In this document: positions 1 to 64,000 of the stretch, in pieces
Layout of the letters: each line of letters opens with the position of its first letter
How positions within the stretch are numbered: the stretch's first letter is position 1
Assembly: GCA_021234155.1 (NCBI GenBank)
Contig: JAJEKV010000002.1
Coordinates: 40,971,841-41,035,840, forward strand
From: Isoetes taiwanensis
Lineage: Eukaryota > Streptophyta > Lycopodiopsida > Isoetales > Isoetaceae
Length of the DNA: 64,000 bases
Direction of reading: 5' to 3'
Made by a program: the position numbers and the translations under genes
Notes under the pieces: model-generated
The model's input: only the letters and a program-made list of their open reading frames with translations
What the model was told of the DNA's origin: nothing
Databases searched by the model: none

Positions 1-69
1 CAATCTAAGATACTCCCTTTTTGTTTCCTGCTTAGCTTGTCCTATAGACATCTTAAATTTATGCTTTTT

Positions 70-903
70 TTATTTGCATTCTGCGTCGAACCAAGCATTA
101 CATGGCAAACCTTTTAATCTTCTCTGCGATACAAAACATTTTTCAGCTGCATTAGTCACCATATTAGATAACACATCACTTAAATCTTTTGCCGTTTCTG
201 GCCATACAATTGCCAAAGCTTGTTCTTCACAAAGTGCCTCGTACATATCAGCCCTTGCCTTATGCATATAAAGCCTCTTACCTGATATAGGAACTGGAAT
301 GTTTTTATGTCTCTCCATCATATAAAACTCACTATTATCGATACATGATCTAATTCCGTGCGTAACTCTCCAATATCTAATTTGACCACCTGCTGCTCAA
401 AATCTGCCTTGGCAATGATAAGGTCTACCACACTAGCATTTTCCTAAACTAGGGTATTTAGATGCCCCATTAAAAATAAGCAAATCTAAACCACTGCACA
501 CATTCAGAACATGTCTCCCCTGAGGATTAGGCCAACGTGCTTCACCATTTGATATCTCATTCCGACCACAACTTCTCAATTCATTATCATCAAGGTGTTC
601 CATCCAAATAGGGTCGCCATTTGGGCTAACAACGACTGCTTCTTTTTCTGCAATAGGCCCATTAAAATCTCCAAGTAAAAGAACATCTCTGTTTTGCATT
701 AAGGTAAGCACATCTTGCTCTATGTAAAAGAAAAGATCATCACGATCTAAATTACATGAATTATATACTAGGGATTTTCTTGGTGGAAAATAACATCCCA
801 CAACAAATATATTACCTTGCTTGCCTGGCATTTCAACCCAAACATACTGTTTTGTTATCTTATCTTTTATCTTTAAGGACGCGGACCAAATGTACACATT
901 CAT
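70..903 (-). pseudogene. LINE ORF2 endonuclease domain (exo/endo/phosphatase fold), broken
   Basis: The AP-endonuclease-like domain of a LINE nicks the target DNA for target-primed reverse transcription. The 903-433 segment reads GCYFPPRKS, then the diagnostic LLLGDFNGP (catalytic Asp/Asn) and a WPNPQGRHVLNVCSGLDLLI stretch typical of this LINE group. After a frame break it continues at 321-70 and ends with a NAWFDAEC motif, which in these LINEs lies between endonuclease and reverse transcriptase. The same motif order recurs in the LINEs at 7.2, 15.6, 26.1 and 35.1 kb. It is not intact, because the frames are disrupted and the SDH motif region is in another frame. Confidence 0.75.
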
Positions 904-1354
904 CTCTTACATAGCATGCAATTCCTCCAAAACCACGAAGTCTCCAACCTCTAATATTCCATTCTGAATGTAACAGCGTGAAGCCCTTGATATTCACCAA
1001 TCCCTCTTCCTCATGCTAACATGTTTCTAAAAAGAAAATTAAATCTACTTCTTCTAATAAATCACCCATTGTATCAATTTTAGATGCTTTCAGTGAGTTA
1101 ATATTCCAGCACATGACCTTGATGGTCTCAATTTCCTATGCTACAATATCATCCACTATAACCTTTCCTTTTTTCCAATAAGATTCTGACCGTTTTGTTT
1201 GGCTGCCTTGAACTTTTGCACTTCTGCCTTATGTTGCATGAATTGCTCTTTGGTAAAATCCTCGTTTAACCATACAGATTGACCCTTCAATGAGCTTTTC
1301 TTCTTTAACACATTCATTCTGTATTCCTGCAAATTTCACAATGGTATGCTTAGG

Positions 1355-1549
1355 TTATTCAAATGATTTTCCTACTCGAAATGCTTCAATAATTTTACAA
1401 TCATCAATATCTAGCTTATCTTTCAGAAAATGAACTACCTTTGCTTTCGTATTTTCTGTAGGTTCTTTTGATAGGTCCACTAGACGTAGATCAAGCATTT
1501 TGTTCCTCTTCTCTTGGTCTTCCATAAAATCCGTAAGCTGTTGCTTCAA
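1355..1549 (-). pseudogene. LINE ORF1-like RNA-binding segment
   Basis: A 64-residue minus-strand segment with a charged helical start followed by KAKVVHFLKDKLDIDDCKI and EAFRVGK. This matches the RRM-like part of L1-type ORF1 proteins, where a 'fl...l.....I..a.RvGk' pattern is usual. It lies upstream of the endonuclease segment on the same strand. It is short and broken, so the assignment rests on pattern and position. Confidence 0.55.
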
Positions 1550-1760
1550 TTCAGTGAAGCAATTATCTTCTTGAGCATCATATCCAATATGAGTAGCATA
1601 TCCATTACTCTATGTTTGTTCCTGGTGTTCAACTTCTGCCCTCAGCCCAGCTCTTATACATTCCATTTCCTGCTTAAGATCAGTCTTCAGGGTATCAATT
1701 TCTCTCTTAAGATTAAGTTTCATAAGCAACAAGATTTAAAATGAAACACACTTATTTAAG

Positions 1761-2213
1761 AAGTGCGTTTGAAAGATTCCTTTAAAAAAATTGAAAACTT
1801 AAAAAAACAGACAAAATAGGGAGCAAAATAGATTGTTGAGCACTTAGCGTTCGGAATACCACAGGAAAAGTAATATTTCTGAAGCTATTTCATTTTAAAA
1901 AGAGGGCAGAAAAAAAAATGCTTGTTTTAAGGAGAGAAACACTAGTTTTGGAAACTCAACAAGTTCTTATTGTTGAAAATAGAAGCAAATACAGTTTGTC
2001 TTTTTGCACACTTAATGTAAGTACCATCAAAATCAAACAAATAAAAGACAAAGAGTGTGAAATCATGGAGCAAGAAAGAGTTGTTCTAACTAAACGTTGT
2101 TGAAGACACAAGTCTCTCAGTTTAAAAATTTTCATAAATATGTATTACAATTCTTAGTAAGTTTAAAATATAACAAGAGGCACTCAAACAACCATGAATG
2201 ATATTTAGACATT
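1761..2213. other. AT-rich spacer, no gene seen
   Basis: AT-rich sequence with A-runs. A 61-residue open frame on the plus strand has no recognisable features. Nothing else is supported here. Confidence 0.5.
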
Positions 2214-2866
2214 TCAACTTGTCTGTATAAAATCATACGACAGGTGGCTCTTCCCAGTCGACAGGACTCTCGCCCTTGGATCTGTCTCTTGCGAGGCCAC
2301 AAAGCCAGAGACGCCTGCTTCTGATTCTAAGGCTATGGGAACAGGCGGTTTGGCGGGCTCTAGCTCCACGGGCTCCAGGTCCACGAACTCCACCTCCTCG
2401 TCTTTCCTTCCAGTGATAGGAGGCTGGATTTCTGTGTAAGTGCCTTTGACATCCCCAGCACCATTCTTTGCTCCCAGTTCCTTATTTTCATCAGGAAAGG
2501 ATTCACAGGAGCTTATTCTGGTCCTGATGAAACTTATTTTGTCTGCGTCAATATCAACAAAAACAACATTACGTCCCTGTTTAAGGGCGCAAATTGCTGT
2601 GGTGCCTATTCCAGAGAATGCATCCAAAATCCAGTCGCCCGGGTGAGAAAACCACTGTATCAAATTATTAATAAGCCTTTGTGGCTTCTGGTAATGGGAC
2701 ACCACAACGCCTTGTCTCTGTGGGTTTCTCAACTTTTGCAAGACAGCAGGGAACTGGAAAGCATTGCACGGAGGCGTCTTCTCATTCTGCGTATTAAAAT
2801 GTACCATGGTTTTTTTGGTGTATGCGCTGTAATAACCTATATGGAAATGCTCAAAGCAACTGACTA
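2214..2866 (-). pseudogene. N6/N4 DNA methyltransferase, SAM-binding half only
   Basis: A 197-residue open frame that stays open upstream of its first ATG to about 2866. It contains HYQKPQRLINNLIQ (motif X-like), then GDWILDAFSGIGTT (motif I, FxGxGTT type) and VVFVDIDADK (motif II acidic residue). This is the C-terminal half of bacterial-style beta-class adenine-N6/cytosine-N4 DNA methyltransferases. The catalytic (D/S)PP(Y/W) motif, which in this permuted class lies N-terminal to motif X, is absent from the preceding stretch, so the protein as read could bind SAM but not methylate. An acidic tail of about 90 residues follows. The upstream exon 3362-2864 reads in a different frame, so an indel or deletion separates them. 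It faces away from the palindrome array, divergent from the transposase-like gene. Confidence is high for the fold, low for activity. Confidence 0.7.
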
Positions 2867-3362
2867 AGCGCGCACATGTGCATGTGGATTCCTTCTCATT
2901 CTTTGCTTTAGAATAGCCACATGTGCCGGGTATAACTTTCTCACCTGTAGCACTCTGACCCCATCTTCATTCTTTGGTGGCCTCTTAATCGTGCTCAGTG
3001 TCAAAGAAATAGTTTGCTTTAGTAGCTTCGTCTCATTAACCCTTTTCAAAATAGCACTCGACTTGTCTAAGGGCCGCAAAACAATATCTGCCCCAGGAGC
3101 CTTTTGAAGTGCTTCTGCCGACTCCTCTATAGTCAAGGCCTTTGTGGTTCTTGACTTTTTTTTGGGTTGTGTATCTACTACCAAGGCTTGCCGCTTACCC
3201 TTACCTCTCATTACCACCACTTCCTCCTCTTCCTCTTCTTGTTCCTCTTCCTGTTCACTATCTTTCTCCACGTCCTCCTTAGAACGTGGGTACCACAGAC
3301 CTTTGGTCATAACCTTCTCGTCACAGACTGTGACTGATGAAAGAATGTCCACTATGTCCTGT
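2864..3362 (-). CDS. Exon with acidic/NLS segment and possible ParB-like segment
   Basis: The minus-strand frame starts after a plausible splice acceptor (ACTACAG at 3363-3369) and runs to a stop at 2864. It shows an Asp/Glu-rich stretch of about 25 residues, then two basic clusters (MRGKGKRQ, QPKKKSR) that look like nuclear localisation signals. Its end, DGVRVLQVRKLYPAHVAILK followed by QRMRRNPHAHV, resembles the start of ParB/sulfiredoxin-like domains, which in phage and bacterial proteins are often fused in front of N6/N4 methyltransferases. That resemblance is inferred from pattern only. The methyltransferase half follows directly downstream in another frame, so the two were probably one protein. 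Confidence 0.45.
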
Positions 3363-3388
3363 AGTGCAGTGTAAATTAGGAAGTTGAC

Positions 3389-4082
3389 GGTATAAATTTA
3401 TACGGTAAAGCCACAGAGATCAACTTGCATAGCCAAGCTTGTAGTTATCTGCAATGTAATCATGAACGTCCTTTGGCTTGCACATGCTAATACGAAGCAT
3501 TCAGTATGTACACGACATCCCCGTCGTCGTTTATGCAGTTCATGAGAAGCTCATCTTCGTTTTCTGTGGAAGTTAAGCTTGTCATCTCCCCGGCGGGGTA
3601 GTAATCCTCCATCTTAAACCCCCCTGGCCCCGACCACACAAGTACAGGTATGCATCCGTTGGGTAGCGCTTTCTGGCTCCCCTGTGGACATACCATGTCA
3701 CATCTTTCAGTTCGTAGGTCTGTATCTTCGACGTTTGTGTCTTTGATGGTTGTCCCTTGCTTTTGATAGCAATCTTGGGGCTGAAAAGGCGCAAAAAAAC
3801 CCTTTTTACATCAGAAAAATAGTTTTTTAACACAACTTTAAACAATTTAGCTCTAAGAAAAGTGGCTTAAAGAACCCTAAATTTGTGCTATTTTACCCCT
3901 TTTTCTCTGGAAACAGACCTTAAAATACAACACCATTGTTCAAATACTATGGTTCCGGACCTCTCTTTAGACATTCCACACACATTTTAAATTTAGACCA
4001 CGAAAGTGGTACGCCATATAAATTTATACCTACAGAGAAGACAGATGTTTGATTTTATGCCCTTACGGTATAAATTTATACC
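3389..4082. repeat. Outlying copies of the GGTATAAATTTATACC palindrome (3)
   Basis: Three copies with the exact core TATAAATTTATA start at 3391, 4017 and 4069. The first lies just upstream of the acceptor of the acidic/NLS exon. The interval 4017-4069 is 52 bp, about five helical turns. No coding is seen between 3846 and 4127 apart from these sites. Confidence 0.9.
3487..3845 (-). CDS. Possible 5' exon(s) of the leftward gene, unrecognised
   Basis: Two overlapping minus-strand frames (3845-3582 and 3696-3487) lie just left of the main palindrome array. The 3696-3487 frame ends in an acidic, Asn/Asp-rich segment (CINDDGDVVYILNASY); the 3845-3582 frame is basic. Either could be the first exon of the leftward methyltransferase gene. 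I cannot choose a splice pattern or recognise a domain. Confidence 0.3.
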
Positions 4083-4127
4083 GCAAGTGTTTACGAACTG
4101 TTTCTTTTAGCGACTGTGGTCTCCCAC

Positions 4128-4425
4128 AGTATAAATTTATACCGAGAGGGCTCTGGAATGGTATAAATTTATACCGCTAGTGCTCAGACGGTATAAATTT
4201 ATACCGTTGCAGAACACTCGCGGTATAAATTTATATCGAAAAAGTTCTGGAACGGTATAAATTTATACGCTCCGAGCACGAGCGGTATAAATTTATACCG
4301 AGAGAGTTCTGCAACGGTATAAATTTATACCGTCTGAGCACGATCGGTTTAAATTTATACCATTGCAGAGCCCTCTCGGTATAAATTTATACCGTGGGAC
4401 CTTAGACTCGGTATAAATTTATACC
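4128..4425. repeat. Main array: ten phased 16-bp palindromes
   Basis: Cores start at 4130, 4162, 4192, 4224, 4256, 4286, 4318, 4348, 4380 and 4412. Centre-to-centre distances are 32, 30, 32, 32, 30, 32, 30, 32 and 32 bp, i.e. three helical turns each. The consensus is GGTATAAATTTATACC; the copy at 4348 has one core change (TTTAAATTTATA) and the copy at 4224 ends ATATC. Spacers are not random: they fall into a TTCTGCAAC type and a GAGCAC type, each in either orientation. The likely role is a cooperative operator or a transposase/partition-type binding array between two divergent genes. Confidence 0.95.
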
Positions 4426-4557
4426 ATAGACCCAAGACAAAACAAAAACAAGAAGATTAAAAGAGATGTGTAACGAGAATGGTACGGATTAGAGACTTAC
4501 GTGGCCATGACCGTATGGATTCGCTTATAGCTGTTAGTGAGAGCAAATTAGGGTGAG

Positions 4558-4565
4558 TATATAAG
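4558..4565 (+). promoter_or_regulatory. TATA box of the rightward gene
   Basis: TATATAAG followed by a GC-rich GCGCAGCGAGAGCGG stretch where transcription would start around 4590. It sits about 130 bp right of the main palindrome array and 300 bp before the first good ATG (4866). Each palindrome also contains TATAAA on both strands, so alternative start sites are possible. Confidence 0.6.
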
Positions 4566-4704
4566 GCGCAGCGAGAGCGGCTTCGATTCCGAACAGCGTA
4601 TATAGAAAGTAGACCGGCGCCCGCCGGGCTTAAGTACCTCTGTTCTGTGCCTTTCTGTATAGCGGTTCTCCATAACGTCTCCTATATGAATATCTGTAAG
4701 TTTT

Positions 4705-4845
4705 CGTATAAATTTATACCATTTCTGTTTTACCTTACACTTCTCTGTATAAATTTATACCATCTCCGTATAAATTTATACCATCTCCGTATAAATTTAT
4801 ACCGTTCGCTTACGTTCCTGCTTTTGTGTGGTATAAATTTATACC
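4705..4845. repeat. Leader array: five phased palindromes before the rightward ATG
   Basis: Cores start at 4707, 4748, 4769, 4790 and 4832, with spacings of 41, 21, 21 and 42 bp, i.e. two or four helical turns. The array lies between the TATA box (4558) and the ATG at 4866, so it would be in the transcript leader, where each copy could also fold or pair as RNA. This position fits feedback control of the downstream gene. Confidence 0.9.
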
Positions 4846-4865
4846 GTCTGACGCTATTGCAGACT

Positions 4866-5105
4866 ATGGCTGGAGATAAAAGGGTTTCAGAGACTCCCTG
4901 TCCTCCCTGTCGCAGGCTCCCTCCTCTGATGGTTTTCACACCTGCTCCAATGTCACCAGGTAGTAGCCACGAAACTTCTGCCTCCGATAGTCAAAGCCCC
5001 AGCCCTGATGTTTGTACACGTCGTCTTCCACCACCAGTTCAGTTTACTCCACCACAGCCTGCTCCTGAATGTCGTTTGCCCCCACCAATGCGTTTTACTC
5101 CACCA
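4866..5105 (+). pseudogene. N-terminal part of transposase-like gene with LPPPxxFTP repeats, split by LINE
   Basis: ATG at 4866 (MAGDKRVSETPCPPC) begins a Pro-rich, low-complexity region with three copies of a short motif: RRLPPLMVFTP, RRLPPPVQFTPP and CRLPPPMRFTPP. Two more copies (FPPPIHFTP, LPPPVRFSP) lie after the LINE insertion at 10.7 kb, in the same frame. The motif core is PPxxF followed by TP. The reading frame across the insertion is continuous if the LINE and one copy of its 7-bp target duplication are taken out. The function of the motif is unknown; repeated PPxxF-type motifs usually serve as docking sites. Confidence 0.6.
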
Positions 5106-5224
5106 GTCTCGCCATTCTCCTCACTCTCTCTCTAGCGCCCTCACTCTCTCTCTAACGCCCTCACTGCCCTTGCATAGAGCCCCCTTGCTTTGCCCCTTTC
5201 TGGCTTTCTCTCTCTAGGGTTTAC

Positions 5225-5565
5225 AATCTCTCTCTAGCCCCCAAACCCCCAAACCCCCAAAAGGTGCTCTGACCACGATTTTGAGTCCCCAAATTGGATT
5301 CTAAGCATCCTTTTTGCAGCCAGAGACCCCTCAAACTTTGGAACTCCCAAAGAACCCCCAAACCCCAAAAGGTGCTCGACCACGATTTTGAGTCCCCAAA
5401 TTGGATTCTAAGCACCCTTTTTAAGCAGCCGAGAGACCCCTCAAACTTTGGAGCCCCAAAACCCCCAAACCCCCAAAAGGTGCTCTGACCGCGATTTTGA
5501 GTCCCCAAATTGGATTCTAAGCACCATTTTCGCAACCAGAGATCCCTCAAACTTTGGACGTCATG
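5225..5565 (+). repeat. LINE 5' UTR tandem monomers
   Basis: Three consecutive units of about 110-118 bp each hold CCCCAAAAGGTGCTC, a CACGATTTTGAGTCCCC-type stretch, AAATTGGATTCTAAGCA and a CCCTCAAACTTTGGA ending. They start near 5238, 5352 and 5463. They sit just before ORF1, as promoter monomers do in mouse L1 elements; the promoter role is inferred. Confidence 0.75.
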
Positions 5566-7190
5566 GCCACAGAAGATGGGCCAGCCTGGGAAACCCAAGG
5601 CGAGGGGCCGCTACGCAAACGGTCCCGATTAGCCATCATGGACAGGCGAGAGTCATCCTCCATGAAGAAGGAGGCTCGGGCTAAGGCTAAGGCCCCTTCA
5701 GCGCGGCCAGCCCGGCCGGAAGGGATTGATTGCTCAGACCACGCAGGAACTCCTGCCTCGGCAGAGAATTGGAGCCACGTCAAAGTGGGCATGGAGGCTA
5801 ACAGTGCCCGTATTGAGGCTAACAGTGCCCGCCTGGCTGGCATGGCAGTGGAGATGGAGTCCTCAGCACCCCATGTGCTCAGAAGGCAACTGGTGTCGAG
5901 AAGAACCGCATCACAGGTCTGGAGACCCGTACACAACACGTAGAAGATGGCCATGGCCTCGCACACTTCGAACAGCAACAGGCCATGCAGGAGCTCGCTG
6001 ATATACGGGCCCGCCTGGACTCTGTGTTCATCACTCTGGACACCATGACACAGGAGAGGGAGCGGGCAATGCATGAGACGATGGTCACGGTGTCTCGGCT
6101 TCAGTCAGAGGTTGAGGAAGCCACCACCATGGCACGGGGAGCGCAGGCTGCTCTTGCAGACAGCCAGACACAGCTTCGGGCTCTTCAGAGTACGATCGGG
6201 GCAGCAAGCCCGGCTCTGGATGCCCGTGTGCTGGGGCTCGAGCACGCCCTTGCTATTCAGAGCCTGGAGCTCCAGGGGTTGCGGGCAGCCATCCATAGAC
6301 AGGGCCAGGGTCTCCCTACCGAGGTTCATAGTCAGTCGCAAAGCGGTGCGGTGCGGGAGATGGCCAAGCAAGCTTGAGCCCACAAGAGCCGTGCTCCCCG
6401 ACTTCCTCACAGGCCGAGGGCGCAGCTCGCACCGCTACCCTTAATAGCCTCCACGCCGGCAGCCGGACCACGCCGCTGCTGCCCGCGACTCAAGCCACCC
6501 CACGCCATCCCAGCCACCACCACCACCCCCCAAAGACGGGCCCGGCCCTCGCCCACCTTTGACCCCCAGCCGCAGAGAACTCCAAGCCTTGACATGAGAG
6601 GCCACAATTTGGTAGTCCGAGGCATGCCAGAAGAGGAGGGGGAGAGTCTCGTCCACAACATCCGAACACACATTCTCGATTGGATGACATTCCCGGCGCC
6701 AGTTCACATTTCCCGAGCAGCCCGTCATGGGGCTCAGCGCCCGGGTCATGACCGCATTGTCATATTCGCGGTTGTGGATGTGCAGGTGCGTGATGGCCAT
6801 ATTGCGCCAGGGCAAGATGTTGAAGGGGACATCCCTGTACGTGGACCGGGACCTCACACCCGCACAGCAGGAGGCACGCAGACAGGAGCTTGTCAGGGTC
6901 AAAGGCATTTGCCACCAAGGAGGTGCCGCAGGATTGTTTCGGGGCAGAATGCAAATTTTCCGCCAACCTGCTACTGCTGCAGACCCCGCAGCCCCAACCG
7001 CAGCTGAACGTGGCCCTGCTTCTTCTTCTCCTACCACGGCCCCCCCTCTCCTGCTCCTACTCCTGCTCCCTCACAACCCACGCCCTCTCAGCCACATGCT
7101 GCCTCCGCTCCATCTACTTCTCACTCAGCCTCTCGCTTCCGCCCCCTCCCCTCAATCAGTGCGCATACCACCACTACCTGCCGACAAATA
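5554..7190 (+). pseudogene. LINE ORF1 (coiled coil + RRM-like)
   Basis: The nucleic-acid-binding chaperone of the LINE. A basic, Ala-rich start (from 5554) leads after frame breaks to a long coiled coil at 5985-6377 (MQELADIRARLDSVF through SQTQLRALQSTI). An RRM-like segment follows at 6594-6790 (HNLVVRGMPEEEGES, then RIVIFAVVDVQ), then a C-terminal segment near 6800-6960 (LRQGKMLKGTSLYVDRDLTP). The order coiled coil, RRM, C-terminal domain is that of L1 ORF1p. Pro-rich spacers separate the parts. The frame changes at least four times, so no full protein can be made. Confidence 0.65.
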
Positions 7191-7196
7191 GGAATT

Positions 7197-8210
7197 GTGC
7201 CTCCGGGTGGTCTCATGGAATTGTTGAGGCTTCCCTTGGCAGAAGGGGGACAGACTCAACTCCGTGGCAGCCGATATGGATCTCATCTTTCTCATGGAGA
7301 CATGGGAGCATCTTTGAGCCGCGATGCACGACCTGCCCGGTTACCAACATTTCTCGGTCTTCAATACACATGCAGACCGGAGGGTCATGGTGGGGTTGCT
7401 TGCTACTACCGGACAACCTTGGCACATTCGGTTACCCTCCAGAAGACAGACAGACACAACCGGTACTTGTGGGTTCGTGTGCATAATACCAGTGGCAACC
7501 CTCTTTTTCTGGCCGCCTGTTATTTCCCTCACGCAGAGAGCACCTTCTATCGCAGCCACTCTGATGCGGATAGGATGGACCCTTATGTCGATCTATATGA
7601 TGACATACGAAGCCTGCGCTTGGGTAGGGTCGTCCTTCTTGGAGATTTCAATGCACCGGACAGAGTAGAGCAGCCCATGAGACTTGACCCCCTCGGCGAC
7701 GACGATGTCCCCGCAGCCTACGTCCGCCAGAGGCAACCCGCCCACGAGGATCGGATGACGGCCAGTCACTTTCGCTTTGGCGACAGTTGCTCCCGCTATG
7801 TGGTATTTTTGACTTGATAATTTGCAATGGCTCATCCGCGATGGCCCGCTTCTGCAAACAAGTGCACATGCGCATGTGACAATCGGGGGAGGGTCTAGTG
7901 CGGTGGACTATGTGCTCGTAAGTTGCGCCAAGATATGCATCTCATCAGTCGTTTCCGGGTGGGCACCGACAGTCGGGATGAGGAGGTCGACTCAGATCAT
8001 CGCCATCCTCAGTTGCGACTAGATTATGAGCAGGCAGAGGACTATGCCGAGATGCTCATGGACGCCGCCAAAGAATTCTGCGGACCCCACACTAGAGCAA
8101 ATGGACCAGCACCGATTGACTTCGCTATTATGGGATGCAGCAGACAGGTGCTTTGGCAGATCCCCCCCGCGTCGCCGCTCAGGGACAACAACATTTCCGC
8201 GTAACCGATG
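7197..8210 (+). pseudogene. LINE ORF2 endonuclease domain
   Basis: The target-nicking domain of the LINE polymerase. The 7197-7817 frame shows GVACYYRTTLAHSVTLQ, FLAACYFPHAEST and VVLLGDFNAPDRVE, the last being the catalytic GDFN block. Further right, SSAVDYVLVS and a frame-shifted EVDSDHRHPQL carry the terminal SDH-type catalytic histidine. Its parallels elsewhere in the window read LLLGDFNG. The domain is split across frames by small indels. Confidence 0.7.
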
Positions 8211-8508
8211 GTTTGATACGGAGTGTAAAGAACACAAGCGCCAGCCACTCACATTCGATCCGGATCCCGGGGCAGCTTGCGGGCCACCACGACGATCGCA
8301 GCGCCCATCCGAAGGAGACAAAGGCGGTACCTTTTGCCGCATCGGGGAGATGTTCGGCCTGCTGGACACTCATCCTCGAACCTTTTGGCATAGAGTGCTT
8401 TGAAGGCCAGCCCAGCCTACAGGGGACATCACACCCGGGCAAGGGGGAACAAGATTTGCAAAGCAGCTCTATGACCCACCGTGGACGCTGCGCCCATACC
8501 CCCACAGG

Positions 8509-10290
8509 ATGGCCCCCCATTGGTTCTCGCGTAGGAGGATGTTGTGGAGGGCCTGCAACGACTGGCTAATGGGAAGGCAAACATCTCGATGGTATGCGTG
8601 CCGAAGTTACTCAAATGAGCGGGGCGTACCGGTGCCGATCCTCACTACCCTGCTCAACAGAGCATTGCAGGAAGGTTTCCCCCGACAATGGACTACAAGC
8701 AGGGTTGTCCCCATTCACAAGGCGGGTGACCCACACTGTCCGGCCAATTACCGACGATCATGGCCAGTTCAATATTTGCTAAACCGCTATCGGCATTCTC
8801 GAAAGCAGCAGCTTGACCCGGGGCAGAGGGCGCCAGATGTCGCGAGCCCTCACACAAGCAGGCTTTAGACCCCGCCACTCAACGATTGACCATATCTTTA
8901 CACTGCGGGCACTAATTGAAGACAGCCGGAACCATCGGCAGCACTTGTATTGCTGCTTTGTGGACATCGCGAAGGCTTTTGATACTGGTCCCCCGAAAAG
9001 CCATGGGCTAGATCTGGCCAATCAAGCTGCCGCTGCCGTTGCTGTAATGCCATATACAAAGCTGTATGAGAGTTGTTTTGGCGAGGATGCACCCGACGGG
9101 CCAAGCATTCACCAAGAGTATCGGGTCCGGCAGGGCTGCCCCTCTCACCAACACTTTTTGGCCTCTACATTGATCGCTTAGAGACCGGCTTCTCGAGCAT
9201 GGGGGATGGCATACGCCTTTTGCACCAGGTCATCCACCAGCTCATCTATGTGGACGATGTTGACCTTCTCGCCCACACTCCAAAAAGCTATGCAACTCAT
9301 CCGATGCCCTAGACACATTCTCGTCGCTACGAGACATGCGCTGAATCTGCCAAGACCGTAGTGGTTCTCATATCCTCTTCACGCCACCCCACGCCTCCCC
9401 GCACTCACATATCGGGGGCGGCTGGGAGGTCACGCCCACCTACAAGTACCTAGGGGTGGAGTTCCCCTCCTCGCCTCTGTTGGGAGGCGCCCATCCGCTA
9501 AGGGTGACAAAGAAGCCGGAAAGCACTTTATCCCATGCGTAACAACAAATCACCGTGCGAGCTCTATGATTGGGGCCATCATTCACATCTGCTTTTGGGG
9601 CACTAGTTGAGCTGTCCCTTCAGACGGGTCGAGGTTTGGGGCCCGGGTCGCCTCTTTGGCGACACGGAATGACTTAGAGCAGGTGCGAAGGCATTTTTGG
9701 CACGCACTTGGGGTGAAACCTTCAGTCCCCTATCATCGATTCTCGCTGCGAAACCGGATTCTTGCCGCCTGGGGGCAGCCCTTGATAGACACATCGCCTA
9801 TTTTCGTAAAGTGGCTAATATGGGTGATGCTTTCGGCTCCGCGACTGGCTTACGCCGTGGGCAATGGGCCCGCAGCCTTCCGGGGCCTGTTGGAGGGGTA
9901 AGAGAGATCGCTGGTTTGCCGATGGAACGTCGCGAGAGCACAAAATGCGCGCAGTGTAGACACAGAGGCCGATCGTGACAGCCTGCGGGAGTACCTGGAC
10001 GCTTGCTTCCTTGGCAAGCTCTGGGACCCCGGCGCTCGAGAGCAGGTCAAAATGGCCCATTACGAGGAGCACATCAACCCCGTGTTAGCCCGGGGCCCGC
10101 AGCTCTACCTGCGTTCCCAGCTGCCCCTGAAAAAGCGAAGACTCATTGCCTCCATTCGCACAGGTGCCCACCATCTTCGTATCGAGACGAGCAGGTGGAT
10201 TGGGGAGCCCCGCCAGGACAGGCTCTGTTAGTGTTGTCAAACGGGTGCCATTGAGGATGAGTCTCACACTTTCCAGAGTTGCCCAGCATT
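8509..10290 (+). pseudogene. LINE ORF2 reverse transcriptase and C-terminal Cys/His motif
   Basis: The target-primed reverse transcriptase. Blocks in order: EGFPRQWTTSRVVPIHKAGD (about 8665-8730), QAGFRPRHSTIDHIFTLRAL (about 8855), CCFVDIAKAFDT (first catalytic Asp, about 8950), RQGCPLSPTLFGLYIDRLE (across a frame change near 9130-9185) and LIYVDDVDLL (catalytic DD, 9240-9270). A C-terminal motif C-C-H-C (CCQTGAIEDESHTFQSCPAF) lies at about 10228-10290. Much of the thumb/connection region between 9310 and 10085 is scrambled. Decayed but unmistakable. Confidence 0.8.
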
Positions 10291-10545
10291 CAGTCAGATC
10301 TGGGCCAGATATGCTCCCTTAGTACGGCAGGACTTGCCCCTACATTTGCTGATGAACACACCGCCAAGATGCGTTTCGGGGTCGTACATCCGAGAGGTAA
10401 TGGATCTCAAGGAGCTCACCTTTGCCCCCACCTGGCTGCCCGCTGATCAGGCACTACGGGTGCGGTGCATGAGTGTATATATTTGTGTGTTTTTGCATTT
10501 TGTATATTGGAACAGTTTGTCAGCAGGCTGATTGCTGCCACATTT

Positions 10546-10684
10546 TTTCCCTCGAAAACCCTTCGGGGCGGGGGTTTTTTAATCCGGGTAGTAATCCGCT
10601 TGCTGCGCTTTTGTATTGGGTCCCATAGACCGATTGATCTCCGTGGACGATAAAAATACCTTCCTTCCTTCCTTCCTTCCACCA
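10546..10684 (+). repeat. LINE 3' end: two hairpins, (TTCC)n tail, target duplication
   Basis: CCCTCGAAAACCCTTCGGGG (10552 on) folds as a UUCG-type hairpin and recurs at 42896. It is followed at 10624-10660 by the family's terminal element: CATAGACC-GATT-GATCTC, then GTGGACGATAAAAATACC. (TTCC)n follows at 10661-10680, and the downstream copy of the TCCACCA target duplication is 10678-10684. Confidence 0.75.
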
Positions 10685-11313
10685 CAGCCCACAGAACAGC
10701 GAAACTTTCCTCCACCCATTCATTTCACTCCAGCAAGGGAGGACGAGCTCACACTCCCTCCTCCAGTTCGTTTTAGTCCTTGTCTCATAGTCCAGCGTAG
10801 ACAGCCTCCCCGGAGGCAAATCACACCAACTCCATCCATCTCGCTAATTGATACTACACTAAGCGGGAGCAGTCATCGCCATGCAACTCCAGTATTCTAT
10901 GACACTTCAGGAGCTGCTCAACTACGTCACCAACCTCGAGTACGTTTTCCCAGAGAGAGGGAAAGCAGCTCCCTCCAAGACCTGCCCACACCAAACCTCT
11001 CAGCATCTACTAGTACACCATCTGTTGCTTCCTGTCAGATGAAGAAACACCTAATGTTGATCTCTCAGAAGAGGACATAGCAAAGCCACAAGACTCTCTG
11101 TTCGAATTCAAAGGTCTTGCGAGTGAAAACCTTAAGCGAAACTTACACAAGAAAGCATGTACATCCCAAAGAAGAAAGAAACTTATGGATGAGGCTCACT
11201 TGAGGGCCACACATACAAAGCACTGTTGTTTTCAACGTTGTTTGCTTAAGATTGGACTAAAGGAATTGAGGTTGATTCGTGATAGTTACAGTTCAATGAC
11301 TCTGCTAGACTAA
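10678..11313 (+). pseudogene. Transposase-like gene, continuation after the LINE
   Basis: Resumes the Pro-rich region in frame with two further motif copies (FPPPIHFTP, LPPPVRFSP) to a stop at 11080. A frame shift near 11035 leads into SDEETPNVDLSEEDIAKPQD and a segment with paired cysteines (THTKHCCFQRCLLKIGLKEL, about 11210-11265) like the CC..C zinc-binding start of a widespread transposase-like family (I believe DUF7869-containing). A TAA at about 11311 interrupts the frame just before MGYLAFN. Confidence 0.55.
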
Positions 11314-12600
11314 ATGGGTTACTTAGCCTTCAATATTAGGCCAGATTATGGTGAAAAGTTTACTTACACAGCTGGTGGCCACACCATCTGTCAAACAGCC
11401 TTTAAATTGATTCATGCTTTAGGCAGCAGACGACTTGACCGCCTGAAGAAAAGGCTTGACAAGAATCTAGGCATTAATGACTACTGCCATTCAGGAAGTA
11501 TATCCAGAATTCATGCCCTTCAATGTGTTTCCTGGATGGAAGGTTTCTTTAAGGAGTCATGCGAGAAACTCCCTAACAGCCCTATGTACCACTTGAGTGA
11601 CAACTTCACAAAACGTGAAGTCTACAATAATTATAAGGACATGTGTGTTGAGGCTGGAGAACGCCATGTATGCTACTCTTACTTCACTGTGCTCTGGAAA
11701 AAAAGAGTTTTCCCACGTGTCTATTCCTAGAAAGCACCGGATGTCTGTTTGTGCTACATGCTCTGAATTAAAAGCTCAGAGACAAAATGCAAGGACACTT
11801 CACACTAAAAGTAAGCTTTCACAACGTGCTCTTGCCTAGTTCTACTCAATGGTAAGTTTTTGTCCTGAACATATTTTCATTTCAGATGCATTGAAAGAGA
11901 AATTGAACAAGCACAGAGAACAACAATCTTTGGAAAGGAGAAAATTGACAAAACACAGGAAGAAAGCACTGGAACAACCACTAAACTACATATTGGTTGT
12001 TATTGATGGAATGGACCAGAAGAAGACCACCCTACCACATTTTGTCAATGTGCCTAAGGATGCTCCTGAAGAAGGTTGTTGGTGCTATGGTATTATTTAG
12101 ACAACCCATGTCATTAATGATTTATACCTGGATTTTGACCATTGTACTCCAGTCTAACTAGTGTACCTCTCGCATTAGATCCCCTGCTTGCCCCGTTTCC
12201 GTACAAAAAAAAAAAAAAAAAAAAAAAAATCATGTTAAAACTTTGTGCAATGAAATCCTGTGCTGCTGAACTGAGTTCTGGCCCAATTCCAGTGCTTGAT
12301 TTCATGGGTATGCTCTTCAATCATGGAGGAACATTTTGTTGGGCTCTTGGTCATCGACCCCAGCATAAGAGAGGTATGTGTTGCTTAGATTTATTAATTT
12401 GAAGCCCTGTATTGTTAGAGAAAATTAGTGGTTTTTTCGAGCTAGATCAGAAGTTTATGCTTCAGGGGTTTAAACTGTTGAACATCCAGCTGGTCCCTTC
12501 ACCAAGACTGACTTGGATTAGGAAATTGAAGAACTTCTAAAGCCTATTTGTAATGTGAATGTGGCTCCTGCCGATGATGAAATGAAGGGTAGTGGGTAGC
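11314..12600 (+). pseudogene. Transposase-like protein, core region (DUF7869-like), decayed
   Basis: The 11314-11730 frame reads AGGHTICQTAFKLIHALGSR then RLDRLKKRLDKN, typical of the segment that follows the N-terminal zinc motif in this family. It continues with NNYKDMCVEAG and a CxxC (SVCATCSELKAQ, after a frame change near 11700). The 11849-12100 frame contains VVIDGMDQKKTTLPHF, the hallmark (V/I)DGMDQxK block, whose first Asp is probably a catalytic residue of an RNase H-like core. Coding-like sequence with stops continues to about 12600 (VEHPAGPFTKTDLD). The poly(A) run and stops mean it is inactive. The family assignment comes from memory of motif layout. Confidence 0.55.
12205..12230 (+). 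repeat. A-run of about 25 nt inside the transposase-like gene
   Basis: A pure run of about 25 A after CCCCGTTTCCGTAC. It could be slippage or the tail of a very short retroposed insert; no target duplication is evident. Confidence 0.6.
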
Positions 12601-14596
12601 AGACCCAATTTGCCTACACTTGCTACATTCCTGGCCATTTGAATTGATCAAGGTGCACCTAATCAGCTTTAGAGATGGCGATTCAACATGCCATGCTGCA
12701 GTCAATCCCAACTAAACCCTAAGCGTCTAGAATTCCTCCCCTTTTGGAATGGCTATATTATTGATTTTCCTAAAAAAAATCACCTTATTAACTTTAGCCA
12801 CAAAATTTGACTAAAGGTCTAAAAAATTGCCATTTGGCAAATTTTAGCCACTCACTAATACCTTGGGTGATTCCATGAGATTATGTCCCCGGCAGATTAC
12901 AATCACCATAGAGCCTGATTTAGCCTATCTGCAAATTATGCACAAGAGGGACGGATGGAGTGGTCAATTCTAGCCATTGTTTATTGCTAGCTGAAGTCAT
13001 TGCCATAACTCGGTCTGATCTATCTGGAGAACCTCCAGCCATCAATCGGCTTCTTCTTGAGTCTAAGTCAGGTACGAGACTTCATTTGATGGATTTGATG
13101 TATTGATGTGTTTGATGTATTATGTTGGGATGGTTTATCACTTCCCTCCAAGGTAGGCTTGTTGTTATATTGCTTCTAGTGCTACGTTATTATGTTTGCT
13201 TCCGCTGTTGTAGGAGCCTATAGAGAACGAGTCAGAATGACATCTTCGTGTCACTACTCATTTGTCTGGCCAACCCAGACACGGGATAGACGGAGGGCCC
13301 GTGCGACAGATTGAAGTTGGATGAGGAACGTCTTTCAATATATACGGTGAGCTGTCGTATACAGCACAAAGAGCTTCATAGAAAGCCAAAAACCCTAGTC
13401 CACGATCGCTTGAAAAAATACTAAAAAGTCTTTTACCACCGAAAAAAGAACTAGAAGCGATAACTTTTAGATTTTTAGATATACCGAAATGTGCCCCAAG
13501 GTCCTAAAACCCAATCTCTCATTAACTGCCCCTCAACAGAGACAATCCAAAACAGACTTCTATGAATATTGGCGACACACGAATCGTCAAGAGGATTGAG
13601 ATAAAGTTTAAAGCACAGATATTAATAAGGATGGCAAAATTCAAACATTCTTTACGTCTTTCACCAAAAATGAAATAAATGAGAAAAACATGCATTACAA
13701 CATCATAAGAAAGTTGACTTTTTTTTGCAATTGTGAATAAGTACCCTTCTTTAAATGATGCTTTAGATGGTACATAGAGATGTCTGGGAAGGTCAGCTTC
13801 GGGCCCACAAGCCCATTTGATCATACAGTTGAGCCTTATCCCTTTGTCTCTCGTTGGGAGGCTACTCGTGACACTTTAGTAGAGACAAGATAGATGTCGT
13901 ATTATTTCTAAAGCAAAAGGCTTAATCTAAAGCATTTTATTGATTACTATATATCATAACATATTTGAAGGTCATAGTCAACTCATTTAAGTCCCATATT
14001 AAATCAAACACTCCGCGTGATAACTTTACTAAAATAGTGGTCAAAATGCATGTTCCATTTGATGCTATCCACGTCAAGCACTACTATAGTGAGGACGAAC
14101 ATAGCATATCAACCATTCTTATGTCTTATGATCAAGGAGTTAATGGAATAAATAATATAAAGCATTACCCGAGTATTCCAAAGAAGAAGAGTCCTCCTTC
14201 TTCTTTTTTCTTTTTTTCTTTTTAAATATATGGAGGAGGGGAATGGTTGAAAGAGGTCATGCATGCACCATGCATGAGCTTGCAAGCGCGTGCATGCAAA
14301 AAATGGTTCTATGTACAAAATCAGTCGAATACTTGACTAAGGAGTTATAGAGGAATCTACATCGCTAAATCAAATAGTTGACCAAGGAGACATAGAGGAA
14401 AGAACATGGTTTTACATGACTACTATTTTTTGGGTCTTGCCCCATTCCCACTGATAAATTGATGGCATAAAGTAGAAAGATTGATCGATTAAAAAGGAGT
14501 TTGACAAGCTTATATGGGTTACTTTATTGATTTTCCTTTATTTTAATTTTTTGAAGGACGATAATCTATTATCAAGAAAAAATCAAAATACATATA
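12601..14596. other. Non-coding stretch, no gene recognised
   Basis: AT-rich DNA with only short open frames, none with recognisable motifs. There is a TTTGATGTATT-type short repeat near 13085-13130 and a pyrimidine-rich run at 14190-14222. The right end of the transposase-bearing element should lie around here, but I could not identify a terminal repeat. Confidence 0.4.
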
Positions 14597-15130
14597 ATGA
14601 TAAAGATAAAGATAAACTTTTTATCGTCCACGAGAACCCAGTCGGGTTATGGGACCCAAAAAAAGGGGGGGCATAAGCCCAACACAAAACTGGGGGACAA
14701 ACGGGGGGGACACTAATCCCCATCACAAAATAAATAGACATTTAAGTTTCAATTTTTTACAATGAGAATCAACTAGGGAAGACTAGATACCAAAATGCTC
14801 AGGGATCAAAAGGCCACTCATCCCATATAAGAGCTTGTCCTCCTCGATACACTGCCCATCTTTTTTGCAAATGAGCATCGCAGACTCGGCAAAGTTCCAC
14901 CCTCCTTTGGCAGAGCTGGACCGGAATAAGATCCTCCTGGACTGAGAAGGTGGTCCCCTTAAGGTGGTTATCATGCTTCAGGATGTGGAGCCGAGAGATC
15001 GCATCTCTAAACTGAAAGAGATTGCATCTCTAAACTGAACGAGGAGATGATGAGGCGGTCATGTCATGATGCTCCTACCAGACTGGATGAGAGGATGCCA
15101 TCTAGGTGTATGTGCATGGTCTAGACGAAA
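14597..15130 (-). mobile_element. LINE deletion derivative: ORF1 C-terminal piece plus 3' tail
   Basis: On the minus strand an ORF1-like C-terminal segment (HLKGTTFSVQEDLIPVQLCQ, about 14970-14900) resembles MLKGTSLYVDRDLTPAQQ of the 5106 LINE. It is followed by the family's 3' element (14657-14621: CATAACCC-GACT-GGGTTC, then GTGGACGATAAAAAG) and a (TTTATC)n tail at 14620-14597. All of ORF2 is missing. Confidence 0.6.
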
Positions 15131-15589
15131 AAATGCCCCACCTCGTCCCAAGCCAAAATGTCATCCCCGGGAACTTCCAGGCATGAATAGTGCACATACC
15201 TAGAGGAGGAAATGGTCTACTAAGCAAGACCACACATACATAGTGTATAATCAAACTCCTTGTGCCACCTTGAGACATTTAAATTCCCTTTATAAACTTC
15301 CCTTTCCTTTATTTCCTTTATAACATGAGCAACCACGGGATTGTCTTAAGATGATCATCACAATAGTAGTGCATTGGCTTCAACCAATCCACTACTAAAT
15401 ACTAATATAGCCTTGCTCAAGAATATCGTTCATTCTCCTATTGAACTAGCTCATAACCTCCTTGAAGGTTTCAACCTTATCATCCTCACAATCGAGGGAC
15501 ATGAGAATACGGGGAGCATGAACTGCCAAACCTACCAGTTTTTGATGTATTACACTCAGAATGGAATATAACGGAGTGGAGAAAGTGTT
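15131..15589. other. Spacer, nothing recognised
   Basis: Mixed-composition DNA. A 65-residue plus-strand frame at 15374 has no recognisable feature. Confidence 0.4.
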
Positions 15590-17513
15590 GGTATGGGGGG
15601 ATTGCATGTTACATTAGGTAAAAGCTTGCTCACTTAGAGGGTGGCTAAAGGATCAAAATAGTCTATTTGGGTATAAATTCCAGAAGCGGGACAGAGTATA
15701 TTCATACCAGATTGTTTTTTCCACCACTAAGAAACAAACATGCAAGACTTCTGATTTGAATATGGATGATCCAGTCCAAGTATTTGAACATGATATTTTG
15801 ACTTTTATTTATTCTGACCAAGTGGCATTGATGGGGGATTTCAATGGTAGGACAACGGGAAAGTAAGCAGAAATAACAGGTACAGGAAGGATCCTAGATG
15901 GATGGAGCAGATGGATAAGGTTAAAATGGGAGAATACGGATGCCGTAGGATTTCTCAGGACCGAGATAAATGACCCACATCTATGGGGAACGCCTTGCGA
16001 AATATGTATAGTAGCTTAGAACTTCTAATATACAATGGCACTAAAAGATTTCTGAATACAGAAAAATGCACCTGTCGAGATAAGGGTGTAACAGATTTGT
16101 TATTGTAGCAGCATATTTTGCAAGTCATGTCAAGGATATGCAAATTCTGGATCACATAAGTGAATCAGACCATGTCCCAGACTACTCATATTACAATATC
16201 TGGAAAAGTAGGTCACCAAAGTAGACACACCAAACTAGGTACATTGATGACAGGAAGGATAACAAGTACTCAGGTGTTTTTGAAAGTTATGCAGAGGAGG
16301 TATGGCATTTTGTTTGGGGGAGGGGGGGTATGAGCTCTACCCTAACATCTCTCATCTTGAAAACGGCTAAAAAATGTTTGGTCTCAGGTGATTTTTGGGA
16401 CAAAGTTGGATAAGGACTATGAGTTGTATTACAAGGGAGATACAATTGAGATGACAACATCTTACAAATATTTGGGACTAGTTGCGGACAAACATTTTAA
16501 GTGGAACCCCGCAGTGGAACAAAGAGTAAATGGAGGGACTTAAGGCCTTCTTTGCAAGCGTAAATGTGCGAAGGCAAACACATGGAAATTTATTTTGAAA
16601 AAGATGCTCCATAAAATATTAGTGCAGGCAATGGTCATCTATGGATGTGAAGTCTGCCAGCCAGGGTTAGCCCTAGACCAATGGCAAAAAATCAAGAAGT
16701 TATAAAAGAAGTTCTTGCGCACGAAGCTAGGTGTGAAGATGCAGACACCATATGAAGTAATGCCGGTGGAATGTAGTATGATACCTCTAGAATACGAGGC
16801 CCTGAGTTAGTTTCTCACCTACCTAGTTAAGTTGGACAACTAGAATGAAATAATTACCCATAGATGACCCAGAGGTAGACATTTGAGAAAGGAATGTATA
16901 CAGATGGTTTGATTTGGATATGAAAATGGAGATTAAATATTGAGGACTTAGGCAGGAACAAGGACTGGGTGAGAGACTGAGTTGAGGAAACTATTTTGAA
17001 TAACGTATGGTGTATCGGGTACAAAGATATTGCAAATAGGGAGTTCATGAATCCCATGCTCCGTATATCCACGAAGAAAAGGCATATCATTGGTAGGCTG
17101 CAAATGAGTGCACACCATCTCAACGTGGCAGTTGAAAGATGGCATGGGGTTGCACGAGGGCATAGAGCATATAGGTTCGGTGGGTCAAATAAGATCGAGG
17201 ACAAAAATCATATAATTCTACAATGCCCTGCCTACCAAGCTTGAGGGAAAGGTTTGATATTCATGTGCACAAACTTCTCTTTTTCTTTGAGTTACCAGCA
17301 ACCAGAGTTGATATTTTTCTGTTGGATATGATACAAATGAGAGACAACCTTTAAAGTTAACAAGGATATGAATGGCAAGGAAGAAGATATATAGCCAAAT
17401 GATGAGCAACTCAATGTGAGTGCTTGTCACATGCAGTTATTTTTAACTATGAAACTGTAATATCTTGAAAACGTCTAATAGACCTAGCGGTCTCAATAAA
17501 CGCAATAATACAC
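15590..17513 (+). mobile_element. LINE remnant A, reverse transcriptase core deleted
   Basis: Endonuclease traces at 15600-15880 include ALMGDFNGR. Near 16330-16400 the sequence jumps to the LINE C-terminal half: TTSYKYLGLVADKHFKWNPA, then VQAMVIYGCEVCQPGLALDQ (about 16450-16690), so the catalytic reverse transcriptase is missing. A C-terminal Cys/His remnant (NKIEDKNHIILQCPAYQ, about 17190-17240) follows. The 3' element is at 17477-17513 (TAGACC-TAGC-GGTCTC, then AAACGCAATAATACACC). Confidence 0.7.
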
Positions 17514-17518
17514 CACTT

Positions 17519-17595
17519 CACCCCTCCTCCCTCCCCCCCCCCCCTCCCCTTCCCTCTCCCTCTCCCTCTCCCTCTCCCTCTCCCTCTCCCTCTCT
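17519..17595 (+). repeat. CT-rich microsatellite tail of LINE A
   Basis: CCCTCC/CCCTCT repeats directly after the hairpin element of LINE A, ending in a short TG run. The 5'-truncated LINE B begins immediately after it. Confidence 0.85.
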
Positions 17596-17861
17596 GTGTG
17601 TGTGTAAGCATAATATTAACCCCACGTTAGTATTTGGCAGGACACCTGAGGGAAAATATTTCTATCCAAAAAAGACATGCTATTTGTAGGATTCAGCTTA
17701 GTTCACATCATTTAGATGTGGAAGTGGATAGATGGGGACATATTATTCCTAGAGATCAAAGATACTGTAAAATATGCGGGGAAGATAAAGTAGAGGATGA
17801 GGACCATGCATTGCTTTGATGTACGGCATACAATGTATTATATGATAAGTTTGGAATATAC
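17596..17861 (+). mobile_element. LINE B, 5'-truncated C-terminal piece, left of the LTR element
   Basis: The frame reads SSHHLDVEVDRWGHIIPRDQ, then YCKICGEDKVEDEDHAL and CTAYNVLYDKFGIY, the C-terminal Cys/His region of ORF2. The coding stretch is cut at 17861 by the LTR element and resumes at 25161 (YYEDLPTFF). One in-frame TGA interrupts it. Confidence 0.75.
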
Positions 17862-18425
17862 TGTTAGTCCTGTACGTCCTGGTACAGGACTATTCATGCA
17901 CACCATGGACCAGGTCAAGAACAAGGATCCAAAGGCAGGTACAGGTCAGTCGGCAAAAGCCCAGCAGAAGGCCACGCCCACGCCAAAGAAGAGGCAGAGA
18001 ACAGACAAGTGACGGGCCGTCAGCGTCAGCGTGATTTCAGGCACCTCAAGAGGTACCGTCAACATTCCTGCAAATCAGGCCTCCTTCCAGGAGTCGGCAC
18101 CGAGATCTGACAGAGTATCTATATTGGGCCAAAGGCCATTGTACTATATATATGAGTAGAGCTAGCATTCACGGGCTTGATGAGTTTTTGGTCTTGTCTC
18201 CATTCTGTTTCTCTCTATTGCGAGAGCTCATGTATCATCATTGATATCAAAGAGTTTTGTTCTCATCATTGTGTTCTCATTGTCATCTTTTGTTCTCTCT
18301 CTTTTTCCTTTTCCTTTGTTTCTTTTGCAAATCCCGCGTGACACAGCTACCGGATTCTCCTGTTTGATCCAAGGGTCCTCACAGAGGGCTGTCTTGCAGG
18401 AGTTCCCGAACCCAGACCCTAAACA
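17862..18425 (+). repeat. 5' LTR
   Basis: Starts TGTTAGTCCTGTACGTCC and ends CCAGACCCTAAACA. It contains an ACTATATATATGAG TATA-like box near 18145. It is nearly identical to the LTRs at 24586 and 33584. Confidence 0.9.
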
Positions 18426-18426
18426 C

Positions 18427-18444
18427 TGTCGCCGATGCCGGGTC
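18427..18444 (+). other. Primer binding site, tRNA-Asp type
   Basis: TGTCGCCGATGCCGGGTC, one base after the LTR. It matches the tRNA-Asp-type site TGGCGCCGTTGCCGGGG used by several plant Ty3/gypsy lineages with a few mismatches. The match is from memory of the tRNA 3' end. Confidence 0.6.
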
Positions 18445-18472
18445 TGATTTCCTTTTCCTTATTTCTTTTACA

Positions 18473-19275
18473 ATGTCTGCTCGTGCTTTCACTCCAGAGG
18501 AACTCCTTTGCCAGACGGCGTCTCATTTGGAGCGCCATCAACGCCGCGAAGTTGCTTGAGATATGTATGATACTGGTTATGATATTGAGGGAGGCCATAT
18601 TCGCTCACGAGCTCAGTCGGCGCCACCTACTCCTCGTGTTCACTCTCGTCCTGGTTCTCCTCCAGCGTGTAAACATTGTTCACAACCTCAGTCACCTCAT
18701 CATACACCTGTTCAGCCCCCTTATTTCCACACTCCCGAGAGCGCCTACATTCATATCTCCTCTGGCCAGACTCCTCTGCCTTCACATCTTCCCCTGGAGG
18801 AATGGGTTATCCCCATGTCTCTTTCGGCCCTCCCCAGGTTCAGACATATCCCCAATCCCCGTCTTTACGACATACTCTTCCAGTTTACACTCTCACTGAT
18901 CTCAAACCTCACGAACAAGGCTCTCAAGGTCCTTCCCCACAGGATGCTCCTTTTCCAGACTCTCGAGGTTTTTCTGCACCTCTGCCACACCATATAGAGA
19001 CTATGGAAGTTCCGCCCAATTATGTCCCTCCTTATACACAGCCTCTCTATGCACAAGGCCATTCACAATCTGCTTTTCAGACTCTCAAGTTGACCTATCC
19101 AACCTTTGGCAGCACTAAAGGCAAACCATTAGACCAAAGTGCTCAAGCTCATATGGAACAACATCAATATCACATAACCATCTCGAAGGATGGCACATCT
19201 CATATCTGCATAGACAAAGATCAGCACATCACATGGGAAATCCTACCCAAGGCTCAGACTCAAGGGAATGACTGA
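18473..19275 (+). pseudogene. First ORF of the LTR element (gag-like stub), broken
   Basis: ATG at 18473 (MSARAFTPEELLCQTASHLE) reads to a TGA after 28 codons, then on through DMYDTGYDIEGGHIRSRAQS and a Pro/Ser-rich region. A frame change joins it to the frame ending at 19275 (KDGTSHICIDKDQHITWEI). Its position just after the primer site and its His/Arg-rich start suggest a gag remnant. No zinc knuckle is seen. The 3' third is present a second time at 28360-28594, where the tandem duplication starts inside it. Confidence 0.5.
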
Positions 19276-20875
19276 CGGCTTGGGCCTCCAGAGGTCATTG
19301 CAGACGGAATTCATGGCAATGGATTGGGCTGGCATAAGAGCATGGTCATGGGTAGTCCACTCCATCCGCCCCTCCTGTGCGCACTTTGCAGAGTAGGTTG
19401 AAAAGTGTTGGGACTGATCAGAGTCTCACGGATGCATAGCCAAGGGGCTATTCCCGGGTTGCATCTTCCCGCCCCCGGATGGGGCGGTAGGGATCACTCC
19501 CTCCGAGATCTACATGCCGACTCAAGGTGACTAGAGGGCCATCGCCCTTATTCGCCTTGAACCCAATGGAGAGTGACGCATCACTCCACGGGTGTCAAGC
19601 CCATGCCTTGCCCACACGCAGTGGCAAGCCATTAGACCTAGTCCACAGGGATCTCCGATAGACTTTACACACCAGAGGGACCGTTCTCCTGAGTCAGGAC
19701 ATGAACCTCCTTATGAGCCAGTCTAGCCCCTTCACCCACAACCAGGTGTGGTTCTTGTACACAGGCCGAATTTACAGTGTGCTAAAGAGGCTAGCTAGGA
19801 GCATCAACTACTATTCCTTAGGGTCTCTACCCCCCTTCCCAATACAATGAGTCCACAGAGATACATCATCATACATATCACAGAAGAACTAAAGAACAAG
19901 ATCTAATCTAATCACAGAGTTAGGTTCTTTAGTTAGGCTCGATATCTAGAGATCTAGATAGCTGTTATGGGCAATTTAATAGGCTAAACCTACTTATTCA
20001 ATGACTGGGAGGCGGTTTAGGCTATTAAATTGACAAAATACTTGATCATTGGCTCGCTCCTCCTGTCCTGAACTCGACCATCCTGCTGAACTGCTAGAAG
20101 ATGAAGCTAGGAAGGGAAACTAATGAGCTAGATCGCTCAGACAGAGTTTGGGAGGTGGGTTAGGCTCCTGGAGCAAGCAAAACAGAGACCTAGAATGCTA
20201 TGGACGAAAATAGCAAGTTAGGGTTTCCTTTACCTAAATAGACAAGGGTTAGGGCTAGGGTTTCCCATTATCCCTTTAAGCATGTGGGATAATTGGGTAT
20301 GGCCCACTTGCCTTTATTAACTAGGTGGCATAAAGTGTCCACATGGGAAAATGTGTACATAGATAAATGTGCACATGGGTAAATGTGCACATTAATAAAA
20401 TGTACACACCTTGCAAGTTGCCCCCTAGGGTGCTACCTGCTTGGCTACACGTCGGCATACACGTCAATCGGGATGGCGTGTACGCGTGACGAGGCAGTAC
20501 AGTATACGTCTTAGGACCGTATACTGTGCTGGAACGTCACATCGATGGGATTAGTCTTGGGGTCAGGATGCTCAGCCATCCCGCCACACCAGCCGTCCAT
20601 ACGGATGCCGTGGTTGCGACATTTCTAGAGGTCCATGACCATCGCGTTCATTTTGCAAGTAATCCATTCCTGGCAATTAGTCATCATCCATGCTCACGAA
20701 CTGGTGTCTCCGCTTCGCACACTGCTCGTCTTATATAGCCCAACCGTTTGGAACTCTGTCGACGTGGACCAATCGAAACAGTGCTAACGTGGTTGCAATG
20801 CAAGGCCATTTCTAAATCCAGAATCTTTTCTCCCGCCGCATATCTAGCCATGGTACCTTCTGACACTTCTTTTTT
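19276..20875 (+). other. Non-coding internal region of the LTR element
   Basis: 1.6 kb without convincing coding. It includes a CACATGGG-type short repeat near 20340-20400. Most of it is nearly identical in copy 2 (28595-30188), but two patches (about 19405-19500 and 20450-20560) differ strongly. Confidence 0.5.
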
Positions 20876-21223
20876 ATGATATCCCACTTCGAGTTGCCAG
20901 CATTAAATGACATTCCTTCCTTTCACGCCCGTCGGGTCATTAATATTTGTACCTTCGACCCACACATCCCATCGTTCATTCACGTTTCATCTCCACCGCC
21001 TCCCTTAACTACTTTCGGGGACTTAGCCAAATTTTTTACCTCTCAATCGACTCGCCGATCATTGCCACGGCACAACCAGCGGTTCTGTTTCATTCTCATC
21101 ATGCCCCTTCGCCACAACTTGTGCGCCCTAAAACCTTTTTTCGTCCCACTTCATTTCGTCTTACGCTCTCCGCCCTCGGCTTCATCACATCCGACCTTCG
21201 GTTCCTTTCCGGCGCTCCTCGCC

Positions 21224-21974
21224 ATGGCGCTTCAACAAAATTCCCTACTCTTCAAGTTCTTTGCTCCACGGGATCCGGCTCTTTTTGAGTCATTATCTTC
21301 TCCACTCCAACCTTTAAGTGATTCCACGGGCGGTCCAAGTAGGGAAGTTGCAGAACGCCACGGTCTTTACGAATTCTCCAAACAGGACCTCCCTACACCA
21401 AATCCGGACCAACTCCGGCAGTTTGTCGCTCACATGATCAACACCACCAATGGATACGCCACCCGGGTCGATCAGACAGCCATTTTGCTTACCCCGGTTC
21501 TGCTTTCTCAGGTATTCCAGTTCCCTCTTCATAGGCCTTCTTTATCTTGGGCTGCCTTACAGGAACAGGATGTCTCTAAGTATGGCCAACTTCCTTATCT
21601 ATCTATCTTATCAGGCCAACACTCATAAACTCACGAACATTGCCAAATCACATGATACTTTTGTTAAATTTCTATGGCGAAAGTTCTATGGGTATTCCAT
21701 CAAGAATACCCACATAAATAAACAGTTTTTCAACATTGTTATTGTGGCCATCCACTCCACTCATCCTATTGATTGGCCACAAATTTTGTTTCTCTGACTT
21801 CTTCATGAAATTGATCGCATCCAAGCAGCCCCTTCTACAGGCCTTGAAACCGCCGTGGGTGCTCACCTACAAGCCATCATCCGTCATTGTGTCCCTATAC
21901 CCAGTCCAGGTTCCCCCACCACTCAGCATACTACTTCTCAAACATCCACCCACCAACCCTCCAATCCCATTCCT
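21224..21974 (+). pseudogene. LTR element ORF2, N-terminal half (copy 1)
   Basis: From ATG 21224 to the stop at 21628, then through a frame change to 21974. It includes HGLYEFSKQDLPTPNPDQLR, QTAILLTPVLLSQVFQFPLH and, after the frame change, a SHDTFVKFLWRKFYGYSI / ILFLRLLHEIDRIQAAPST-type helical region. The layout recalls the 'putative plant transposon protein' domain in the extra ORF of Athila/Tat-type retroelements; this is inference. The first 15 codons differ from copy 2, where the frame (MAASTKFPTLQV) looks more original. A MITE cuts it at 21975. Confidence 0.45.
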
Positions 21975-22296
21975 GGGTGAAAGCATGCTAGGGTGTACCA
22001 TCTAAAGTTCTTTTTAGGGAGTGCGAAACTACCCAGAAAAGTACCCAATACTGGGTACTGGGAACTTGCATTAATATCTCAATAAACAATAAGTGTGAGA
22101 GTTTATTCATACATTTTAGTCTTTAATAGTATTATCATCCTCTAATACTATAGATTGACATGTCAATGACCTTCAACTCAAAAATTTTGGATTGATTTTA
22201 ATGGAAAGAAAAAATAGAAAGTACCAGTTTTAAAAGTACCCAGTGTAGGTACTTCTGAGGGTTCCAAAAGTGGTACACCGTAGCATGCTTTCACCC
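21975..22296. mobile_element. 322-bp MITE with 26-bp TIRs, absent from copy 2
   Basis: Ends are GGGTGAAAGCATGCTAGGG and its near-perfect inverse (one mismatch over 26 bp). TCCT flanks it at 21971-21974 and 22297-22300. The matching place in copy 2 (31290) is an uninterrupted CCATTCCTATTAACC, i.e. the empty site. No coding. The superfamily is unclear (3-4 bp target duplication). Confidence 0.9.
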
Positions 22297-22300
22297 TCCT

Positions 22301-23148
22301 ATTAACCACCAGGCTGAGACTTCACGGCCTCATCCTTCTCCTGGTCACACTCAAAATCAAGAAAAACCTATTTCTGTCTCCTCTTCCTCAACGGAAACCA
22401 CACACTCCAATTCTCACCATGTTTCTCAGGCGTCACAGTCTAATCGACAACAGGGCCCCGCACCTCCACCTTCTCGACAGGCCCTGTATCAATATCAACA
22501 GGATGTGCAAGCAGCCGTCCTTAAGCTTCAAGACTCTCAAGAAACCTTCATGAATGGCATTCAAGCTTACATAGAGGCCACAGAAGCGGTTCACAGGGAT
22601 CTCCAGGCTACCAACACAAAAGCTCAATCCCTGGAAGACAGTCTTCGAACGAAGCACGAGGCTCTTTTACAGGCCCGTGAATCTCTCAAGGCTGAACAAG
22701 AACAGACAAGCCTGCTCGCTGATCAACAGGCTCAGTTACAGTCAACTATTCAAGAATTGTTGGCTACCAACAAGGATAAGGATAAACTCCTTGCAGATCT
22801 CCAAACCATGTACACGGAGCTCTCTCAGAATTACAACAACCAGGTCCAAGAACTTCGTGAGCGCAATGTGCGCATCACTTCTCTCGAAGACCAACTTTCC
22901 ATGCTCGAAAATCAGGTCACGCCTCTCCAGGCTCAACTCACAGAAGCTCAAAAATAGAAGATCATTGATGATACAGAGATTGCCTCCCTTCGGCTTCAAC
23001 TCCCCACTCATGGGCAATCCTCTTCACAGGGCACGCTATCTCACAGAAGGTTCCGTGATCAATCCCGTCTTCTGCTAGAGAAAGATAATCAGATCCTGAC
23101 TTGGAGCATCAACTCAAACAAGCTGTTCAGTCGGTAGAAGAAGCTTAA
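22301..23148 (+). pseudogene. LTR element ORF2, coiled-coil half (copy 1)
   Basis: A Ser/Thr/His/Pro-rich linker and then a long coiled coil (22505-22957: QQAQLQSTIQELLATN, ELRERNVRITSLEDQL, ENQVTPLQAQLTEAQ). Copy 1 has a TAG where copy 2 has CAG (about 22956) and frame damage near 23100. Compared with copy 2 it lacks one copy of a seven-codon repeat (DKDKLLA type). Confidence 0.6.
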
Positions 23149-23157
23149 AGTCAACAT

Positions 23158-24510
23158 GAGATATATATTGAACTTGCTCTCCGCATTCCTCAGGATTTCT
23201 TTACGCCTTCCAGCTATCTGGATTATGTGGTTGCCCGACGCCACCTTTTTCTTCTGAAGTGGTATTCGGCACACGGCAAGCTTAATGAGCCATTGGGTCA
23301 AACGGATCTTCTCAGGATTTGGCCGGACCTTTCCATAGAATACACAGGCTTACTCTGTGCCCTCTTTGTCTTTGATCAACTCCACTGTGCGGATCCTGAT
23401 TTTTTCATTTTCTGGGTTGTTCAGCCTATGGCTTACATTTTTCATGATTTTTATCTGGCTGATACAAAGGATAAATTCCTAGGTGAGGCCCACCGGATTT
23501 TTCACGGCAACCCTCATGCTCATTGGCTGCTGTTACAGAACAATCCGTATCTACAAGATCCAGCTCACGCCAACACTCTCATCACGGAGTACATGCCGGA
23601 ACTTGCTCAGCACCTACCTCTGTAGCAAGCCGAGACGCTGGAACAGGTGCGCAAAAATTTAGCTCATCCTGAGGATCTTCCCTTCGCACAGATATACTTG
23701 CAGCACCTGGGTGGCTACAACACCCTGCGTGCCTTCCTGGACAGTAAGACTATACCCACGGATGGGTTAATCCTCCAGTTTATACCATGCTCTCAGGCTC
23801 TGATTGGGATCAGTGGTGCCGTGCTCTTGATGCAGACCTTGTTCGAGAATTTCGGGAACAGGCGCAGCAACCCACCCCCACAGGCATTGCTCAATCTCCA
23901 TATGCTTCCTTGGGTGCACCCCCAAGGCCCAGATATCTCACCGCGGATTGGAGTCTTCCCTTTTGGACGAAAGTCATGGATGGCCACGCGGACTGGACTC
24001 CTGCCCAGATCTCCACAGATCTTAGATGGGATCCCCGTTTTGTTCGACGCTCTGATTGGGAGAATGGTGCTACCTTGGACCACATTGAGAATTGGATCTA
24101 CATCCCCAATGAGCGCGGTTGGCAAACGCCCACTGAGGCTATCTCAGACCTTGATCTCTTCTTGGAGCGTGCTGCCACCTCCCCCGATCCATCCGTTCAC
24201 AGACAAGCAGGCTTTTGTGCTGCTTTAAAGTGCATTCTTTTGAGTTCTCTGGCTCGCCAGCGTCCTATTTATTATTGCAACCCGAATGCCAGCGTCAGTG
24301 CCTTTGGCCTTCAGACTTGCCTTCTTATGGAATGCCAGTTTGTTCCTGCTGAAGCACACCGTGCACTGGAAGAGATGGTACACTCAGGATTTCTCATTGA
24401 CGCTCTTCCCGCCATTGGTCTCAACACTCCAGAAGCCCTCCAGGCACGGCACGACCTCATTACCAATTATCATTCTGGCGCCCGTCCTCATACACACGCC
24501 AGGATGAGTT
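23158..24510 (+). pseudogene. LTR element ORF3, unknown protein (copy 1)
   Basis: A roughly 450-residue protein in several frames: RIPQDFFTPSSYLDYVVARR, DQLHCADPDFFIFWVVQPMA, LQHLGGYNTLRAFLDSK, GSDWDQWCRALDADLVREFR and, late, AGFCAALKCILLSSLARQ. It is Trp- and aromatic-rich and helical. A TAG replaces the TGG of copy 2 at about 23625. I recognise no domain and no DDE or YxDD catalytic motif. It ends just before the polypurine tract. Confidence 0.5.
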
Positions 24511-24573
24511 TCATGTTGCTGGGTTTCCACCATCTGAGAAGCTTCCCCCTTTCCTTCCTCCTAGGTGTCGTTT

Positions 24574-24585
24574 GGCGGGGGGGAG
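24574..24585 (+). other. Polypurine tract
   Basis: GGCGGGGGGGAG directly before the 3' LTR; it primes plus-strand synthesis. The same tract precedes the copy 2 LTR at 33584. Confidence 0.75.
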
Positions 24586-25160
24586 TGTTAGTCCTGTATG
24601 TCCTGGTACAGGACTATGCATGCACACCATGGACCATGTCAAGAACAAGGATCCAAAGGCAGGTACAGGTCAGTCGGCAAAAGCCCAGCAGAAGGCCACA
24701 CAGAAGGCCACACCCACGCCAAAGAAGAGGCAGAGAACAGACAAGTGACGGGCCGTCAGCGTCAACGTGATTTCAGGCACCTCAAGAGGCAACGTCAACA
24801 TTCCTGCAAATCAGGCCTTCTTCCAGGAGTCGGCACCGAGATCTGACAGAGTATCTATTTGGGCCAAAGGCCATTGTACTATATATATGATCAGTAGAGC
24901 TAGCATTCACGGGCTAGATGAGTTTTTGGTCTTGTCTCCATTATGTTTCTCTCTATTGCGAGAGCTCATGTATCATCATTGATATCAAAGAGTTTTGTTC
25001 TCATCATTATGTTCTCATTGTCATCTTTTGTTCTCTCTCTTTTTTCCTTTCCTTTGTTTCTTTTGCAAATCCTGCATGACACAGCTACCAGATTCTCCTG
25101 TTTGATCCAAGGGTCCTCACAGAGAGCTGTCTTGTAGTTCCCGAACCCAGACTCTAAACA
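24586..25160 (+). repeat. 3' LTR (copy 1)
   Basis: TGTTAGTCCTGTATGTCC to CTCTAAACA, followed by the target duplication TATAC. It carries a second AGAAGGCCACAC unit not in the 5' LTR and a small deletion near its end (CTTGTAGTTCCC). Confidence 0.9.
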
Positions 25161-25380
25161 TATACTACGAAGATCTGCCAACCTTTTTCACCCTAAATCG
25201 AGATATATTAGGGTTTTTATAGTATAGAGAAGTTTGTATGCATAATCATAATGTTGATGATAATGACAGTTTGAGTGAGAATGATGAGCTAGATGAGGAC
25301 TCAGAAACTCATCTATTGTTTTACAATGATATTTAAAATTATCGTCCAATAGGTCTTCGAGGCCTCCCATAGACGTAATA
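25161..25380 (+). mobile_element. LINE B, 3' end right of the LTR element
   Basis: Continues the LINE B frame (YYEDLPTFFTLNRDILGFL, then an acidic tail DDNDSLSENDELDEDSE), then the 3' element at 25346-25380 (TAGGTC-TTCGA-GGCCTC, then ATAGACGTAATACAC). Confidence 0.7.
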
Positions 25381-25462
25381 CACACACTCACACACTCTCT
25401 CTCTCCATCTCTCCCTCCCCTCCCTCCCTCCCCTTCCCTCCCTCCCTCCCTCCCTCTCTCTC
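25381..25462 (+). repeat. CA/CT microsatellite tail of LINE B
   Basis: CACACACTCACACACTCTC passing into CCCTCC repeats. LINE C begins straight after it. Confidence 0.85.
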
Positions 25463-25465
25463 AGA

Positions 25466-25966
25466 GTATCTTTGATCTCTAGGAATAATATGTCTCCATC
25501 TACCCACTTCCACATATCCATCTTAAAACGTAAGGAAATCTCGCGCATGCGTCTGAGCTCTCATCATTTGAGTATAAAAGAAGGAAGATGGAGGAACATA
25601 CCGAGGGAAAGGCGAGTCTGCAAGGCCTGTGGCCAGGATGAGGTCGAGGATGAGCTGCATGCCCTTCTTTTATGTTCAGCATATGAGGTATTGAGACGAA
25701 GATATGGAGTCCAAGGCACACTGGCAGATCTGTTTAGCCTACCACCTTCCACTATTGGTAATTTTATCATAGATGTATTGAGAATTAGACGAACTTGTCT
25801 TGCTAGTATTGATGCACTTTTACAAATTGATATAAATGAGATAGAGATGATTAAGAAGACAGATGATGCTTCTGACTGTGGAAGCTCATTACATGATTGG
25901 TTTGATGTAGAGGACAATCAACGCGTCTGGTAGACTTGATGGTCTTAGTAGGCATAATAACAAACA
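25466..25966 (+). mobile_element. LINE C, 5'-truncated C-terminal piece
   Basis: An intact 153-residue frame (to 25933) holds the ORF2 C-terminus: LSSHHLSIKEGRWRNIPRER and CKACGQDEVEDELHALLLC, the C-C-H-C motif. It ends with the 3' element at 25929-25966 (TAGACT-TGAT-GGTCTT, then AGGCATAATAACAAAC). Only the last quarter of the LINE is present. Confidence 0.8.
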
Positions 25967-26016
25967 TTTCATTTCTCTCTCTCTCTCTCTCTCCCCCCTC
26001 CCTCCTCTCTCTCTTA
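25967..26016 (+). repeat. (CT)n microsatellite tail of LINE C
   Basis: TTTCATTTC then (TC)n, CCCCCCTCCC and (CT)n. LINE D begins right after. Confidence 0.85.
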
Positions 26017-27838
26017 AATGTTTTGGTGGAATTGCTTGCTATGTTAGACATGAATTTACACATTTAGTGACAGTCCTGGATAAAATGGCATCACTTCAGT
26101 ATATTTGGATTGAGATACCTGGACAATAGAAAACTTTATGTTCCTGGTTGTTACTTTCCACCAAGAGAATCTCGTGTGTACAGTTCTGATAATTTAGACA
26201 GGGATGATCCCTTTTCTCATTTGGAACAAGATATTCTAGCATTTGGTTCCACAGGCGATGTGCTTTTGCTAAGTGATTTTAATGGATGGACAGCATAAAA
26301 ACAAGCAGCTATAGTTAGTCCAGATGGAAATTCAGAATGAATGGAGATGCTTGATGAAGATGAGCTATCAATTTCTGGATGGCATAGACACTCTAATGAT
26401 AGGATTAGATGGCCTAATCCACAAGGACATTATGTTTTGGCATTATGTAGTGGTCTTGATATGATTATATATAATGGCATAGCAAAATTTCCCATTTCTG
26501 GAAAATGTACTTGCAGGAATGCAAGTGTAGTGGACTATATTTTAGCTAAGCCAGCATTTATTAATCAGATGGTCAATCTTTCTATTGGCAGTGAAAGGAT
26601 TGAGTCAGATCATGTGCCAATTTTTGTTGCTATAGGCACATTGGCGCATGCTCCTCTATCTATCCGAGCTCCAAAAGTCAAGGTGAGATATGATAAGAAC
26701 ATTTTGTTTAAAGAATCATGTGAGGAAAAAATTTCCTTGATATTGTGGCCACAAGCAGCTTCTGAAATCAGTGACACTTTGACACGCTTGGTAATTTTGA
26801 TACAGCAGCCATGTGCTTTAGCTCGCATAGGCAAAGGAAGGGATTACCATGCAATGGGTGGCTTGATCAAGAATGCAAAAATCAAAGAAAGGAAAGAACA
26901 TGGGCAGAGTTCTAAAAAGCGAAAGGGGCAGAAAGGGAAAAACTAAAGAAGGAATACATAAAGCTGACTAAGTCTAAAAAGAAAAAGTATATATATCGGA
27001 AGCAGCAAAAAATGATGGAGGAGCTATTACTGAATCCAAAGCAATTTTGGAACAGATTGAAACCCAGTGTAAAACACGAAGCGATTTTAGAAACTAACGC
27101 CTTATTAGGCTAAGTGCGCAAGCTTTATCATGTATCTGGTATTTCTGATATGGAAGAGATCACATATCTCTTTGCTGGTGAATATGAGTTCACTCCTGAT
27201 GATTTGGAACAGGGCTTGAGTAAGCTTGCAAATGGTACGACAGCTGATGCACAGCGGTTGGTTGTAGAGATGTTCGAATGGGCTTGAGGTTTAACCCATG
27301 CAATGTTGTTGAAGCTAGTAAATGCAGCTTTAAAAGAGGGCTTTCCCCGCTCGTGGCAAGTTAACAGAGTTATCCCATTATACAAAGCAGGAGACGATAA
27401 GGATCCATGTAATTATAAAATGATTATGATTTGTAGTTTTTTTGCAAAACTAGTAGCTACAGTGTTAAACACTAAGATTAGTATGTGGGCGGAAGGGAAC
27501 GGAGTTAGGGCCATGGGGCAAGCAGGATTTAGACCTGAGCGGTCTACCATAGACCATTTGATAACTCTGCGTGCCATGATAGATTCAGTTATTGGCAAAA
27601 AAAGGCCTTTATATGCTCTTTTTGTGGATTATGCTAAAGCCTTTGACACAGTAAATAGACATACTCTCTGGCAAAAAATGGAACTAATTGGGGTCCCAAT
27701 GGAGTTAAGACAAGCGGTCAAGATATTATATGAGAAAGTCTTAGTGCAACTTTCTCTCCCTTATGTCAATGAATGTGAAGATGTTGTGGTGAGTAATACT
27801 GGAGTCAAACAGGGCTGCCCCTTATCTCCTACAGGGTA
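26017..27838 (+). mobile_element. LINE D: endonuclease and reverse transcriptase, 3' end lost
   Basis: Starts inside the endonuclease domain (about 26025) with FGGIACYVRHEFTHLVTV. Further on come VPGCYFPPRESRVYSSDNLD, LLLSDFNGW (G to S in the usual LGDFN), WPNPQGHYVLALCSGLD and VDYILAKPAFINQMVNLSIG with SDHVPIF. RT blocks are EGFPRSWQVNRVIPLYKAGD, QAGFRPERSTIDHLITLRAM, ALFVDYAKAFDTVNR and KQGCPLSPTG. It stops exactly there at 27838, before the YxDD motif, and unrelated sequence follows. Several TAA/TAG stops interrupt it. Confidence 0.8.
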
Positions 27839-28116
27839 GAAGCGTGAAAGGGTGGGCAAAAGAAGTGCCAGTATTTTACATTTACAAATTCAAAATGTTA
27901 GGAAATCCCCTCCCCCCCAGAAATTATTATTCTTGGAATGAATCATTAATAGGGCAAATAATTTTGAACTCTCCTCCCGCTCTCTGTTCAACCTCCCTCC
28001 CGCTCGAACCTCCATAGACGAAAGCTTGACATCCATATTCGAACCTCCATAGCCAAGATCAGGACCTCCATAGCCAAAAGCTTGCATTTTCAGAGAGCTG
28101 AAGCACCAGGGAACAG
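27839..28116. other. Spacer between LINE D and the unknown gene
   Basis: Contains a short repeat GAACCTCCATAG (three copies, 28000-28070). No coding is seen. It is repeated at 36827-37106. Confidence 0.5.
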
Positions 28117-28359
28117 ATCATGATGAAGCAGTTTGGAACAAAGACATCTCCAAGGAAATCTCCTCGCAACAAACCTGTAAAGCCCATGCCAAGGTCTCCC
28201 ACTAGAACTGCCGCCCGACAACTCAAGAGTGGGTCTTCTTTAGAGGAGGTCTTGCCACCCGAGTTTGACAAGGTAAGCATCAGGCAGCTTAGGAGCAACA
28301 ATTTTGATAGCATGTTTCCAGGGCTAGTGCAAATAGTGCAGGATGTTTGGGGTTTTGAA
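28117..28359 (+). pseudogene. Unknown gene, 5' end, truncated by duplication junction
   Basis: Frame MMKQFGTKTSPRKSPRNKPV with SP/TP-rich basic start, then LPPEFDKVSIRQLRSNNFDS and QIVQDVWGF. It is cut at the junction and fused out of context to the LTR element's first ORF. Copy 1 keeps the frame open here, whereas copy 2 carries a one-base insertion. Confidence 0.5.
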
Positions 28360-30542
28360 GCCTCTCTATGCACAAGGCCATTCACAATCTGCTTTTCAGA
28401 CTCTCAAGTTGACCTATCCAACCTTTGGCAGCACTAAAGGCAAACCATTAGACCAAAGTGCTCAAGCTCATATGGAACAACATCAATATCACATAACCAT
28501 CTCGAAGGATGGCACATCTCATATCTGCATAGACAAAGATCAGCACATCACATGGGAAATCATACCCAAGGCTCAGACTCAAGGGAATGACTGACGGCTT
28601 GGGCCTCCAGAGGTCATTGCAGATGGAATTCATGGCAATGGATTGGGCTGGCATAAGAGCATGGTCATGGGTAGTCCACTCCATCCGCCCCTCCTGTGCG
28701 CACTTTGCAGAGTAGGTTGAAAAGTGTTGGGACCTGACTGTAGCCCGGCCCCGCCGGATGCATAGCCAAGGGGGCTATTCCTGGGTTGCATCTTCCCAGT
28801 TCCGATGGGGCAGGTAGGGATCACTCCCTCCAGAGATCTACATGCTGACTCAAGGTGACTAGAGGGCCACTGCCCTTATTCGTCTTGAACCCAATGGAGA
28901 GTGACGCATCACTCCACGGGTGTCAAGCCCATGCCTTGCCCACACGCAGTGGCAAGCCATTAGACCTAGTCCACAGGGATCTCCGATAGACTTTACACAC
29001 CAGAGGGACCGTTCTTCTGAGTCAGGACATGAACCTCCTTATGAGCCAGTCTAGCCCCTTCACCCACAACCAGGTGTGGTTCTTGTACACAGGCCGAATT
29101 TACAGTGTGCTAAAGAGGCTAGCTAGGAGCATCAACTACTAGTCCTTAGGGTCTCTACCCCCCTTCCCAATACAATGAGTCCACAGAGATACATCATCAT
29201 ACATATCACAGAAGAACTAAAGAACAAGATCTAATCTAATCACAGAGTTAGGTTCTTTAGTTAGGCTCGATATCTAGAGATCTAGATAGCTGTTATGGGC
29301 AATTTAATAGGCTAAACCTACTTATTCAATGACTGGGAGGCGGTTTAGGCTATTAAATTGACAAAATACTTGATCATTGGCTCGCTCCTCCTGTCCTGAA
29401 CTCGACCATCCTGCTGAACTGCTAGAAGATGAAGCTAGGAAGGGAAACTAATGAGCTAGATCGCTCAGACAGAGTTTGGGAGGTGGGTTAGGCTCCTGAG
29501 CAAGCAAAACAGACCCTAGAATGCTATGGACGAAAATAGCAAGTTAGGGTTTCCTTTACCTAAATAGACAAGGGTTAGGGCTAGGGTTTCCCATTATCCC
29601 TTTAAGCATGTGGGATAATTGGGTATGGCCCACTTGCCTTTATTAACTAGGTGGCATAAAGTGTCCACATGGGAAAATGTGTACATAGATAAATGTGCAC
29701 ATTAATAGAATATACACACCTTGCAAGTTGCCCCCTAGGGTGCTACCTGCTTGGCTACACGTCGGCGCATACCGCCAATCGGGATGGCGGTAATGCGATG
29801 ACGAGGCGCAAAGATAAAGATACGTCTTAGGACCGTGATATCGCGGCCTTTGAACGCCATCGACTAGTCTTGGGGTCAGGATGCTCAGCCATCCCGCCAC
29901 ACCAGCCGTCCATACGGATGCCGCGGTTGCGACATTTCTAGAGGTCCATGACCATCGCGTTCATTTTGCAAGTAATCCATTCCTGGCAATTAGTCATCAT
30001 CCATGCTCACGAACTGGTGTCTCCGCTTCGCACACTGCTCGTCTTATATAGCCCAACCGTTTGGAACTCTGTCGAGGTGGACCAATTGAAACAGTGCTAA
30101 CGTGGTTGCAATGCAAGGCCATTTCTAAATCCAGAATCTTTTCTCCCGCCGCATATCTAGCCATGGTACCTTCTGACACTTCTTTTTTATGATATCCCAC
30201 TTCGAGTTGCCAGCATTAAATGACATTCCTTCCTTTCACGCCCGTCGGTCATTAATATTTGTACCTTCGACCCGCTGTCACATCCCATCGTTCATTCACG
30301 TTTCATCTCCACCGCCTCCCTTAACTACTCGGGGACTTAGCCAAATTTTTACCTCTCAATTGACTCCTTCTGATCTGTTGCCACCTGGCACAACCAACGG
30401 TTCCTGTTTCATTCTCATCATGCCCCTTCGCCACAACTTGTGCGCCCTAAAACCTTTTCATCCCACTTCGTTTCGTCTTCTGCTCTCCGCCCTCCGGCTT
30501 CATCACATCCGACCTTCCGGTTCCTTTCCGACGCTCCTCGCC

Positions 30543-32163
30543 ATGGCCGCTTCAACAAAATTCCCTACTCTTCAAGTTACTGCTCTACGGGATCCGGCTC
30601 TTTTTGAGTCTGTTATCTTCTCCACTCCAACCTTTCGTGATTCCCTGGCCGGTCCAAGTAGGGAAGTTGCAGAACGCCACGGTCTTTACGAATTCTCCAA
30701 ACAGGACCTCCCTACACCAAATCCGGACCAACTCCGGCAGTTTGTCGCTCACATGATCAACACCACCAATGGATACGCCACCCGGGTCGATCAGACAGCC
30801 ATTTTGCTTACCCCGGTTCTGCTTTCTCAGGTATTCCAGTTCCCTCTTCATAGGCCTTCTTTATCTTGGGCTGCCTTACAGGAACAGGATGTCTCTAAGT
30901 ATGGCCAACTTCCTTATCTATCTATCTTATCAGGCCAACACTCATAAACTCACGAACATTGCCAAATCACATGATACTTTTGTTAAATTTCTATGGTGAA
31001 AGTTCTATGGGTATTCCATCAAGAATACCCACATAAATAAACAGTTTTTCAACATTGTTATTGTGGCCATCCACTCCACTCATCCTATTGATTGGCCACA
31101 AATTTTGTTTCTCCGACTTCTTCATGAAATTGATTGCATCCGAGCAGCCCCTTCTACAGGCCTTGAAACCACCGTGGGTGCTCACCTACAAGCCATCATC
31201 CGTCATTGTGTCCCTATACCCAGTCCAGGTTCCCCCACCACTCAGCATACTACTTCTCAAACATCCACCCACCAACCCTCCAATCCCATTCCTATTAACC
31301 ACCAGGCTGAGACTTCACGCCCTCATCCTTCTCCTGGTCACACTCAAAATCAAGAAAAACCTATTTCTGTCTCCTCTTCCTCAACGGAAACCACACACTC
31401 CAATTCTCACCATGTTTCTCAGGCGTCACAGTCTAATCGACAACAGGGCCCCGCACCTCCACCTTCTCGACAGGCCCTGTATCAATATCAACAGGATGTG
31501 CAAGCAGCCGTCCTTAAGCTTCAGGACTCTCAAGAAACCTTCATGAATGGCATTCAAGCTTACATAGAGGCCACAGAAGCGGTTCACATGGATCTCCAGG
31601 CTACCAACACAAAAGCTCAATCCCTGGAAGACAGTCTTCGAACGAAGCACGAGGCTCTTTTACAGGCCCGTGAATCTCTCAAGGCTGAACAAGAACAGAC
31701 AAGCCTGCTCGCTGATCAACAGGCTCAGTTACAGTCAACTATTCAAGAATTGTTGGCTACCAACAAGGATAAGGATAAACTCCTTGCAGACAAGGATAAA
31801 CTCCTTGCAGATCTCCAAACCATGTACACGGAGCTCTCTCAGAATTACAACAACCAGGTCCAAGAACTTCGTGAGCGCAATGTGCGCATCACTTCTCTCG
31901 AAGACCAACTTTCCATGCTCGAAAATCAGGTCACGCCTCTCCAGGCTCAACTCACAGAAGCTCAAAAACAGAAGATCATTGATGATACAGAGATTGCCTC
32001 CCTTCGGCTTCAACTCCCCACTCATGGGCAATCCTCTTCACAGGGCACGCTATCTCACAGAAGGTTCCGTGATCAATCCCGTCTTCTGCTAGAGAAAGAT
32101 AATCAGATCCGTGACTTGGAGCATCAACTCAAACAAGCTGTTCAGTCGGTAGAAGAAGCTTAA
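30543..32163 (+). pseudogene. LTR element ORF2: helical domain, linker, coiled coil (copy 2)
   Basis: The better-preserved copy. 30543-30947 (MAASTKFPTLQVTALRDPAL ... SILSGQHS) then, after a frame change and an in-frame TGA near 30999, 31063-32163 (366 residues). The latter has a helical segment (DWPQILFLRLLHEIDCIR), a Ser/Thr/Gln/Pro-rich linker of about 90 residues and a coiled coil of about 200 residues with heptads (ELRERNVRITSLEDQLSML). A seven-codon unit ending KDKLLA is tandemly repeated. The first part recalls the extra-ORF domain of Athila/Tat retroelements; the coiled coil suggests a structural or oligomerising role. A second ATG (32171) opens ORF3 seven bases after the stop. Confidence 0.5.
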
Positions 32164-32170
32164 AGTCAAC

Positions 32171-33500
32171 ATGAGATATATTGAACTTGCTCTCCGCATT
32201 CCTCAGGATTTCTTTACGCCTTCCAGCTATCTGGATTATGTGGTTGCCCGACGCCACCTTTTTCTTTTGAAGTGGTATTCGGCACACGGCAAGCTTAATG
32301 AGCCCTTGGGTCAAACGGATCTTCTCAGGATTTGGCCGGACCTTTCCATAGAAGACAAAGGCTTACTCTGTGCCCTCTTTATCTTTGATCAACTCCACTG
32401 TGCGGATCCTGATTTTTTCATTTTCTGGGTTGTTCAGCCTATGGCTTACATTTTTCATGATTTTTATCTGGCTGATACAAAGGATAAATTCCTAGGTGAG
32501 GCCCACCGGATTTTTCATGGCAACCCTCATGCTCATTGGCTGCTGTTACAGAACAATCCGTATCTACAAGATCCAGCTCACGCCAACACTCTCATCACGG
32601 AGTACATGCCGGAACTTGCTCAGCACCTACCTCTGTGGCAAGCCGAGACGCTGGAACAGGTGCGCAAAAATTTAGCTCATCCTGAGGATCTTCCCTTCGC
32701 ACAGATATACTTGCAGCACCTGGGTGGCTACAACACCCTGCGTGCCTTCCTGGACAGTAAGACTATACCCACAGGTTGGGTTAATCCTCTAGTTTATACC
32801 ATGCTCTCAGGCTCTAATTGGGATCAGTGGTGCCGTGCTCTTGATGCAGACCTTGTTCGAGAATTTCGGGAACAGGCGCAGCAGCCCACCCCCACAGGCA
32901 TTGCTCAATCTCCATATGCTTCCTTGGGTGCACCCCCAAGGCCCAGATATCTCACCGCGGATTGGCGTCTTCCCTTTTGGACGAAAGTTATGGATGGCCA
33001 TGCGGACTGGACTCCTGCCCAGATCTCCACAGATCTTAGATGGGATCCCCGTTTTGGGAGAATGGTGCTACCTTGGACCACATTGAGAATTGGATCTACA
33101 TCCCCAATTAGCGCGGTTGGAAAACGCCCACTAAGGCTATCTCAGACCTTGATCTCTTCTTGGAGCGTGCTGCCACCTCCCCCGATCCATCCATTCACAG
33201 ACAAGCAGGCTTTTGTGCTGCTTTAAAGTGCATTCTTTTGAGTTCTCTCGCTCGCCAGCATCCTATTTATTATTGCAACCCGAATGCCAGCGTCAGTGCC
33301 TTTGGCCTTCAGACTTGCCTTCTTATAGAATGCCAGTTTGTTCCTGCTGAAGCACACCGTGCACTGGAAGAGATGGTACACTCAGGGTTTCTCATTGACG
33401 CTCTTCCCGCTATTGGTCTCAACACTCAAGAAGCCCTCCAGGCACGACACGACCTCATTACCAATTATCATTCTGGCGCCCGTCCTCATACACACGCCAG
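32171..33500 (+). pseudogene. LTR element ORF3, unknown Trp-rich protein (copy 2)
   Basis: ATG at 32171 (MRYIELALRIPQDFF) reads without interruption to about 33055 (DLRWDPRF), where a small deletion relative to copy 1 shifts the frame. The rest (about 33160-33500) follows in another frame. It is rich in Trp, His and aromatic residues with a helical pattern (WQAETLEQVRKNLAHPEDLP; NWDQWCRALDADLVREFRE). I see no protease, polymerase or integrase signature. A truncated or replaced pol region is the natural expectation here, but nothing ties this sequence to pol. Confidence 0.5.
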
Positions 33501-33583
33501 GATGAGTTTCATGTTGCTGGGTTTCCACCATCTGAGAAGCTTCCCCCTTTTCTTCCTCCTGAGTGTCTTTTGGCGGGGGGGAG

Positions 33584-34165
33584 TGTTAGTCCTGTACGTC
33601 CTGGTACAGGACTATGCATGCACACCACGGACCATGTCAAGAACAAGGATCCAAAGGCAGGTACAGGTCAGTCGGCAAAAGCCCAGCAGAAGGCCATGCA
33701 GAAGGCCACGCCTACGCCAAAGAAGAGGCAGAGAACAGACAAGTGACGGGCCGTCAGCGTCAGCGTGATTTCAGGCACCTCAAGAGGCAACGTCAACATT
33801 CCTGCAAATCAGGCCTTCTTCCAGGAGTCGGCACCGAGATCTGACAGAGTATCTATATTGGGCCAAAGGCCATTGTACTATATATATGATCAGTAGAGCT
33901 AGCATTCACGGGCTAGATGAGTTTTTGGTCTTGTCTCCATTATGTTTCTCTCTATTGCGATCAGAGCTCATGTATCATCATTGATATCAAAGAGTTTTGT
34001 TCTCATCATTATGTTCTCATTGTCATCTTTTGTTCTCTCTCTTTTTCCTTTTCCTTTGTTTCTTTTGCAAATCCCGCGTGACACAGCTACCGGATTCTCC
34101 TGTTTGATCCAAGGGTCCTCACAGAGGGCTGTCTTGTAGGAGTTCCCGAACCCAGACCCTAAACA
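33584..34165 (+). repeat. 3' LTR (copy 2)
   Basis: TGTTAGTCCTGTACGTCC to ACCCTAAACA, followed by TATAC (34166-34170). It shares the extra AGAAGGCCA unit with the copy 1 3' LTR and keeps the CTTGTAGGAGTTCCC end seen in the 5' LTR. Confidence 0.9.
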
Positions 34166-34386
34166 TATACTACGAAGATCTGCCAACCTTTTTCACCCTA
34201 AATCGAGATATATTAGGGTTTTTACAGTATAGAGAAGTTTGTATGCATAATCATAATGTTGATGATACTGACAGTTTGAGTGAGAATGATGAGCTAGATG
34301 AGGACTCAGAAACTCATCTATTGTTTTACAATGATATTTAAAATTGTCGTCTAATAGGTCTTCGAGGCCTCCCATAGACGTAATAC
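34166..34386 (+). mobile_element. LINE B 3' end (copy 2)
   Basis: Same as 25161-25380, ending with the hairpin element at 34348-34386; a CA/CT microsatellite follows (34387-34464). Confidence 0.75.
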
Positions 34387-34465
34387 ACACACTCACACAC
34401 TCTCTCTCTCTCCATCTCTCCCTCCCCTCCCCCTCCCCTCCCCCTCCCTCCCTCCCTCTCTCTCA

Positions 34466-34967
34466 GAGTATCTTTGATCTCTAGGAATAATATGTCTCCA
34501 TCTACCCACTTCCACATATCCATCTTAAAACGTAAGGAAATCTCGCGCATGCGTCTGAGCTCTCATCATTTGAGTATAAAAGAAGGAAGATGGAGGAACA
34601 TACCGAGGGAAAGGCGAGTCTGCAAGGCCTGTGGCCAGGATGAGGTCGAGGATGAGCTGCATGCCCTTCTTTTATGTTCAGCATATGAGGTATTGAGACG
34701 AAGATATGGAGTCCAAGGCACACTGGCAGATCTGTTTAGCCTACCACCTTCCACTATTGGTAATTTTATCATAGATGTATTGAGAATTAGACGAACTTGT
34801 CTTGCTAGTATTGATGCACTTTTACAAAATGATATAAATGAGATAGAGATGATTAAGAAGACAGATGATGCTTCTGACTGTGGAAGCTCATTACATGATT
34901 GGTTTGATGTAGAGGACAATCTGAACGTCTGGTAGACTTGATGGTCTTAGTAGGCATAATAACAAAC
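34466..34967 (+). mobile_element. LINE C C-terminal piece (copy 2)
   Basis: A 153-residue frame to 34935 that differs from copy 1 by a few residues (N for I in the LLQxDINE stretch, different last residues). The hairpin element is at 34930-34967, followed by (CT)n with a C-run to about 35021. Confidence 0.8.
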
Positions 34968-35021
34968 ATTTCATTTCTCTCTCTCTCTCTCTCTCTCCCC
35001 CCCCTCCCTCCTCTCTCTCTT

Positions 35022-36826
35022 AAATGTTTTGGTGGAATTGCTTGCTATGTTAGACATGAATTTACACATTTAGTGACAGTCCTGGATAAAGTGGCATCAC
35101 TTCAGTATATTTGGATTGAGATACCTGGACAATTTAGAAAACTTTATGTTCCTGGTTGTTACTTTCCACCAAGAGAATCTCGTGTGTACAGTTCTGATAA
35201 TTTAGACAGGGATGATCCCTTTTCTCATTTGGAACAAGATATTCTAGCATTTGGTTCCACAGGCAATGTGCTTTTGCTAGGTGATTTTAATGGATGGACA
35301 GCATAAAAACAAGCAGCTATAGTTAGTCCAGATGGAAATTCAGAATGAATGGAGATGCTTGATGAAGATGAGCTATCAATTTCTGGATGGCATAGACACT
35401 CTGATGATAGGATTAGATGGCCTAATCCACAAGGACATTATGTTTTGGCATTATGTAGTGGTCTTGATATGATTATATATAATGGCATAGCAAAATTTCC
35501 CATTTCTGGAAAATGTACTTGCAGGACTATATTTTAGCTAAGCCAGCATTTATTAATCAGATGGTCAATCTTTCTATTGGCAGTGAAAGGATTGAGTCAG
35601 ATCATGTGCCAATTTTTGTTGCTGTAGGCACATTGGCGCATGCTCCTCTATCTATCCGAGCTCCAAAAGTCAAGGTAAGATATGATAAGAACATTCTATT
35701 TAAAGAATCATGTGAGGAAAAAATTTCCTTGATATTGTGGCCACAAGCAGCTTCTGAAATCAGTGACACTTTGACACGCTTGGTAATTTTGATACAGCAG
35801 CCATGTGCTTTAGCTCGCATAGGCAAAGGAAGGGATTACCATGCAATGGGTGGCTTGATCAAGAATGCAAAAATCAAAGAAAGGAAAGAACATGCCGAGT
35901 TCTAAAAAGCGAAAGGGGCAGAAAGGGAAAAACTAAAGAAGGAATACATAAAGCTGACTAAGTCTAAAAAGAAAAAGTATATATATCGGAAGCAGCAAAA
36001 AATGGTGGAGGAGCTATTACTGAATCCAAAGCAATTTTGGAACAGATTGAAACCCAGTGTAAAACACGAAGCGATTTTAGAAACTAACGCCTTATTAGGC
36101 CAAGTGCGCAAGCTTTATCATGTATCTGGTATTTCTGATATGGAAGAGATCACATATCTCTTTGCTGGTGAATATGAGTTCACTCCTGATGATTTGGAAC
36201 AGGGCTTGAGTAAGCTTGCAAATGGTAAGGCAGCTGATGCACAGGGGTTGGTTGCAGAGATGTTCAAATGGGCTTGAGGTTTAACCCATGCAATGTTGTT
36301 GAAGCTAGTAAATGCAGCTTTAAAAGAGGGCTTTCCCCGCTCGTGGCAAGTTAACAGAGTTATCCCATTATACAAAGCAGGAGACGATAAGGATCCAGGT
36401 AATTATAAAATGATTATGATTTGTAGTTTTTTTGCAAAACTAGTAGCTACAGTGTTAAACACTAAGATTAGTATGTGGGCAGAAGGGAACGGAGTTAGGG
36501 CCATGGGGCAAGCAGGATTTAGACCTGAGCGGTCTACCATAGACCATTTGATAACTCTGCGTGCCATGATAGATTCAGTTATTGGCAAAAAAAGGCCTTT
36601 ATATGCTCTTTTTGTGGATTATGCTAAAGCCTTTGACAGTAAATAGACATACTCTCTGGCAAAAAATGGAACTAATTGGGGTCCAATGGAGTTAAGACAA
36701 GCGGTCAAGATATTATATGAGAAAGTCTTAGTGCAACTTTCTCTCCCTTATGTCAATGAATGTGAAGATGTTGTGGTGAGTAATACTGGAGTCAAACAGG
36801 GCTGCCCCTTATCTCCTACAGGGTAG
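35022..36826 (+). mobile_element. LINE D (copy 2)
   Basis: Same content as 26017-27838. Here the endonuclease keeps the canonical LLLGDFNGW and IPGQFRKLYVPGCYFPP is in frame. There are private changes: loss of AATGCAAGTGTAGTGG near 35525 and small deletions at 36638 (FDSK) and 36684. It also stops at KQGCPLSPTG. Confidence 0.8.
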
Positions 36827-37106
36827 AAGCGTGAAAGGGTGGGCAAAAGAAGTGCCAGTATTTTACATTTACAAATTCAAAATGTAAGGAAATCCCTCCC
36901 CCCCAGAAATTATTATTCTTGGAATGAATCATTAATAGGGCAAATAATTTTGAACTCTCCTCCCGCTCTCTGTTCAACCTCCCTCCCGCTCGAACCTCCA
37001 TAGACGAAAGCTTGACATCCATATTCGAACCTCCATAGCCAAGATCAGGACCTCCATAGCCAAAAGCTTGCATTTTCAGAGAGCTGAAACACCAGGGAAC
37101 AGATCA

Positions 37107-38037
37107 TGATGAAGCAGTTTGGAACAAAGACATCTCCAAGGAAATCTCCTCGCAACAAACCTGTAAAGCCCATGCCAAGGTCTCCCACTAGAACTGCCAC
37201 CCGACAACTCAAGAGTGGGTCTTCTTTAGAGGAGGTCTTACCACCCGAGTTTGACAAGGTAAGCATCAGGCAGGTTTAGGAGCAACAATTTTGATAGCAT
37301 GTTTCCAGGGCTAGTGCAAATAGTGCAGGATGTTTGGGGTTCTGAAGCCCCTGCTATTAGGGGTTATCAAAAGTGCAGGATTAAGCCTATTTGGATGGCA
37401 GATTTTTTTTCTGTGTATGAGCACGTTTTTTGTAGGAAGGACATTGCAAATCATCACATTCCATTGTATTTTGCCCGAGCATATGCACTTCATTACAAAG
37501 GAGTAAGCATTGATTGGGATGAGGTGAAAGCAAGTGCAAGTCTTCATTCAAAAGGATCTCAAAAAGAATTTGACCTGACAGAATTAGCTACAGTAAAGTC
37601 TTCCAATGTTGTATGCCTCAGGTAGAATTGGGACAGCAGTTGGAAATGATGAAAAGGTGGAGGGAAAGAAGAGCATTAGATTCTGCCTCCATGCTTGATG
37701 AAATACAGACTTTAAAAGAGAAAAGGAAAACAATGGAAATTGAACTGTTGAAGCATGAGAGTGATAAGAGCTTCTTGACAAGACTTGTGCAGAATAAAGA
37801 TGCAAAAATATGTGAGCAGTGCAGCATTATGGCAGGTTTAAAAGCAAGTGGGAAGCCAACTGATGTGCAAATGGCTTTGGCATCCCATTTAGAGGAGGAG
37901 AAATCAAGTTATATTGCTGACTTAGATGCTCTAATGATTCCCATTGATTGTTTAAAGGCTGATTTGCAAGAATTAGAAGCTGCCATTGAAAAAATCAGCA
38001 AGGATATGGAAGTTAATTTCAACTGTGAGAATAAATA
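37107..38037 (+). pseudogene. Unknown coiled-coil gene, one frameshift
   Basis: A basic SP/TP-rich N-terminus, a frame break at about 37270 (extra base relative to copy 1), then PGLVQIVQDVWGSEAPAIRG, CRIKPIWMADFFSVYEHVFC and VSIDWDEVKASASLHSKG. A further frame change near 37610 leads to a coiled-coil C-terminus (37613-38037: EIQTLKEKRKTMEIELLKHE, DLQELEAAIEKISKDME). It would be about 310 residues if intact. It ends about 430 bp before the CACTA terminus. I recognise no domain; it could be a transposon accessory protein or a host gene. Confidence 0.45.
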
Positions 38038-38040
38038 AAG

Positions 38041-38469
38041 GAGATGACGAAGCATTTGGAAAGATCAGACCCGATAGGCCTGCAGCCCGCTCCCATACTC
38101 GCAGCAAGACAGAGCGCTTCATCCTCACATATTACCAATACTTGCAGCAGCCGCAATGATTGCCTTGACTCGACCATGGTAATATCTCCACTTTGTGGTC
38201 ATATATATTGTCTATTTTGTCTTGTATTCAGGGTTTCAACGAGGAATACATGTGTACATGATTGTTCATGGTCCGAGGACCTGCGGCACTGCTTAGGAAT
38301 CCCTTCTGAAGGTACATCTATTTCTATTTTCATTACATAAATAGTTTGAGTGTACTTAGATGTAGTTAGTTTCCATCATGTACATAACTGTATTAGCATT
38401 TGATTTGGCGTGGTTTTGTCTTTACTATAAAGAGGAAATGTATTTGCTTCTGTTCTTTACATTTACATG
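38041..38469. other. Spacer before the CACTA terminus
   Basis: No coding is recognised. It looks like a 3' flank of the preceding gene, with T-rich stretches. Confidence 0.4.
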
Positions 38470-38975
38470 CACTACTACAAAAATGCGCATAAATGGCACG
38501 AAGAAATGGCACAATTTCATGAATTTGCCATTTGTATCATTGTAATTGGCACATAAAAAAACGTGACAAGTATGTGCCATTTAAGTGACAATTATGTTGC
38601 CATTTGTTTGCCCTATAAATGGCACAAAGATTAGTGTCATGCATGTGCCATTTAAGTGTGGTCAATATTTTGCCATTTTGACCTACATAAATGGCATACT
38701 AATAAGTGTCATGTAAGTGCCCCGTAAGTGCCGTATATTTGTGCCATTTGTGTTCCAATAAACGTCACATGTCTAAGTGACTCAAATGTGCCATCTAAAT
38801 GTGGGCAATGTTTTGCCATTTTGAGCGACGTAAATGGCAAACTAATAAGTGACATGTTAGTGCTGCTTGTTGGTGCCATTTGCAGAGGAACAAATGACAC
38901 TTGTATAAGTGACTTCTATTTGCCACTTAAGTGTGGTGGGACTTTTGCCATTTGTTCAATACAAGTGGCATATAT
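38470..38975. repeat. CACTA TIR and subterminal repeats (TGCCATTT / AAATGGCA)
   Basis: After the TIR, about 17 copies of TGCCATTT or its inverse (some with one change, often extended to GTGCCATTTAAGTG or CATAAATGGCAC) alternate in orientation through 38975. In En/Spm such subterminal motifs bind the accessory protein TnpA; that role is inferred here. Confidence 0.85.
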
Positions 38976-39231
38976 ACAAGTAGTATGTAATCATACGGGC
39001 AACGATCTATATCCTTGATTTAAGTGTAACTATAAAACTCCTCATTCATTGTGGTATAATATTGCTATAGTGAAGCATACTAAAAACAATAGAAACTTCA
39101 TTTTTGTTTCTTATTCAATTTTATAAGATCATACGTTCATATTACAATGTCAGAACCGTAAAATTGAATTAAATTGCACTTGGGATGTCTTTTGAACTAC
39201 AAAAATGAAAGAAAGATATATTACAAGATTT

Positions 39232-39962
39232 ATGAAATACACAATGTCATCAAGTTACTTTTTCACTTTCATCGTAAGTACTAGCCCATCTACGAGATGG
39301 GTTTTGGAGCACAATAGACCAACCTACGTTATGCGGATCATCAAAATAGAAAACCTGCATAGATTTAAATGCTTAACTAGATGATTTCACAAAAAAATTT
39401 ATTGCAAGTAAGAAACTATTACCTGTTCGACATGTTCTAGAAAGACAAAGGGTTGAGAACTTGAATTAAGCTGTTGTAGTGTCCACCACTTGAAAGCCAT
39501 ACTTGTCAACTTTTGTAGATGCTCGTTGTCCAATAATATCAGGCCTATACCAATGGCATTGCAAAAGTACCACATGCGATGAACCAAGACAGACCTACAA
39601 ACCATGAAAAAAGAATTAGTGTTATAAATTAAATGTACTAATAGTATTAATAATTACAGTTCTTATAGAACCTGTAAAATCTGTTGAATTTTGCCAAAAT
39701 ATTCTATGTCAGCTTCAATTGGACGCTTGTCTTTAGCACTACTACGGCTCGTAGATTGAAATATTGCAGAAATGCCTGAATCTTGTGTCACTTGCTTTGC
39801 ATCTAAGTCTTGCACTCGTAAATGCCAACCATATGCCCACATGCTTTTATAACTTGTAGCATATTCTTCAACTCCAAAAGCAAGGTCAAGCAATAACGGA
39901 TCTACTTGCTCTTGGTTAAGATGCAGGTATTCTTGGTGTTGTTTTGGCACAGCAACAGTATA
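39232..39962 (-). pseudogene. TNP2 transposase, C-terminal exons
   Basis: Minus strand: 39950-39663 reads LAFGVEEYATSYKSMWAYGW, then TQDSGISAIFQ and EYFGKIQQIL (DUF4216-type region). 39605-39399 reads LLDNEHLQKLTSMAFKWWTL to FLEHVEQV. About 39356-39232 reads VFYFDDPHNVGWSIVLQNPS, the usual end of TNP2 proteins. The exons appear to be separated by short introns. Confidence 0.7.
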
Positions 39963-40284
39963 TTAGAAGAAGAAAAAGAATCTTAGAAGCTCAAGATGAT
40001 TCCGGCGATGTTAGGGCAGGCATGCAAGGTGCTGGACGGGGGCCGCCATAGCCAGTTTTGTGAAGCAAGTTATTGCCGAGGCTGTGGATATTGAAAGCAA
40101 AGATAGCAGGAAAGTTCTTCGGTGCAGATGATCAAAAAGCATTTCCAGAACTTGTGATTCTGTCATTTCTATCTTTTAAACTATGGATGGCATCGTGCAG
40201 AAGGGGGATGTGCATCAGATGCGGCCTCCTTATCCAGGTATGAGATTATTGTTTTCCTCTGTCTTTTCTTCATTATTTTGTAGT

Positions 40285-40396
40285 GTAGGAGTTGGAACGG
40301 CGCCAGACTTCCTTCTGGGATTATGACGGCAATACTGAAGGAAAACCTCTGCTTATGGCCATCAAAGGGAAGATTTACGATGCTACTATGCCCAGG
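40285..40396 (+). pseudogene. Captured exon of a membrane steroid-binding protein (cytochrome b5-like)
   Basis: Bounded by an acceptor (TGTAGTGTAG) and a donor (CCCAG/GTATGT), the exon reads WDYDGNTEGKPLLMAIKGKI followed by YDATMPR. Plant MSBP/MAPR proteins have LxxYDGSD...KPLLMAIKGxIYDVS(x)SR at this point, where the heme/steroid-binding fold starts. The next part of the fold (MFYGPGGPY) is not found downstream, so this is a fragment. Retained intron borders point to capture at the DNA level. Confidence 0.5.
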
Positions 40397-41886
40397 TATG
40401 TCCTTTTCATTTTCTTTTCGTAGGTTTGCAACACCATTTTCAGCAGTTTTTGCCCCAAAATTGCATCATCTTTGATGGGAACGTGGTGAGTCGGCCTCTG
40501 TATTACTTCGCTTTCTACAAGAATTGTTCTATTAATCTTGCAATGGATCCTCGGAAAAAGATCATGCCTACATGCCGTTACATCTATTATCAGGAATCTG
40601 TACATTTTGAGATTTGTGTTAAACGTTAATTGTTTGTAGCCATATGCACAGAAAGGATGCATTGTGTAGAACTTCACATCATTTAGCACTACAAGGAAGA
40701 ATGTTGTCGTTGCAAATTTATACATTAAGCTCAACTATACATCACAGTGTCCTTATGGCTACTAGTTTCAGATTTAGTTTTTGCAGGCTGAGGCAGCATG
40801 TTTTACTAGCTCTTAGATATTTTATTATATGGCCTATCACTCTCTATTACATTTTATGGCTACGGTTTTCTTTCCTGCATTACATCAACATGTATAAATT
40901 GCCTTCGTGGTTTATCTTAGAAAAATAGGCCTATCTTCTGGGTATTTGTGAAAGATAGTTGAAAATCTAAAGGATTATGGGGCCTCCAGGGCGTTGCTAA
41001 TATAATGATGATAGTAGTGCAACCAATTATGGGGCAGATAGATCTGGGCCTATAAAGCCTGATAGTTAAGTAGATGAATGGTGATAGATAATATTGATAT
41101 TTGCATGAGTTTTCTTTGCTGGGTATTGTGAAAGATAGTTGAAAGTCTAAAGAATTATGTGGCCTGGGACAAACTTTCAGAATTGTAATGCTTTTAAATG
41201 GGCTGATATCGGACAGTGCCGCCTTGTATAGATTACAATGATGGGTATTTTGGAATTAGTAGATGTTGTCATGCATTCATGCATGGTAAAATCAGAAAAA
41301 TCAGAGATTTGTGATCCTTAAATATTAGTTTCCTTTGTAAGGTTGGGGTAAGCAACCTGTAAAACGGCTTTGAACTGTATACATGAGTAGTTTGGGCAGC
41401 AAACATGAGTAGTTTGGGCGGTTCGAATCCCTGAGACAGAAAGAAAGATTCAGGTTTTGAACACAAAAGTCAATGGATTACAGTTTGTGGAACATATGAC
41501 ATATGGAGTTTCAAATGGAGTTTCTTCTGCTAGGATGATCCCAGGCTACAGGCTACTGTAAAGATAAGAAGGCGCTTTTGTAAGATTTGCACACGGATGA
41601 ATGGCTTCCAGATAAGTTTTCTGTTTCATTTTGAATCAAGGCAATGACCAATTTTGTTAGCTTGGGGTAGCATATATTTTGATTTCAAGACATTGCATTT
41701 AGTAAAGACATTTTCTGGCATGTTAGTCACTCTAACTTGCCCTCTATTTCTCTCTGGTTTTGAGATTTCTTTAGCTCTTTATAAAAGAGATCAAATATTT
41801 CCAAAGAGAAAGTATGGAGTAGAGATGTATATATGATATGTATGAACGCAGATGTATAGATGTACGGATACAATCTAATAAACAGT
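40397..41886 (+). other. Insert interior, no further gene recognised
   Basis: AT-rich. A GAAAGATAGTTGAAA-AATCTAAAG block occurs twice (40948 and 41129), suggesting degenerate duplication. There is no recognisable coding. Confidence 0.4.
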
Positions 41887-42360
41887 GAAAAGGAGAAGAT
41901 GGTGCAAATAGGGAGAGGCGAAGTGATGGGACAGAGAGACGGACGTCTTCGCCATCCACCAGGACAGAGTGGGGTAATTAGCCCACCGACTGGTGCCTTC
42001 TACTAAGCTGCAGACACCAAGCTATCCGGCCCTGGAGATACAACAGCCACAAAGGATGGACAAAAGGAAACGAATAAACAAGGGAACCAGGAGTAGATGG
42101 TGCAAATAGGGGGAGGCAAAGCTATGGGACAGAGAGACGGACGTCTCCGCCATACACCAGGGTAGTGTGGGAAATAGCCCACCGGCTGGTGCCTACCACT
42201 AAGCAACAGACATCAACTTCTCCGGCCCCATAAAACGCGTATACAAGTGTGACTTTTTGCCAACTGCAGAATGGCCAACAAAAGTGGAACAGGAACTAGC
42301 ACAATCAATTATGCTGCAGGCCTTCAAAAAACTCGAAGAGGAGGACGTTCATCTAATCAG
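41887..42360 (+). repeat. Tandem 205-bp repeat followed by short ORF start
   Basis: AGATGGTGCAAATAGGG..., GACAGAGAGACGGACGTCT and GCCCACCG-CTGGTGCCT occur in order at 41897-42030 and again at 42097-42230. An ATG at 42271 (MANKSGTGTSTINYAAGLQK) follows. The layout of repeated 5' units then ORF start resembles the LINE 5' end at 5225-5560, so it may be another LINE 5' end. Confidence 0.5.
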
Positions 42361-42895
42361 GTTTTTTCATTTGAATTGAATAGCTAGTAACACACAAAAC
42401 AAGGGAAGGGTGATACCACTATCTGCGTAATCTGGATGATTGATCTTTTCATTCTTTTATCATCATTAGGTATAAATATAGATTGGCTGTTGTAGGCTAT
42501 GAAATTGGATGGTTTCTTTGCACAATGCATCAGTTCTATCAACATAGTATATGCATGCTATGTATGAAATTAGGAAGTTTCTTTAGACGCTTTACACTAA
42601 TATAAATCTGGACTATTAGGCAGTGACTACATAAGTTGGGGATTGTGTTAACATAGTGTAGTTAGAATATTTCAAGATGGGGTATAAATACGGACCTTTG
42701 GACACGTGATGTTATGTTGACAGTAATTACTACACATTCATAGCTCCGGATTGGAGCTCTAATCAGTACTAATCAGTTTAGTTTAGAGTTTTGCAGCCTA
42801 ACAATAATGGCGTGGGAAAAGTCCAAAATCCAGAATGACAGAAAACGGATCTGATAATAATACTGTGCATCAGTGAGCCCATTACTATTAAGGTT
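42361..42895. other. Spacer within the insert
   Basis: AT-rich, with no coding or repeat recognised. Confidence 0.35.
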
Positions 42896-43466
42896 TTTCC
42901 TCGAAAACCCTTCGGGCGAGGTTTTTTATCCCGATAATGTAAATACTAATAATAGATAGAGCAGAGTGAATATGTCGACTATGTGACTCGGGAAAAAATA
43001 GAAGACGAAGCACGTATGGTCAAGGAATGCCCGGTCTACACAGACATAAGGTCCAAATTTAACAAGGTCAGGTGGGATTTCCCACTCCCAGCACTGATGG
43101 ACAAAGAAGAGACACTCACAGATGTAGCGAAAGCTATAAAAGAGATGATAATAAGACATCGGGGGGTGCACAAAGAGAGAGGGCCAATAATCTGAGAAGC
43201 ACTGTTGAGGCGAATCAGAGAGGCCCACAAAGTACAGTTCAAAACTGTTTATAACGATGCATTGTGTATGGCCAAGAAGCCAGCTATAAGCACGATGCGG
43301 GTATTACAAAGAACAAGAGAAGCCCGCTAGATGGCTACATAAACCTATGCGTCTGTTTGTTGGCAGCACCCTATTGGGAGCTCGCAGGATGCTACACAAG
43401 TCCGGGGGCCTCACGGCCTGAGGGACGTTAATGTATATTCTATTCTATTCTATTCTATTCTATTTT
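42896..43466 (+). mobile_element. LINE C-terminal piece with 3' hairpin and (TTCTA)n tail
   Basis: A UUCG-type hairpin (CCTCGAAAACCCTTCGGGCG) at 42896 is shared with the 3' end of the 5106 LINE. The 42983-43195 frame reads EDEARMVKECPVYTDIRSKF, the ORF2 C-terminal C-H-C region. The 3' element at 43401-43436 is GGGCC-TCAC-GGCCT then GAGGGACGTTAATGTATA, followed by (TTCTA)n at 43433-43463. Confidence 0.7.
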
Positions 43467-43582
43467 GAACCATACGCTGGACTTCCATTTTAAGCCACTC
43501 TGGAAAGTTCATAACCTGCTCCCTCGGTCGCTTGCGCCCAGAAAAGACACCATGTTGTGATTGGTCGTATTTTCTGTTATTA
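43466..43582 (-). pseudogene. TNP2 transposase exon
   Basis: Minus strand after an acceptor (TTAACAG): KYDQSQHGVFSGRKRPREQV then MNFPEWLKMEVQRMVQ. This corresponds to the H-x-x-F-G ... FxxWlk.(e)v segment downstream of the DUF4218 region in TNP2 proteins. It is cut by the insert at 43466. Confidence 0.6.
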
Positions 43583-43646
43583 ACAGATTGAAAGTTAACT
43601 TTGTCATTAAAGCACATCAATCTAAATTATAAAACTGAAATACTTA

Positions 43647-44537
43647 CAACCTCCATGTGTTGATGATGGTTGAATTTGCTAGAATGCATTCATGTGCTTG
43701 TTGTCGCAATGATACATCCAACTTTATCAACGTTCCTTTGCCTTCCAAAACCTCAGACGTGTTACGCTCCAAGACACCATCATATTCACCTAAAAGTTCA
43801 ATAGTTTTGTCCTCCTTCATGGTGGTGAAAGTCATTGCTTCATTAATTATATATCCTTCAGCAATGGATCCCTCTGGATATGCCATGTTGCGAACATATT
43901 TCTTGAGATGTTTTAAGAATCTCTCAAGAAGATACATCCATCGTGCAGTCACAGGCCCACAAATAGCTAGCTCTTCTACTATATGTATGATGAGATGCGT
44001 CATGATCGTGAAAAAAGATGGCGGAAAATGCTTCTCAAGCAAGCATAACACATTCACAGCTTCGTTCTTCAAGTTACTCATGTCACTCAAATGAATCTCT
44101 TTTGCAGTAATTTGCTTAAACAAAGCACTAAGTCTTAATATTGACATTCTTTCTCCTTCTCCTAGACAATCACATATAGCCAAAGGAAGGAACTGCTGAA
44201 GAAGAATATGATAACCATGTGATTTCATCGATTTGAGCTTTCCATTTGCAACACATTTTTTGAAGTTAGAGGACAATCCTGTCGGAGGTTTCACACTTTG
44301 TATAACAGCAAAGAAAGCTTTTTTTTCTTCTTTTGTAAGAACATATGGAGCATGAGGTAAAACAACTTTACCGTTTTGTGATTGAGACCAGAGGGACTCT
44401 CGAATTCCAATCTCTCTCATGTCCTCTCGTACCTTTTCATTGTCCTTGTCAGCATCTCCAAGTATTGTTTTAACTACATTTTCTGCAACATTTTTCTCCA
44501 CGTGCATCACATCCAGTGTGTTTCGGATAAGAAGATG
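43647..44537 (-). pseudogene. TNP2 transposase exon, DUF4218 region
   Basis: The longest intact stretch of the transposase (about 297 residues). After the acceptor (TATTACAG) it reads HLLIRNTLDVMHVEKNVAEN, LKSMKSHGYHILLQQFLPLA, CLLEKHFPPSFFTIMTHLII and GPVTARWMYLLERFLKHLKK, then NMAYPEGSIAEGYIINEAMT. These blocks are diagnostic of CACTA TNP2 (the (I/L)DVMHxEKN block and the ARWMYpfER block). It ends at a GTAAGT donor near 43646. Confidence 0.9.
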
Positions 44538-45120
44538 CTGTAATATGTAATATGAAATAAGATAAAGTACACGTAGAGACATATCTATCTATCTACTCTA
44601 TATATATATATATTATATATATATTTTTTTTATATCATAACATATATATGTTCTTATGTTTGTAACGCTCAATCCGACCGTTGATCCGAGATCCTACGGC
44701 TCGCGTGGCTTTGGGGCGTATCCTACGGCCCAGATGGCTTGGGAGTTTGTTTGTAGCTTATATGTAAGCGATCCTACGATACAGGTTGATTTGATCTTGA
44801 TCGTCGGTCCGAGATCCTACGGCTCACGTTGCTTTGGGGCACATCCTACGGTGCACATGGCTTTGGGAATTATATGTAATCGATCCTACGCTCTAGGTTG
44901 ATTCGATCCTGGTCGTCGATCCGAGATCTTACGGCTCACGTGGCTTGGCACATATCCTACGGTGCACATGACTTTGGAAATTATATATAATAGATCCTAT
45001 GGCTCATGTTGCTTTAATTATTGTCACGTGGTGAGATCTCGACCCTTGATCGGGTCCAAGATCCTACGGCCCAAGTTGAATGCTCATCCCTTAGGAAAAG
45101 GCTTTTAAAATTTTTATATT

Positions 45121-45184
45121 GTGTGGGGGCTTCGAACTCTGGCCATTGATCCCCCAACCCCCTATTCTAACCACTAGACCAAGC
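45121..45184 (-). repeat. tRNA-like SINE head (block 1)
   Basis: Minus strand: GCTTGGTCTAGTGGTTAGAA (A-box-like) and, 38 bp on, GGCCAGAGTTCGAAGCCCCC (B-box-like GTTCGAAGC). The acceptor ends do not pair, so this is a tRNA-derived Pol III promoter and not a tRNA. Confidence 0.6.
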
Positions 45185-46302
45185 ATTAATTCCATAAATA
45201 ATTTTTATAAAAGGATAATATTTGCATTAAGATAAAATAGACTATAACATTCTAGCTAGTTCAAGAAAGTTCTAGAATGTTCTGGAAGGCTCTAGAAAGT
45301 TCTAGAATCTTCTAGAAAGTTCTAGAACATAAGAGAATCTAGGGGGGATCTAAGAAAATTCTTCCAGAAAGTTCCAAATTGTTCTAATAAGTTTTAGAAT
45401 GTTCTAGAATGTAGGGAAATAAGGAAATCTAGGGAAATACTTCCAGAAAGTTCTAGAATATATTGAAAGTCTTAGAATGTCTTAGAATGTTCTAAAAAGT
45501 TCTAGAATGTAAAGGAATCCAGAAGAATCTAATAGAATGTAAGAAAATCTTATAAAATGTAAGAGAATCTAGGAAAATATTTATAAGCCTAAGGGAATCT
45601 CTTAAAATCTGGGGGATCTAAAAGAATCTTCATAAAATCTAAGGGAATCTAAGAAAATGTTGATGAAATCTTACAGTATCTAAGGGAATCTTTATAGAAT
45701 CTCTTTGAATCTCATGTAATGTAAGGGAATCTAGGGCAATCTCATAAAATCTAAAGGAATCTAAGGGAATCTAAGGGGATCTTCATAGAATCTTGGAGAA
45801 TCTAGGGAAATCTAATGGAATCTAGAGGGAATCTTATAAAATTTAGAGAAATGCTCACGAAACCTCTAAGAGAACCTTGGTAGAATCTTAGAGAATCTAT
45901 GAATTTAGAGTATTCTCAAGAGATTCTTTTACAACAACTTGCACGTAGGAACATGCTAAAACTCGAACATGCACCGTAGGACGCATTAAATTTCTTGTTA
46001 TATCTGTTCTTATGTTTGTCGCGCTTATCCGACCGTCCGTTCGAGATCCGACGACTCACGTGGCTTTGGGACATATCCTACGGCCCAGATGGCTTGGGAG
46101 TTTATATATAATCCGTATAGACACGATCCTACGGTCCAGGTTGATCTGATCCTGACCGACGGTGCACATGACTTTGGAAATTATATGTAATAGATCGTAT
46201 GGCTCATGTTGTGTGAGATCTCGACCCTTGATCGGGTCCAAGATCCTACGGCCCAAGTTGAATGCTCATCCCTTAGGAAAAGGCTTTTAAAATTTTTATG
46301 TT

Positions 46303-46367
46303 GTGTGGGGGGATTCGAACCCTGGCCATTGATCCCCCAACCCCCCATTCTAACCACTAGACCAAGC
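46303..46367 (-). repeat. tRNA-like SINE head (block 2)
   Basis: Second copy, with a better B box (GGTTCGAATCC) and the same A box. Its better conservation suggests it is closer to the parental sequence. Confidence 0.6.
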
Positions 46368-47207
46368 ATTAATTTTATAATTAATTTATGTTTCACATAT
46401 ACTTAAGGGTAATGTTCCCATTAAGATAAAATAGACTATAACATTCTAGCTAGTTCAAAAAGGTTCTAGAATGTTCTGGAAGGCTCTAGAAAGTTCTAGA
46501 ATCTTCTAGAAAGTTCTAGAGCATAAGAGAATCTAGGGGGACCTAAGAAAATTCTTCCACAAAGTTCCAAATTGTTCTAATAAGTTTTAGAATGTTCTAG
46601 AATGTAGGGGAATCTATGGGAATGTAAGGAAATCTAGGGAAATACTTCCAGAAAGTTCTAGAATATATTGAAAGTCTTAGAATGTTCCAGGATGTCTTAG
46701 AATGTTCTAAAAATTTCTAGAATGTAAAGGAATCCAGAAGAATTTAATAAAGTGTAAGAAAATCTTATAAAATGTAAGAGAATCTAGGAAAATATTTACA
46801 AGCCTAAGGGAATCTCTTAAAATCTGGGGGATCTAAAGGAATCTTCATAAAATCTAAGGGAATCTAAGCAAATGTTGATGAAATCTTAGAGTATCTAAGG
46901 GAATCTTTATAGAATCTCTTTGAATCTAAGGGCAATCTAATAAAATCTAAATGAATCTAAGAGAATCTAAGGGGATCTTTATAGAATCTTGGAGAATCTA
47001 GGGAAATTTAATGGAATCTAGATAAAATTTAGAGAAATGCTCACGAACCCTCTAAGAGAGCCTTTGTAGAATCTTAGAGAATCTATGAATTTAGAGCATT
47101 CTCAAGAGATTCTTTTACAAGAACTTGCACGTAGGAACATGCTAAAACTCGAACATGCACCATAGGACGGATTAAAGTTCTTGTATATATATGCAAGCAT
47201 GACATAC

Positions 47208-47711
47208 CTCCCAATATGGAAGCTCATAAAATATAGAAAGGCGTTTCCACCCCGTCCTTTTCACTGGATCATCATCTGCATCATCAAGTTTCTTTTTTTG
47301 TTGCAATTCTTTTCGAGACAACTCCTTTCTCTCCCATTCTTCCTTTTCCATTATCCAATTTTGTATATCAGTTGGTTTCACAAGATTTGGGACCGTTCCA
47401 AATTCAATTTTCCCATCAAATACTTTCATTCTCCGAAAATTATGATCAATGGGGAGACATCGACGATGGCCTGCATAGATAAATTTTCTAAGGCTGCTAG
47501 ACTTGCGAACATGAATATCAGGTCCACAATGGGGGCATGCTCGATATCCATGGGTTACACATCCTGCCAACAAACCATATGCAGGAAAGTCATGTATAGT
47601 CCACATGATCATTGAACGCAAGGTGAATTCTCTCTCCAAAGTAGGCTTGCTGAAGTCAAATGCTTTTACTCCTTCCCAAAGCTTATGGAACTCTTCCACA
47701 ATAAGACTCAT
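47208..47711 (-). pseudogene. TNP2 transposase exon, middle
   Basis: Minus strand: SLIVEEFHKLWEGVKAFDFS, MIMWTIHDFPAYGLLAGCVT and HGYRACPHCGPDI, then KFIYAGHRRCLPIDHNFRR. This is the standard TNP2 core following VYM. It ends at ELPYWE with the intron donor. Its start is interrupted by the 3.9-kb TIR element; the preceding residues (KIDVYM) are found at 51651-51668, so the join is exact once that element is set aside. Confidence 0.9.
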
Positions 47712-47719
47712 TAGGGCGG

Positions 47720-48251
47720 ATTTGGGGTCTCAAAATGGCCCATATCTTGGATGCCAGAATTCCACGTCATGTTTCTCGCGACCAATGATGTTTGCGCATT
47801 TTTTTCCAAAGTCAGTATTAGTTGGCAAGTAGAACGAGGAACAGGCTTACTTGGCATCCACATGGCGAAATTTCATAGGACATGTTTGTGCATTCGCATT
47901 TTTCAAAAATCGTATCGCGGACCAAAATAATGGCTACTTTTCCCGCCTACTGTGCACATGCCCACATGCACCAACCACCTTATCAAATTTTGGCACCAAG
48001 ATTTCCATTGTTCACATTAGCGCCGCTACTTGCATCCTCTCTGCCTTCGCTCTTCATTTGGAATCCAAGTCTCCAATAGTGTCTGTGTTTTTTTGCGGGC
48101 GAAAGCATAGAGTTAAGCAACAACGGCGAAGGCGATGTCTTGGACAAGCAAACGCGTCGTTACATGCCATGTTTTTACTACCCAAATTTTCATTCCGAGT
48201 TTTCCTACTTTTCAATTCTTCCCATTCATCGTATTGCTCCCTGCCATTCAT
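47720..48251 (-). pseudogene. Broken ORF inside the nested TIR element
   Basis: Minus-strand pieces separated by stops: EQYDEWEELKSRKTRNENLG, KFDKVVGACGHVHSRREK and IRFLKNANAQTCPMKF. Not recognised. The pattern of charged and Trp residues could be a remnant of an element-encoded protein. Confidence 0.3.
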
Positions 48252-48505
48252 TCTTACAATTCAACGATCGATCGATCTGACGGTGGAAGGATATCTATCC
48301 ATAGGCTCGTGGGTGAGAATCCTATCCTTAACGAAGGGTGACTATAGAGTTACATCGCCGGAGTGACATTCATACGCAATGAATAGGTAGAACTATAGGG
48401 TTCAAAATAAATGCTATGGATAGTATATTGCAAAAAAAAAAAAAAGGGAGGGGGGGGGGGATTGAAGAGGAGGATATTTGCAAATTTGCATCCTCAATAA
48501 TACAT

Positions 48506-50903
48506 GGATCACACCATGCGAAAATGCATATGCACTTTGTAAATGTGTAGTGAGATTTCGCGTCATGTGATCCTTGCTTCTTTTTTCTTCCCTCTTCTTG
48601 ATTTATATTCACTCACTGAATCAAATATTTTTCTTTGGGCTATATTTATCAGATGTCGGGGATTTGAGACTAGGGAAAAGCATTACTAGCATCGTTGTTG
48701 TCTAACATATGGACATAAGAGACATGCTTTTCCAAGATATACATTCAGGGCAATGGGCATCTAGTTTTACGTTGTAAAGTTGTGGGAGCCGAGCTTGAAA
48801 GTCGTCCCATGACCTCTTTTAAGCGAATTGTGCAAGCCTTATAAGAATGGTGTCCTTGCAATGAAGAAATGTTTGATAAGACGTGCATCCAGGGTTGTTG
48901 AAAAAATGAGTTACAAAATATTTGCTCCATTAGAGGTGTTTACTAATGCCACGACACAAAAGCTCCAAAGATATATTGTATAAAATGTCGCTTTCATGAG
49001 CCTTTGGATCAGTTAACTCAAAGTGTCACATATGGAAACATTGTTAGGTTTGATAAAATAACATAAAAATCTTATTTAATAAAGCTTTGGTTGTTGGTAA
49101 AGTGTTGGCTTATTGATTAAATGTTTGTATTTTGCTTTGGGACCCTCTTTGAAAAAGTTTAGTTCATAAAACATAATATAACTTGGAATGATACATATTT
49201 TATATGCAAATGGGAGACTATTGATGAGGGACTTGGTGTTATTATCTATTGACAACAAACAAGAAAGTGGATCACACCATGCGAATTTAGTATATTCCAA
49301 CCTTTTAGCTTATACAAAATTCGCTTGGTGTGATCTTTTTGGAAAAAGATGACTTTCTATAGTAAAATTACTTTGATTATCTTTTAATAAAAGAAATATA
49401 TATGTGTCTTATTTAAAGTTAAGTCTGGATATGTGACGTGCTCATTTATTGATAAAGTGCTTTTTGAAAAAGGCTAATAACTTTATGCACTACTAGAGTT
49501 GGTAAAGTATTTTAGATGCAAATAGGATGCTTGATGTGATCCTTCTTAAAAAAAGATATGCTCTTTGAAAAGGACTAATAACTTTATGCACTTAGGGTGG
49601 TAAAGCATTAAATGAGAAGGGGTACTTGTGTTTAATTTTAATTTGACAACAAATAAGAAAGTGGATCACACGATGCGAATTTAGTGTGTTCCATTTTTGT
49701 TGCATATGTACTATTCGCTTGGTGTGATCCTTCTTGAAAAATAATATGCTCTTTGAAAAGGGATAATGACTTATGTACTTAAGAGTGGTAAAGCATTTTA
49801 GATACAAATAGGAATGAGTACTTGTGTTTAATTTTAATTTGACAACAAATAAGAAAGTGGATCACACCATGCGAATTTAGTGTGTCCCTTTTTTTTTGCA
49901 TATGTATTATTCACTTGGTGTGATCCATCTTGAAAAAAAAAATAGCTTTCAAGTAAAAGGAAAGAAAGAAATATCATATTTAAAGTGTAAAGTGTTAGTA
50001 TGTAAAGTGTTGGTTTATTAAAATACTATTTGTTTACGCCAAGTTGTAAGTTCAATATTTGTGTTTCTATTTACTTTTTTACGCAAGGATCACACCAGGC
50101 GAATTTCTTATATGCAATTACTTCTGCGCATGAAGATTTCGCATCATATGATCCTCTTTAAACAAGGATGGCTGTGACCTTCAATGTTCATAAATTTTAT
50201 GAATGTTTGCATATAAGAATGTCACATATCATATTTTCTTAAAAAATGGTCATCAAATGGATAACTAGTCAAAGAGTTCTTCTACTACTTAAAGAGTTTC
50301 AAGTCTCATTTTTGCTATAATTTAAATAGCAATAGATTTTTAAAGGAATCTATTGTGAAAAGTAGTCAAAGACTTCTTGTATTAGAGGTATCTAAACACA
50401 AACACCATAACCTTTGTACTTCAAGGATTATATAAACCCTTTGCATTGCAAAGTATAATGTCATTTATTAGCATCTTTACAGACATTTCCCCTTCCTTAT
50501 CGGAAGTAGCTCATCTCAAGGAACTGTATTCGATTCCGAATGCCTTCATTCTCTCTCAATCTCTCACAATATCCCAGGAGGCCAGAGTTACCTTCACCAC
50601 AAAATTGGACTAAACTTGAAACGTCCCGAAATGACGGTTTCTTGCCACTCAACGGATCCAATGGATATAAACTGCCATCTGCCCAAATATCGACACTTTT
50701 TGAGCCTGCAAGATGCAACACGTCGAGGTCTAAGTTCTTATTTTTTAGACCTCCTTTTTTGCGATTGAAGACTGGAGCATATTCGTGAGTCAGTTGGATC
50801 CTTATCCACACATCATTTGGAGCTTCCATACTGCGTGGATCGCACGACGCGAAATGAAGGTGTACAATTTGTATGCCCCAGCATAATTCGCTTCGTGTGA
50901 GCC
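48506..50903. repeat. Six related foldback hairpins
   Basis: Each is 58-68 bp with arms like GGATCACACCATGCGAATTT and ATTCGCTTGGTGTGATCC: 48506-48573, 49269-49335, 49663-49730, 49859-49926, 50097-50154 and 50837-50903. Arms are variable but stay complementary in large part (for example CATGATGCG / CGCATCATATG). The sequence between them is AT-rich with GTGTTTAATTTTAATTTGACAACAAATAAGAAA-type segments shared by hairpins 3 and 4. Confidence 0.85.
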
Positions 50904-50994
50904 GAACGTCCGTACTAACCTCGTTTTTTGAAATTTGCAACGTGCATATGGAAATCGAAAAGTCCATTCTCCTACAATCCATGCTTTTATACAT
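50497..50994 (-). CDS. 165-residue ORF in the nested TIR element, unknown
   Basis: An uninterrupted minus-strand frame (MYKSMDCRRMDFSISICTLQ ... GYCERLRENEGIRNRIQFLE). The middle (EYAPVFNRKKGG, LDVLHLAGSKSVDIWADGS) has the look of a real protein or captured exon. It overlaps hairpin 6 (50837-50903). Function unknown. Confidence 0.35.
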   Translation of the reverse strand: MYKSMDCRRMDFSISICTLQISKNEVSTDVRLTRSELCWGIQIVHLHFASCDPRSMEAPNDVWIRIQLTHEYAPVFNRKKGGLKNKNLDLDVLHLAGSKSVDIWADGSLYPLDPLSGKKPSFRDVSSLVQFCGEGNSGLLGYCERLRENEGIRNRIQFLEMSYFR

Positions 50995-51650
50995 TAAGCA
51001 AATTCAAATTTTGAATTGTAGGGGGTGGGAAGCCTGTATTGGGATGAAGTAAAGATCCCGGTTAATGTTGGGTTCACATGGACGAACTGCGAAGCGCTGG
51101 CTTAAAACCTGTTGAACTTGGGTTGAGGCAAAAAAATTCAGCCCCATTTTGGAAAATCAGCCCTCGCAAGATCCAACTTGCATAGCTGATGCAGTGCTAA
51201 ATTTTTTAATCAGTGCTGACTCCGCAAGAACTCAGCGGAGGGCCTAAACTTCTCCATGTGAACCACCCATAAGGCGCAGCCGCAGCGCCTCGAAATGAAA
51301 GTCGGATACAAAGCTTCAACCTACACATTCAAATTTTGAAATGTGGAAGGCGGGAAGCTTGTATGGCCATGGCCTCTAAATGAAATAGCGCAAGAATCGG
51401 TGACGCGCACGCTTGGTATCTGACAAACCAAAAGACACGTGTTGCATCAGTCTGTCTGACAACCAACAGAATTAAATACATATGGCGCCATGAATGCGCG
51501 ATCCCCCTTATTCCGGGAGAATATTCCAAAAGTAAATCTGTAATGATGAGATTTTGGTATCCTAGGTGGCATGAGAAAAAAGGAGCGGAAATATGACGTG
51601 GAATGGCTGATAGGAGGCCATTTTGAGACCTTAAATCCGCCCTAATGCAT

Positions 51651-52585
51651 GTAAACATCAATTTTTGAAGAAGGTACTTGCTGTGGTCCAGGAATCAACA
51701 ATATCAACATAATAAAATGCGGCTTTGTAGCTAACCATGGTTCAATATTGTAATTTACCAACATAACAGGCCAAGTACTCCAGTTATATCTCATCTCACT
51801 AAACGGGCTTACGCCATCAAATGCCAAACCAAACCTAATGTTGCAAGGGTCTTCAGCAAAGTCAGACCACATGTTATTGATGTGCTGCCACGCTGGTGAA
51901 TCAGAGACATACCTGCAAATGCCATCTTTACTTACATTGTTAGCATGCCATGTCATGTGTCTTGCCATTGATGGACATTCATATAGTTTCAGTAGTCGAG
52001 GTATGACAGGGAAGTAACGCACAACTTTACGTGCACTAGGTTTGCCTTTTTTGCTCCATTGGCTTTCTTGGCATTTTTCATTATGGCAAGACTCAAGATT
52101 AGCATATTCCCCTCAATATAGAATACAATCATTTGGGCAAGCATGGATAGATTCATACTCCAGACCAAGATCCTTCATCAATTTTTGTGCATAATAAGAT
52201 GATCGTGGCAATAAGTTTCCTTTGGGTAACAACTGTCCTCCCAAAACTTTTAGAAGATCATCAAGGCTAGAATTTGACCATCCATGCATAGTTTTCAGAT
52301 CAAGAATCAGAAGTACGGCAGATAACATGTTCAATGAACTTCCATCATATAATGGCTTTAATGGATCGCTAGTGTTATCACATAATGGATCTCCATCTGT
52401 TATCTGATCTCCATCTGTTATCTGATCTCCATCAGCAAGTGGACTTTCACTTCTATTTCTACTTGGAAAATCATCCCTAGCATCTTCCAAAGGTACGTGA
52501 CTTTCATAATCGTTATCAATTACCATGAAGGTGTCCTGAATTGTTTGAGACACTGTATCTTTACATCTAGTGTCCTGCAATGGTT
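51651..52585 (-). pseudogene. TNP2 transposase exon, N-terminal half of the core
   Basis: Minus strand from an acceptor near 52577: DTVSQTIQDTFMVIDNDYES, a DGDQIT repeat, MLSAVLLILDLKTMHGWSNS, LGLEYESIHACPNDCILY, then a TGA where the family has Arg (CILYRxEY, consistent with CGA to TGA). It continues YFPVIPRLLKLYECPSMARH, MTWHANNVSKDGI and IRFGLAFDGVSPFSEMRYNW, and ends at SKIDVYM. It follows TNP2 order closely. The stop means it is inactive. Confidence 0.9.
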
Positions 52586-52645
52586 GTAATTTTAAACTAG
52601 ATATGTGGTGAAAGATAAATATGGAAATTTTGAAGGTTCTCTCAC

Positions 52646-52820
52646 CTCTTTTAATTGTTGACTCCAACCATTACATTTGAGATGACGATGAATGTCATCA
52701 AGTGACTTCAATTTGTTTCCGTTGCATTTTGTACATGGGCACTCCACAGCTGAAACTCCATCTTTTATGGCTTGGCGCTTCAATTCTTCAAACGTTTGAG
52801 GATCATCAACATGATCCATA
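52646..52820 (-). pseudogene. TNP2 N-terminal exon with transposase-associated zinc motif
   Basis: MDHVDDPQTFEELKRQAIKD then VECPCTKCNGNKLKSLDDIH and HLKCNGW: the C-x-C-x2-C ... H-L ... G-W pattern of the Transpos_assoc domain at the start of TNP2 proteins. It ends at a GTGAGA donor (52645-52640). Confidence 0.8.
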
Positions 52821-53829
52821 GAGCTGAATTTCCTATCATAAAAGTAATAGGTAATTAGATTACATGCATTATATGGTGAAACTAATTTGGCTCTCTGAGG
52901 TGACAGAAGACATGACATGGAAATTTAAGCAAGTGCATCTTTTCTAACATATATAATTATCCTACAAATATGTTTTTCGAATATTCTTGATTGACACTTT
53001 CCCCTAAAACTGACACCTACCTTTCTGAGGAATTGGGCTTTAAAAAAAATAAGCAAAAGAGAAAAAAAAGACTTACTTGATAAGCAAGCGGGCGTCCTGT
53101 TATTGCTATGCCGCCGAAGTAGCTTGCTAGCTATAGCACATTGCACCGCCGTCGCTAGAGCACAGAAGCAGCACAAGCTTCATCTGTTGCAGAGAACTCT
53201 GACAGATATTAGGGATTTGTGATGTGCTCTTGGCAATGGTAATAAATACCCACTAATAATTCCATATCTCACACCACAGTACCATAGGTTTTAGCCTTAT
53301 CACCATAAATTAATGGCAATATTACAAAGTTTTTCAAAGGATAGTAATAAACCATTAAATATTCAAACTATGTACCTTAAAAGCCTTAAAAAAATCAATT
53401 ATCATATTACCACCAAATATAAGCTTGAAAATCCAAAATGCTTATCATTTAAATTTCATGAACCCCACTTAAATTAATCATTGGATTTGAAAATAACCCA
53501 TAGAGACCTTGCTTTCTTCTTTATGCTCAAAGCCATATTGTTCCATAGTTCTTGATTATTGAAATATTCCTAGAGAAATGTTTGCAATTATTTATGGACC
53601 ATTACTAGTAACAAATATGATAACAATAAAATCAAGAATGAAATACTAATCCTTTATTGTAACTAAAACTTATTCATTATAGGAGAAAAAACAAAAAAGG
53701 AAACGAAAATAATGAAAAAAAGAGGGAAAAATCGTACCCGCGAACCCAATGCTTCTCGATTCTTGATTGATCCTTTGATCCTAAGCTCTCTCTACCTGAG
53801 AAGGTGCCGAGAAGGTGAGGCTATTGAAG
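52821..53829. other. Spacer, expected but unseen CACTA right end
   Basis: AT-rich. An inverse TIR (TTTTTGTAGTAGTG) and subterminal TGCCATTT repeats are not present, so the right end is lost or too diverged to see. No gene is recognised. Confidence 0.4.
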
Positions 53830-54166
53830 ATGCACGAAATGGATTCAGAAGATGGAATGGGTATGGATTCTTCAGGCTCGGAACAAGACACTGAAGATGA
53901 AGATTTTCAAATGAGGGAAGGTGCAGACAGTGAAGATGGAGATGAGGAGAGTCTTGAGGATGAAGTATCATCTCCCGCTCTAAAACAGCATATCTTGCAG
54001 AAAAAGAAGCTAATTAAGAAGAAGAAGATTATGACTAGGAAGAGAATAGAAGCATACCATCATCCATCAGCTCAGGAAATCTTGGATGGAAGTATTACAA
54101 GGAGCATTCCCATATCAGATCCTAGTTTTAGGCAGAATGGGAAAAATGCAGGCGGTCATACTGCTC
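53830..54166 (+). CDS. First exon of an unrecognised gene (acidic then basic)
   Basis: ATG at 53830: MHEMDSEDGMGMDSSGSEQD, an Asp/Glu-rich stretch of about 45 residues, then KKKLIKKKKIMTRKRIEAYH and HPSAQEILDGSITRSIPISD, ending at a GTAAGT donor at 54167. The layout suggests a nuclear or nucleolar protein. No domain is recognised. The exons at 54802 may belong to it. Confidence 0.45.
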
Positions 54167-54801
54167 GTAAGTTGTTTGCCTTTCCATTTTTGGCAAGTTT
54201 TTAATTCGATAGATAGCTAGTTTAGTCTCATTGATTTTTTTCTCTGCTACGTCTAATCAATAAAACAGTCAAATGAAGCTATCAGTGATCGATTTTGCAA
54301 ATTATTTTTTTTTTCAAATGGGACATGGTTCTTGCAGACTGATTATGCTCATCCTTTATCATACAGACAGATTTTATTGGACGTCAGGGTTAGGATCTTG
54401 CATCTAATTCATTTTCTTGGTTGGTTGCATTTGATGGCATCAGACATGCACGTCAAACAAATTGAGGAAACTTGTATTCTTTAAATGCTGGTTTTGTGTT
54501 ATTGTCAGCAAGAATGAGTCATGAAACAGTCCAGAGTGTCTATTGGGTCAGATAATTCTAATTGGCGCCATGGGTCAAATGATTCTAAATGATGCCAAAT
54601 GATCGGTTATATATTACTCTCATCTTCGGATAATGTTTTCATGTCAACAAGTCTGGCCTTGTCAAAATTGTGAATAAAGGTTCTACTACCTTTGCTGCAA
54701 CTTTACGTTTTGCTATACTGCTATGTTGGTTAAGATCCGAAGGACTTCAGCCCCCAAAGCATACAATATTCTCTCATTATTCCACAAGTGGCTGGATGCA
54801 G
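54167..54801. other. Probable intron or spacer
   Basis: T-rich, without convincing coding; it lies between two exon-like segments on the plus strand. Confidence 0.35.
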
Positions 54802-54958
54802 GTTGTGGCAGCCGCTTTTGATCGTATCCTGGCATTTGCAAATAGCACTCTGCGGTCTGCAATAGACTCTTTCAATTCCAGTGAAGACTCCGATGACATT
54901 ATCCTGCTTAAGACAACTAAAGGATTAGTTTCATTGTCAGCTAACGCCAGAGCCTTGG
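54802..54958 (+). CDS. Exon-like segment, unknown
   Basis: After an acceptor (GGATGCAG) the frame VVAAAFDRILAFANSTLRSA continues to LKTTKGLVSLSANARALG with a GTGGGT donor. The helical, Ser-rich pattern looks like real coding. It could be part of the gene starting at 53830. Product unknown. Confidence 0.35.
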
Positions 54959-56829
54959 GTGGGTTGTCCATAGTTATCTTAAACAATGCACCAACAGCAG
55001 CATATTGCTCTTTTTTCAGTTCCTGAATTTAACATTTCTGCCAAAGGCTGGATAGATTTTTTGCAATTACAGATAGCAGCCATAATGCAACTGTGCCTCC
55101 TAAAGCTGTTGCAGACTCATTTTCACCCTCCCCAAATTGATATCCAGCTCCTTTTCCAAGAGTTTCGGTTTACAATATACTGGCTGTTGCAAATAGGATT
55201 ATCATTTTAGCTGGTCCATAAGATAGCGAAAATTTTGAAAGCTTCATTTGCAGTCCCATGTTTTTGCTTACGCCGAACGATATAGAGGCCAAAAGCATCC
55301 AAGTTGTTTAAAGTTGCAATTTTTCTATTCCAAGAAGGTAAATGTCTTGACCGAGTACATTACTTCTTCAATTTTCTTTCTGAATTTATAGTGTCTACTT
55401 GATACATGTAAGTTCTGAAATCTAAGCATCATTCACTGCCAATATATATGCACATACTAGGAATTTCTTGTTGAACCCATTTTAAGTGATCTGGACCTCC
55501 GTTACGCTGTGTTGTGCGTGTCCATAACAAAGTTGTTCATAACTTCATATACCAATGAACATCTATGGTAGAATAATTGATACTACTTTTCGTGCGGTTC
55601 TCAAACAGCACTAACCTCTAAAGTACATGCATTTGAACTTCCTATTTCTTTTAATTGGGTGTGCATGCTTGGCCTATCTTGGGGAAACACTTGGACTGCA
55701 CAGCAAGCGTAACGGTTTAGCAAAGTTGTATTTGCCGAAGCATTCTGAGTAGGCAAATTATTTTTATATGGGAAACTTAGGCATATCATTGTGAAGTTTG
55801 TAAGCAGAGAATACAGAATGAATGTGTTAAAGAAGAGAAGTGCTTTGAAGGTCAATCAGTTTCATTCAGCATAAGGCAGAAGTGCAAAAGTATAAGACTG
55901 TCAGGCAAAACGGTCAGAAAGCTTAATAATGGATAATTCAGTGGAGACATAGGTATTTGAGATTGCCCAGATAGTGTGCTGAAATATTGATTCCATTAGT
56001 CCATTGTGACTCATCATAAACATACCAATGCAATGGATGTCCCGTGTGTTTGCTTGCTAATAAACAATGGTACGCCCGGCCCATAATGCATACTGATGAT
56101 GGTTCCCTATTGTGAATGAACTCTCCTTCTACACATTACATTCTGCAAAACCCTTTCGTATTGTATAATAAGTTTATCTGGAAGGGTAATTCTGGAAGCC
56201 TTGCTAATAACCATTTTCTCTTATTACAACAGAAACCATCATGTTCCACATTCAATAACATGATTCCACAATAGGTATATGTTTTTGTTTCATGTGCATA
56301 TGACATGTGCATTGCTCCGGTTCATTGCTCAACTTGTTTTTTCCAATAAGAACTAAACATCATTCTTGGTCGACATTGATTTTTACAAATACTAACTGCT
56401 ACCATCTAAATGTTCTTTATAATATCATCACTATATGTTTCAACACATGCTTTTCCCTGGCTAGAGCCCTGAGTCTCTGCTTTTTCTTAGTTTCCTCTCT
56501 ATTAACGCCAGGAACAAATGATTCTAATTGGTTGTGTATCACAAAATCATCGTTGTTTCTGAATTTGACCACATGTCGTCTTCTAGCCAAATCCTTCAAC
56601 CTGTAATTTTTGCTACATTCTCCATACTCCATATTCGTCTTGCCTATATCACTATCGTTCTTGTCACCAAACAGACCACCTCGCTTAATCCCTGATTTAA
56701 TGTATACATAATGTCATGGCCGATTAACTTCAAACTTGCTCTACCTACAAGATCGTTATCTATAATAACAAAGAAACTGTTACTACAATTCATTTGGGAA
56801 CATCTACAAAGGAGAGTTTAGTTTCAATC
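54959..56829. other. Spacer, no gene recognised
   Basis: Only short open frames without motifs in either strand. It may include introns or UTRs of the neighbouring unknown exons. Confidence 0.35.
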
Positions 56830-56934
56830 AGATCAATAATCTAATAGCAAATTGGACAAATGTACAGAGGAGAGTATGGCATCAATATACTCTCCTCTGT
56901 ACATTTGTCCAATTTGCTATTAGATTGTTGATCT
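56830..56934. repeat. Near-perfect 48-bp-arm hairpin
   Basis: Left arm 56830-56877 (AGATCAATAATCTAATAGC...), 9-base loop, right arm 56887-56934 (...GCTATTAGATTGTTGATCT). One mismatch (T/C, a G-U pair in RNA). It could be a small foldback transposon or a small-RNA precursor. It lies 20 bp left of a hAT MITE. Confidence 0.9.
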
Positions 56935-56954
56935 CGAGACAGAAGATCTATAAA

Positions 56955-57170
56955 CAGTGTTGGGCAAAGTTTTTAAACCCAATCGGAAATTTTCCTACTC
57001 TTTCATCAAATAGCCGGATATTTTCAGTTCCCAATCGGAAATTTGTATTACTCTTATACAAATATGCATAAAAATCTACCGGAATTTTTCCTGCAATGCG
57101 CTAACTCAACCGGAAATTCTTAGTTTCAACCGGAACAACCCTTCTCTACCCCGGAATTTGCCCAACAATG
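56955..57170. mobile_element. hAT-type MITE, 216 bp, 8-bp TSD
   Basis: Ends CAGTGTTGGGCAAA and TTTGCCCAACAATG (one mismatch). TCTATAAA flanks it on both sides (56947-56954 and 57171-57178). The CAG-type terminus and 8-bp duplication fit hAT. Internal CCGGAAATT / AATCGGAAATT repeats are subterminal motifs. Confidence 0.9.
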
Positions 57171-57690
57171 TCTATAAAGGATCCCTTTATATCAACAAAG
57201 AGAACAATCCCGAGGTCTCAACACTGGTCCAAAACTTTCCAGACGCAGCCAAACATGTGAAAGCGGCTTCTAGAAAGCTCTATAATGTTCGTAGAATTTT
57301 CAAGACTTACACGTGTACATTACTAAAGTAAATCCTAAAAGTAACCTTACACACACAATCTTTTTTTAAGCTGCCCCCTTGCCGTCCTTAATACAATTAT
57401 GTGTTCGGGATGATCAAACCTCTCAACTGAATATAAAGGAAATAAATTCATGATTCCTACAATTCCAGGAACTGAACACACATGACAAATTAACTAGAAC
57501 CAGACGAAGCCATGATTCTTGTTCGGGAACCTAATAACCAGCCAAAAGGACCCAAGAAGTAAAGTCAAGCTTTCACTAACATATGAGCTTCAAGCAGGTT
57601 CTGTGTAAATATTATAGATGCTTTAGATCTATAGTTGGGGAAAAGGGGCAGCAATCACTAGTTTTGAGTTATGTAAAGATCGTGTTTTAC

Positions 57691-58025
57691 TTGCAGATCT
57701 ATGCCAGAGGCAGCCAGACTCAGGAGCCATTGATATACGAAATATCCTGTGAAACACTCAACATGGTAGGAGATGCCGACAGGAGGCATGCCCAGCTATA
57801 TCTAGCTATTGCAACCCAGACTGCAGAATGGAATACGACTGGCTATGTGGCCTCCAAAATCATCAAACACTTGCTATCAAGTTTCTTGAGTGTACTCATG
57901 TTTACATACCTTTAAATAAATGGCAAGATATATTTTCCAAGGGGTTTACAGAAGAAACATGGGCACACATTAAAACTTGCAAATGCATCACCCATGACTT
58001 ACATAATCATTCTTCACCACATTCG
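57691..58025 (+). CDS. Unrecognised exon-like segment convergent with the GTE gene
   Basis: After an acceptor-like TACTTGCAG the frame reads IYARGSQTQEPLIYEISCET, LNMVGDADRRHAQLYLAIAT and AEWNTTGYVASKIIKH. A change of frame continues LAIKFLECTHVYIPLNKWQD and FTEETWAHIKTC to a stop near 58028. It has a protein-like composition. It ends about 90 bp from the stop of the GTE gene on the other strand. Product unknown. Confidence 0.35.
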
Positions 58026-58115
58026 TGAACAAAATCATTATGTTGATGCAACCCTCATTGCACTATTTTCTTGAAAGGCATTATGGAGCTGAACACTTAA
58101 CTTGGACCCCCCTAA

Positions 58116-61100
58116 TCAAGATAAGTTAATTCTGCTCTTTGAATTCTTCATGATTCTTCCAGACCTTTTCTTGCCTGACATGTCATTTCCTTTATGATTT
58201 AAAACCATCTGTACATAACAATGAAGCTCCCAGAGTGTGGCTGTATCCTGCACATACGGACAATGGGATACTATTAAGGACGAATGCCCCTATGACTCAT
58301 TGAATGAAAACCTAATATGCAGTACAATAAAAGTTACCTGGGCATCAATATCAACTTCAATCTCATCTGCTGTTGCATTAAACGCAGGATTGTTTCTTGC
58401 AATAATTTGAATGACGTGGTTAAGGTTAGCTGCAGGCAGACATCCCAGGTTCTGACCAAGCTGCCTTTTTTCCTCAATTGACATGGTCCTGCAAATTAGC
58501 CAGAATATTTGGTAACAGGATCAGCATTAAAAGGCAAAAAGCCAAAATAAAAGATATTATTGTCATTTTTCTTTGCTGCGGAAATTTACTTTTAACAATT
58601 TTGATAATTATCTGTATACATTCATGCCTGCAATTAGAGGTTGCTAAAACTTTCAAGTCTTCCAGCTGCTCTTCCAACTCATTTAACTGCAAGTCAAGTA
58701 ATATAGTCAAACACAACAAAACAAGCTAATAAAATAACATGGAAGATTCTTTACAGAGCTATCAGAAATTGCTGGAGATCTTTTACAGTGATAACAGGTT
58801 ACTCACTTGTTTACATACTGCATTCGAGAGGCTTTCTAATGCTTCTTCTTCAGCAGCTCTCATTTCTGCAGCTTCCTTAGCCTCATATTCACTTTGTTCC
58901 TGCTTTCTTTTCATTTCCTGTCATACATTAGCTCATCCCTCTTAGAAACATGCCCTACAAAGGATATCTTAGTCTATCATAATAGAGCCGATTCAGAAAG
59001 GTAAGGTCTGCCAGTGGTATATGCATTATTTGTAATGCCAACAGGAAGAGTGAAACAGTTTTAAGTGATGCCCCATCTTTGGAAAATATGATACACCAAG
59101 ATACAAATAACCACGTAATTTGCTAGGTTTCTTATTGATGAACTCTCGGTTTCCAGCAAATCTTACATTCAGAGTCCCCCGGCAAGAAAAAATTTGAAGT
59201 GGGCATTCCTGAACATGGCAAAAATTGCTATATTGATGATAGAAACTAGAACTTAATATTTCTTTCACTATGCAAATCATAAATTTAAGGATGCAACTGA
59301 CAAGACTCTGTTCATTGCTACTGAAGCCATCATGGTTAAATTCCTACAAAAGCCGAGGCATACTCTGAGGGCTCAGCGTGGAAAGGGAAGTACTGGTAAG
59401 TTCCTGTATGGTATGATTTTGCATGAAACAGAGGCAAGTGCTAATCACATAATAAAAGCTCCAAATTTCCTTTCATCATTCCTGGTTAACAGCTTACCAG
59501 TCATCACTTGATCTGAAAAAATATTATGGAGTATAATTGCCAATCTACGATAACATATAAATTGGCTTACCTCTTCCCGTAGTTTTGGTTCAAGTACAGC
59601 CTTCCATTTCTCCTCAAACTTCTCTGACAAAGTTTTTGCCATCACATGAACATCTGTCCCCTCCTTATTATATGTCATTGCATTGCTAAAAACAAGTCTG
59701 ACGTCGTCTGCAATTTCTTGAATATCATTGTAGCTGTTCCCATCCTTGTTATCCATTCGATCTCGAATAGTCCCAAGATCCATAGGCTTCTTTATTATCT
59801 GCATTACAGAAATTATATCATATTAAATGGTGAAATGAAGCAGAGCAAAATCATATGGGACAGAATACCCATGGGGTTGGGGGGGTATATGCAACAAAAA
59901 AAAGTTTCCCGTCAAGAGAGAATGTAAAGTTAACACTCAACACTTAATTCTTCATACAAAAAGATCACTGCCTACCTTTCATATTCTCATTCAAGGAAGC
60001 GTATTTATAGTAGCAAAAAGAAAAAGATAACGAAACAGATACAAGCTGTACTAATACTCAGCCTCCCAGAAGCGCGATTATTAAAATTCCCGACTGACAA
60101 ACCCAATAATACAGATGTCATACCATGGTAATTAGTGTCAACATATACTCACATCAAAATAATCATCCAGACCCAAGGCTTCAACATCTACTGGTTGCAT
60201 GAATGGCCATGCCCACTTGTGCTGGGTAATCTGTTGAAAATTTAACAATGGATGTCAAGAAAAGCAATTTGAAAAAAAATCTGCACCCAAAAAGCAGGGC
60301 AGGAACTTGCTTGACGGAGAATAGTGCCAAACTGACGAATTAGATCTCCCATGCGTTTGCCATGAAGTGCTTCCCGACGTGTGGCATCCATTTGTCGGCG
60401 CTTCGTATTTATAGCTCCCTGATCCTTTAAGTTTAGGCCAGCAGTTTTATTCTTTAATAGTGCCTTTCGCATCCGAATAACCTGGCAGGCCTGCTTTTCC
60501 ATCTGTTATGAATCACTAAAAGTTGAGTGTAAAATTGTCATAACACTACAAATGTAAAACAAAACAATCCACAAGAATGCCTGGAAACTGTAGATGGCAT
60601 GAGACATATTAATTATTGAAACTAGAGAGGTAAGCTATAACATGCTTACATCTTCTACTTTGGATGTCATTTCTGCAACCTTTTCCTTCAATACAGATAT
60701 GCATTTTTCTTCTGCAAATCAACAGAAGTTGTTTTAGACAGGTACATACCTGCAATACTAAATATGTGTCATGAAATTCAGCATTACCATCAGCCCTTTT
60801 ATCTGCATTACTAACTAGAAACCACTCTATTGGCATGCTATGCAGTTTACCATCTTTGGTGATCTTACTTACCTCCAGGTACATCTGCTTCTTGCTGCGC
60901 ATCTTGTGGTTGCACGGTGACCTCCATTTCCTTCTTTGATTCTTGCGGTTCACTTGGTTTAACCTCTTCAATATTTGTTGGCTTCTCTGCAGATGAAGTG
61001 CATTCAAGATTTCCTGTGTCCAAGCTACTTTTTGTGCGGTTGGTAAGCTCAGGTCCCAAGTAGTATGGATCATCCTCATCCACCACTATATCTGGGTCTC

Positions 61101-61404
61101 CAATAGGGTCCAAAACAAAGTTCCTGTGCGCTTCAGGCAGTTTTTGTGTATGTGCTTCCTTTTCTTCGGGAGAAATAACTTTGGATCCACTCCCATCTCG
61201 AGTTAAAACCGGAAATACGATGTTATCTTGAGAAATGGCAGCTGATCCTGAACCTCTACAAACCCTTTTAGATTCTCTTTCACTAGTGGGTGAAGTACTT
61301 TCCTCTACAGTTGAATTTCGGGCATGCGAAGCCCCCCTGGATCCTTTCCTTGTTCTTTTCTCTAAATCTTCATGGGCCCTTCCAGTCTTCCCGGTTCCCG
61401 TCAT
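58116..61404 (-). CDS. GTE1/GTE6-like: GTE1/GTE6-like bromodomain-NET transcription factor, 514 residues
   Basis: A nuclear BET-type reader that binds acetylated histones and regulates transcription. Nine exons: 61404-60873, 60711-60650, 60502-60311, 60230-60153, 59798-59571, 58917-58807, 58686-58628, 58488-58338 and 58247-58116; all joins keep frame. Residues 1-180 are charged and basic (KTGRAHEDLEKRTRKGSR). Exon 2 is helical (EKVAEMTSKVED). The bromodomain spans about 250-360, with a WPF shelf at 270-272 (HKWAWPFMQPVDVEALGLDD), IIKKPMDLGTIRDRMD and the acetyl-lysine-binding Asn about 332 (NAMTYNKEGTDVH). A coiled segment follows (EMKRKQEQSEYEAKEAAE). The NET domain spans about 420-485 (MSIEEKRQLGQNLGCLPAAN, NNPAFNATADEIEVDIDAQ, DTATLWELHCYV), then a basic tail (SGKKRSGRI). 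Introns 3 and 7 appear to use GC donors. It is complete, with one bromodomain as in plant GTEs. Confidence 0.93.
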
Positions 61405-61821
61405 TTCCTAAAAGCCCCACACCTTATACAAACTAAAACAGTTCAACCCAACTCCGATTCATGCATAACCCAGCTCCAGAATGGGTCGATAAAGCAGGAA
61501 CTCTGCCCTAAGCAAAAATAATGTCCTTCCTCCAAAGATCAAACCGATTTCAGCAATTACTACCCAAAACATACAAAAAACTGTTAAGCTGAATGATTTC
61601 TGCAGAGAGCACAAGAAAAATGCGAAGTCACTTAGGAAACAGGGTTTTTCGAGCTGCTCCGCGATTAATTCCCCCCTGACACTGGGCCATGGCGATGCGA
61701 TGTGGCTATCTTGCCAGGTACTTTTACACGTATGCATATGAGGTGTCTATATATTATTAACAGTTACAGTATATGACTTGGGCCAGACCAGAGAAGCAGG
61801 CAAAGGCGTAAGGCGGAAGAT
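61405..61821. promoter_or_regulatory. Bidirectional promoter between GTE and MIC13-like genes
   Basis: 417 bp separate the two divergent start codons. No clear TATA box is seen for the GTE side; GTCTATATATTATTAACAG at 61744 could serve the plus-strand gene. UTRs of both genes must lie here. Confidence 0.5.
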
Positions 61822-62961
61822 ATGGCGTCCATCCTACTCCAGGTCAGACACTTTCTATTCTACGATTCAACACCTGTTTCACGCTGCCCTAATGAAGTCC
61901 TCTCGCCTCTACATTCATCAGCTTTTATATGCTGAAATTGGCGCTTATGCCTGTCACGTAGTTCCAAAGCGCATGTCCTCCATACTTAACCTCGCCTTAG
62001 AGAGATACTAGAAAACGGTAGCAATAGCCCAGTATTGTTAACTCCAAATCCAAGAATGACAAACCAGTACTATTGTTGCATAGAAGCATGCCAGAGTCAG
62101 GTATATTTGAGAGAGAGTATTGGCCAGTCTCTCATTCGAAAAATTCTGGATAGAAATTATGTGAGGAATCCCTACCTGATTATCAAATGTGTCCACATTA
62201 TTGACTATTATAAAACCTAAATTGGATGAGACTTTAGATGTGCATAGTTTTATTGCAATTACTTTATGAATGGCAGGAGAGGATGGTAGGAGCAAGTCTT
62301 GGTCTGGCACTTGGGCTTGGAGCGACCATATATGAAAGAAGACTCTTATGGCATTCTACCCAGGAGCTGGCCTATACCTTGTCTGGTGGTACTCTGCCCC
62401 CAATACCACCAATTCAGGTAAATATTTAGTTTTTTATTTCTCTACAGAGGAGTAGAAAAATACATATTGTCGCATTCATCAGATTACATGACTTATTTGA
62501 CCACCATTTCAAGTTACTGAACAGCGACATTTCAGAACAATGATGGTCATTCATGCGATGGTTGGGTGTTAGCTTCTGCATGTAGCATATTTTTGGTTTT
62601 GCATACCAAGTTATCCATAGATCATGTGAATTGTCCATGTAAATGTATCCATGTTAGATGCCCAGGTTCTTGAAAGTTTTGCTCAATCACCCTGGGGTTG
62701 CCAATAAGCATGCTGTTTAGTACTGTGAAATTATAGCAGGATCCGTGTGAGAAAATACCTTCAAGTCGAGACAAACTGTATTTGCAAATTCACATTAGGA
62801 GTTTCGATGTTTTGATGTCTGACCTTGGAAATAATTCCATGCAGGCACCAAACCTCCTGTTTAGTAGGCATACTCGGGAAGAAATGGCACATTCCTGGAA
62901 TATTGGTGTGGAGAAGTTGTTCCGTTCAATCATTTCTTCAGTTTCATCTAAGGGATGGTGA
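61822..62961 (+). CDS. Small single-pass membrane protein, MICOS MIC13/QIL1-like, 92 residues
   Basis: Three exons, all phase 0: 61822-61842 (MASILLQ), 62277-62417 and 62845-62961, with AG/GT borders. The protein has one Gly-rich membrane segment (MVGASLGLALGLGATIYERR), a short linker ending GGTLPPIPPIQ and a C-terminus with EEMAHSWNIGVEKLFRSI, ending SSVSSKGW. Animal MIC13/QIL1, which bridges MICOS subcomplexes at crista junctions, has the same plan: N-terminal Gly-rich helix, a Pro-rich linker, then a SWNxGI motif near the end. The resemblance is by pattern only. It is divergent from the GTE gene. Alternatives are another small mitochondrial or plastid membrane protein. The gene model itself is well supported by frame and splice sites. 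Confidence 0.55.
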
Positions 62962-63456
62962 TGACTAAGTATGATGCTGTTGTGTTCCTGCATTTGATCA
63001 ATAAACATAGAACTTGCTGCACTTCATAGTAGCAGCTTATTTGCCTGGACTCAATTTTGAAGTATGCCAGCAACTTTAGACGAACAAGTTGCTTGAGGTG
63101 TAAAGTATTGTGATGGAACGGTTTAGGCAGCCATGTTAAACATTCTTGCAATTTTACCACTTCAGGGTATCTTTTTTTATGAAAGCCCACTTTAGACGAA
63201 ATTGCATGTTTATCATGTTTATGTCCCACCTTGTTTATGCTTTATGCTTCTCTGTCATGCTCATCATATGCGTTCCACAACTTGAGCATCATTATATGCG
63301 TTATGTTGCCTGATAGTCATAAATAAAACATTTGAACAGTCGCTCTGATGCGGTAAGAGAGGAGGAGGTATTGGGATTTACAATATCATTTTCAGAATGC
63401 TTGGTCTTTTTTTCACTTGTCTCCACCTTTTAGACAAGAACACTTTAACATACTAA
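62962..63456. other. 3' flank of the MIC13-like gene
   Basis: Probable 3' UTR and spacer; no further coding is recognised. Confidence 0.4.
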
Positions 63457-63860
63457 GGCCCTTTTTCCACACTAGTCGCAAAATATGGCTGTCATATACA
63501 ATATACGACACCATTTATGACTCCAGGGCTAACAATGAGACACGCAAATTTAAACTTACTTTTTCACTGCATGACACCACTAAAATACTAGTGGAAAAGC
63601 ATGAAAAAATAAGACACATCTTTTTTTTAGTTATTTTTAGTTATATATTCAAATAAGACTAGGTGTCTTATTTTACGGCGGGGGAAATCCCTCGGAATAA
63701 AATAAGACTCCATTTGGTATCCAAACCTATTCCGAACCTAAATAAGACATGTCTTATTTTTATAGTGGAAAGGTGATTTATTTTTAAGACAGTAGGTGGC
63801 CAAACATCATTGAGTAAAATATGTGACTTTTAGATATAAGACTATCGTGGAAAAAGGGCC
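63457..63860. mobile_element. MITE with GGCCCTTTTTCCAC terminal inverted repeats
   Basis: Left GGCCCTTTTTCCAC (63457-63470) and right GTGGAAAAAGGGCC (63847-63860) are perfect inverses. The interior has AAATAAGAC / GTCTTATTTTA motifs in both orientations and GGCGGGGGAAAT. The target duplication is unclear (TAA on the left, AAG on the right). Related AATAAGAC and CCGGGGGAAAATAAGAC sequence continues to 64000, so a second or larger element may extend beyond the window. Confidence 0.75.
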
Positions 63861-64000
63861 AAGAAAGAAATGATTTTCTACTTTTAAAAATAAGACAAGT
63901 TTGGGTAGGTTCGATTCCTCCTTTTAAGGGAATGGAGTCTTATTTTATACCGGGGGAAAATAAGACAGTGTCACATATGTTAAAAATATCATTAAAATGT

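Follow-up and report, generated by a model that had tools for sequence, protein, structure and literature searches.

The window, by which we mean the whole 64-kb stretch of Isoetes taiwanensis DNA that was analysed, contains a broken copy of a DNA transposon. In this copy, a methyltransferase gene and a presumed transposase gene are transcribed away from each other, and numerous copies of a short palindrome, TATAAATTTATA, lie between them. The copy is dead, as its right ~1.95 kb including the right terminal repeat is absent and a LINE-like element has inserted within it. The features of the copy, with the strand in brackets where one applies, are as follows.

1728–12077: broken DNA transposon copy (blastn with the copies L005 and L001: 1728–2875, 2873–5105 and 10706–12077)
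1728–1757 (+): left terminal inverted repeat, aligned with the left ends of eight other copies
2214–2966 (−): frame with the methyltransferase C-terminal exon (DAFSGIGTTAICAL), Pfam N6_N4_Mtase (PF01555) at 2.2e-14
2873–2875: internal-deletion junction, where the alignment skips from 1137 to 3070 in L005 element coordinates
2873–3097 (−): rest of the ParB-like-domain exon, matching the L001 exon by tblastn (92%, 75 aa)
3391–3402: palindrome next to the N-terminal exon, a single site matching TATAAATTTATA
3423–3797 (−): degenerate methyltransferase N-terminal exon, tblastn 47%, five stops
4017–4028: palindrome ahead of the main block, matching TATAAATTTATA
4069–4423: main (intergenic) palindrome block, 11 sites including the single-mismatch one
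4707–4843: leader palindrome block, five sites, immediately upstream of the presumed transposase start
4866–5105 (+): start of the presumed transposase gene, with a proline-rich N-terminus
5106–10705 (approximate): LINE-like insertion breaking the presumed transposase gene, where homology to L005 and L001 breaks off
10706–12077 (+): presumed transposase gene resumes by homology to L005 and L001, first part of the DUF7869 exon only

Relative to L005, the internal deletion spans ~1.9 kb and removed the middle exons of the methyltransferase gene together with two palindrome-bearing blocks in its putative introns. The LINE-like insertion includes endonuclease- and reverse-transcriptase-like ORFs (named by eye), and a 107-bp unit in three tandem copies is found near its start (5238–5558).

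An earlier note on this DNA had described an array of 15 identical palindromes at 4067–4845, and this interval indeed holds 15 exact copies of TATAAATTTATA and, at 4348, a 16th that differs at one position. Two further exact copies flank the interval at 3391 and 4017, giving 17 exact sites and one single-mismatch site in the window, all between 3391 and 4843; no other match with at most one mismatch was found elsewhere in the 64 kb. The number of matches expected by chance was 0.43, and none of 100 shuffles reached 18. The spacings were also confirmed (61, then 32, 30, 32, 32, 30, 32, 30, 32 and 32 in the main block; 41, 21, 21 and 42 in the leader block), but the 16-bp form with flanks that had been attributed to every site, GGTATAAATTTATACC, is complete at only 8 of the 16. 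Degenerate tandem units of 62, 32, and 21 bp make up parts of the array blocks. Across the genome (1.66 Gb), GGTATAAATTTATACC occurs exactly 7,218 times and its reversed control does not occur.

Other copies of the transposon were collected by the proximity of the two genes (loci L001–L012) or as divergent copies (L013–L020, with L018 taken from the transposase list). In L001–L012 the element is ~8.5 kb long and bounded by 30-bp inverted repeats, AACAARGTTTAAAATGAAACRCACTTATTT, that enclose the two divergent genes. All six full copies for which both ends were seen have 4-bp target duplications (ATCC, TTAA, CTTG, ATGT, ATAT, and AAAT), as do seven of eight pairs of terminal repeats separated by a shorter distance. 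The exact terminal repeat occurs 1,367 times in the genome, and the first 100 listed occurrences form 23 facing pairs, 14 of which are 8.4–9.4 kb apart. Both genes are present in high copy number, with 3,369 first-look candidates for the methyltransferase (151 scored) and 2,731 for the presumed transposase (150 scored). The latter matches DUF7869 in L001 (PF25273, 1.1e-50), the sole Pfam match over its cut-off besides the PF01555 match of the methyltransferase, and a profile search of the genome with PF25273 returned 9,909 candidates, of which 150 were scored. Six long DUF7869 loci were inspected and none was without a methyltransferase, although the piece of L050 that was examined contained only the N-terminal exon. 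The suspicion that the array belongs to a mobile cassette whose genes flank it is thus borne out by the terminal repeats, the target duplications, and the DUF7869 and methyltransferase genes.

The gene that runs divergent from the presumed transposase (METHYLTRANSFERASE) encodes, in coding order, an N-terminal domain, a stretch rich in acidic residues (by eye), a ParB-like domain, and finally the methyltransferase. The frame in the window scored 54.4 bits against PF01555, compared to a curated cut-off of 26.7, and the corresponding L001 exon scored 51.1 bits; the catalytic motif reads DIPY (by eye), which we take to be a DPPY-type catalytic motif of DNA methyltransferases. The earlier note had also ventured that the array might be partition-like, a good guess since this gene carries a ParB-like domain, but one tempered by how weak that domain is by profile. 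Ten of 12 exon sequences matched the ParB-like PHROG family phrog_1033 (best 1.7e-6), and all 12 matched a second ParB-like PHROG family (best 0.0064). Eight of ten plasmid matches to the exon are annotated as ParB or Noc, at weak E values of 0.4–2, and a profile–profile comparison with seven plasmid ParBs paired the expected box, again weakly (hhalign E 0.08, probability 0.7%). A Pfam search of the 12 exon sequences up to E = 1 returned no ParB match, the best being the unrelated IgA0_D2 (0.00049, under its cut-off), and no helix-turn-helix family was among the matches of these unspliced exons. NCBIfam likewise gave no ParB match, and among solved structures (PDB; three sequences) no ParB was found. 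Searching the whole genome with the phrog_1033 profile returned nothing at 1e-3, and no relative of the domain in viral or prokaryote contigs was confirmed by tblastn. The best match to the exon among phages was a Bacteroides phage protein (E 0.04), for which there was no Pfam match up to 0.1. Taken at the level of sequence, membership of this domain in the ParB family is weakly suggested.

In the better copies, the palindromes form four blocks with single sites in addition. Two of the blocks lie between methyltransferase exons and therefore in what appear to be introns, with spacings of mostly 28–30 and 28 bp; spacings in the intergenic block are mostly 30–32 bp, and those in the leader block are 41, 21, 42, and 21 bp. 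A counterpart of the single site at 3391 (e.g. L001 4643) was found in all 11 main-family copies among L001–L012. The palindromes thus extend beyond the region that separates the genes, occurring also in the putative methyltransferase introns and in the gene-less derivatives described below. None of 463 sites (at most one mismatch, 26 loci) fell into segments homologous to coding sequence, although these segments make up 45% of the span; coding sequence was represented by the DUF7869 frame and five exon pieces, so that some of it had no query. Constraint on the palindromes was evaluated by mapping 16 copies on L005 with blastn, without use of the palindromes, and comparing columns present in at least 6 of the 16 other copies. 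In five stretches, A/T columns within palindromes were 0.969–0.994 identical and other A/T columns 0.743–0.886, and the observed difference was reached by 0, 1, 1, 0, and 0 of 380, 180, 160, 440, and 290 circular shifts of the mask, respectively. An earlier test with 14 and 15 of 16 copies, in which the blocks were recognised by palindromes and spacings, gave a result that agrees; the badly decayed L015 was left out of the selected-row constraint test and of the count of substitutions in the palindrome centres.

Helical phasing of the sites was examined in 11 better copies (L001–L012 without L009), a spacing being scored as in phase if it was at most 1.5 bp from a multiple of 10.5 bp, for which the chance expectation is 29%. 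In-phase spacings accounted for 70% of 96 in the intergenic block and 98% of 50 in the leader block, but for only 12% of 42 and 19% of 54 in the two intron blocks; the spacings are not independent, because the copies are related and the blocks hold tandem units. In five loci of the lineage with the centre TCCGGA (see below), 66% of 35 spacings were in phase, many near 42 bp, and the intron spacings in the GAATTC lineage are 100–116 bp. The claim of exact phasing therefore stands for the two blocks of the window and fails in the intron blocks, and universal helical phasing was dropped as a property of the element. Random spacing, which the earlier note had named as evidence against its reading, was accordingly encountered in part, namely in the intron blocks and the GAATTC intron, and not in the intergenic and leader blocks. 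Same-face binding may matter in these promoter-side blocks.

Related lineages of the element carry different palindromes. These follow a common scheme, TATnnn·nnnATA, with the centres AAATTT, GAATTC, TCCGGA, and GCGCGC; sites for the scheme were chosen by similarity to a consensus, which inflates identity within a family but not the TAT shared across families. A divergent lineage comprising L009, L013, and L018 (61% identity to L001 in the ParB-like exon) carries TATGAATTCATA in its intron as well as in the intergenic and leader parts, both halves of the palindrome having changed. This GAATTC lineage is not clean, as it includes half-and-half sites and one perfect TATAAATTTATA is present in each of L009 and L018; exact GGTATGAATTCATACC was found 13 times in the genome. 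Further loci were chosen among the 150 listed DUF7869 matches with their palindromes still unseen, six for long frames (L048–L053) and nine for differing match bounds (L054–L062). Among the six long loci, five have 5–11 perfect copies of TATTCCGGAATA and L053 has five of TATGCGCGCATA; TATAAATTTATA-type sites (at most two mismatches in 14) were absent from all six, and the ParB-like exon is present in the pieces of five. The TCCGGA loci resemble the main family in layout, with sites in the intergenic space, close to the leader, and between exons of the methyltransferase gene, and L053 has two sites between presumed transposase exons as well. For the other nine loci, the 1.8 kb preceding the DUF7869 match were examined; the palindrome is TATTCCGGAATA in five, TATGCGCGCATA in three, and TATAAATTTATA in one, and every locus has at least five sites (at most two mismatches in 14) and 2–13 perfect 12-mers. 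An array is consequently present at 15 of 15 loci sampled by DUF7869, in 14 cases of another palindrome (TATTCCGGAATA in ten and TATGCGCGCATA in four), and palindrome kinds are not mixed at any of the 15. Related elements lacking an array, which would have spoken against the reading of the earlier note, were thus not seen in this sample. Exact GTGTATTCCGGAATACAC occurs 2,585 times in the genome (control 0). In the TCCGGA centre, C>T outnumbers every other substitution at the CpG (26 counted), so the host probably methylates the elements at times.

Between palindrome lineages, the ParB-like exon is 46–63% identical and the N-terminal exon (L001 4675–5067, minus strand) only 16–25%, making the latter by far the fastest-evolving part. 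Pfam gave no match above its cut-off for the N-terminal exon, which is a candidate for the part that reads the DNA. In the identity tables, the palindrome agrees equally with the methyltransferase and DUF7869 lineages and no discordance was found. Distinguishing the methyltransferase from the transposase as binder by discordant phylogeny was therefore abandoned, and the transposase stays a candidate binder.

If the array were plain satellite DNA, it should turn up in unrelated contexts, and this was not seen: ten of ten loci sampled by palindrome (L030–L039, which cover every cluster of 50 listed palindrome sites) are in this kind of element, four matching full elements and six shorter ones. 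Short elements were also sampled by their terminal repeats rather than by palindromes. L040–L047 represent eight of the nine short pairs among the 23 facing pairs (a 5.9-kb pair was omitted), and no listed pair was shorter than 2.2 kb. One of them, L046, consists of two abutting partial elements between one pair of exact terminal repeats and was not counted among the simple derivatives; a 38% tblastn match had made it a candidate for a further DUF7869 lineage, which was rejected as the DNA there is 91% identical to L005. The remaining seven are 2.2–4.8 kb long, have 4-bp duplications, and contain gene remnants only, with longest frames of 112–165 aa in the five examined. All seven keep arrays, of 6–13 palindromes each (at most one mismatch). 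The derivatives form two families, whose interiors outside the arrays and ends have no mutual match. The short-derivative subfamilies L040/L041/L045 and L030/L037/L039/L042/L047, ~70–79% identical in the listed matches, both keep the array in differing layouts. Retention in the derivatives suggests that the array is needed in cis, though it could also reflect ancestry, because no more than two to three independent origins underlie the derivatives.

Several of these observations point to a dimeric protein encoded by the element as the reader of the palindromes: change occurs in both halves, mutation spares the sites, the sites avoid the coding segments tested, lineages differ, and the sites survive in derivatives. 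The earlier view that the sites resemble targets of a dimeric DNA-binding protein is therefore upheld by their conservation and by the symmetric change on both halves. As to which protein, we lean somewhat towards the ParB-like methyltransferase, with the palindromes serving as a private self-address against silencing; it is favoured by the distance of the sites from the termini and by the published proposal that proteins of this kind mark the transposon encoding them. Under this reading, the methyltransferase would bind its many sites in the introns, intergenic space, and leader of the element and from there modify the element (6mA or 4mC) or coat it. This marking would shield the element and its gene-less derivatives from host silencing, as VANC does for VANDAL elements, and lineages would have altered the central three base pairs of each half-site, resulting in several codes in one genome. 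Weighing against it are the weak ParB profile, the mixed sites of the GAATTC lineage, the equal agreement of the palindrome with both genes, and the C>T changes in TCCGGA sites, which point to probable host methylation. A more specific version is rather doubtful, in which each of at least four lineages would have a ParB-like clamp-methyltransferase that loads at parS-like arrays, slides, and writes 6mA or 4mC, the codes being orthogonal.

Sub-terminal repeats serve as transposase binding sites in other DNA transposons, and the DUF7869 protein might likewise bind the palindromes, either in transpososome assembly or at an internal enhancer. In its favour, the gene-less derivatives, which must move in trans, retain the arrays, and palindrome and DUF7869 lineage agree. 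We nevertheless consider it unlikely, given that in the full copies every site (at most one mismatch) is more than ~470 bp away from the left end and more than ~3.5 kb away from the right, that the seven simple derivatives have none within ~500 bp of either end, and that the terminal repeat itself contains no palindrome; sites near both termini, as in a sub-terminal array, were thus found in neither the full copies nor the derivatives. Sites of a host transcription or chromatin factor exploited by the element appear less probable again. The small number of palindrome kinds (four) would fit a host factor, as would the presence of TATAAATTTATA in derivatives whose N-terminal exon remnant has 33% identity to L001, but a centre that shifts with the element lineage inside one genome is odd for such a factor. 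The proposal that the array is an operator of the two flanking genes can draw on the main and leader blocks, which lie between the genes, on the window copy, which has these and single sites only, and on TATAAATTTATA being TATA-box-like on both strands. However, two more blocks lie between methyltransferase exons, arrays are kept where the genes are gone, and the centres in other lineages are GC-rich. A simple operator is unlikely because the sites also occur in the putative introns and in gene-less derivatives, which led us to reject this as the main role, and we regard operator or promoter sites in any form as improbable. That the palindromes are functionless tandem repeats spread by duplication is hardly credible despite the tandem units of 62, 32, and 21 bp, as the palindromes stay while the spacers decay and change symmetrically between lineages, and a similar layout recurs with other palindromes.

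The preferred reading, in which the ParB-like methyltransferase binds the palindromes, combines elements of several known systems. In bacterial ParB–parS systems, a palindrome of ~14–16 bp is present in several copies near the ParB gene. The multi-copy palindrome close to a gene with a ParB-like domain resembles this arrangement, but here the domain, with its weak ParB homology by profile, shares a gene with a methyltransferase and belongs to a eukaryotic transposon; a ParA was not seen. ParB-methyltransferases of algal transposons are already known, and the proposal exists that they recognise the transposon encoding them by binding and modify it (PMC12477816). In Sola1-1_Ec32 of Ectocarpus, a gene with ParB-like and N4/N6 methyltransferase domains lies opposite the transposase (PMC12477816), so that a methyltransferase gene antisense to the transposase is found both there and here, with a ParB-like domain that is weak by profile in the present element. 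Sola elements have 4-bp target duplications (PMC10741241), as does the element described here, whose presumed transposase is a DUF7869 protein; Sola1-1_Ec32 is 21.5 kb long compared to ~8.5 kb here. The main text of the Sola1-1_Ec32 report (PMC12477816) contains no occurrence of "palindrom".

Anti-silencing through motif arrays is known in plants as well. The VANC proteins of Arabidopsis VANDAL elements recognise a non-palindromic motif of 8–9 bp (PMC5735166, PMC10398659), and the sections consulted of one of these papers give no indication that VANC is a methyltransferase (PMC5735166). The element described here would resemble VANDAL in its outcome, escape from silencing, and does so in having non-coding motif arrays that differ between related lineages. 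It differs in that the motif is palindromic, with a common outer TAT and a changing centre. Genes for DNA-modifying enzymes have been reported in other eukaryotic settings, including a bdelloid rotifer methyltransferase whose bacterial-type N4 methylation (4mC) is a host epigenetic mark (PMC8885841) and TET/JBP genes in fungal DNA transposons (PMC12730594). In contrast to the rotifer enzyme, the methyltransferase here is located in a mobile element with its own arrays of sites. Nothing in the literature searched, whose coverage did not extend to key algal sources, combines ParB-methyltransferases and motif-array anti-silencing with a set of palindromic codes within a single genome, and no mention of DUF7869 was found in that literature. 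The palindromes are candidate target sites for the ParB-methyltransferases of eukaryotic transposons, for which none was found in print, making the function directly testable. If the preferred reading is true, the lineages would provide a natural series of DNA-binding proteins and palindromes in which it is chiefly the centre that varies, a resource for learning specificity. They would also, alongside VANC, be a second case of transposons countering silencing with a private address code.

Other repeats were noted in the window. The segments ~20864–28072 and ~30177–37058 are near-copies of one long repeat, alike in their ORFs and tandem repeat. The first copy includes a reverse transcriptase ORF (RVT_1, 27288–27839), and two other scanned ORFs of the repeat had no Pfam match. 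Arrays of TTCTAGAAAG with a period of 10, which we presume to be heat-shock elements from their appearance, occur at 45250–45337 and 46444–46520, and beside them are AATCTAAGG-type repeats at 45524–45899 and 46600–47020. CACTA-type fragments flank these arrays (DUF4218 at 43644–44588 and tnp2 at 47172–47729), and a heat-responsive CACTA element in the window is possible.
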